This document shows positions 1 through 38,604 of a DNA stretch of 38,604 nt, piece by piece (the stretch's first letter is position 1; each line of letters begins with the position of its first letter). The stretch is from a virus. The notes under the pieces were generated by a model. That model ran no database searches, was not told the DNA's origin, and saw only the letters and a program-made list of their open reading frames with translations. The stretch covers positions 1 to 38,604 of the IMG/VR virus record IMGVR_UViG_3300025310_000014. One strand, written 5' to 3'. The position numbers and the translations under genes were made by a program.

Positions 1-189
1 GAGCCCGACGAACCACCACGGCACGCGCGTCTCGGCCTCGATGCGCTCGTAGCGGGGCTTCGCCGCCAGGATGCGGCGCGCGGCGGCCATCACCTGGGCG
101 CGCCGCTCGGGCCGGATCTCGCAGGTGCCCCACAGCTCGGCGTATTCCGCGGCGAGGTCCTCGCGCCGCGGCGGTGCTCGTCGCGTCAT
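1..189 (-). CDS. Endolysin (lysozyme-family), N-terminal part, runs off the window
   Basis: The first 63 residues of a minus-strand gene are seen, starting at the ATG at 189; the rest lies beyond the left edge. After an arginine-rich start and a helical stretch, the protein reaches PRYERIEAETRVPWWFVGL (residues 45-63). A 'VPWW' followed by 'hhGhhH.hE' is the hallmark of a lysozyme-like family common in alphaproteobacterial prophages, where the glutamate that should follow just outside the window would be catalytic. The role inferred is cleavage of peptidoglycan at lysis. It is the last gene seen in the late operon, 9 bp after the preceding fibre gene, which is a usual place for a lysis gene. 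The catalytic residue itself is not in view, so the call rests on the short conserved motif and on context. Confidence 0.6.
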   Translation of the reverse strand, partial: MTRRAPPRREDLAAEYAELWGTCEIRPERRAQVMAAARRILAAKPRYERIEAETRVPWWFVGL

Positions 190-198
190 GCTGCCCCC

Positions 199-861
199 TT
201 AACCCAGCGCCGAAGCCCAGAACGCTGGCCGCGCGGCCGAAATCGCTTCCCGGATCGCGATCGCGGCCATCGACGAATACTCCTCATTCGTCATGGTGAC
301 CGTCGTCGAGGAGGCTCCGGCCGTAACCTCGCTCGCATCGTACTGATGCAGGTTGACCGAGATGTTGTTGAGAAACACGCTGCCCGAAATCGCCGGGGCC
401 TGGTTGTAGGCCTGGGCAGTCGCCAGCACGAGGTCGGTCGATTGCGTGTTGAGCGTCACCTGAACGTCGAGGCCGCCCACGTTCGCATCAACGCCGCTTG
501 AGCGGACGAGGTTTGAGGTGTCGCAGCCCTTGATGTAGATGACGACGATCCATCCCCCCTCCGAGCGCGCGCCGCCCGCGCTCCACGTCCAGGCAAGCGT
601 CTGCGATCCGGTCGCGGGATTGACGAGGGTTGCAACGCCATGACCGCTCTCGTTGGAAGTCGCCCCCTCGGCCACCTGCGATTGGATCGTGAAGGCGGAG
701 CCGCCAAGCGTCAGACTTGAAAGCGTTGAGTTGGCGTTGCCGTCCCAATGCGACCAGAACGCCACCACCGCCGTAGCGTCGGACGGCACCGTGACCGTCG
801 TCGAGCCGTTGCCCGCCGAGGCGTTGACTTGAGATGGCGTGCCGGTCCGGGTCGCGGGCAT
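199..861 (-). CDS. Hypothetical phage structural protein, beta-rich
   Basis: A 220-residue protein without a family I recognise. It is rich in Thr, Ser, Val, Gly and Asn with alternating hydrophobic residues, as in a beta-sandwich; examples are TTVTVPSDATAVVAFWSHWD (residues 21-40) and LDVQVTLNTQSTDLVLATAQ (131-150). There is no signal peptide or membrane helix. It starts by ATG/TGA overlap with the gene before it (position 861) and follows the tail-fibre genes, so a distal fibre, receptor-binding or accessory virion role is inferred from position. It could equally be a secreted or cell-surface decorating protein encoded by the prophage. Confidence is high that it is a gene and low for function. 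Confidence 0.6.
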   Translation of the reverse strand: MPATRTGTPSQVNASAGNGSTTVTVPSDATAVVAFWSHWDGNANSTLSSLTLGGSAFTIQSQVAEGATSNESGHGVATLVNPATGSQTLAWTWSAGGARSEGGWIVVIYIKGCDTSNLVRSSGVDANVGGLDVQVTLNTQSTDLVLATAQAYNQAPAISGSVFLNNISVNLHQYDASEVTAGASSTTVTMTNEEYSSMAAIAIREAISAARPAFWASALG

Positions 862-1055
862 CAGTCGGCCTCAGCCTCCGGCTTTGAACCCTCTGGCGCC
901 TTGAAGCGGGCAATCTCCTGATCGCGGACGGTCACCTTCACGGTGCCGTCCTGAAGAACAAAGGTCATGGCGCGAACCCCCAAGGGCTCGAACCAGCGCG
1001 CCATTTCGTAGACCGCGATCTCAAGGGGAGTCCATCCGCTCTGATCGGGTTCCAT
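861..1055 (-). CDS. Small hypothetical protein (64 aa)
   Basis: A 64-residue acidic protein tightly packed between two fibre-region genes: it shares its first base with the stop of the upstream gene (TGATG at 1055) and its last with the start of the downstream one. This coupling supports a real gene. The sequence has an amphipathic helix (PLEIAVYEMARWFEPLGVRA, residues 10-29) followed by a short beta-hairpin (FVLQDGTVKVTVRDQEIARF). No known domain is recognised. It may be a small chaperone or adaptor for the fibre proteins beside it, but nothing in the sequence proves this. Confidence 0.5.
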   Translation of the reverse strand: MEPDQSGWTPLEIAVYEMARWFEPLGVRAMTFVLQDGTVKVTVRDQEIARFKAPEGSKPEAEAD

Positions 1056-1471
1056 CAGCCAGCACTCCGTGTCACGTGCAGGACAAGCGTCACGCGCTGT
1101 ACGGTCGCGACGCTATCGACGTTGAACCTGAGGATGTCGCCCGCCGAGAGCGAGGTGGTCCAGGACGAGAGCGCAAGGTCCTGGTTCTTGGCGGCCGAAG
1201 AGAGCGTCGGCTTCTCGGTGCCTGCGATGGTGTCGGCAACCGTCGGGGGATAGTTCGCATAACTGTCCCGCCAGACGTCGATCACAATCGAGCCCGACTG
1301 GTCGGCGAGCAGCGTCCATCCGGTGATGGTGCAGTTCCACGGGACAACAAGGTCGCCCTTGACGCCTGTCGTGAGCGCCGAGCCGCCGCCGTCGAGCACG
1401 ACCATGAGGGAAGCGGCCTTCTGATCGAAGGCCGAGTTCGAGCCCTTGAGGATGTCCGAGACCGCTTCCAT
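1055..1471 (-). CDS. Hypothetical tail-fibre-region protein (138 aa)
   Basis: The protein begins with a short charged helix and continues as a beta-rich domain with the segments VPWNCTITGWTLLADQSGSI (residues 43-62) and VIDVWRDSYANYPPTVADTI (63-82), then DILRFNVDSVATVQRVTLVL near the C-terminus. Jelly-roll modules of this kind, with a phrase like 'I.gw.l.ad.sGsi.idvwk..y...p', are common in small proteins next to phage tail fibres. It overlaps the start or stop of both neighbours by one base, so it belongs to the fibre operon. A fibre tip or auxiliary adhesin is the best guess. Other roles, such as a decoration protein, cannot be excluded. Confidence 0.55.
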   Translation of the reverse strand: MEAVSDILKGSNSAFDQKAASLMVVLDGGGSALTTGVKGDLVVPWNCTITGWTLLADQSGSIVIDVWRDSYANYPPTVADTIAGTEKPTLSSAAKNQDLALSSWTTSLSAGDILRFNVDSVATVQRVTLVLHVTRSAG

Positions 1472-2262
1472 CAGCCGATCACCACCACGCGGTAGGCGTT
1501 GGCGGCAGGAGCCGCCGCGAAGGTCAGTCTCACGGCATTGGTCGAGGTGCGATCCACATCGCAGAGCACGGTGTCGTAGTTGCCGGAGTTCCGGTAGACC
1601 TCGACCGTCACATCGCGCGTCGCGAAGTTGTGGGTGACGGTGTACTGCGTCGCCGAGCCGTCGCCGATGTCGGCCGCGTGCTTCCGGATGCGCCCCGACC
1701 AGTTGGCGAGCTTCAAGGGCGTGATGAAGCGTTGATCGTCCGTGCCGGTGTTGGTCTCGGTCTGCGTCGCGATCTCGGCGATGCCAGCCGTCGTCTCCGA
1801 GGCCGAGGGCGAGCCTGTTCCGAACGAGGTCCAGGTGACGGAGCCCGAGCCCAGCGTGAAGTTCACGGCTGTCTGGCGGAAGGACGACCCGGCATCGGTG
1901 CCCTCCTCGACCGTGGTGATCGCCTGCTCCAAGGAGAGCGCGGTGTCACAGTCGGGAGCCCTGGTCATCGGCGTCGCCGCGCCGTTCCAGATGTAGATGC
2001 CGTTCTCGGAAGCCGTGGTCTGGCTTCTGACCAGCACGCGGTCGTTCGCGGCCATCGTGACGCCGTCGATGGTCGAGCCCGGCGAGGCGAGGTTGATGTT
2101 GCCCTGCGTCGAGACCCGGCAGCTGTCCTTCCAGGAAAGCCCCTCGACGGCGCTGTCGACGTAGGCCTTGGTCGCCGGTTCGTTGTCGGCGGCGGGAGCG
2201 AGGAGCCCGACGATGCGGGCGACCGAGCCGAAGTCAAGGTCGGAGAGGATTTTCTTGCTCAT
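1471..2262 (-). CDS. Tail fibre protein
   Basis: A 263-residue protein starting at ATG 2262, chosen because GAGG lies 5 bases upstream and the ATG overlaps the TGA of the gene before; an in-frame GTG at 2268 is less likely. The N-terminal part has the phage fibre phrase 'NEPATKAYVDSAVEGLSWKD'. The middle holds ETTAGIAEIATQTETNTGTD then DQRFITPLKLAN, the stem motif seen in many long tail fibres. The C-terminal 70 residues form a 'TVTHNFATRDVTVEVYRNSG' domain, a short beta module often found at fibre ends. It should act outside the cell on the virion, binding the host surface. The identity as a fibre is strong; the receptor cannot be read from sequence. Confidence 0.72.
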   Translation of the reverse strand: MSKKILSDLDFGSVARIVGLLAPAADNEPATKAYVDSAVEGLSWKDSCRVSTQGNINLASPGSTIDGVTMAANDRVLVRSQTTASENGIYIWNGAATPMTRAPDCDTALSLEQAITTVEEGTDAGSSFRQTAVNFTLGSGSVTWTSFGTGSPSASETTAGIAEIATQTETNTGTDDQRFITPLKLANWSGRIRKHAADIGDGSATQYTVTHNFATRDVTVEVYRNSGNYDTVLCDVDRTSTNAVRLTFAAAPAANAYRVVVIG

Positions 2263-2606
2263 GCGCACCTCGCATAGCCAGCCATCGCGGTTGCAAGCGA
2301 CACAATGGCCTGATTGTCGGAAACGTGGGTGATCTCGGCCTCAAACTCGACGCCGCCCGTGGTCCTGAGCGTGATGTTGGGCTTGAAGCCGAGGTTGTGG
2401 TTGATGGTCCAGGTGGCCGAGGCCGAGGACTGGACGTGCTCGTAAGAACCGCCGCCCACCGCGTCCGCCTTGACCTGCTCGAGCACACCCGTGGCATTGA
2501 CGACGTACTGGCGGACGACGCCGGCGCTCTTGACGAAGTAGATGGCGCCCGGAACCGGCGAGGCCGGCAGCTCCGTCACCCGGTGGAAACTGATCGGCAT
2601 CTGCAC
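2259..2606 (-). CDS. Tail fibre accessory protein with HNLG beta module
   Basis: A 115-residue protein that starts at GTG 2606, directly after the stop of the upstream gene; an ATG at 2600 is an alternative. The first 50 residues (HRVTELPASPVPGAIYFVKS) resemble the short linker modules of fibre proteins. The C-terminal half contains ATWTINHNLGFKPNITLRTT (residues 64-83), the 'W.i.HnLg..p.v.v....g' motif of a small fibre domain also present at the end of the next gene downstream. It overlaps that gene by 4 bases. A role as a fibre segment or tip is inferred from motif and context. Confidence 0.6.
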   Translation of the reverse strand: MQMPISFHRVTELPASPVPGAIYFVKSAGVVRQYVVNATGVLEQVKADAVGGGSYEHVQSSASATWTINHNLGFKPNITLRTTGGVEFEAEITHVSDNQAIVSLATAMAGYARCA

Positions 2607-2756
2607 TCACCAGGCGGTGGTCGACCACTCGAGCGCCGCCGAAGGGCCGCTCGCGGTCGCCGCGCGCACGACGACGGGGGCTCGGCCGACGGGCGCGGTG
2701 ATGAGCGCCGGCTGACCGACGGCGGCCGCAAGCCGCGTGACGACGAGGCCGCTCAT
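2607..2756 (-). CDS. Very small hypothetical protein (49 aa) in the fibre operon
   Basis: A 49-codon frame fills the gap between two fibre-region genes exactly. Its ATG (2756-2754) overlaps the TGA of the upstream gene in an ATGA arrangement, and its own TGA (2609-2607) is followed at once by the GTG start of the next gene. The translation begins MSGLVVTRLAAAVGQPALIT and ends LEWSTTAW; the end of such proteins in fibre clusters is often aromatic. No domain is recognised. The perfect coupling at both ends is the main evidence. It might be a small fibre-associated or head-decorating peptide. Confidence 0.45.
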   Translation of the reverse strand: MSGLVVTRLAAAVGQPALITAPVGRAPVVVRAATASGPSAALEWSTTAW

Positions 2757-3106
2757 TGCGTCACTCCCTTGAGGATGTGCAGCGTCCCGTGCCAGACGCG
2801 CGTCGTCTCGGCGCCCTTGACGAGCACGAGATCGTGCAGGTAGGCGCCCGGCGTCTGCGCCGCGATCACCGCGACCGGAACGTCGAGGCGGAAGTGGCCG
2901 GCCGCCGCATCGACGACGACGAGCCGGCCGTTGGCGAGCGTCAACGCGAAGGCGAGCGCATTGTCGGCGCGGCGCCGCACGTCCATCTTGAGCGTCGCGC
3001 CCGCGAGATCGACCGCGTGGCCGTCGGCATCGGCGAGCTGGAACGCCTGGCGCAGGTCCTCGTTCTGCGCCACCTGCAGGTCGACGCGGTAGAAGACGCG
3101 GGTCAT
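2753..3106 (-). CDS. BppU-N-like baseplate/fibre protein (117 aa)
   Basis: The protein reads as one beta-rich domain. Residues 16-45 contain 'LRQAFQLADADGHAVDLAGA' followed by TLKMDVRRRAD, matching the common phage pattern 'f.l.d.dG.pvdLtGatv.m.vR....' of the BppU N-terminal/baseplate upper protein family and of related prophage proteins. The C-terminal phrase AYLHDLVLVKGAETTRVWHG fits the last strands of the same fold. GAGG lies 9 bases before the ATG. It sits between the DUF4376 protein and the small fibre genes, so a baseplate or fibre-attachment role is inferred. The family match is by motif only. Confidence 0.55.
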   Translation of the reverse strand: MTRVFYRVDLQVAQNEDLRQAFQLADADGHAVDLAGATLKMDVRRRADNALAFALTLANGRLVVVDAAAGHFRLDVPVAVIAAQTPGAYLHDLVLVKGAETTRVWHGTLHILKGVTQ

Positions 3107-3116
3107 GCGGATTGCC

Positions 3117-3818
3117 TCAGGCCGGCCAGCCTTGGCCGAGATCGTGTGCTTGGACCGCCGCCACCGTCGCGAGCTGCAGGATCGCCGACTTGTGGGCGAG
3201 GTAAGCCTGGATCTCGGCGTCGATGGCCGCCATCATGGCCGCGCCGATGGTCTTGAGGTCGTCGTGCGTCACCAAGATCGGGGCGAGCTCCCCCTTGGGC
3301 GTCCAGGGTCTGGGGTTCGGCGTCACGTTGCAAAGCACGCCGATCAGCACCGCCTTGATATTCTCCTGCGCTATCCGGTCGAGCGCGTAATTGTGGGTGC
3401 CCGCCGAGGTCGTGACGGTGACGTGGCGGCTTGCGATCCGCGCCTCAGAGAGCTTCCAGGCTTCTTGAACCTTGGCGGCCTGCGCCTCCGCAAGAGACGG
3501 GACATGGGGACCAAGGACGCCGTTGACGTAGGCCCATCCAACCTCCACCGGCTGGTCGGTCTCGAGGACGCGATATCCGGCAGGCCAGAGCGTCGAGGGG
3601 TCCGTTGAGACGGCGGCCACCCGCTCGCCGTCAACGAGCGCGAAGGCGCGCCCGTTGGGCGTCTGGTGCGCGAAGCTCTGATACCAGTCGAGGCCGCTCT
3701 CGTTCCTGGCAAAGAGAGCCCCGGCCTCGATGAGGGTCTTGAGGCGCGCTTCTTCGGGGCTCGTGCCAGAGGGCAGCGCCGGGGTGTAGAGCGAGAAGAC
3801 GCCGTGATCGATGAGCAT
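3117..3818 (-). CDS. DUF4376 domain tail-fibre-region protein
   Basis: A 233-residue protein. The N-terminal 100 residues (MLIDHGVFSLYTPALPSG onward) include PAGYRVLETDQPVEVGWAYV, typical of the leader part of phage fibre-assembly-like proteins. The C-terminal 110 residues (RIASRHVTVTTSAGTHNYAL, then APILVTHDDLKTIGAAMMAA) match DUF4376, a helical domain found in many phage proteins next to tail fibres. The gene follows the main tail fibre gene by 3 bases, the place where fibre-assembly chaperones are usually found. A chaperone or fibre-cap role is inferred; the biochemical activity is unknown for the family. Confidence 0.65.
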   Translation of the reverse strand: MLIDHGVFSLYTPALPSGTSPEEARLKTLIEAGALFARNESGLDWYQSFAHQTPNGRAFALVDGERVAAVSTDPSTLWPAGYRVLETDQPVEVGWAYVNGVLGPHVPSLAEAQAAKVQEAWKLSEARIASRHVTVTTSAGTHNYALDRIAQENIKAVLIGVLCNVTPNPRPWTPKGELAPILVTHDDLKTIGAAMMAAIDAEIQAYLAHKSAILQLATVAAVQAHDLGQGWPA

Positions 3819-3821
3819 GGC

Positions 3822-5030
3822 TTAGACCTGCGAAACCGTGACCCAGGAACCGGCGACGTACTTCTGCACGGGCCGGTGATAGATGGTCTGAACGAGGCCC
3901 GTCGTATCCACGGGCGCAAGGCCCGTCATCACGGACCCTGCGGGGGCACGGACGGGAATGCTGCCGCCTGAGAAGGCCGAGCTTGCCTCACTGCCAAGGC
4001 GCTGATCGGTCGGCACTTGCTGCCACGACTGATCGCCCCGGAGGAAGGAGCCGGTGTCCGCCGTCCCGGAGCCGAGCCGGGCGGTGGCGATGGTGCCCGA
4101 CGCGAGGTCGGAGGCGGCGTGCGTGTGGCTCGCGGCGGCGGCCCCCAAGGTCGTGCGCGCCGTGGCGGCGTCCGCATCATCCAAGAGCGAGCGGGCGAAG
4201 GCCGTGCAGATGATCTCCTCGATCACGCCCGCGCCAGCGGTCTGCCGCCCGAGCAATCGGTCAGTGACCGAGACGTTCTGGATTTTGGCGTAGGTGACCG
4301 CGCCGTTGTCGATGGTCCAGGTCGCGCCTGAGCCCGAAACCGTAATGTCGCCCTTGTCGCCGTCTGAAACGCCGCCCGCGGCGATGGCGGCCTGCACGAA
4401 GGCGGTCGTCGCGATCTGGGTGTTGTTTGTTCCTCCCGCCGCCGTCGGGGCCGTCGGGGTGCCCGTGAAGGCGGGCGAGGCGAGCGGGGCCTTCAAGGCC
4501 AGTGCGTTCGTCACCGTCGCCGCGAAGTTGGCGTCGTTGCCAAGCGCCGCCGCGAGCTCATTGAGCGTATCAAGCGCGCCCGGCGCGCCGGAGACGAGCG
4601 CCGCGATCGCCGCCTGCACGAACGCCGTCGTCGCGATCTGCGTGGTGTTCGTGCCGCCCGCCGCCGTCGGCGCCGTCGGCGTGCCGGTGAAGGCCGGCGA
4701 GGCGAGCGCCGCCTTGAGCGCCAGCGCCGCATCGCTCGCCGCCTTGGTGTAGTAGCGATCGTCGTGCGTGTGAGCGGCGAGGACGGCCGCCACGTAGGCC
4801 TCGACCGCGAGCCGCAGCGTGTCGTCGTCGTCGGCGGTCGGCGCCGACCCCAGCGCGGTGGCGAGCCGCCTGAGGTTGCCGACGATCTCGTTCAGGAGAT
4901 CGGCGTCGACGATGGTGCCGTCGTTCGCCTCGGGGCTCGTCGCGTTCCGCGCCCAGAGCTCGCCGCCGGCGGCCGTCGCCGGGCGGGTCGCGACCGCCCG
5001 GGACCCTCGAAACTTGAATGTCGCGGCCAT
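3822..5030 (-). CDS. Tail fibre protein with tandem [12 protein letters not shown] repeats
   Basis: A 402-residue fibre. Residues about 86-92 carry HTHDDRY, a metal-chelating fibre motif. Two copies of a repeat follow, each holding [19 protein letters not shown] then [15 protein letters not shown], a phrase found in many phage fibres; they are joined by a [16 protein letters not shown] linker. A further fibre stalk ([20 protein letters not shown]) and [20 protein letters not shown] lead to the C-terminal tip. It binds the host surface from the virion. Start ATG 5030 is preceded by AAAGAG. The gene lies downstream of two palindromic elements (5049-5089 and 5135-5175). The two repeats differ strongly at third codon positions, suggesting an old duplication. 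Confidence 0.8.
4381..4506 (-). repeat. Intragenic tandem repeat of tail fibre, copy nearer the C-terminus
   Basis: This stretch encodes the [12 protein letters not shown]...[15 protein letters not shown] unit and matches 4603-4728 at a fixed offset of 222 bases. Protein identity is very high while many third codon positions differ, for example GGC against GGG and GTG against GTC. Confidence 0.8.
4603..4728 (-). repeat. Intragenic tandem repeat of tail fibre, copy nearer the N-terminus
   Basis: Partner of 4381-4506. The two copies are separated by the [20 protein letters not shown] linker and together form the central stalk of the fibre. Confidence 0.8.
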
Positions 5031-5048
5031 GGTGAGATCTCTTTGTTT

Positions 5049-5089
5049 GGCGCGTCCGACACGCCTGCGGCGAGCCGGCCGGACGCGCC
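5049..5089. repeat. Palindromic (REP-like) hairpin element
   Basis: A 41-bp element with a perfect 10-bp outer stem (GGCGCGTCCG and CGGACGCGCC) and an inner GAGCCGGCC segment. It lies in the leader of the tail fibre gene, just before AAACAAAGAG and the start codon. It belongs to the same family as the elements at 5135, 8666, 9191, 16240, 17170 and 22191. Confidence 0.65.
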
Positions 5090-5134
5090 AGGGGCTGGCG
5101 CCGGTGACGCCCGGCTCTTCGCTGATCGACGTCC

Positions 5135-5175
5135 GTGCCCGGCGGCCGGCTCCGCGCAGCGGAGTCGCCGGGCAC
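5135..5175. repeat. Palindromic (REP-like) hairpin element
   Basis: A 41-bp element with a 10-bp perfect outer stem (GTGCCCGGCG and CGCCGGGCAC) and an inner CTCCG/CGGAG stem. It starts 3 bases beyond the stop codon of the upstream tail gene (5179) and could act as an mRNA 3' end stabiliser or terminator. It is nearly identical to the copy at 9191-9231 apart from the loop. Confidence 0.75.
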
Positions 5176-5178
5176 GAC

Positions 5179-6240
5179 TCAAGTCGCCAGCGCCACGATG
5201 AACTGCACGTTGCCGGTGCGGCTCATGTCGGTGTTGAGCCAGATGTCGACGTAAGCTGTGGTCTTCTCCGACCAGTTGACCTGGGCGTGGCCGCCGCCGC
5301 CGAAGCCGTCGTCGTCGAGGAGCACGACGTAGCGCGTGCTGGGAAGTGCCGCGGAAAACGTCACGCGCACCCGGCCGGCGACCGGCGAGGCGGCGATCGC
5401 GCAGCCCTGGCCCGACGCCGAGTTGACCGTCGGCGAACCCGACGTCGTCGAGGCGTTGAAGGTGCCGGCGGCGACGAACGAGGCGACGCCGCCGCGCACC
5501 TTGTCGATGCGCGCGTGCCGCAGCGCGCCGTCGGCGGCCTTGGCGAGCAGCACCACGTCGGCGGCAGCCGGATTGGCCTCCTCGGCAAGGCCCAGGAGCC
5601 CGACGCCCGCCGCCTGACCCGCCGCCGCGTTGTTCCGGAGCACGACCGTCCACGCGCCGACCGAAAGGCCGACCTCGACGTTGTCGCCGCTGACGGCCGA
5701 GGAGATCGGCCCGATCCCCTTGATGCCGCGCAGCTCCTCGACCGTGCCGTTGGTGCCCTTGTAGACGTCGGCGCCGTCGCCGACGTTGCCGAGCGTGTTG
5801 CCCGTGGGCCCCGAGCCCGGCACGGTGACGGCGATGCGGAGCGCGTGCTCGCCGGCCGGCCCCTCGACCGGCGTGATGGTGACGTTCGAGCCTGCCGCGA
5901 GACGGCGGATCAGGTGCCGGGAGGCCGCGTCCTGGCCGGCGTAGATGTCGCTGCCGGTGCCGACGTTGGCGAGCGTCGCGCCGCGCCGGATCGCCTCGAG
6001 CAGCATGTCGTCGCTCGCCGGCCCCGCCTCCACCTCCGGCACGCCCATGCCGCGGATGGCGCGGCGGAAGAGTGCGGCCACCTTGTTGAGCCAGACCGCC
6101 GGCAGCTTGGTGCCGGTCGCGGGGTTGCCGGCGACGCAGTCCTCGAACCAGGTGTCGAGCGCCGAGCCCGAGGCGCTATCGGCCGGCCGGGTCGTGGTCT
6201 CGCGCACGCCGGGGCCGTGCGGCCCGACGATGTTGCCCAT
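5179..6240 (-). CDS. Tail fibre/baseplate-distal protein with two repeated modules
   Basis: The protein is 353 residues from ATG 6240, which overlaps the TGA of gp48. The N-terminal 75 residues ([20 protein letters not shown], later [20 protein letters not shown]) look like a baseplate attachment domain. Two related modules follow: [20 protein letters not shown] with [20 protein letters not shown], and [20 protein letters not shown] with [16 protein letters not shown]. These are repeats seen in phage fibre proteins. The C-terminal domain ([20 protein letters not shown]) is a beta module. Position right after gp48 is the usual place for the fibre that plugs into a Mu/P2-type baseplate. Confidence 0.7.
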
Positions 6241-6956
6241 CAGATCACCTCGTAGGTTGCCATGACGTGCGCCGGCTTGAAGCGCTCGATGAGGCAGATC
6301 ACCGCCTCCGGCACCGGCGGGCAGGGCGGCGTGCCGCCGGCGACGAGACAGCCGGCGGCGAAGTTCGGGACGTCGGTCATCGCCGGACTCTCGGCGGCGA
6401 CGATGACGACGTGAATGCGGTTCGCGGTCCCGCTCGCCGCGAGGACGCAGCCGGCCGGCCCGCACCCGGCGGGCGCGTTGCAGCCATCGGCGCAGTAGGC
6501 CTTGAAGCCGAGGCGTGCGGCAAGCTCAGCGAGATAGCCACAGGTGGCGCCGCCCTCCGCCGCCACCTTGGCGCAGAGCGTCTCCCACGGCTCGCACGGA
6601 TCGGGAAAGCCGTAGTCGGCGCCCCATTCGGCGGCGAGCTCCCGCGTCGAGGCGCAGAACATCTCTTCCAAGAGCGCGCAGGCGCGCTGATGGAGATGCT
6701 CGAGCACCTCGGCGACGGCGGCCCAGTACTGCTGGAGGACGGTGAGCCGCTCGAAGCCCCCTTCGGCGCCGGCGCCCAGCGCGCCGCCGGCCTCGACCGT
6801 GCCGTAGCTGGCGGCCCGGCCCGGATGGAACTCGGCGACGGCCTCGTGGGTCTGCCAGGCGCGCCCGCGCGGGAGCAGCGCCATGAGCTGGGCAAAAAGC
6901 TGCCACTTCGTCGGGCAGAAGAAGCGCGGCGTCGCGCCGGCGCAGACGATGGTCAT
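6240..6956 (-). CDS. Baseplate protein gp48/YmfQ family (DUF2313)
   Basis: A 238-residue protein. LMALLPRGRAWQTHEAV (residues 24-40) and ELAAEWGADYGFPDPCEP (105-122) match the gp48/YmfQ (DUF2313) family of Mu-like and P2-like tails, which links the J-type wedge protein to the tail fibres. The C-terminal part is unusually rich in Cys (YCADGCNAPAGCGPAGC), often seen in this family in alphaproteobacterial prophages. It would sit at the baseplate rim. It is separated from its usual neighbour gpJ by a 579-bp insertion holding a plus-strand gene and a terminator, and is coupled to the fibre gene by a one-base overlap. Confidence 0.85.
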   Translation of the reverse strand: MTIVCAGATPRFFCPTKWQLFAQLMALLPRGRAWQTHEAVAEFHPGRAASYGTVEAGGALGAGAEGGFERLTVLQQYWAAVAEVLEHLHQRACALLEEMFCASTRELAAEWGADYGFPDPCEPWETLCAKVAAEGGATCGYLAELAARLGFKAYCADGCNAPAGCGPAGCVLAASGTANRIHVVIVAAESPAMTDVPNFAAGCLVAGGTPPCPPVPEAVICLIERFKPAHVMATYEVI

Positions 6957-7086
6957 GAGCTGTGAGCCCTGCGGGCGTCAAGGAGGCGGCAGGAATCTCT
7001 TTGGCGTCGCGCCGAGGTGGCGACGGGCCGTGCGTGTCTGCCCGCAGGCGCGCCGTCGACACGGCACGGCGAATCGGCCAAGAAAA

Positions 7087-7116
7087 CGGGTGCAGTCGGT
7101 ACGACGACTGCACCCG
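7087..7116 (-). terminator. Rho-independent terminator reading leftward
   Basis: A perfect 12-bp stem (CGGGTGCAGTCG with CGACTGCACCCG) and a 6-base loop are followed on the minus strand by TTTTCTT. There is no T-run on the plus side, so the direction is that of the late operon. It lies between the gpJ and gp48 genes, 130 bases before gp48. Confidence 0.7.
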
Positions 7117-7230
7117 GTTCGCGTTCCGCTGTCCCTTGCCGTGCGCGGAAGCGATGTGACGCCCGCTCGTCGCATGATTTGGTCGCTTGCGTCAAGCGCC
7201 CGGCTCCGTCCATCCACCAGGGAGCCCGTC

Positions 7231-7440
7231 ATGTTCGACACCACGGAGACTGTCATTCCATGCGGCCAGTGCGGCGGCAAAACGAGCAAGTCGCTCGCTT
7301 GGCTCAAGTCGCACGACCACTTCGTTTGCGGCTGCGGCACGCGCATCGACGTGGACGCGCGCGAGCTCATCAGGGACCTGAAGAAGATCGACCGCGCTTT
7401 CGACGACCTCAAGCGTGCAGTGCAGAAGTTCGGCCGATAG
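7231..7440 (+). CDS. Small Zn-ribbon-like protein, plus-strand accessory gene (moron)
   Basis: A 69-residue protein on the strand opposite to the late operon, preceded by AGGGAG 7 bases before its ATG. It has a CGQC pair at residues 11-14 and CGC at 31-33, with 'TSKSLAWLKSHDHFVCGCG' between, which is a zinc-ribbon pattern, followed by a charged helix RELIRDLKKIDRAFDDLKRA. Similar short proteins are scattered in Rhizobiales genomes and in their prophages; their role is not known. As an isolated gene facing against its neighbours it fits a moron, expressed from its own promoter in the lysogen. A regulatory or nucleic-acid-binding role is possible from the fold but unproven. Confidence 0.65.
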   Translation: MFDTTETVIPCGQCGGKTSKSLAWLKSHDHFVCGCGTRIDVDARELIRDLKKIDRAFDDLKRAVQKFGR

Positions 7441-7535
7441 CGGGCGGCCAGCCTCGACGGCGGGAGTGGTCATGACGCATCCTTCTGTTGACGCCTGACG
7501 AGGACAGGGCCCGTTCGGATCATCCTCGGCCCGCC

Positions 7536-8654
7536 TCACGCGCCGGGGACGAACGTCACCGTGCCGAGCGTCGCGATCCGGCCGGCCGGCACCACGACGT
7601 CGGCGGCGGGCGCTATGAGCGTGTGGCTGTCCTCGCCCGAGGCGGCGCTGATCGCCTCCCAGAGCTTCGAGACGCGCAGCGTGTAGGGGTTGGTGAGCGT
7701 CGAGACCGGCACGTCGTAGTGAAAGAGATCGTGCAGCTCCGCGCGGACCGCATCGCGCACCGCAACGGTGTCGGGGGTGAGACTTGCGATCGTGATGTCG
7801 ACGGCAAGCGCCACCGGCGCGCGGATATCGACGATGGCGCCGGCGGGACGCAAGGGCTCGATGTGGGCTTGCACGCGCGCGATGTCGGCGGGCTGCGGAA
7901 TGCCGTCCGGATAGGTCTCGTCCATCAGGACGTAGACGCCGACCGAGGAGCGCCCGTTCAAGGCCGTCACCGGATCGACGAAGACGCGCGTGACGCCCGC
8001 CACCTCGCGCGCCCAGATGACGTAGTCGTGCGCGGCCCCGCCGTGCGGCGGATTGCGCAGGCGGAAGAGAAGGCGCGCGCGCAGCGACTCGTCGCTCTCG
8101 GCGTCGGCGCCGCCGCCGATCCCGGTCTCGGCGACCTCGGCCTCGCTCGCGACGCGCGCGGGCGGATCGGCGAGGGTCAGCACGACGCCCGGAAAGGCGT
8201 TGCCGGCGCGTCCCGGCGCGCTGGCGCGCACGGCGATGCGCACCTCGCCCGCCGGCGCGCCCGGGGGCGGTGCGGCCGCCGCCGTCATGACGCCGCCCGT
8301 GAGGCTTTCGTAGGCGATGCCGTCGGCGCGCGCGAGCGTGAGGCCGGCGGGCAGGGCGACGCCGATGTCGCCGCGCACGATCGCCGTGCCCTCGGCCGGG
8401 GCCGGCGCGAGCCGGGAAAGGCCATAGTCGTAGGCGTGCCGCTCGAGCCAGACCCCCTCGGCGGTCGACTTGTTGATTTGCCGCGAGATGTACTCGAGGA
8501 ACGAGAATGACTCCCAGACGGCGCCGGCGATCACCTTGGCCGAGACCGCGACGTTGTTCGGCCAGAGCCTGGCGTCCGAGCCCTTGAGGTTCGTGCGGAA
8601 GGCGCCGGCCGTGCGCTCGGCGAGCGCTTTCAGCGTCGGAATCTCAAACGGCAT
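7536..8654 (-). CDS. Baseplate J-like protein (Mu gp47 / P2 gpJ)
   Basis: A 372-residue protein of the usual length for the family. Residues 44-73 (GAVWESFSFLEYISRQINKS) and 'GVWLERHAYDYGLSRLAPAP' are the conserved N-terminal phrases of Mu gp47. The centre holds 'ESDESLRARLLFRLRNPPHG' and 'DYVIWAREVAGVTRVFVDPV', the best conserved block of baseplate J proteins. It forms wedges around the tail spike and helps trigger sheath contraction. The leader before its ATG contains a palindromic element (8666-8705) and AAAGGA. It normally lies next to gp48 but is parted from it here by an inserted segment. Confidence 0.93.
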   Translation of the reverse strand: MPFEIPTLKALAERTAGAFRTNLKGSDARLWPNNVAVSAKVIAGAVWESFSFLEYISRQINKSTAEGVWLERHAYDYGLSRLAPAPAEGTAIVRGDIGVALPAGLTLARADGIAYESLTGGVMTAAAAPPPGAPAGEVRIAVRASAPGRAGNAFPGVVLTLADPPARVASEAEVAETGIGGGADAESDESLRARLLFRLRNPPHGGAAHDYVIWAREVAGVTRVFVDPVTALNGRSSVGVYVLMDETYPDGIPQPADIARVQAHIEPLRPAGAIVDIRAPVALAVDITIASLTPDTVAVRDAVRAELHDLFHYDVPVSTLTNPYTLRVSKLWEAISAASGEDSHTLIAPAADVVVPAGRIATLGTVTFVPGA

Positions 8655-8665
8655 GGTTTTCCTTT

Positions 8666-8705
8666 GCGCCGGCGACTGCCCTCACGGGCAGCCGGCCGCC
8701 GGCGC
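8666..8705. repeat. Palindromic (REP-like) hairpin element
   Basis: A 40-bp element: GCGCCGGCGACTGCCC, loop TCAC, GGGCAG, then CCGGCCGCCGGCGC. It lies in the gap between gp46 and gpJ, just before the AAAGGA of gpJ. Same family as the other listed palindromes. Confidence 0.75.
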
Positions 8706-8721
8706 TGTTTGGAGACTGGCG

Positions 8722-9354
8722 CTAGGCAACTAACAGGATGGAGCGGTCGCCGAAGTTCATCGGCGCGCGGCGGGCGGCCTGCGCCCAGAGCACGCCGAAG
8801 CGCTGCTCGTAGACGCGGGCGCCGTCATGGCTGAAGTGACGGATGACGATCAAGAGCGCCGACTGCGCCCGGTCGATCGACGTCTCGACGTCGGTCCTGG
8901 CCACCGCGCCCTGCGCCGCGAGCGGCGCCATCGCCTCCGCGACGATCGCGCGCGCGCGGCGCGCGAGCTCGGCCGTGAGCGGCGCGCGCTCGAGCGTCCA
9001 GAGGTGCGAGCCGAGCTCGGCGTCGGGCTCGTCGTCGAGCCGCAAGCGATCGCCCCACCAGCCGCGCGGGTCCGCATCGCCGAAGGGGTTGGGCGCATCG
9101 GCCGGCAGCCGCCGGTCGGTGAAGAGCTGGATGAGCGTCGCGGTGTGCAGCGCCGCCTCGGCCCTGAGCCCGCCGAGCGACTCGGCCTGCGTGCCCGGCG
9201 GCCGGCTCCCCGCAGGGAAGTCGCCGGGCACGGCAAGAAGCCAGTCGCCATAGCCGCCGGAGGCGTCGAGCCGCTGCACCCAGACGGTGTCCCAGAGGAG
9301 ATGCGGCGCAGGCTCGCAGGCCTCGGCCTCGGGATCGCGCGTGAGGGTCGTCAC
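8722..9354 (-). CDS. Mu gp46-like baseplate protein
   Basis: A 210-residue protein; Mu gp46-type proteins are shorter (roughly 140-150 residues as I recall). The conserved pieces are SGGYGDWLLA (residues 33-42), LHTATLIQLFTDRRLPADAP (70-89) and RGWWGDRLRLDD (97-108), the last two being the family signature. Between the first two lies VPGDFPAGSRPPGTQAESLG, which is encoded by a REP-like palindrome (9191-9231) and seems to be an insertion. The protein contributes to the baseplate near gp45 and gp47. It overlaps gp45 by 4 bases (ATGA). The assignment is firm; whether the insertion affects function is unknown. Confidence 0.88.
   Translation of the reverse strand: MTTLTRDPEAEACEPAPHLLWDTVWVQRLDASGGYGDWLLAVPGDFPAGSRPPGTQAESLGGLRAEAALHTATLIQLFTDRRLPADAPNPFGDADPRGWWGDRLRLDDEPDAELGSHLWTLERAPLTAELARRARAIVAEAMAPLAAQGAVARTDVETSIDRAQSALLIVIRHFSHDGARVYEQRFGVLWAQAARRAPMNFGDRSILLVA
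9191..9231. repeat. Palindromic element inside the gp46 coding region
   Basis: Outer stem GTGCCCGGCG/CGCCGGGCAC, identical to the element at 5135-5175 except in the loop region. Translated on the minus strand it gives VPGDFPAGSRPPGT, so it keeps the gp46 frame open. Confidence 0.75.
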
Positions 9355-9860
9355 TTGTGCGTGCCGTTGAGATCGACGTGGATGCCGGTCTGCGTGTAGT
9401 TGCCGACGTGCGCGATGTTGCCCTCGATGACCAGGTTGCCCTTGAGCCGGATGGTCGGGGCCTCGATCACCGCCTCCTCGCCGGCCTTGATCGCGGCCTT
9501 CTTGCGCGTCTCGGCGAAGAGGTTGCCGTCAGCATCGAGGAAGACGAACGTGCCGTCCTTGTCGTAGAGCCTGGTTGCGCCCTCCGGCAGGTTGCGCGGC
9601 CTGAAGTCGACGTGCTCTGTGCCGATGAGCACGGTCTGGTCGGGCCTCCCGTTGGCGGCGAGCGCGATGCCGTGCGAGCCCTTCGGCGGATGCGAGGAGA
9701 GCCCGAAGGCCTGCACCCGGTGCACGCGCTTGAAGCGCTCGGAGTCGTAGCCGAGCGCGGTCGCCTCCTGGAACTCGCCGTCGTCGAAGACCGCCTCGAG
9801 CTCGATCCGGCGCGTGGCGAGCCGCGCCGAGTTCTGATCGGCCTGCCAGTAGCCGCGCAT
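9351..9860 (-). CDS. Tail spike / baseplate protein (Mu gp45, gpV type)
   Basis: A 169-residue protein. The N-terminal half has ALGYDSERFKRVHRVQAFGL (residues 35-54), leading to SHPPKGSHGIALAANGRPDQ, the OB-fold entry of gp45. The C-terminal half has short repeating beta strands (EEAVIEAPTIRLKGNLVIEG) that form the triple-stranded needle. It ends DLNGTHK, whose basic and His residues suit the iron-binding tip seen in P2/Mu spikes, though the exact HxH pattern is not evident. It punctures the outer membrane. It is coupled to gp44 by TGATG and to gp46 by ATGA. Confidence 0.88.
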   Translation of the reverse strand: MRGYWQADQNSARLATRRIELEAVFDDGEFQEATALGYDSERFKRVHRVQAFGLSSHPPKGSHGIALAANGRPDQTVLIGTEHVDFRPRNLPEGATRLYDKDGTFVFLDADGNLFAETRKKAAIKAGEEAVIEAPTIRLKGNLVIEGNIAHVGNYTQTGIHVDLNGTHK

Positions 9861-10930
9861 CAGTAGCCCTCCGTCCAGGCCGGGTCCGAGACCTCGTCGC
9901 TCTCAGGCGCCCCCGGCGCGTCGCCCTTGCCGCCGCGCCCCTTGAAGGCGCGCGGGTCGACGAGCTGGAGCCGGGCTTCGGAGCCCGCCTTGCTGTCCTG
10001 CGTCCACTCGACGCGCTGAATGAGCATGGTCTGCACGAGGTGCATGAGCACCGGCGCGTGTACATAGATGAGCCGGTTGGGCTCGAAGAGCGCGCCGGCG
10101 AAGTCGCGGAAGCCCTGCGTCGTCACGTTGGCCATGACCGAGCGGCCGGCGGCGCGCTCCTTCTCGTGCTGGGCGCGCTTTCTCGCGCGGCGGTCGTCGG
10201 TGTCGGTCTCATTGGCGAGGATGCGCGTCCTGCGCCGCTTGACGCCGCGGTCGGCAGCCTCCGCCCGGATGCGGAAGCGCGCGCCGCGCCCGCCCTTGCG
10301 GCTCTGGCCCTTGACGATGTAGCGCGAATGCCTTGAGCCGTCGGTGAGCGAGACGTCGAAGCTCTTGATGGTGTGGCCCTCCATCAGGATGCCGTAGTGC
10401 GCGCGCGCGACCTCGGCGTTGGTCAAGAGGATGTCGCCGGCGGCGGTCCCCATCATGGAGACGCCCTCGGGGCGCAGATAGCGCTCGAGCATCTGGAACG
10501 CGGTCTCGCCGGGTTTGAGCTGCGCATAAGGAATGGGATCGAGCGGCACCTCGGCGCGGATGCCGATGTCCCACTTGTTGAGCGCCTGCCCGATTTCTTC
10601 CGCCGTCTTGTCCTCGAAGAAGCCCTCCTCGTGCTCGGCGGAGGAGTCGACGAAGTCCTGCCCCTTGGAGCGGCCGCGGATCAGGATGCGGTGGCTCTTG
10701 GCCTCGGCCGAGGCCTCGTAGGCGTTGACGTAGCCGGCAACGAGCAGGTCGCCGTTGGCGAAGATCTCGACCGGCGTGCCGGGCGGGGCGAAGAACTCGC
10801 CGGGCCGCTCGGTCGTCTCGATCTGGAAGGAGCGCACCGCCTCGTCGATCGCCGCCGCGACGGTCATGCGCTCCCAGCGCTCGTAGCGCCGTCCGGCGAT
10901 GACGACGGTGACAACCTCGACGTTGCGCAT
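9860..10930 (-). CDS. Baseplate hub protein (Mu gp44/gpP type)
   Basis: A 356-residue protein. The start has VTVVIAGRRYERWERMTVAA (residues 7-26), then PGTPVEIFANGDLLVAGYVN (50-69), EASAEAKSHRILIRGRSKGQ and the hub phrase DFVDSSAEHE, all typical of Mu gp44. The C-terminal third is rich in Arg and Lys (EAADRGVKRRRTRILANETD, DDRRARKRAQHEKERAAGR), then GFRDFAGALFEPNRLIYVHA. It forms the central hub to which the spike attaches and onto which the tube is built. It is followed with one-base overlap by the spike gene. Order N-P-gp45-gp46-gp47 is exactly that of Mu. Confidence 0.9.
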   Translation of the reverse strand: MRNVEVVTVVIAGRRYERWERMTVAAAIDEAVRSFQIETTERPGEFFAPPGTPVEIFANGDLLVAGYVNAYEASAEAKSHRILIRGRSKGQDFVDSSAEHEEGFFEDKTAEEIGQALNKWDIGIRAEVPLDPIPYAQLKPGETAFQMLERYLRPEGVSMMGTAAGDILLTNAEVARAHYGILMEGHTIKSFDVSLTDGSRHSRYIVKGQSRKGGRGARFRIRAEAADRGVKRRRTRILANETDTDDRRARKRAQHEKERAAGRSVMANVTTQGFRDFAGALFEPNRLIYVHAPVLMHLVQTMLIQRVEWTQDSKAGSEARLQLVDPRAFKGRGGKGDAPGAPESDEVSDPAWTEGY

Positions 10931-10936
10931 GGTTCC

Positions 10937-12217
10937 TCAGCGCGCCAGCGCCTCGAGGCGGGAGGGCAGGAACGCGGCGTGAAAGGCGCGGTTTCGGCGG
11001 CAGAGCTCGCCGGCGCGCGCCGCGATGTCGATGTCCGCGCCGCCGTAGAGCCGGTTGGCCCACCAGAGCGCCGGCATCGGCGCCGGGTTTTCGGCGACGA
11101 TCACCGGCGCGAGGTCGGCGATCTTCGCCGAGATGAGGCCCGCGAGCCGGCCGCCGAGATCGAGGAGCGCGCGGTGGAGCTCGGCGGCCCCCGGCCCCGG
11201 CGCAAGCCGCTCGAGCGCCTCCGAGACGAGCGCGCCCGCCTCGGCGCGCGCGGCGATCGCGGCCGGGCGGTCGGGAAAGGCCCGCGCGGCGACCGCCTCG
11301 GCCCATGCGGCGAGCGCAATGAGGCGCAGCGCCCGGGCGATCACCTCGCCGTTCCGCGCGATCTGCCGCCGGCGCGCCGAGCGCGGTGGCACGGCCGGCG
11401 CCGGCGCCTCGTAGCGGACGAGCTCGGCAAGCGCCGCAGCCCCCGCGGCGGGGCTGAGCCCGAGCCGGAGGTCGTCGAGCACGCCCCGGAGCGCGTCACA
11501 GAGGCAGGGGGCGCCTGGCCCGGCACGGGCGGCGCGAAAGCTCGTCGGCGTGAGCGCCGGCGCCGGCGCGCCGCGCTTCGCGAACGCCGCGGCCTGGCGG
11601 CGGATGTCGGCAAGCCCGCGCGCAAGGCGCGCACCGTAGTCGCCCGCTATTCCCGCACGGCCCGCCACCTCGGCGATCGCCGCCGCAGCGTCGCGCACCG
11701 AGCGGGCCGCCGCTTCGGCGACGTCGGATGAGAACCCGACGGTCTTGAGGCCGAGCCCCAGCGCCTGCCGGTTGGCCGCGACCAGCGCCAGCGCGCGCGC
11801 GCCGATCTCGGCGACGTGAAAGCCGACCGGCAGCGCGAAGCCGGCGTCCGCGCCGTCGCGCACGAACTTGAGCGTGAAAGCGACGAGCCCGAGCTTGTCC
11901 TTGGCGAAGGCACGCTGCGCGCTCTCGCAGTGCGCGAGGAAGGTCTCCATGGGCAGCGCCAGCCGCCCCGGCCCGCGCGTCTCGCAGGCGGCGCGGAGGA
12001 GGGCCGCCTCGGCGTCGGCCGCGTCCGAGACGACGTAGGCCGTCACCGTGATCTTGTTCGCCTCGCGGCCGAGGTCCTCGACGTAGGGCGCCTCGGCGAG
12101 CGGGAACTGGTGCACGACGAGCCGCCGTCCGGTCTCGACCTCGTCGCGCTCGACGTAGAAGTGCGCGCCGCGGAAGCTCGCCGGCTGCAGCGTCCTCGGC
12201 CAGTCGCGGAAGGTCAT
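10937..12217 (-). CDS. DNA circularisation / tail protein (Mu gpN family)
   Basis: A 426-residue protein with the N-terminal domain of the DNA_circ_N family: TFRDWPRTLQPASFRGAHFY (residues 2-21), then VETGRRLVVHQFPLAEAPYV, EDLGREANKITVTAYVVSDA, and RGPGRLALPMETFLAHC. The C-terminal part is Ala-rich and helical. In Mu, gpN is needed for tail assembly and has been linked to circularisation of injected DNA. The gene is the first of the baseplate run after the accessory block at 12218-13490. Length is somewhat below the roughly 490 residues I recall for Mu gpN. Confidence 0.88.
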   Translation of the reverse strand: MTFRDWPRTLQPASFRGAHFYVERDEVETGRRLVVHQFPLAEAPYVEDLGREANKITVTAYVVSDAADAEAALLRAACETRGPGRLALPMETFLAHCESAQRAFAKDKLGLVAFTLKFVRDGADAGFALPVGFHVAEIGARALALVAANRQALGLGLKTVGFSSDVAEAAARSVRDAAAAIAEVAGRAGIAGDYGARLARGLADIRRQAAAFAKRGAPAPALTPTSFRAARAGPGAPCLCDALRGVLDDLRLGLSPAAGAAALAELVRYEAPAPAVPPRSARRRQIARNGEVIARALRLIALAAWAEAVAARAFPDRPAAIAARAEAGALVSEALERLAPGPGAAELHRALLDLGGRLAGLISAKIADLAPVIVAENPAPMPALWWANRLYGGADIDIAARAGELCRRNRAFHAAFLPSRLEALAR

Positions 12218-12314
12218 GGGATCTCGGGGCAGGCAGCGGCGGCTGCGCTATGGGCCGCCTCGTGAAAGATCGGACTACGCAGCTGACTGAGCGCTACCTG
12301 CGGTGGAGACAGAC

Positions 12315-12548
12315 TCAATGTTCGCGCCGAGCGAATCGTGGCAATAGTGCGACCGCAGCGTTTCTGAGCCATGTCGCCAAGAGTGCGACGGGACCGAGAG
12401 CGACAGGCATTTTGGCAACAAGGACACCGTCATAGGACGCGAACGCGAGCCTCGATAGGCGCGCCCTCGCGTCCTGCTCGTCGTATGCCTTGATCTCCAA
12501 AACCCATTCGGCGCCGTCGTGGCGATAACTGAACAGATGCGTCTGCAT
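12315..12548 (-). CDS. Small conserved hypothetical protein (77 aa), accessory
   Basis: From ATG 12548 the protein reads MQTHLFSYRHDGAEWVLEIK and continues AYDEQDARARLSRLAFASYD, then a hydrophobic segment ALGPVALLATWLRNAAVALL (residues 53-72). Small proteins with 'sYrhdGa.W.leikA....dA.aRl..l..a.YdG' are common in Rhizobiales chromosomes and prophages; the function is unknown. Earlier in-frame starts at 12563 and 12587 exist, and none has a clear ribosome site. It diverges from the DUF1508 gene 37 bp away. It belongs to the accessory block between gpN and the tape measure and is probably not a virion gene. Confidence 0.6.
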   Translation of the reverse strand: MQTHLFSYRHDGAEWVLEIKAYDEQDARARLSRLAFASYDGVLVAKMPVALGPVALLATWLRNAAVALLPRFARREH

Positions 12549-12585
12549 CGATGATGTTGCCATGTGTGAAGAAGGAGAATCCTGC

Positions 12586-12756
12586 ATGGCCTACTACGTG
12601 TATCAGGATGTCAATCGCCAATGGCGTTGGTTCCTGCTGGCGGGGAACAACCGCAAGCTCGCCAATTCAGGTGAAGGCTACTGGAACAAGAGCGATTGCC
12701 TCGCCGCCATCGCGCTTGTGAAGGGATCATCCAGCGCGCCGGTTTACGACTCGTGA
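12586..12756 (+). CDS. DUF1508 (YegP-like) small protein, plus-strand accessory gene
   Basis: A 56-residue protein from ATG 12586, chosen for the AAGGAGA 8 bases upstream over an in-frame start at 12562. The sequence MAYYVYQDVNRQWRWFLLAG with NNRKLANSGEGYWNKSDCLA then AIALVKGSSSAPVY is one complete DUF1508 domain ('yY.Y.D..g.WRW.l...Ng..iA.S.EgY..k..c..aI..vk'). The family is of unknown biochemical role, often stress-linked in bacteria. Its orientation against the late operon and its own strong ribosome site mark it as a moron that can be expressed in the lysogen. Confidence 0.85.
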   Translation: MAYYVYQDVNRQWRWFLLAGNNRKLANSGEGYWNKSDCLAAIALVKGSSSAPVYDS

Positions 12757-12771
12757 ACGAGACCAAAGGAC

Positions 12772-12806
12772 GGGAAGCCGCCAGGGTCGCAGACCTGACG
12801 GCTTCA
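12772..12806 (+). terminator. Possible hairpin after the DUF1508 gene
   Basis: GAAGCCGCCAGG and CCTGACGGCTTC pair with a single mismatch around an 8-base loop, 17-50 bases after the DUF1508 stop codon. No T-run follows, so it may be only a weak or Rho-assisted terminator. Confidence 0.35.
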
Positions 12807-12858
12807 GGGGTCGCGTCCCAGCACTCGTCTGGAGCCGAGCGCGGGAACGCGATGCCGC

Positions 12859-13326
12859 TCACGCCTCCGCCGGCTTTTGCACCGCCACGAGGCGGGGCGG
12901 CCTCGGGGTGTGGCGCACGTCGTTACCGGTCTCCGGCAGGCACTCGGCGGCGTGCTCGCAGAGGACGTCGAGCCATGCCGCGGCGATGCGCGCGAAGGCC
13001 TCGAAGGCGACGGCCTCCCGGAGCGAGCGCGCGCAGTAGGTCGTGCCGAGCACGAGGCATGAAACCGTCAGCTTTACCGGCTCGCCGTTCGCAAGGAAGC
13101 GTTGCAGGTGAGGCCTGACCGGAGGTTGACACTGGGCGAGTGCATGCTCGCTCATGTCCGCTTGCGCATCGGGTTTTTGCGCGAGCACCTCTTCGGCGAA
13201 GTTGCCAAGCAGGAAGTTTTCAAGCGGCTTCGGGACGACCGCCTTGACGCGCACACAGATGCGCGGCGTCTGATCGGCATTGGCGACAAGCCGCTTCTGC
13301 ACGATCAGCTTCAGGATTTTGCTCAT
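12859..13326 (-). CDS. Hypothetical protein (155 aa), accessory
   Basis: The start ATG at 13326 has GAGAGG 3 bases upstream. The protein begins MSKILKLIVQKRLVANADQT and continues PRICVRVKAVVPKPLENFLL; the middle has VKLTVSCLVLGTTYCARSLR, then EAVAFEAFARIAAAWLDVLC, with several Cys. No family is recognised. It is bounded by a 164-bp AT-richer gap upstream (13327-13490) that contains a hairpin and may hold its promoter, so it may be expressed apart from the late operon. Lying in the accessory block between gpN and the tape measure, it is likely a moron. Confidence 0.55.
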   Translation of the reverse strand: MSKILKLIVQKRLVANADQTPRICVRVKAVVPKPLENFLLGNFAEEVLAQKPDAQADMSEHALAQCQPPVRPHLQRFLANGEPVKLTVSCLVLGTTYCARSLREAVAFEAFARIAAAWLDVLCEHAAECLPETGNDVRHTPRPPRLVAVQKPAEA

Positions 13327-13490
13327 GAGCCTCTCTCGCCCGGCACGGGTTGGGGGTTGGGGGGAGCGTGCCGGTTGCGAGCGCGCCTTATACGTTAAGA
13401 CCCCCTGACGGGCGGTTACAACTTGCGCGACAATTGTATCGAATTTTCGCCGTGGTCGATCGGTCGCACCGGCGGCCCGTGCCGCCCACC
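13327..13490 (-). promoter_or_regulatory. Leader/promoter region of the 155-aa accessory gene
   Basis: An AT-richer gap compared with its surroundings. It holds a hairpin with arms CCCGGCACG and CGTGCCGG at 13339-13373, a TATAAG (minus strand, near 13390) that could be a -10 box, and a short palindrome ACAATTGT near 13432. No convincing -35 at normal spacing from TATAAG was found, so the promoter is tentative. Confidence 0.3.
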
Positions 13491-15662
13491 TCAGAACGGC
13501 CCGGTGTCGGGCATGGTCTTGCCCGTGTTGAGCGGCACGGTTGCGGTGCCAACCCCCGGCCGGCTGTCGACGACGGTGCCGGGGCCGTCGATGCGGATTC
13601 GGACTTCGTTCTCGACCTTGACCTTGGCCTCGCCCTGCACGTCGAGCCGCGGGACGAGATCGCGCAAGGCGGGCGCCGCGAAGCGGCCGGCGTTGGTCTC
13701 AGGCCCGGCGCTCAGGCGCTTGAGGCCCTCCCAGGCCGCAGCGCCTTGGTTGAAGAGCCAGGAGCCCGACTCGCGCAGCTGCCGGATGCCGGCGGCGATC
13801 CCGACGATGGTGGCGTTGAGCGTCGTGAGGCCGATGACGAGCGGCGAGCCGGCGGGATCGGCGCCGAAGAGCCGGGCGATCTCGCTCACCACGCGGCCAA
13901 CCCCGTGCCCCATGTCCGAGAAGAGGGCTGCGAGCTCACTGCCCACGCCCCGCAGCTGGTCGATCGTCGTCCAGATCGGTGCCCCCGAGCCGAAGAGCTG
14001 ATTGATCGGCAGATCGCGCGGATCGAGCCGATCGACACCCATGAAGAGCGGGCTGCCAACGGTTGCCAGCGCGCCGCCGCCGATCAGCAGCGCCTTGAGG
14101 ATCGGGCTTGCGGCAATGAGTGCCGCGAACCTGGCGACGCCCCCGAGCGCGAGACCGAGCGCGCCGATGCCGACGCTCGCCGCCAGCGCCTTGCCGCCGA
14201 GCTCGACGAGCCCCTGCGGCGCCTCCGCGATCGCCGAGGCGATCTTTTCGAAGGCTCGGATCGTTGCCCTGACGCCTTCCGAGGAGCGGAGCCGCATCAG
14301 GGCGCGATCGACCGAGGCGACGGTCGCCGCCCACTGCCCGGCATCCGAGAGCGTCCAGAGCCGCCGGCCGGCGTCGGTGAACTCGCGGTTGATGTCCTTC
14401 AGTACTGCCCGGAATTTGTTGAAATCCGGGATCATTTTGAACAGCGCCTTGTAGCGGGAGATGTGGCGTCCCTCGCCGATCAGGCCGAGCTGGGCGTCGG
14501 TGAGCCGGCCCTCGGCCTGCATCTTGGCCATGAGCTCGATGATCTTCGACATCTGCACGCGGCCGCCGCCCGTCAGGATGGCGGTCATCACCTTCTCCTG
14601 ATTCGCCTCGATCGTCGGGGCATCCTTGGCGCCGGTGATCCGGTTGACGAGCGCGAAAAGCCGCTGCTGATAGCCGGCGTCCATGAACAGCTTGTTGCGC
14701 TCGCCGTGCTCGAGCATTCCGCGCAGCTGGCCCTCGGCCTTCTTGCTGATCCGCCCGGCGAACAGCTGCTTCAAATTGAGCATCGCCTGTCGCGCCGTCG
14801 CCGCGGAGAGATCGATGAGACCCGCTTTCTGGATTTCGTCCCAGAGGCCGGAGACGATCATCGCGTCGCGGCCCTTGTGCGTCATGTTGAGCATTCGGTT
14901 GCCGAGCGACTTGAGCGCCGTGCCGGTCTCCGTGTCGACGAGACCGGCATTGGTGCCGGCGCCGACCAGCGCCGCGGTATCAAGGAACGACTCCCCGAAG
15001 CTCGCATAGAGCGGCGCGAACTGACGCAGGCCCTCTTCCATGCGTGAAGCACTGGTGCGCGCCATGTTGGCGACGCCGAGCCACTGGTTCGTGATCTTGA
15101 TGATCTCGGCGTTGTAATCGGCGCCTGCTTTCTCCGCCCCGAAGAGCTTGCCCATGGTGCCGAGAAACTCGGTGGCCCGCTCCTGGCTGATGGCCCGGTC
15201 CTGGATGTGGACGTCGCCGGACATCTCCATCAGGGTTCTCGCCTGCTCGGCCGAGGCGCCCATTTTCTGCGCCGCTTCGGCGGCCTTGACGAAGCCGGTG
15301 GGCGAGAGCGCCATCGCCTTCGATAGCTTGAACGCCTCCTCCTTTGTCTCCTGCGTGATGCGATGAATCGCCTCGTAATTGACGATGCCGTCCTTCAGGT
15401 TGTCGGCGATGTTGGCAACGCTGACCCCGACCAGTGCCTGCTCGAACTCCTGCGTGCGGGCGATGAGCGCCCCCATGGCGGCAGCCGCAGGCAGCGCGAA
15501 GCTTTGCGCCGCAGTTCTGACCGCGCCGGCGGCGACGTCCATGCGCGAAGCAAGCGCCGTGTACTTGTGCGCGACGGCCTGCGCCGCCAGCGCGACGCGC
15601 TGAAACACGGGGCTCGCCCGGTCGATGGCCGTGATGACGGCCGTCGCCTGCATGGTAGCCAT
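13491..15662 (-). CDS. Tail tape measure protein
   Basis: A 723-residue protein with the alternating helical and hydrophobic make-up of a tape measure. The N-terminal 200 residues contain AAMGALIARTQEFEQALVGV (residues 61-80) and EAFKLSKAMALSPTGFVKAA, typical of TP901-type tape measures. Hydrophobic segments (LAASVGIGALGLALGGVARF and FAALIAASPILKALLIGGGA) lie near residues 500-540. The protein sets tail length, which by the usual 1.5 angstrom per residue would be around 100 nm. It starts one base after the frameshifted chaperone gene ends, exactly as in lambda, P2 and Mu. Confidence 0.9.
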   Translation of the reverse strand: MATMQATAVITAIDRASPVFQRVALAAQAVAHKYTALASRMDVAAGAVRTAAQSFALPAAAAMGALIARTQEFEQALVGVSVANIADNLKDGIVNYEAIHRITQETKEEAFKLSKAMALSPTGFVKAAEAAQKMGASAEQARTLMEMSGDVHIQDRAISQERATEFLGTMGKLFGAEKAGADYNAEIIKITNQWLGVANMARTSASRMEEGLRQFAPLYASFGESFLDTAALVGAGTNAGLVDTETGTALKSLGNRMLNMTHKGRDAMIVSGLWDEIQKAGLIDLSAATARQAMLNLKQLFAGRISKKAEGQLRGMLEHGERNKLFMDAGYQQRLFALVNRITGAKDAPTIEANQEKVMTAILTGGGRVQMSKIIELMAKMQAEGRLTDAQLGLIGEGRHISRYKALFKMIPDFNKFRAVLKDINREFTDAGRRLWTLSDAGQWAATVASVDRALMRLRSSEGVRATIRAFEKIASAIAEAPQGLVELGGKALAASVGIGALGLALGGVARFAALIAASPILKALLIGGGALATVGSPLFMGVDRLDPRDLPINQLFGSGAPIWTTIDQLRGVGSELAALFSDMGHGVGRVVSEIARLFGADPAGSPLVIGLTTLNATIVGIAAGIRQLRESGSWLFNQGAAAWEGLKRLSAGPETNAGRFAAPALRDLVPRLDVQGEAKVKVENEVRIRIDGPGTVVDSRPGVGTATVPLNTGKTMPDTGPF

Positions 15663-22240: not shown

Positions 22241-23305
22241 TCAGCCGACCGTATCGCCGGAGTTGCCGGAGACGCCGCGACAGAGGAGATCGGGCCGGCG
22301 CCACATGACGAGCAGGTTCGACTGCGTCAGGAACTCGAGGCCGCGGCCGTGCTTCATCGGCTCCTGCTTGGCGTAGTAGAGCCGGCCCGGCAGGTTGGCG
22401 GCCTCGAGGAAGTCGCCCGGCGCCACGTACTGGCGGGCCGACTCGGTGGTGCCGAGCGGAAAGAAGATCGCCTCGCCCGCCGGCACGAACCGCCGGTTCG
22501 TGTAGGTGCCGGTGGCGTCGACCGCGTTCGCCGAGCCCGAGTACTCGATGAAGGTGACGTCCTGGTAGGTGAAGGAGAAGCGGCGGTCCTTCAAGGTCGG
22601 GTTCATGGCGACCATCAGCATGTGCGCCGACATCGCCGCATCGTGCACCTTCTTGACCTCGGTGTCGGCGAACATCGATTCCATGAACTCAGGGGACGCG
22701 ATGCACGCCACCCCCGTCATCGTCTCGCCGCGCGCGTCGTTCTCGAAGGCGCGCTTGATGGCGCGCAGCTTGCGGGCGACGTTGGGGCTGCCTGCGAAAT
22801 CGAAGGCGGCGACCTTCTGGGTGATGCCGAAGGCCGTGAAGTAGTTGACGACCACCGTGCCGTCGGCGTCGAGAATCTTGCCCTGCAGCGCGTTCACCCG
22901 ATACCACTCGTGCGTGATCTGGTGCTTCATCGCCATGGTGACGAGCTTCTCGTTCACCTTGTCCTCGACCATCTTCGGCATCATGCGGTTGAAGTAGGCG
23001 AGGTTCTGGATGTCGGCGACGGTGACCGCGTCCTCGTGCGTAACTTGCGGGATCTCGAAGGTGATGCGGTCGCGTTTTCCGACCGAGCCGCGCGTTCCGG
23101 GCGCGCCGCGCGTCGTCATCGGCAGGAGATTGAGCGACCAGTTTTGCCGCTCGATCGAGACGTAAGTGGTCCCGAGCGCCACGGGCTCGGGGAAGATCCC
23201 GAGCTGGGTGACGAGCCCGTAGTTGTTCGGGATGATGTTCATCGCCTCGGTCAGCTCGGCGGCCGACCACTCGCGATTGAGGAAGGCGTCTGCGATCAGT
23301 TCCAT
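22241..23305 (-). CDS. Major capsid protein (lambda gpE family)
   Basis: A 354-residue protein. MELIADAFLNREWSAAELTE then AMNIIPNNYGLVTQLGIFPE, RQNWSLNLLPMTTRGAPGTR (residues 54-73) and GKRDRITFEIPQVTHEDAVT are the conserved N-terminal blocks of lambda gpE-type capsids. Later 'NPTLKDRRFSFTYQDVTFIE' and the end PMKHGRGLEFLTQSNLLVMW then RRPDLLCRG match the family C-terminus. It forms the shell with the decoration protein upstream. GAGGA lies 8 bases before the ATG. Confidence 0.95.
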   Translation of the reverse strand: MELIADAFLNREWSAAELTEAMNIIPNNYGLVTQLGIFPEPVALGTTYVSIERQNWSLNLLPMTTRGAPGTRGSVGKRDRITFEIPQVTHEDAVTVADIQNLAYFNRMMPKMVEDKVNEKLVTMAMKHQITHEWYRVNALQGKILDADGTVVVNYFTAFGITQKVAAFDFAGSPNVARKLRAIKRAFENDARGETMTGVACIASPEFMESMFADTEVKKVHDAAMSAHMLMVAMNPTLKDRRFSFTYQDVTFIEYSGSANAVDATGTYTNRRFVPAGEAIFFPLGTTESARQYVAPGDFLEAANLPGRLYYAKQEPMKHGRGLEFLTQSNLLVMWRRPDLLCRGVSGNSGDTVG

Positions 23306-23326
23306 GGGGAAGTCCTCGATTGCTGG

Positions 23327-24025
23327 TCAGGCGCCCTGGCGCACGATGATGCCGGCGGCCGCGAGCTGGGCCATCGCCGCCTGCTTGAGCTGGCTCGTCG
23401 AGACCGAGGAATGCCACTTGAGCCCGAGACTCGAGACCTCGGCCGGCCCGCGCACCAGCAGCACGACGTTCGTGACGTCGCCCGCCGAGGCGTCGACGGG
23501 CTGCAGCGCGACGGCCCGTGCCACCTCGCGGCCGTCCGTCGCGGTCGGATTGACCGGCGCCCATTTGCCTGAGCCGGCGGCAACCGTCACGTCGAAGCCG
23601 TCGCCAAGCGCGAAATCGGTCGATCCGTCGGCGAGCGTGAACTTGATGTCGTTGTCGAAGGCGCCGGTGCCCGACGCCATGACAACGTCGCCGATCACGA
23701 AGCCGTCGGGGTCGGTGACGCGGAAGGTGCCGTTGTTGGCGGCGGTGGCGATGCAGCGCACGGTGTAGACGCCGACCTTGGCGCCGGCTCTGACGGGACT
23801 CGTGCCGTCGAGCGTCAGCGTGCCGTTGCCGGTGTTGCCGCCGGACTTGACGGCCGATGTGGCGGAGCCCTTGGTGATCTGGCCCAGTACCATGCCGAGC
23901 TCGAAGGCGGCGGTACCGGCGACGACGGTGCCAACCTCGCGGCAGTAGGTGCCGAGCTCGTACTTGAGCACGTCGGAGACGGCCGCCGGCTCGCTGGTCG
24001 AGGTGATGCGCAACGGTGCGACCAT
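23327..24025 (-). CDS. Head decoration protein (lambda gpD family), enlarged
   Basis: A 232-residue protein; lambda gpD has 110. The gpD-like parts are ELGTYCREVGTVVAGTAAFE (residues 23-42), GMVLGQITKG, and near the end VNPTATDGREVARAVALQPV with VLLVRGPAEVSSLGLKW. An inserted beta domain of about 100 residues (GTSPVRAGAKVGVYTVRCIA through TLADGSTDFALGDGFDVTVA) sits in the middle, a known variant in proteobacterial prophages. It stabilises the shell from outside, so the extra domain would be exposed. Confidence 0.85.
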   Translation of the reverse strand: MVAPLRITSTSEPAAVSDVLKYELGTYCREVGTVVAGTAAFELGMVLGQITKGSATSAVKSGGNTGNGTLTLDGTSPVRAGAKVGVYTVRCIATAANNGTFRVTDPDGFVIGDVVMASGTGAFDNDIKFTLADGSTDFALGDGFDVTVAAGSGKWAPVNPTATDGREVARAVALQPVDASAGDVTNVVLLVRGPAEVSSLGLKWHSSVSTSQLKQAAMAQLAAAGIIVRQGA

Positions 24026-24028
24026 GGA

Positions 24029-24418
24029 TCAGACTCCCTTCTTGAAGCGCGCCTGCATCGCGGCGACGAGCGAGGATTTCTGGGCGCCGGTCGATGCCTC
24101 GGCGTCCTCCGCCCGGACTTTCGGGTCGCCGCCCGAGGCGGCGACGGCGCGGTAGAACGCGGCGGCGGCGGCCTTCGCCTCGGCCCGGGGCGCCTTGGCG
24201 AGCACCTTTGCCGCATCCTCAGGCGCCATCTCGGTCTCGAGCGCCAGCACCTGGGCCTGTTCCTCGCGGCCCTTGGCCTCCGGGTGGCCAAGGATGGCGG
24301 CGATGCGGTTCCGTTCGGCGGCGCGGCCGGCCTTTTCGCCCTCGGCGCGACCGCGGAGATGGGCCGCCTCGAGCTGCGCGTGATCGGCGGCCGGCGCCTC
24401 GGGCGCGGTCGTGGTCAT
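24029..24418 (-). CDS. Nested in-frame scaffold protein (lambda Nu3-like)
   Basis: An internal ATG at 24418 (residue 305 of the protease) has AAAGGAGA 8-9 bases upstream, one of the strongest ribosome sites in the window. It would make a 129-residue protein, MTTTAPEAPAADHAQLEAAH and on, rich in Ala, Glu, Lys, with helix AERNRIAAILGHPEAKGREE and a basic end ARFKKGV. Lambda encodes Nu3 in the same way, inside the C gene and in frame. Separate expression is inferred, not seen. Confidence 0.75.
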   Translation of the reverse strand: MTTTAPEAPAADHAQLEAAHLRGRAEGEKAGRAAERNRIAAILGHPEAKGREEQAQVLALETEMAPEDAAKVLAKAPRAEAKAAAAAFYRAVAASGGDPKVRAEDAEASTGAQKSSLVAAMQARFKKGV

Positions 24419-25330
24419 GCGGGTTGTCTCCTTTTGGGGTTTGGGGGACGCGGGTGACGTCTGGGGCCGGCGCGGGCCGGCGAGGCGGTTGAGGCGGGCG
24501 AGCGCGTCATCGAACGCGGCGATGCCGTCGGCAAGGCCCGCCGCGACCGCCTCCGCGCCCATGAAGACGCCGGCCTCGGTGGCGCGGATCGCCTCGGGCG
24601 AAAGCTGCGGCCGGCCGGCATGGACGGCGGCGATGAAGGTCTCGCGCATGGCGTCGGCCTCGGCCTGGAGCCGCTCGCGGACGTGGGCCGGCAGCGGCTC
24701 GAACGGATTGCCGTCGACCTTGCGCCGGCCGGCCGCGATGATGGTGGGCTTCAAGCCCGCGAGCGCCATCGCCTGCGAGCGGTCGATGTGCACCAGCACG
24801 ACGCCGATCGAGCCCACGAGCCCCGTTTCGGTCGTCCAGATCTCGTTGGCCGCGGACGCGATCGCGTAGCCCGCCGAGCAGGCCATGTCGTTGGCGAAGG
24901 CGACGACCGGCTTCCTGGCGCGCACCGCGCGGATCGCCGCCGGCACCTCGAAGCAGCCGGCGGCCTCGCCGCCGGGCGTGTCCATGTCGAGCAGGAGCCC
25001 GCGCACCCGGTCGTCGCCGGCGGCGGTCTTGAGCTGATGGAGGAGGCCCTCGTAGCTGGTGAGTCCCGATTGCGCGCCGACGAAGGCACCGCGGTTGACG
25101 AGCGTGCCGAGGATCGAGACGACGGCGATGCCGTCCTCGGTGATGCGGTAGCCGCCCTTTTCCGAGCGCCGACCGACGAAGCGGTTCATCTCGGCGAGAT
25201 CGAGGCCGAGCGCGCCGGCATCGAGCCCGAGCCGCGCGCCAAGGCCGCCCAGGATGACGGCAAGCTTGTCGGGCAAGATGAGGAGCGGCCGGTCGGCGAT
25301 GCGCGCGAGAAGATGGGCGAAGGGCGTCAT
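24029..25330 (-). CDS. Capsid maturation protease, S49/SppA type (lambda gpC)
   Basis: A 433-residue fusion of protease and scaffold. The protease core has LTSYEGLLHQLKTAAGDDRV, RGLLLDMDTPGGEAAG (residues 110-125), the nucleophile Ser152 in DMACSAGYAIASAA and the base Lys204 in AAGRRKVDGNPFEP, as in S49 peptidases. Residues from 305 are a charged helical region matching a scaffold. It processes portal and scaffold during head assembly. Its start overlaps the end of the portal gene by 4 bases. The order portal, C/Nu3, D, E is that of lambda. Confidence 0.92.
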   Translation of the reverse strand: MTPFAHLLARIADRPLLILPDKLAVILGGLGARLGLDAGALGLDLAEMNRFVGRRSEKGGYRITEDGIAVVSILGTLVNRGAFVGAQSGLTSYEGLLHQLKTAAGDDRVRGLLLDMDTPGGEAAGCFEVPAAIRAVRARKPVVAFANDMACSAGYAIASAANEIWTTETGLVGSIGVVLVHIDRSQAMALAGLKPTIIAAGRRKVDGNPFEPLPAHVRERLQAEADAMRETFIAAVHAGRPQLSPEAIRATEAGVFMGAEAVAAGLADGIAAFDDALARLNRLAGPRRPQTSPASPKPQKETTRMTTTAPEAPAADHAQLEAAHLRGRAEGEKAGRAAERNRIAAILGHPEAKGREEQAQVLALETEMAPEDAAKVLAKAPRAEAKAAAAAFYRAVAASGGDPKVRAEDAEASTGAQKSSLVAAMQARFKKGV

Positions 25331-26955
25331 GCGGCCTCGTCGATGGGGTCATCCGCCGGCGTGGCAGCGGGCGGCGCCAGCAGGTCGGAGGGATGCGGCA
25401 GGCCGAGCTTCCGGTAGTAGGCGCGCTCGTAGGCCGACTGATCGGCGAGGTCGCGCCAGTTGCGGCCGGCGTCGGCGGCGATCTCCTCGAGCGTCTCGAC
25501 GCCCATCTGCACGCCGAGCTGCTGGCCCTGGCGCTCTTTCAGGGGATCGATCATCGGCTTGCCCCAGGCGATGAAGGTGCCGCGCACGAGGTAGGGCCTG
25601 GCGGCCTGGAACGACGGCACGCCCTTCGGCAGCGGCACGGCGCCGAGTGCCACCGCCTCCTCGAGCCAGGCGCCGAAGAACGGCATGGCGATCTGCGCGA
25701 CGAGCCGGTGCCGGCGCGTCAGATACGTGCGCCAGACGGCGAGCAGCGCGGCGCGCGCCGAGGAGTAGTTGACCTCGCGGTAGTTCTTGCCGAGCTCGTG
25801 CGCCTCGACGCCGAGGCCGGCGGCGAGCTGGCGGATGAAGGCGTTCTCGAAGTCGGCGAACACCGAGTTCGGGTGCGACGGCCGGATCACCTCGAGCGAC
25901 TCGTTGGGAAGGAGGTGCGGGATGTCGACGCCCTGGTAGCGGATCTCGCGCTTCTTCGCGTAGTCGGCGGCGGCGAGCGTGTGCGCCGAGACGATGTCGG
26001 AGAGCGGGTTGCCGGTGCCCATGCTCTTGGCCTGGGCACCGATCACGGCCATGGCGCTCGCCCAGTCGAGCTCGGTCTTGATGACGGCGGCGTAGCCCGC
26101 CTGCGCGATCGCCGACTGGAGCTCGGTCTCGGTATACTTGGAGAGCATCTTCATCGGCACGATCGCCGAGGCGAACTCGGAGATGCCGCGCGTCATCTCC
26201 GGCCGCTGGTGCTCGAAGGAGTGGAGCACGATCGGCCGGCCCCAGGGCGTCTGGCGCTCGACCCGTTTCCAAGCGAGGCCTTTGAGGCTCGCCACGTCCG
26301 ACGGGTGCCCTTCGCGGATGTGATAGGCGACGGGCTCGCCGTAGACGTCGCGCTCAATGCCGGCGCGCAGGCGCTCGTCGTCGAACCGCCCGTTCGGGTT
26401 CTCGAGCCGGTCGATGTCGATCAGGTTGAGGCAGGTCTGATAGCCGAGCGCCGACGGCTTCATCTCAATGACGGCGAGGCACTCGCCGTCGACGTAGTCG
26501 GTCTGGTCGGCGAGCATGAAGAGCTGCGAGAAGGTGCGCAGCCGGCGCGCGTCGGCCGCGCAGTCGACGCCCTCGGCGTAGGCCTCCCAGAGCCGCGTGA
26601 CGTGATCCTGCCACTCGGCGGCCGCCTCGATGTCGGAAAGACCAAGCGTGCGCCAGTCGATCGCGAGCGCGAGCTTGAGGCCCGAGCCCGAGACCGCGTC
26701 GCGGTTCATGCGGACCGCGTTCTTGGCGATCGGGTTGTTGCGCACGAGGTCGCGGGCGCGCGCGCGCACCATCCTGGCATCGCGCAGCACCGAGACGTCG
26801 GCCGATGCGAGCGGCGGCCGCCAGAGCGCGATCTCACCGCCGCCGCCGGCCGCAGCATCACGATAGCTCGTCTGCTCGGCAAGTGCTTGGACGGCGTTCT
26901 CGTAGGCCGCGGAGAAGGGATCGCGCGGCAGGCCGACGAGCGAGCGGGAGGGCAT
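25327..26955 (-). CDS. Portal protein (lambda gpB family)
   Basis: A 542-residue protein. Conserved blocks are RARARDLVRNNPIAKNAVRM (residues 63-82), NRDAVSGSGLKLALAI, FMLADQTDYVDGECLAVIEM (about 146-165), and CLNLIDIDRLENPNGR. The C-terminal part has AADYAKKREIRYQGVDIPHL and NYREVNYSSARAALLAVWRT, the strongest signature of this family. It forms the dodecameric ring at one vertex through which DNA enters. AAAGGA precedes the ATG. Normally gpW is directly upstream; here a 1.4-kb cassette separates them. Confidence 0.95.
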   Translation of the reverse strand: MPSRSLVGLPRDPFSAAYENAVQALAEQTSYRDAAAGGGGEIALWRPPLASADVSVLRDARMVRARARDLVRNNPIAKNAVRMNRDAVSGSGLKLALAIDWRTLGLSDIEAAAEWQDHVTRLWEAYAEGVDCAADARRLRTFSQLFMLADQTDYVDGECLAVIEMKPSALGYQTCLNLIDIDRLENPNGRFDDERLRAGIERDVYGEPVAYHIREGHPSDVASLKGLAWKRVERQTPWGRPIVLHSFEHQRPEMTRGISEFASAIVPMKMLSKYTETELQSAIAQAGYAAVIKTELDWASAMAVIGAQAKSMGTGNPLSDIVSAHTLAAADYAKKREIRYQGVDIPHLLPNESLEVIRPSHPNSVFADFENAFIRQLAAGLGVEAHELGKNYREVNYSSARAALLAVWRTYLTRRHRLVAQIAMPFFGAWLEEAVALGAVPLPKGVPSFQAARPYLVRGTFIAWGKPMIDPLKERQGQQLGVQMGVETLEEIAADAGRNWRDLADQSAYERAYYRKLGLPHPSDLLAPPAATPADDPIDEAA

Positions 26956-27016
26956 GGCGGTCCTTTGCGAGGGGCGGCGCGGGCGGCTTCCGGCGCGCCG
27001 GTTGGTTTGGCGGCGC

Positions 27017-27057
27017 CGTCAGAGCATGCGGAACGTGGCCGGCGGCCCGCGCTCGGC
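27017..27057. repeat. 41-bp direct repeat, left copy
   Basis: Identical over 41 bases to 28402-28442. It carries the last 11 codons and stop of the gpW-like gene as an orphan duplicate (ERGPPATFRML). It lies 3 bases beyond the PIN gene and about 60 bases before the portal start. Confidence 0.95.
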
Positions 27058-27059
27058 CT

Positions 27060-27596
27060 TCAATCGTCCTGATCGTTTGCGGGAAACGGCAGCTCGGGCT
27101 GTTCCGACTCGGGCGGCAGCGGCAGGCTTGCGATCGGTGCGACGCGCAAGCGTCCCGCCGCGAGCTTCGCGATATCCTCGTCGTCGGAGTAGAGGGTCGT
27201 TGCACCCTCGACGACGGTGATCGCGACGATCTGGTCGTCGAACTTGGCCTTCGCTCTCGTTACCGCCGGCGCCCGCTCGCCGTCGGCGATCCGTTTCGCC
27301 TGTGAGGCCGCGAACTCGATGGCCGCCCGCTCGTCGAACGATGCAACCCGGAAGCACTTGCTCGACGAGAGGATGCGAAGGAATTCCGCACCTGCCTTGA
27401 CGGCGCGAACCAGGACTTCAGCAAGCGCGGGCGTTGGAATGACGATCTTGGCGTTCTGCTGCTCGAGAACTTCGAACAGATGGGCCACCCGTTCCCGGCA
27501 GTGCTCGACCGGATGGCCCGTGGCAGGGTCTGTCGGCGGCTTGGCGTGCGCGTCGATGACGTAGATCAGGATGCTGGCATCGAACGCGACGATCAA
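27060..27596 (-). CDS. PIN-domain ribonuclease, toxin-like
   Basis: A 178-residue protein started at TTG 27596, giving MIVAFDASILIYVIDAHAKP, the classical PIN start. The acidic set is D6, E60 (PTPALAEVLVRA), D120/D121 (KFDDQIVAIT) and D138/D139 (LYSDDEDIAKLA). PIN toxins such as VapC cut tRNA or rRNA with Mg2+. The C-terminal 20 residues are acidic and Pro-rich. The TTG overlaps the TGA of the upstream gene, so translation is coupled. The pair sits in a cassette flanked by direct repeats. Function as a toxin is inferred from the family and the operon arrangement. Confidence 0.8.
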   Translation of the reverse strand: MIVAFDASILIYVIDAHAKPPTDPATGHPVEHCRERVAHLFEVLEQQNAKIVIPTPALAEVLVRAVKAGAEFLRILSSSKCFRVASFDERAAIEFAASQAKRIADGERAPAVTRAKAKFDDQIVAITVVEGATTLYSDDEDIAKLAAGRLRVAPIASLPLPPESEQPELPFPANDQDD

Positions 27597-28333
27597 TGCG
27601 CCCCCTCTTCGCCATGACGCTCTTTGAGCAGGGTGCGCACTGGGTCCTGAACCGCGCCCCACTCGCTTCCCTGCACCCGGCGCAGCCTGTCGACGACCTC
27701 GGTCAGGGGTGCCTCATCCAAGACCTCAAAATCGCTGATCCTGAAGCTTCGCAGCTCCCACACGCCGTCGCCCGTGCGAAACCACGTGCCGACGCCATGG
27801 ACCCGCAGCTGCCGCCCATAAAGATGGGACGCAATTCTGCGCGCAATCTCGGGGGTGCAGTTGAGGCCCGTGTGGATGACGGCGCCATCGCGCAGGTGCA
27901 CCGGGACGGTCTCGTCCTTTCCGCCGACGCGAATGAGCTGCCCGTCAATCGTACCCGCCTCACGGAACGGCCCATAGACGAGCGGCTCAGGGCGGTTGCG
28001 ACCCGGAAAGGGGATGACAACGGTTGCAGCGTCATCCTGCAGCGCACCGGATGCGCCGTCCTCCCGCAGCAGGTCGTCGATCTCGGCATACGCCTTCCGC
28101 GCCTCGCTCGGACCGCCGCCGTCCCGGACGGCGATCACCCGCTCGCGCACCTTGTTCTCGGCCGGCGGATCGATGGTCGCAACAAGAACGGTCGATCCGG
28201 CTTCGACGCCCAGGAAATGCACGTCCTGGGGCTCCCCGAGCAATCGTGCGAGCGCGACCACGTAAGCCCCGAGCCGCGCCATCGGCAGCGTTGTCGGGCT
28301 GAAGCTGCCGGCAATGCTGAAGCGATACTTCAT
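27593..28333 (-). CDS. Putative antitoxin or partner of the PIN protein (246 aa)
   Basis: I do not recognise a named family. MKYRFSIAGSFSPTTLPMAR then LGAYVVALARLLGEPQDVHF form an N-terminal alpha/beta domain. A middle segment follows, then FREAGTIDGQLIRVGGKDET, VPVHLRDGAVIHTGLNCTPE, IARRIASHLYGRQLRVHGVG and TWFRTGDGVWELRSFRISDF, a beta-rich domain of perhaps OB or SH3-like fold. It is far larger than usual VapB antitoxins and has no visible ribbon-helix-helix or AbrB N-terminus. It is translated with the PIN gene, and its start is 7 bases from a palindrome that may be its operator. Antitoxin role is inferred. Confidence 0.6.
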   Translation of the reverse strand: MKYRFSIAGSFSPTTLPMARLGAYVVALARLLGEPQDVHFLGVEAGSTVLVATIDPPAENKVRERVIAVRDGGGPSEARKAYAEIDDLLREDGASGALQDDAATVVIPFPGRNRPEPLVYGPFREAGTIDGQLIRVGGKDETVPVHLRDGAVIHTGLNCTPEIARRIASHLYGRQLRVHGVGTWFRTGDGVWELRSFRISDFEVLDEAPLTEVVDRLRRVQGSEWGAVQDPVRTLLKERHGEEGAH

Positions 28334-28339
28334 GGCGAC

Positions 28340-28367
28340 CTCGAGGCGTGACCATATCTGCCTCGAG
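28340..28367. promoter_or_regulatory. Operator-like inverted repeat of the PIN operon
   Basis: Perfect 8-bp arms CTCGAGGC and GCCTCGAG around a 12-base spacer that holds TATGGT on the minus strand (possible -10). It sits just before the ribosome site and start codon of the partner gene, the usual place for autoregulation of toxin-antitoxin operons. Confidence 0.55.
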
Positions 28368-28401
28368 CGTCCTTGACGAGGGGGTGTTGCGGCATCCGCC
28401 G

Positions 28402-28442
28402 CGTCAGAGCATGCGGAACGTGGCCGGCGGCCCGCGCTCGGC
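28402..28442. repeat. 41-bp direct repeat, right copy
   Basis: Identical to 27017-27057. It includes the 3' end and stop codon of the gpW-like gene. The two copies bound a 1.34-kb segment with the PIN operon. Confidence 0.95.
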
Positions 28443-28655
28443 GTCATGGCCGGCCGAGAGGTCCGGATAGCCGGCCTCGCGGCCGCACGCGCGCCAGAAG
28501 GTTCGGTAGAGCGCGAGGAGTTGCGGCAGCTGCCCCGGCGCATAGGAGACCGCGCGCTCGCCGAACGAGATCGAGGTCACCTGCTCACCGGTGTTGAGCG
28601 CCAGGATGGCGGCATAGAGCTTCTGAAGCTCGCTCTGGCAGTCGGGGGCGGGCAT
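28404..28655 (-). CDS. Head-tail joining protein gpW family
   Basis: An 83-residue protein. SELQKLYAAILALNTGEQVT (residues 8-27), SISFGERAVSYAPGQLPQLL and ALYRTFWRACGREAG match 'l...y.A...l..G..v..v..g.r.v.y....l..L...y..l' of lambda gpW, which binds the portal after packaging. The C-terminal tail ends DAERGPPATFRML; the last 11 codons and stop are within a 41-bp repeat duplicated at 27017. AAAGGA lies 5 bases before the ATG. In lambda it is next to the portal gene, so the cassette at 27058-28401 is an insertion. Confidence 0.8.
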   Translation of the reverse strand: MPAPDCQSELQKLYAAILALNTGEQVTSISFGERAVSYAPGQLPQLLALYRTFWRACGREAGYPDLSAGHDAERGPPATFRML

Positions 28656-28791
28656 GACTGTCCTTTAGCTGCGCGAATTGTGCGGCTCTGCGGCCACAAA
28701 CCAAATATGCGTAGCGGATAAGGGCAAGGAACGAGATACAACCGACGCGAATCTATTACGATACGCCTGTTTGCTGCCAAACGTGCACCCC
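28656..28791 (+). promoter_or_regulatory. Leader region of the restriction-modification cassette
   Basis: A 136-bp, visibly AT-richer gap between gpW and the endonuclease start. Candidates such as TTGTGC with AAATAT at 19 bases are weak. An in-frame TTG at 28678 could lengthen the endonuclease by 38 residues, but the Asp/Glu-rich start at ATG 28792 looks natural. The promoter is assumed to be here because the genes face against the late operon. Confidence 0.35.
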
Positions 28792-29559
28792 ATGGCCAAC
28801 GACGACCACGAAGAGAATGACGACGACCGCGCGGACGTCGCCACGGCGCCGAGCACTGGCGCGGATGCGCTCGACGAACTAGCACGTTTCGTGCCGCAGG
28901 ATTTGCGCGACCTCTACGAGGTTCACAGCTATCGGCATGCCGCCAGCATTCTTTGGAACAGTCACCCGAATGAGTTTCGAGAGATTGCAGATGCGCTTCG
29001 CGCCTTCCGCCTCACGCGAGCCGACATCCAGGCCGCTGGCGGAAACGAGAGCGATATTGTCAAGCGCATGACGGCGTTGCTGCGGCCTCTCGACTGGCAC
29101 GAGACTAGAATCTCGGCGGACTTGGCGGTGATCAAGGAGATCCGGCGCAAGGTCGAGCGAAGGAGCAAAACAGGAAACGTCCGGTACGAGAGTCAGAAGG
29201 AGCGGATCACCGTTGACATTCCAAACTTTGTCGACGGACATAAGGTCGATTTTGTGAAGAATCGGGTCGCGTTCGACATGGAATGGAACAGCAAGGATCA
29301 GACGTTCGACCGCGATCTCTATGCCTTTCGCACCTTCTATGATTGCAGCCTGATCAGCGCGGGCATTCTCCTGACACGCGGCGCATCTCTCAACCGCGTC
29401 TTTGACGTGATGGGCGATGACGTCAAGAAGAAATTCGGCGCCTCGACGACCTGGATGGGCAAGTTGTTGTTTCGCCTCAACGCCGGACGGAACGGTGGAT
29501 GCCCCGTACTGGTCTTCGGAATCACACCGCGCGTTATGACAGATTGGACCCAGCCATGA
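28792..29559 (+). CDS. Type II restriction endonuclease, BglII/BstYI-like
   Basis: A 255-residue protein, near the size of BglII. The N-terminal 25 residues are acidic (MANDDHEENDDDRADVATAP). LARFVPQDLRDLYEVHSYRH (about 30-49) then AASILWNSHPNEFREIADAL are typical of the family. The catalytic part GHKVDFVKNRVAFDMEWNSK with DQTFDRDLYAFRTFYDCSLI carries D153, E164 and N166 as likely metal ligands (family pattern D...E-x-Q/N). It should cut an RGATCY-like site, but specificity cannot be read with certainty. Its TGA overlaps the ATG of the methyltransferase (ATGA), giving a coupled pair. Base composition is lower in GC than the flanking phage genes. Confidence 0.8.
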   Translation: MANDDHEENDDDRADVATAPSTGADALDELARFVPQDLRDLYEVHSYRHAASILWNSHPNEFREIADALRAFRLTRADIQAAGGNESDIVKRMTALLRPLDWHETRISADLAVIKEIRRKVERRSKTGNVRYESQKERITVDIPNFVDGHKVDFVKNRVAFDMEWNSKDQTFDRDLYAFRTFYDCSLISAGILLTRGASLNRVFDVMGDDVKKKFGASTTWMGKLLFRLNAGRNGGCPVLVFGITPRVMTDWTQP

Positions 29560-30212
29560 CTGTTCGAGACGATCTACTCGCCCATCTCAAGGGGCAACGC
29601 TTCGGCACCATCCTGGCCGATCCGCCGTGGCAATTCCAGAACCGCACGGGCAAGATGGCCCCAGAACACAAGCGCCTGTCCCGCTACGGCACCCTGACGC
29701 TCGCCGATATTCTCGCACTCCCCGTCGCCGAGCACACTGCCGACGTGGCCCATCTCTATCTTTGGGTGCCGAATGCATTACTGCCCGAAGGCTTAGAGGT
29801 CATGAAGGCGTGGGGCTTCGCCTACAAGACCAACATCGTCTGGCACAAGGTCCGGAGGGACGGCGGCCCGGATGGGCGCGGCGTCGGCTTCTACTTCCGC
29901 AATACGACGGAGCTTGTGCTGTTCGGCGTGAAAGGCAAGAACGCGCGGACTCGCGAGGCTGGCCGACGCCAAGTCAACATCATCAAGACCATGAAGCGTG
30001 AGCATTCGCGCAAACCCGACGAGCTCTACGACATCATCGAGGCCTGCAGTCACGCCCCGTTCTTGGAGCTCTTCGCGCGCGGGGCGCGCAAGGGCTGGAT
30101 CGCTTGGGGTGATCAAGCCGACAACTACGCTCCGACCTGGAATACCTACGCCAACCACTCCCGTGCCAAAAGACGCGCCGGAAAGTCGGCGACCGAGCCC
30201 GCCCTGGCGTGA
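29556..30212 (+). CDS. MT-A70 family adenine methyltransferase
   Basis: A 218-residue protein. The catalytic DPPW lies at residues 22-25 (FGTILADPPWQFQNRTG), as in MT-A70/M.MunI-type N6-adenine methyltransferases. Further family blocks are DVAHLYLWVPNALLPEGLEV, MKAWGFAYKTNIVWHKVR, FYFRNTTELVLFGVKGK and HSRKPDELYDIIEACSHAPF then LELFARGARKGWIAWGDQ. It transfers a methyl group from SAM to DNA adenine and would protect DNA from the coupled endonuclease. MT-A70 enzymes also occur alone in phages, so an added anti-restriction role is possible. It ends 24 bp from the converging phage gene at 30237. Confidence 0.9.
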   Translation: MTVRDDLLAHLKGQRFGTILADPPWQFQNRTGKMAPEHKRLSRYGTLTLADILALPVAEHTADVAHLYLWVPNALLPEGLEVMKAWGFAYKTNIVWHKVRRDGGPDGRGVGFYFRNTTELVLFGVKGKNARTREAGRRQVNIIKTMKREHSRKPDELYDIIEACSHAPFLELFARGARKGWIAWGDQADNYAPTWNTYANHSRAKRRAGKSATEPALA

Positions 30213-30236
30213 GCCTTGCGCGCCAAGTCCCACGCC

Positions 30237-31022
30237 CTACCGCGACGGCGTCTGGTAGCCCGAGACGCGCACGATGCGGCCGTTCTGGCGCCGCGTGTAG
30301 TCCTCGGTCATGCCGTCGCTTTCGACCTCGGCCGCGGCCGTGCGCGCCGATCCCTGGTTCAAGGTCGTGGTCGTGCCCATCTCGCCCGCGACGCGGTCGG
30401 CCGCAGCGCGCGCGACGGCGAGCCGCTCGGCCGCGCCGGCGGGCGCTGGCGTCACATCCGGTGTGCCGGACAGCCGGCCGACCGCCGCCACGGCCATGGA
30501 GAAGCCGCCGCCGGTCAGGCTGTCGAGCACGCCCGTCGCCGCCCCCTTGAGCCCGTCCTGCTGGAAGCCCTGGATGCCCTGGTAGGCGGCAAGCCCCACG
30601 GTCACGGGCACGAGCGCCTTGGTGAGCGTCGAGGCGGCGGCGCGCGCCGCCGGATTGGCGAGGATCTGCGCCGCCGTGACGCTCGCGTAGGTCGAAAGCC
30701 CGACTTCGGCGGCCTTCATGAGGCCCGAGGCGGGGGTCGCCGCGGCTTCGGAATTGACGTTGCGCGCGATGAGCTCCGGGACGGAGGGCGCCGCGGGCGC
30801 CGCCGCCCTCTCCTCGGCCTTGGCGCTGCCGCCGAAGAGATTGACGGCATGCGCCGCGCCCGCCGCCACGGCGAGCGCGCCGGCGCGGCCGACGAGCTGG
30901 CCGCCCGTGCGGCTCACCCGCTCGACCGCCTCGCCGGCCCTCATGAGGCCGAAGCCGGCGCCGGCGAGCAGACCGCCCTCGCCGAGCCGGGTCAGCGTGT
31001 CCTTGCGTTTGCGGTCGGCCAT
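30237..31022 (-). CDS. Phage protein with C-terminal ESDG...YQTP domain
   Basis: A 261-residue protein from ATG 31022 (AGAGG 8 bases upstream); ATG 31028 overlaps the terminase stop and is an alternative. RLGEGGLLAGAGFGLMRAGE, VGRAGALAVAAGAAHAVNLF and LVPVTVGLAAYQGIQGFQQD give hydrophobic Gly/Ala helices. The last 60 residues, AERLAVARAAADRVAGEMGT with VESDGMTEDYTRRQNGRIVR and VSGYQTPSR, match the end of the 407-residue protein at 20123. Function is unknown. It follows terminase and would precede gpW but for the R-M insertion. A virion-internal or membrane-active role is a guess. Confidence 0.65.
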   Translation of the reverse strand: MADRKRKDTLTRLGEGGLLAGAGFGLMRAGEAVERVSRTGGQLVGRAGALAVAAGAAHAVNLFGGSAKAEERAAAPAAPSVPELIARNVNSEAAATPASGLMKAAEVGLSTYASVTAAQILANPAARAAASTLTKALVPVTVGLAAYQGIQGFQQDGLKGAATGVLDSLTGGGFSMAVAAVGRLSGTPDVTPAPAGAAERLAVARAAADRVAGEMGTTTTLNQGSARTAAAEVESDGMTEDYTRRQNGRIVRVSGYQTPSR

Positions 31023-31027
31023 GGGCA

Positions 31028-32878
31028 TCACCTCTGGAAGGCGTCGGCGAGATCGGCGAGCGAGCGCACGGCGACCTCGCCGAGGAGCTGCCGCCGGCGC
31101 GCCTCGTAGTCGATCGAGAGCGCATAGCGCGCCGCCATCGCGCCGACGAAGGTGTCGAGCGCCTCGTTGCGCCGGCCCGCCACCGGCACCCATCGGCGCT
31201 TCGGCCAGCCGCCGACGAACTCGACCTTGAGCCGCTCGGAGCCGACCAGCTGTTCGAAGTAGTCGGGCTCGAGATGGCGGGGAAAATGCACCCGGTAGTG
31301 CGAGCCGGGAATGTCGGGATCGGGCTTGGCCGCGAGCTCCTGGAAGAGCAGCGTCTTGCCGTCGTCGACGCCGACGAGATGGAGTTTCGCCCCGAACTTG
31401 AAGCGCTCGTCCGACTGGCGGATGATCGGCTTGCCTTCGCCCGCGACCCCGCGCACAGCGTAGTAGGGCTTGAAGGCGGCCCTCGCCTCGCGCACGAACT
31501 CGAGCACGAGCTGCTGCTGGTAGCCGGCGTCGATCGCGACCGCCTCGAGGTGGAGCGTGTGCCCGGTCGGATGGCGGAACGTGCGGGTGAGCAGCTGCGC
31601 TTCCATCGCCCGCCAGTTCTGCACGACCGAGGTGTCGGCGTAATGGCGCGCGTAGTCGAGCACCCACTTCACGTCTTCGGCGCCCCAGCCGAGATACTGC
31701 GCTTCCCAGCGGTCGTGCTGCACGTCGACGTGCGCCGTGATGAGCAGCACGCCGTCGGGCACCGTGTAGGAGCCGTCGGCCTGGGGTCCGTAATCCTCGC
31801 GGCGCTGATAGAGCTCCTCCGGCGTCGTCCTCGGTCCCTTGGTCGGATTGTAGGTGCGCCCGAGCTTCAGGTTGATGAAGGTCTGCTCCTCGGCGGGCTT
31901 GCCTTCGACCTCTTCCCATTCGGCGGCGAGCTCCGCCATGGTCACCCATGGCGAGTAGATCGCCCAGCAATAGAAGCCGGCGATGCCGTTGAACTGGGCG
32001 CGCGGGCGCCAGTGGCCGTGACGGACCGCGAGCTGCACCTGCCGCTGATCCCAGGCGGCGTCGCACTCCGGGCAGTGATAGCGCGCCGTGGCGGGATCGC
32101 CGCGCGTCCAGCGCACCTGCTCCCATTCAAGCGCCTGGAAGGCGCCGCAGGCGTGGCAGGGAACCTCGAAGTGGCGTTGATCGGAGCGGCGGAACCAGTC
32201 CTCGATGTGGATGAAGCCCTCGAGCGTCGGCGTCGAGGCGAGGATCTTCTTGCGGTTCCAGAAGTTCTGCGCGCGCTGAAACCCCTGCTTGATCGGATCG
32301 CCGTCGGCGCCGATGTTGGCCTTGTACTTGTCGATCTCGTCGAACATGACGATCCGGCGCGGCCTGGACGCGAGCGAGGCCGGCGAGTTGGCGCCGGCGA
32401 ACACGACGTCGCCGCCGGGATAGGCCTTCTCGAGGATCGTGTTGGCCGACGTGCGCGCCTGCCGGCCGATGCGCTCGGCGAGCGCCGGAGTTGCCTCGCA
32501 CGTCGGCACGAAGCGCTTCGTTGAGAAGCTCTCGGCGAGCTCGAGCGTCGGCAGCACCAGCATCTGCGGCGCCGGGTCCTGGTCGATGTAGTAGCCGAGC
32601 GCGTTGATGAGGACTTCCGTCTTGCCGACCTGGCTCGACATTTTGAGCACGACGATCTCGATGTCGGGGTCGGCGGGCGCGTCCATGGGCTCGCGCAGGT
32701 AGGGCGTGCGGTCGGTGCGCCAGCGTCCGGGCTCCGGGCCGGTGCCGCGCGCGATCTGGCGCTTGGCGTCGGCCCACTGCGAGATTGTCTGGCGCGGCGG
32801 CAGCTCGAGGCCCATGTGCCAGCCGCTCGGCGCCCCTCCGGTGGCGGCTGTGAGTTTCGTCACGCTCCGGGCGGTCAT
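31028..32878 (-). CDS. Terminase large subunit (GpA family)
   Basis: A 616-residue protein from ATG 32878, which overlaps the small-subunit stop (ATGA). Walker A is SSQVGKTE (residues 81-88) and Walker B VMFDEID (177-183), followed by the coupling motif ILASTPTLEG. A Zn-binding set CHACG and CPECD (Cys 241, 244, 269, 272) is typical of the lambda gpA family. The nuclease part begins with LLITAHVDVQHDRWEAQYLG and has AVAIDAGYQQQLVLEFV. It cuts concatemers and drives DNA into the head. Lambda-type terminases usually cut at cos sites; the cos site is not identified here. Confidence 0.95.
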   Translation of the reverse strand: MTARSVTKLTAATGGAPSGWHMGLELPPRQTISQWADAKRQIARGTGPEPGRWRTDRTPYLREPMDAPADPDIEIVVLKMSSQVGKTEVLINALGYYIDQDPAPQMLVLPTLELAESFSTKRFVPTCEATPALAERIGRQARTSANTILEKAYPGGDVVFAGANSPASLASRPRRIVMFDEIDKYKANIGADGDPIKQGFQRAQNFWNRKKILASTPTLEGFIHIEDWFRRSDQRHFEVPCHACGAFQALEWEQVRWTRGDPATARYHCPECDAAWDQRQVQLAVRHGHWRPRAQFNGIAGFYCWAIYSPWVTMAELAAEWEEVEGKPAEEQTFINLKLGRTYNPTKGPRTTPEELYQRREDYGPQADGSYTVPDGVLLITAHVDVQHDRWEAQYLGWGAEDVKWVLDYARHYADTSVVQNWRAMEAQLLTRTFRHPTGHTLHLEAVAIDAGYQQQLVLEFVREARAAFKPYYAVRGVAGEGKPIIRQSDERFKFGAKLHLVGVDDGKTLLFQELAAKPDPDIPGSHYRVHFPRHLEPDYFEQLVGSERLKVEFVGGWPKRRWVPVAGRRNEALDTFVGAMAARYALSIDYEARRRQLLGEVAVRSLADLADAFQR

Positions 32879-33396
32879 GGGATGGGCGTCGTCTCGGCGA
32901 TCGCGGCCGCGTCGTCCTGTAGCTCGCGGATAAGCGCCTCGCACTCATCGACGATGACGGTCATGGCCTCTGCGGGAACGAAGTTGGCGATGCGGGCGGG
33001 GAGGCCAAGGATGCGGTCGCGCAGCTTGCGCGCGATCTCGAATTCGCGGGCGCGCACTTCATCGCGCAGGATGTAGAGGCCGGCCTTGATCTTGTAGTCG
33101 AGCTCGGCGCGGTCGGCGTGCGCGAGCTCTTTGCGGGTGCGGGCCTCGGCAAAACTCACGACCGGGCCCTGGCCGGGGACGGCGGCGAGGTCGCCGGTGC
33201 GGCCGGCATCGTAGGCGGCCCGTCGGCCGGCATCGAGGCTCGCCTCATACTGGGCCTTGGCCTTCTCGAGATCGATGCCGGCGGGCGTCTCGTCGATGCG
33301 GCCCTCGCGGATCAGCTTCTCGAGCCGCTGGCGGCTGATGCCAAGGGCCTCGGCGACCTTCCGACGACTGACGAAGGTCTTGCGCGTGTCACTCAT
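32875..33396 (-). CDS. Terminase small subunit (Nu1-like)
   Basis: A 173-residue protein. The N-terminus is a winged or simple helix-turn-helix: FVSRRKVAEALGISRQRLEK then LIREGRIDETPAGID, which would recognise the packaging site. A central helical hinge (AEARTRKELAHADRAELDYK) and IKAGLYILRDEVRAREFEIA, with ARKLRDRILGLPARIANFVP, match lambda Nu1-type/terminase small subunits of proteobacterial prophages. It overlaps the large subunit by 4 bases. ATG 33396 is chosen over an in-frame ATG four codons before; the ribosome site is weak in both. Confidence 0.85.
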   Translation of the reverse strand: MSDTRKTFVSRRKVAEALGISRQRLEKLIREGRIDETPAGIDLEKAKAQYEASLDAGRRAAYDAGRTGDLAAVPGQGPVVSFAEARTRKELAHADRAELDYKIKAGLYILRDEVRAREFEIARKLRDRILGLPARIANFVPAEAMTVIVDECEALIRELQDDAAAIAETTPIP

Positions 33397-33555
33397 ATGC
33401 CTGCACAACGACTCGCCTTTTTGATCTTTTCAACACCTTGACTTGCAACGCATTTTCCACAGCCGCCTCTACCCAAATTCGGCGCGCAGCGTCGGCCGCG
33501 GCGGCCGCGCCGGCGGAGAGGGACCCGCAGAAATGGGCGGGTGCGAACTCTTGGG
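33397..33555 (-). promoter_or_regulatory. Intergenic leader before the terminase genes
   Basis: A 159-bp gap with an AT-rich part (TTGAAAAGATCAAAAAGG on the minus strand near 33420) and a GC-rich palindromic part (GGCCGCGGCGGCC near 33497). A packaging site or promoter would fit here, but no clear -35/-10 pair or cos-like sequence is visible. Confidence 0.3.
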
Positions 33556-34458
33556 TCAGCGGGCCCTGGCGATCTCGACCGCCATCAGGCGGGCCGCCTC
33601 GCGGGCGACGACGGCGCCGGCTGCCGACACCTTGGCCTGGACCTCGGCCTGATGCCGCTCGACCTCCCGGGCGAGGTTCGGTCCCCAGATCGGCATGACT
33701 TTCTTGCGTGATTTGTCCGTTGGCTTGACGCGTCGAAAGACGGGCTTGCGTCCGGGCAACATGAAGGTCCGCACGGCCAGCTGAGGCTTGTTCCAGGCCG
33801 CATGGGTCGCGCCAGGGTTACGGCGGCTCCAGGTCGCACCGTAGTACTCGCGTGTAATCGTGGTGTGACCGCTCTGGACACTGAGCACACCGACCAGAAA
33901 CTCCGGCTTGGCCGGCAAAATCTTGAAGCTCTGGTGAATCTTCCGCTGCGCCCTAAGACCGGTCCATTGCGACACGTCGCGCCTGAGCCCCGTGCGCAGC
34001 GTCATGAGACCGTGGTTGATGGATCGCGAGATCACGAGCCGGCCCTTGGTGAGCCGCGTCGAGATGCCAATGAACCCCTTGGCAAGCCGCTCCATGTCGG
34101 TGAGGTCGACGACGATGCCGGGCGCATCATAAGCATACGCCGCCTTGCGCGGATGACGCTCCGACGCGAATGTCATGCCGCCCGCACCGTACGCCAGCAG
34201 GCGATCTCGGTGCAGCCGGCGCGCCTGCGCCATCGTCACGTCGGCATAGACGATCTTGTCGGCCCGCAGATCGAAGCCGAACGATCCAGGCCCCTGCCCA
34301 GGTCCACCTGACACGCCGAACGCGCCGCGGTAGCCCTTCGCGGTCGTCGCAGACATGGCGACGGCCCGCTCGCGGCTGATGGCGACGCGATACCGGCTGC
34401 GGCCGTCGAAGGAGCGTCTCGGAGACGAGCCTTTTCCGCCAGCAGGCGCGTCCCCCAT
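33556..34458 (-). CDS. Phage protein, minor tail Z-like (putative)
   Basis: A 300-residue basic protein whose ATG 34458 overlaps the upstream TGA (TGATG). The middle holds AGGMTFASERHPRKAAYAYD then APGIVVDLTDMERLAKGFIG and ISTRLTKGRLVISRSINHGL. The C-terminus has WNKPQLAVRTFMLPGRKPVF then RRVKPTDKSRKKVMPIWGPN and LAREVERHQAEVQAKVSAAG, which resembles the 'R.P.F.......p...i.GPs.......' end of minor tail protein Z. Its position ahead of the terminase is unusual for a tail protein. The match is partial, so the name is tentative. Confidence 0.45.
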   Translation of the reverse strand: MGDAPAGGKGSSPRRSFDGRSRYRVAISRERAVAMSATTAKGYRGAFGVSGGPGQGPGSFGFDLRADKIVYADVTMAQARRLHRDRLLAYGAGGMTFASERHPRKAAYAYDAPGIVVDLTDMERLAKGFIGISTRLTKGRLVISRSINHGLMTLRTGLRRDVSQWTGLRAQRKIHQSFKILPAKPEFLVGVLSVQSGHTTITREYYGATWSRRNPGATHAAWNKPQLAVRTFMLPGRKPVFRRVKPTDKSRKKVMPIWGPNLAREVERHQAEVQAKVSAAGAVVAREAARLMAVEIARAR

Positions 34459-34652
34459 CACGTCCCCCTGGCGGTGCGGCGGGCGAGCGCGCGCGCCCGG
34501 GCGATGGCGTAGGCCCGCGCGGCCTCGAGGTCTTCGGCCACCGAGCGCGTGGCGCGTTCGAGCTCGGCCTTGGCGTCGCCGCCGCGGCCTTCGGCAATGG
34601 CGATGGCGGCGGCGATGAGCGCCTTGCGCCGTTCGGCGCACTGACAGGGCAT
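34458..34652 (-). CDS. Small hypothetical phage protein with CxC (64 aa)
   Basis: From ATG 34652 the protein reads MPCQCAERRKALIAAAIAIA, EGRGGDAKAELERATRSVAE, DLEAARAYAIARARALARRT. The start 'MpCqCaeRR.al..A' is frequent in small proteins encoded before terminase genes in Rhizobiales prophages. It is helical after the CxC. No clear ribosome site is seen. Its stop overlaps the next start. The role is unknown. Confidence 0.55.
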   Translation of the reverse strand: MPCQCAERRKALIAAAIAIAEGRGGDAKAELERATRSVAEDLEAARAYAIARARALARRTARGT

Positions 34653-34689
34653 GATGCTGGCTCGGGTTGTGGCGGGAGTCGGCTCCGCC

Positions 34690-34905
34690 TCAGCGTCGCC
34701 GGAGCGGACCGCTTGAACGACAGCGCCCGGGCGGTCGATCCGTCCCGGGCGCAACTCTCTCGATGGTAGCAATCCGATAGCGCGTTTCACCGATTCTGCC
34801 AATGGTCAAACGCCCGCCTCGCGGCAATCTCAGACGTGTGAGTCTCTCGCGCAACACTCGGGCCGCGCGGGCGCCGCCGGCGACGGGCGCAGACTCGACC
34901 GTCAA
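34690..34905 (-). CDS. Doubtful small reading frame
   Basis: A 71-codon frame starting at TTG 34905 without a ribosome site. LTIGRIGETRYRIATIERVA reads like a genuine beta strand pair, while the ends are Arg-rich and look like noise. It may be a decayed or very small gene, or non-coding leader between the membrane protein and the CxC protein. Confidence 0.2.
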   Translation of the reverse strand: MTVESAPVAGGARAARVLRERLTRLRLPRGGRLTIGRIGETRYRIATIERVAPGTDRPPGRCRSSGPLRRR

Positions 34906-34933
34906 ACCATGCGGCAGCCGAAGACGGGCAGCC

Positions 34934-35200
34934 TCAATCCTGCCGGATCAGGCCGGAAGCGCAGCCCGACCACGACCGTCGCCAAAGCGTCTCGCCGAGG
35001 ACGCCGGCGATGCCCGAGCCCGCGAACACGGCGAGAATGACCCAGGGCGCATGGGGCCCGTGCAGCCACGCCGCCGCGCCGATGCCGGTTGCATAGGAGG
35101 CGGTCAGGACCGCCTGCCCGACGAGGAGCCCCCAGAGCACGAACGCGCGCGTGTGCAGCCACGCGGAAACTGCCCGTTCCCTCGACCTCTGTCCGCTCAT
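34934..35200 (-). CDS. Small two-helix membrane protein, holin-like
   Basis: An 88-residue protein with GGAGGG 4 bases before ATG 35200. It has a basic N-terminus (MSGQRSRERAVSAWLHTR), a membrane helix AFVLWGLLVGQAVLTASYAT (residues 19-38), a short turn and a second helix WVILAVFAGSGIAGVLGETL (53-72), ending WSGCASGLIRQD. Two helices with charged ends fit a class II holin, but this is also the shape of many small membrane proteins, and the endolysin is at the other end of the cluster. It is the first gene after the promoter at 35277-35306. Confidence 0.5.
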   Translation of the reverse strand: MSGQRSRERAVSAWLHTRAFVLWGLLVGQAVLTASYATGIGAAAWLHGPHAPWVILAVFAGSGIAGVLGETLWRRSWSGCASGLIRQD

Positions 35201-35276
35201 GCGACCCTCCATCGTGCCCCGTGCGTCAAGATTTTCCTCACACGACCTCTGGTCATGGTCAAAATTCCGTTCCAAG

Positions 35277-35306
35277 ATAAAACGCCACTTGGTCAACAAG
35301 TGACAA
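35277..35306 (-). promoter_or_regulatory. Minus-strand promoter with operator palindrome
   Basis: TTGTCA (35306-35301) and TTTTAT (35282-35277) are 18 bases apart and could drive the genes from 35200 leftward. The spacer is overlapped by CACTTG-GTCAA-CAAGTG (35286-35302), a perfect 6-bp-arm palindrome suited to a dimeric repressor. The XRE gene lies 100 bp away, divergently. Confidence 0.45.
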
Positions 35307-35403
35307 CTGCCGGAATGCGCTTGCTGATTGTTGGTTCCGCGCGAGCGGGACCGCACTGTCCTGCCGCCCGGTTTGGTGTGTACATGCGTTTTGGTGGGTG
35401 GGC

Positions 35404-35700
35404 ATGTCAGCCATCGATAAGCACATCGGCCGGCGGTTGTCGGAACGCTGCGCGGAGCTCGGCCTCACGCTCGAGGAGCTGGCGGCGCAGATCCAGGTGA
35501 GCCGCGTGGAGCTCGCCGGCATCATGCAGGGCCGACGCCGCGCCGGGGCCGATTTTCTGCTGCGCGCCTGCGCCGCTCTCGAAGTGGGACCGAGGTATTT
35601 CTTTGCGGGTCTCGAGCTCGACAAGACGGAGAAGGCCGATCTGAGCAACGTCGTCGATCTGGCACGCATCCTGCGCAGCCGCGGCAGGCGTCGCCGGTAG
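35404..35700 (+). CDS. XRE-family helix-turn-helix regulator
   Basis: A 98-residue protein; ATG 35404 follows GGTGGG, and an in-frame GTG at 35398 is an alternative. Residues 5-66 form the XRE fold: IGRRLSERCAELGLTLEELA, AQIQVSRVELAGIMQGRRRA, GADFLLRACAALEVGPRYFF. The typical 'G.....ll.i..aL.v....f' third part is present. The tail is basic (SRGRRRR). It binds DNA as a dimer. Being divergent from the late-strand genes, with a palindrome between, it may control that promoter. It may be a phage repressor or cofactor; it lacks a peptidase domain for RecA-induced cleavage. Confidence 0.85.
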   Translation: MSAIDKHIGRRLSERCAELGLTLEELAAQIQVSRVELAGIMQGRRRAGADFLLRACAALEVGPRYFFAGLELDKTEKADLSNVVDLARILRSRGRRRR

Positions 35701-35736
35701 CGACCTGCGGCATGCACATATAGAACACGCGCCATG

Positions 35737-35749
35737 CTGCAATTTGCAG
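35737..35749. promoter_or_regulatory. Perfect 13-bp palindrome, possible operator
   Basis: CTGCAA-T-TTGCAG lies between the XRE gene and the GNAT-like gene, downstream of a TATAGA (35720-35725). Its place suggests an operator for the following gene. No regulator is assigned. Confidence 0.35.
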
Positions 35750-35832
35750 TGGAAACTGGCGCCTCATTTCCCTCGAATCAACCACTCGTCAGCATCCTCC
35801 TCGGTGTCGCCAACGCCAACGGGAGGTCTGCC

Positions 35833-36648
35833 ATGACCGAAGCCGAGACACAAAGCGCATCCGCGTCCCCAGAGCACCTCGAGAACCCAGAGTTCATATC
35901 TTCGATCGACATCCGGCACGGGCCGCGCGAACTGCTCGTGCCCTACTTCCTCGATCTCGACGCCGACCTCTTCCGGCGCGGCGTGCGGGTCGAGCTCGCG
36001 CCGGCGAGCGCGCTCCTGGCTGTCAATGAAGCGAACCGCGACAGCTGGCTGCCGCTTTTTCCGGCCTTCCGCACCGAGTATTGCCCCGACCTCGACCAGC
36101 ATGCGTTTGCGCTTTTGGGCCGCGACGCGGACGGCACGGTGATCGCGACGCAGGCGGTGCGCCGCTACGATTTCACCGGCACGAGCTTCAAGGCGGAAAT
36201 CGAGTCGCTGCGCCTGCTTTACGGCGATAGCATTCCGCCGGCCCAGCGCGGTGAGCGCTGGATGGCCATGGCGCCAACAGCAAGCTTCTTCACCGGGGTC
36301 CATGGCTTTACCGGTGCCGTCTGGTACCACCCGCGCGCCCGCGGCCGCGGCATCGCTGGCAGATTGCCGCCGCTCGGCCGCGCCGTGGCCCTGGCGCTGT
36401 GGGGCATCGACGGCACCATCACGCTGATGTCGCAGAAGAACATCGACGCCCGGCTGCACCTGCGGTCCGGCCAGCGCAACTACGAGCCCGGCATCCACGC
36501 CCGGGGCAGCACCCACGGCGACGTCGACTACACGCTCTGCTGGATGAGCCGCAGCGACATCCTGACCGAGATCGCCGAGCGGCTAGCGGCCGAGCCGGAT
36601 CGCGCCCACGTTGGGGCGCGTGACGCCAAGGAGGCGCGTGGCGGATAA
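35833..36648 (+). CDS. GNAT-like acetyltransferase
   Basis: A 271-residue protein with GGGAGG 6 bases before ATG 35833. The part GAVWYHPRARGRGIAGRLPP (residues 161-180) matches the acetyl-CoA-binding loop of GNAT enzymes (R/Q-x-x-G-x-G/A), followed by the helix LGRAVALALWGIDGTITLMS. The N-terminal half (ELLVPYFLDLDADLFRRGVR and on) is of unknown fold. Substrate is unknown. It looks like a host or boundary gene rather than a virion gene. Its last 66 bp overlap the end of the converging gene. Confidence 0.6.
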   Translation: MTEAETQSASASPEHLENPEFISSIDIRHGPRELLVPYFLDLDADLFRRGVRVELAPASALLAVNEANRDSWLPLFPAFRTEYCPDLDQHAFALLGRDADGTVIATQAVRRYDFTGTSFKAEIESLRLLYGDSIPPAQRGERWMAMAPTASFFTGVHGFTGAVWYHPRARGRGIAGRLPPLGRAVALALWGIDGTITLMSQKNIDARLHLRSGQRNYEPGIHARGSTHGDVDYTLCWMSRSDILTEIAERLAAEPDRAHVGARDAKEARGG

Positions 36649-37488
36649 GGGCACGATCAGCCGCTGGTAGGAGAGGAACGCGCGCCCCCGGGCCGTCTCG
36701 GTGACGGCGTCGACCTGATAGAGGCTCGGGGTGCCGCGCCGCGCAACGTCAAGATAGTCCTCGGCCACCGTCCGCCAGTAGGTGGTATCGCGCAGTGCAA
36801 TCAATGGCTTGCCGAGCGGTGTCGCTTCATCCTCGAAGACGTTGTAGCCCGGGCCGACGACTGCGATCCTGAAGTCGGACCTGCCGAGGCGATCGAGCAC
36901 GATGAAGCGGCCGTCGAAGATCGCGTCGAGCCGTGCCGTGAGTTCGGTGAGCGCGCCGTTGGCGGCGAAGGCGATGGCCATGCGCGCGGCGAGATCGAAG
37001 GCCGGGTCGGCCTCGAGCGCCGGGTTTGGCAGGCGGTGGCTGAAGACGCGTCGCGGGCCGCTGTTCGCGTCCTCGGCAAACCATGGACCCAGGAAGTCGA
37101 GGACGGCCCAGCCGTTCGAGAATGCTCTCTCGAGGAACCGGTCGCCGAAATAAACGTTTAGGGTGTAGCGCGCCTCCGCCCGGTCGCCGAGCCAGTAGAG
37201 CAGTTCGAACGCCACCTTGGGGGGCACCTTGTCGGGCGCCAGCGTGACCTGCCAAGCGTCCGGCCCGCCCTCGAGACAAACACAACCGAGGTTGCAACAG
37301 AGGAAGTCCGTCAGCTGCGGCTCATCAAGACGCGAACGTTCGCGCAAGGTCGCCCATTCGTCGGCTGCCAGTCCCAAGAACGTTCGCAAGCGCTTAACGC
37401 AACCCCGCCTGGGGCTCCCCGCTGCACTCTCCCGGGCGACGTGGGGAACAGCCATTCGTTCCGCCCGCGCTGCCGGGAAGTCGTCCAC
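36583..37488 (-). CDS. Hypothetical protein with PAS-like C-terminal domain
   Basis: A 301-residue frame starting at GTG 37488 (GAGGG nearby) or ATG 37455. The C-terminal 130 residues (ARLDAIFDGRFIVLDRLGRS, DFRIAVVGPGYNVFEDEATP, LGKPLIALRDTTYWRTVAED) resemble PAS domains of the alphaproteobacterial PAS_5 kind, but the later conserved parts are weak. The first half has DFLCCNLGCVCLEGG with four Cys and ELLYWLGDRAEARYTLNVYF. Function is unknown. It converges on the GNAT-like gene with a 66-bp overlap. Confidence 0.5.
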   Translation of the reverse strand: MDDFPAARAERMAVPHVARESAAGSPRRGCVKRLRTFLGLAADEWATLRERSRLDEPQLTDFLCCNLGCVCLEGGPDAWQVTLAPDKVPPKVAFELLYWLGDRAEARYTLNVYFGDRFLERAFSNGWAVLDFLGPWFAEDANSGPRRVFSHRLPNPALEADPAFDLAARMAIAFAANGALTELTARLDAIFDGRFIVLDRLGRSDFRIAVVGPGYNVFEDEATPLGKPLIALRDTTYWRTVAEDYLDVARRGTPSLYQVDAVTETARGRAFLSYQRLIVPLSATRLLGVTRPNVGAIRLGR

Positions 37489-37629
37489 TTTGCCCTCGCG
37501 GCCGCGACACCGGTCTCCTTAGCCGGAAGCGGCCATCACTAGTTCGTAGGTCACACAACTTATCCCCGTCCGCGTGCCACCTGCTACCAAAAAGGTCACA
37601 TCGATGTGGAAAATCGACGGAGGCAATCG
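37489..37629. promoter_or_regulatory. Divergent intergenic region
   Basis: A 141-bp, AT-richer gap between the PAS-like gene and the next plus-strand gene. GGTCACA occurs twice (about 37548 and 37591) as a direct repeat, which may be a regulator site. No clear promoter is seen. Confidence 0.25.
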
Positions 37630-37896
37630 ATGCGAAGCGCAGACGAGGTTCTTGCCGATGGCGTGGCGCTGGCGCTTTTGCCGGAAGATCAGCGCTCAGC
37701 GCGCGCTCGCGCCGAGATCCGCGCGCTCGCGGAGGAGTTGCGCGGCATTCGCGATCTTGCGGCATACCTCCTCGGCGTGTGCGGCATGGCGCTTGGCGAG
37801 GGCGGGGCGCTCGATGAGCGTGGCGCAACCAACGTGTCGGACATGCCGGAGATGCTCGGCCTCCTCTCGGCGCGCGGATCGCCGACGCGGCACTGA
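37630..37896 (+). CDS. Small hypothetical protein (88 aa)
   Basis: ATG 37630 has GGAGG 6 bases upstream; a GTG at 37606 is in frame. The sequence MRSADEVLADGVALALLPED then QRSARARAEIRALAEELRGI is helical, and the end is Gly-rich then DERGATNVSDMPEMLGLLSA. No family is recognised. It lies at the edge between prophage-like and host-like DNA. Confidence 0.5.
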   Translation: MRSADEVLADGVALALLPEDQRSARARAEIRALAEELRGIRDLAAYLLGVCGMALGEGGALDERGATNVSDMPEMLGLLSARGSPTRH

Positions 37897-37998
37897 GGCG
37901 AGCCTTGAGGTAGCGTCACAGCTTGAAATCTGACGCCGTTGACCTGGCTCTGCCGCGTGCCAAGTCCCATGCTATGCTCAAAAAGACGAACTCAGATC

Positions 37999-38343
37999 AT
38001 GCCAGCAGGACCGAACGGCGAGAAACGACCTGCCGGTGTCATCGGCAACACGGTAACAGCCATGAGAGTCGCGGCCGGAGAGGAAGTAGGCAAGACCGAC
38101 GACGGCAAGCCCGTCATCACCACCAACACAATCGAAGACTATTTCAGCATCTTCAAGCGAGGCATGACGGGCGTGAATCAGTGCTGCTCCGAGAAGCACT
38201 TGCATCGCTATCTGGCGGAGTTCGATTTCAGACACAACGCGCGGTCGGCGTTGGGCGTCGAAGACGTTGAGCGAACCGAGCGCGTGTTGAAGGGCGTCAC
38301 CGGCAAGCGACTGACTTATCGAGGGCCTGACCAAGAACGCTAA
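37999..38343 (+). pseudogene. IS1595-type (ISXO2-like) transposase, 3' remnant
   Basis: A 114-codon frame. NTIEDYFSIFKRGMTGVNQC then CSEKHLHRYLAEFDFRHNAR and TGKRLTYRGPDQER match the C-terminal end of IS1595/ISXO2 transposases ('hTNt.EgfFs.lKrg..g......kHLhRYl.EF.fR.N.R'). The first about 40 residues hold only a poor trace of the family and the DDE catalytic Asp residues are absent, so most of the transposase (about 300 residues) is missing. It marks an old insertion at the right-hand boundary. Confidence 0.8.
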
Positions 38344-38346
38344 GGA

Positions 38347-38604
38347 ATGACGACGATGAGTGCGTCATCCGATATCCGGGTTGTTGTCGATCGCATCTTG
38401 CACGTGGACAAGGTACCCACTGGACAGATGAATTGGGTGGATGAGCACCGCGAGGGCGACATGCGTCTTCTGCTGCCTTTGCTGGTCGATGGTGATGAAC
38501 CGCCCCGGGTTTGCCGGAGGCTCCAACTCTTGAGAGAGTGGAGCCATGACAAGCGAATCAAGAACCGCAAAGCCTGCCGGGACCGCCAGAGGCGCCCCCG
38601 GCTT
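38347..38604 (+). CDS. Hypothetical protein, partial, runs off the window
   Basis: An open frame of 86 codons from ATG 38347 (second ATG 38356 has AAGGA at a better distance) to the right edge. MTTMSASSDIRVVVDRILHV then DKVPTGQMNWVDEHREGDMR and LLLPLLVDGDEPP look like a genuine alpha/beta domain. Beyond that the sequence turns basic (KRIKNRKACRDRQRRPR), so a frameshift after about residue 60 is possible. No family is recognised. Confidence 0.4.
   Translation, partial: MTTMSASSDIRVVVDRILHVDKVPTGQMNWVDEHREGDMRLLLPLLVDGDEPPRVCRRLQLLREWSHDKRIKNRKACRDRQRRPRL

Follow-up and report, generated by a model that had tools for sequence, protein, structure and literature searches.

In the virus record IMGVR_UViG_3300025310_000014 (38,604 bp, analysed over its full length and hereafter called the window), a two-gene cassette lies inside the phage head operon between two identical copies of a 41-bp sequence that holds the end of a head gene. 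This arrangement raises the question of whether the cassette is a unit that moves by using a gene end as an att-like site, as an earlier note on this DNA had suggested, or whether the repeats are the trace of a single acquisition, and what the acquired pair of genes might do.

Layout of the locus

The head genes of the window lie on the minus strand in the order TerL, a region that holds an inserted restriction-modification pair of opposite orientation, gpW, the cassette, the portal and an S49-type protease, the last being called from a sequence reading only. The gpW-like head-tail adaptor (28404..28655, 83 aa) is intact and matches PHROG 75 (head-tail adaptor Ad1) with E 1.6e-8 and Pfam gpW with E 0.011, the latter below the cut-off; the portal protein (25327..26955) is of the lambda family (PF05136, E 4.7e-89) and comes next after gpW in relatives. 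The 41-bp copies lie at 27017-27057 and 28402-28442 and have 100% identity; each contains on the minus strand 12 gpW codons (AERGPPATFRML), the stop codon TGA and CG, beginning at a codon boundary. When up to 3 mismatches were allowed, the window gave no third match, and 100 shuffles gave none. The upstream copy (28402..28442) is the native end of gpW and is continuous on its gpW side with the relative L002 described below, and the downstream copy (27017..27057) adjoins the portal leader and is continuous with L002 on its portal side.

The 1,344 bp between the copies (27058..28401, minus strand) have a G+C content of 65.8% versus 69.0% for the window and carry two overlapping minus-strand genes. 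The first, p246 (27593..28333), encodes a 246-aa partner protein that matches PHROG 19868 (E 3.4e-44) and no Pfam family, and the second (27060..27596) encodes a 178-aa PIN-domain nuclease that matches PHROG 21691 (E 9.3e-24), with a VapC-like structure model and four conserved acidic positions. The PIN reading frame starts with a TTG and overlaps the p246 stop by 4 nt, and the RNase is probably translationally coupled behind p246. No recombinase gene is present inside the cassette. The identity and mismatch search, the overlap of the reading frames, the profile matches and the gene reading thus bear out what the earlier note had seen here, namely identical copies holding the gpW end and stop, a two-gene operon with a PIN nuclease, a partner of no known family and the lack of an integrase.

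Upstream of p246 lies a leader of the form CAAC-n2-3-CTCGTCAAG ... ATG (28334..28388, minus strand), which was delimited by blastn and an alignment of 8 copies and forms the left edge of the homologous module; the blastn homology begins at 28388 to L016 and L018, and at 28403 to L017. Since it is common to alphaproteobacterial copies at different sites, the leader belongs to the module. A promoter and a terminator of its own are part of the usual definition of a moron. In the cassette region a scan for the sigma-70 consensus only gave 0 promoter-like sites, and 1 terminator-like structure was found against 0.8 expected, which is no better than chance.

Two further features of the window lie close to the head genes. 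A BglII-family restriction endonuclease (PF09195, E 3e-48) and an MT-A70 methyltransferase occupy 28678-30212 on the plus strand, opposite to the head genes, between the terL-side genes and gpW and with a G+C content of 59.8%; L002 is without this pair and has about 116 bp there instead. The head module is also flanked by two minus-strand proteins (20123-21547 and 30237-31125) with a common C-terminal motif like SDGxTExYTRxQNGRxVxVxGYxTP, for which the stretches scanned gave no PHROG match.

An empty site in a close relative

Among the 14 loci from an IMG/VR portal search, L002 is a close relative of the window. Its contig has a single copy of the 41-bp sequence (7899-7939) and its gpW is followed directly by the portal gene, so that it represents an empty site. 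The window shares with L002 five long blocks of 96-98% identity (22243-23306, 23331-27057, 28402-28656, 30235-30740 and 30744-38174), and the outer flanks, to the left of the left copy and to the right of the right one, continue the L002 sequence. Because L002 has one copy, with gpW and then the portal, the insert in the window amounts to 1,385 bp, consisting of 1,344 new base pairs and 41 of duplicated gpW end; and since gpW and the portal leader are each retained in one copy, both genes are intact.

The gpW-portal junction was further surveyed with a gpW profile in 32 portal loci, comprising the 14 from IMG/VR, L054 and L057, and 16 from 397 genomes. gpW was recognised in 15 of these and adjoins the portal in all 15, with no room for a gene; the 17 loci with no gpW call are 2 contig-end fragments and 15 more distant portals. 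As L003, L004, L005, L007 and L013 look like one phage, the 15 contigs correspond to roughly 11 phages. An insert at this junction is found in none of the other 15 contigs in which both genes were recognised, and the cassette, in the manner of a moron, therefore separates genes that are adjacent in relatives. The comparison of relatives with and without the cassette, which the earlier note had proposed, thus upholds its view of an insertion that restored the gpW end, and indicates a recent event between gpW and portal with 41 bp duplicated.

Two other origins of this structure have to be weighed. First, the record is a metagenome-type virus contig, and an assembler might have placed an unrelated cassette within the head operon by way of 41 shared base pairs. 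Such a chimera is very improbable: both genes have open frames that terminate precisely where the junctions lie, the sequence of L002 carries on in either flank with nothing missing, and the usual assemblers work with final k-mers longer than a 41-bp repeat. Next, the cassette could have come by homologous recombination from an unseen relative carrying it behind the gpW tail, with one 41-bp copy as a leftover of the donor. Gene exchange among phages of this group and the identity of the copies, as left by recent exchange, would be in line with such a route, which we nevertheless regard as rather unlikely, since no such donor is found among the 15 contigs with gpW and portal, and the 3 other IMG/VR contigs with close cassettes have them behind a cement gene.

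In the reading that we prefer, a self-contained two-gene module would have been inserted once between gpW and portal in a single illegitimate event, possibly by template switching with re-entry of the joining strand 41 bp upstream of the point it had left; the fill-in of a long staggered break would be an alternative route to a 41-bp duplication. Inserts that break gpW or portal would be lost, and the precise restoration of the gene end may therefore reflect survivorship and not targeting.

Repeats around other copies of the module

If the gene end served as an attachment site, a core repeat would be expected to recur at different insertions of the module. Exact direct repeats were sought in the 700-bp flanks (shorter at contig ends) of 31 module copies, with 100 single-base shuffles for each; excluded were L017, L018 and L099, which are cut by contig ends, duplicates including L104 and L106-L109, the minus-strand stretches L043, L044, L045 and L047, and L102. 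The 41-bp repeat of the window, with a shuffle maximum of 13, is the sole long one among the 31 copies. L101 has a flank repeat of 15 bp (shuffle maximum 13) and L049 one of 14 bp (14), both far from the module edges, and the repeats of the remaining 28 copies measure 8-11 bp and fall inside their own shuffle range. The earlier note had further proposed a search for the 41-bp repeat in other gpW-like genes, and a degenerate pattern for the gpW tail, ERGPPATFRML-stop, matched one IMG/VR contig, that of L002. Taken together, the repeat test and the tail pattern identify the 41-bp sequence as the gpW end of the window's phage and not as a recurrent attachment core.

The cassette could still be pictured as a site-specific mobile unit, with the repeats as attL and attR and a recombinase acting in trans to move it among virion gene ends. 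The repeats are exact and the gene end is precisely restored, the module likewise begins right after the stop of a head gene in satellite-like carriers, the pair stands behind a portal gene in L102, and a tyrosine recombinase gene directly precedes the pair in L047 and in AP017628, which are probably one plasmid. However, 0 of the 30 other copies tested have a comparable repeat, the tail pattern matches in IMG/VR the empty-site contig alone, and the insertion sites vary in both sequence and gene. With a long repeat in just 1 of 31 copies, the proposal that the gene end acts as an att-like site by which the unit moves is not supported, and the repeat test, the tail pattern and the gpW-portal junctions together led us to reject an att-like or trans-mobilised unit as the main reading and to leave it only a marginal probability. 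Transposition of the cassette itself was also rejected: it has no terminal inverted repeats, its ends having merely chance-like inverted matches nearby, it contains no transposase, and its duplication is 41 bp long and not a short target duplication.

Distribution of the gene pair

The p246-PIN pair is found in phages and plasmids of alpha-, beta- and gammaproteobacteria. In L016, L017 and L018, close cassettes (76-77% at the nucleotide level) stand not after gpW but after a cement gene of the head (PF09956, E 5e-29 in L017), and the pair occupies the same place behind the cement gene in L019 and L040. It comes after a portal gene from a different family (PF06381) in L102 and after a CI repressor gene in the Pseudomonas phages Ostro and Pacha_bin_1; it lies near repressor-like HTH genes in L103 and L100, and adjoins a tail-tip gene in L110. 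A search of a phage collection with p246 and PIN returned two near-identical Pseudomonas phages only, and 8 plasmid records matched p246. In L047 the pair is situated beside DUF4007 and sulphur-transfer-type genes, which may form a Dnd-like defence set.

A homologous pair is present in L043 behind an IS1595-family transposase (PF12762, E 1e-33), within a 3.15-kb transposon (2904-6058) that is bounded by inverted ends of 30 bp and a target duplication of 8 bp, TAATTTTA, and whose passengers are p246-PIN and two short ORFs. L042 has the gene order and the left end of L043, the right end not being found in the contig. The L043 element indicates that p246-PIN can travel as transposon cargo. Since other phages, plasmids and a transposon carry the pair without repeats such as those of the window, the pair itself is the interesting part of the locus. 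No description of it was seen among the open PMC papers listed for PIN morons, IS1595 toxin passengers and repeat-flanked morons.

One of the carriers, L040 (1-16251, G021:C13), is an integrative element of about 16 kb with an integrase, Prim-Pol, D5 helicase, gpA-type TerL, DNA methylase, a capsid gene, cement, p246-PIN and Mrr, and it ends 186 bp before tRNA-Met. No tail gene was recognised among the ORFs read, and Mrr, cement and portal were assigned by likeness to L016 and L017. The element has the look of a satellite that forms capsids and bears a load of defence genes.

Linkage and conservation of p246 and PIN

The two genes constitute a tightly linked family. In a set of 40 loci, which leaves out L017, L018, L099 and L080 (an apparent duplicate of L047), PIN follows p246 on the same strand and adjacent to it without exception. 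Relative to the stop of p246, the PIN profile match begins at -3 to +9 nt in 37 loci and at 66-70 nt in 3, and the annotated PIN gene of Ostro begins 1 nt after p246. All 18 new IMG/VR contigs found via PIN have p246 upstream, in one of these cut by the contig end. In the order of G001, 397 genomes were covered, of which 10 have p246 and the same 10 have PIN; one of the 10, G001, was itself found via p246. The pairwise distances of p246 and PIN, calculated for 26 non-redundant loci among the 36 with an unbroken PIN, correlate with r 0.90, and 0 of 2000 permutations were as high. For both genes, comparison of the window with L016 or L019 gives dN 0.15-0.16 and dS 1.0-1.3, corresponding to a dN/dS of about 0.13-0.16; against L020, p246 has dN 0.36 and dS 1.7, and the dS of PIN is saturated.

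PIN is split or stopped in 4 of the 40 loci (L102 5606-6101, L082 5735-6257, L081 4753-5156 and L045 9134-9646) and p246 is open in all 40, which may be a sign that the nuclease is costly; these are figures in which broken p246 copies would be under-sampled, because 22 of the 40 loci were found via p246 (L102 was found via PIN), and in which draft assembly errors could account for some of the broken PIN frames.

Features of the two proteins

Both PHROG 19868 and PHROG 21691 are listed in PHROGs as of unknown function, and PADLOC gave no match for the pair. Searches with p246 yielded no match in Pfam or NCBIfam, none to an antitoxin family and none to DUF5830, and a profile search of the PDB returned two matches (E 0.67 and 0.88) that were taken as chance. 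Its structure model is poor (pLDDT 61), and the fold search gave no match reaching E 0.001, with weak ferredoxin-like matches to the N-terminal part only. A TRADD-N match to p246 (prob 0.82, TM 0.28-0.39) was dropped, as no such PIN pair is described in the portions of PMC8195603 consulted.

The PIN structure model (pLDDT 78.5) has VapC toxins as its best matches, and the best solved-structure match of the window protein is VapC2 of Rickettsia felis (3zvk, E 1.7e-4). The protein evidently represents a VapC-type PIN domain with conserved acids, though the window copy is below the Pfam cut-off (E 0.016, with no match in a second Pfam scan); an E. coli relative reaches a Pfam E of 4e-10. Among the 36 unbroken copies, the acidic E is present in 35, the second and third D in all 36, and the first D in 34, two rows not covering that position. 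The PIN of L016 (949-1500) is the 1 of 36 with K at the acidic E position, and its neighbouring p246 is open.

Carriers in E. coli

In the E. coli P22-like prophage contigs L104-L106, L108 and L109, the pair separates Mnt from the injection genes, and antirepressor-type and tailspike genes stand on the other side, Pfam checks having been made on L105. An annotated E. coli chromosome has the same order, and in L107 Mnt is present, but transposase-like genes are found there. Among 5,426 E. coli genomes, 32 have p246, and the list of those with PIN, compared by eye, names these same 32 accessions. P22 (BK000583) has sieA together with a small ORF between gene 16 and mnt. PMC10883804 places sieA between homologues of genes 16 and 9 and reports it in 22 of 66 P22-like phages.

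Discussion

The insertion in the window is of a known kind and carries a little-known, widespread gene pair. The repeat is best read as the footprint of one acquisition, by which a phage can gain a gene pair within an essential head operon and lose nothing. The explanation that accounts best for the locus as a whole, and which appears likely, joins a single-event moron with a pair that would be expressed in lysogens, where p246 would hold or steer the PIN nuclease, and that would harm or exclude competing phages or else act as an addiction module with that side effect. Weighing on the other side are the promoter and terminator scans of the cassette region, the PADLOC search that gave no match, the Pfam score of the window's PIN below the cut-off and the poor model of p246.

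As for the function, we infer a prophage-borne PIN defence or toxin module. The sites near repressors, in the sieA interval and beside the DUF4007 and sulphur-transfer genes of L047 point to a lysogen-expressed role in defence or exclusion. A more specific proposal, to which we would give about an even chance, is that p246-PIN is an uncharacterised PIN-RNase system for superinfection exclusion or defence in prophages, satellites and plasmids, with p246 sensing or gating the nuclease, and that the unit is passed among unrelated elements and takes lysogenic-conversion slots, for example the sieA interval. The label of toxin-antitoxin is plausible for p246-PIN, and a defence system that depends on both proteins would be just as possible.

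The known systems that the locus most resembles differ from it in definite respects. First, the morons of lambdoid phages are extra genes of lower G+C that come between two head genes lying side by side in relatives, as the cassette also does; unlike them, the cassette has an exact 41-bp duplication at its edges and no promoter or terminator was found in its region. The IS1595-family transposon of L043 has a pair homologous to that of the window, there behind a transposase, whereas the cassette lacks a transposase and such ends and has a 41-bp duplication instead.

Next, VapBC modules share with p246-PIN the PIN fold, the acidic residues and a toxin gene that comes second and overlaps the first. 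That the pair is an ordinary addiction module of the type II toxin-antitoxin (VapBC-like) kind, uninvolved in phage defence, is suggested by this gene order with its 4-nt overlap, by the VapC-like fold, by the more frequent loss of PIN than of p246 and by the occurrence on plasmids. We consider it possible, yet doubtful: the location next to repressors and in the sieA interval speaks for exclusion, and where VapBC has a short DNA-binding antitoxin of the VapB type, the partner here has about 240 aa (246 in the window) and matches no antitoxin family.

A further parallel is DS-5 of DefensePredictor, a two-gene defence system of E. coli composed of a PIN RNase and a second protein, both of which are needed, and judged by its authors likely not to be a toxin-antitoxin (PMC13092281). 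Compared by description only, both systems combine a PIN RNase with a second protein and may be related, but the DS-5 partner is described with DUF5830 and an AcrIF4-like domain, and p246 has no DUF5830 match. As described there, DS-5 shows that defence is within the reach of a two-gene PIN system and that such a system is not bound to be a toxin-antitoxin.

Finally, sieA of P22 occupies the same interval as p246-PIN in the E. coli P22-like prophages. SieA resides in the inner membrane and keeps DNA from entering (PMC10883804), and its gene is unrelated to p246-PIN. If p246-PIN is an exclusion system, it would explain what the E. coli P22-like prophages keep in the sieA slot of P22, and its presence in E. 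coli makes the function of the pair directly testable.
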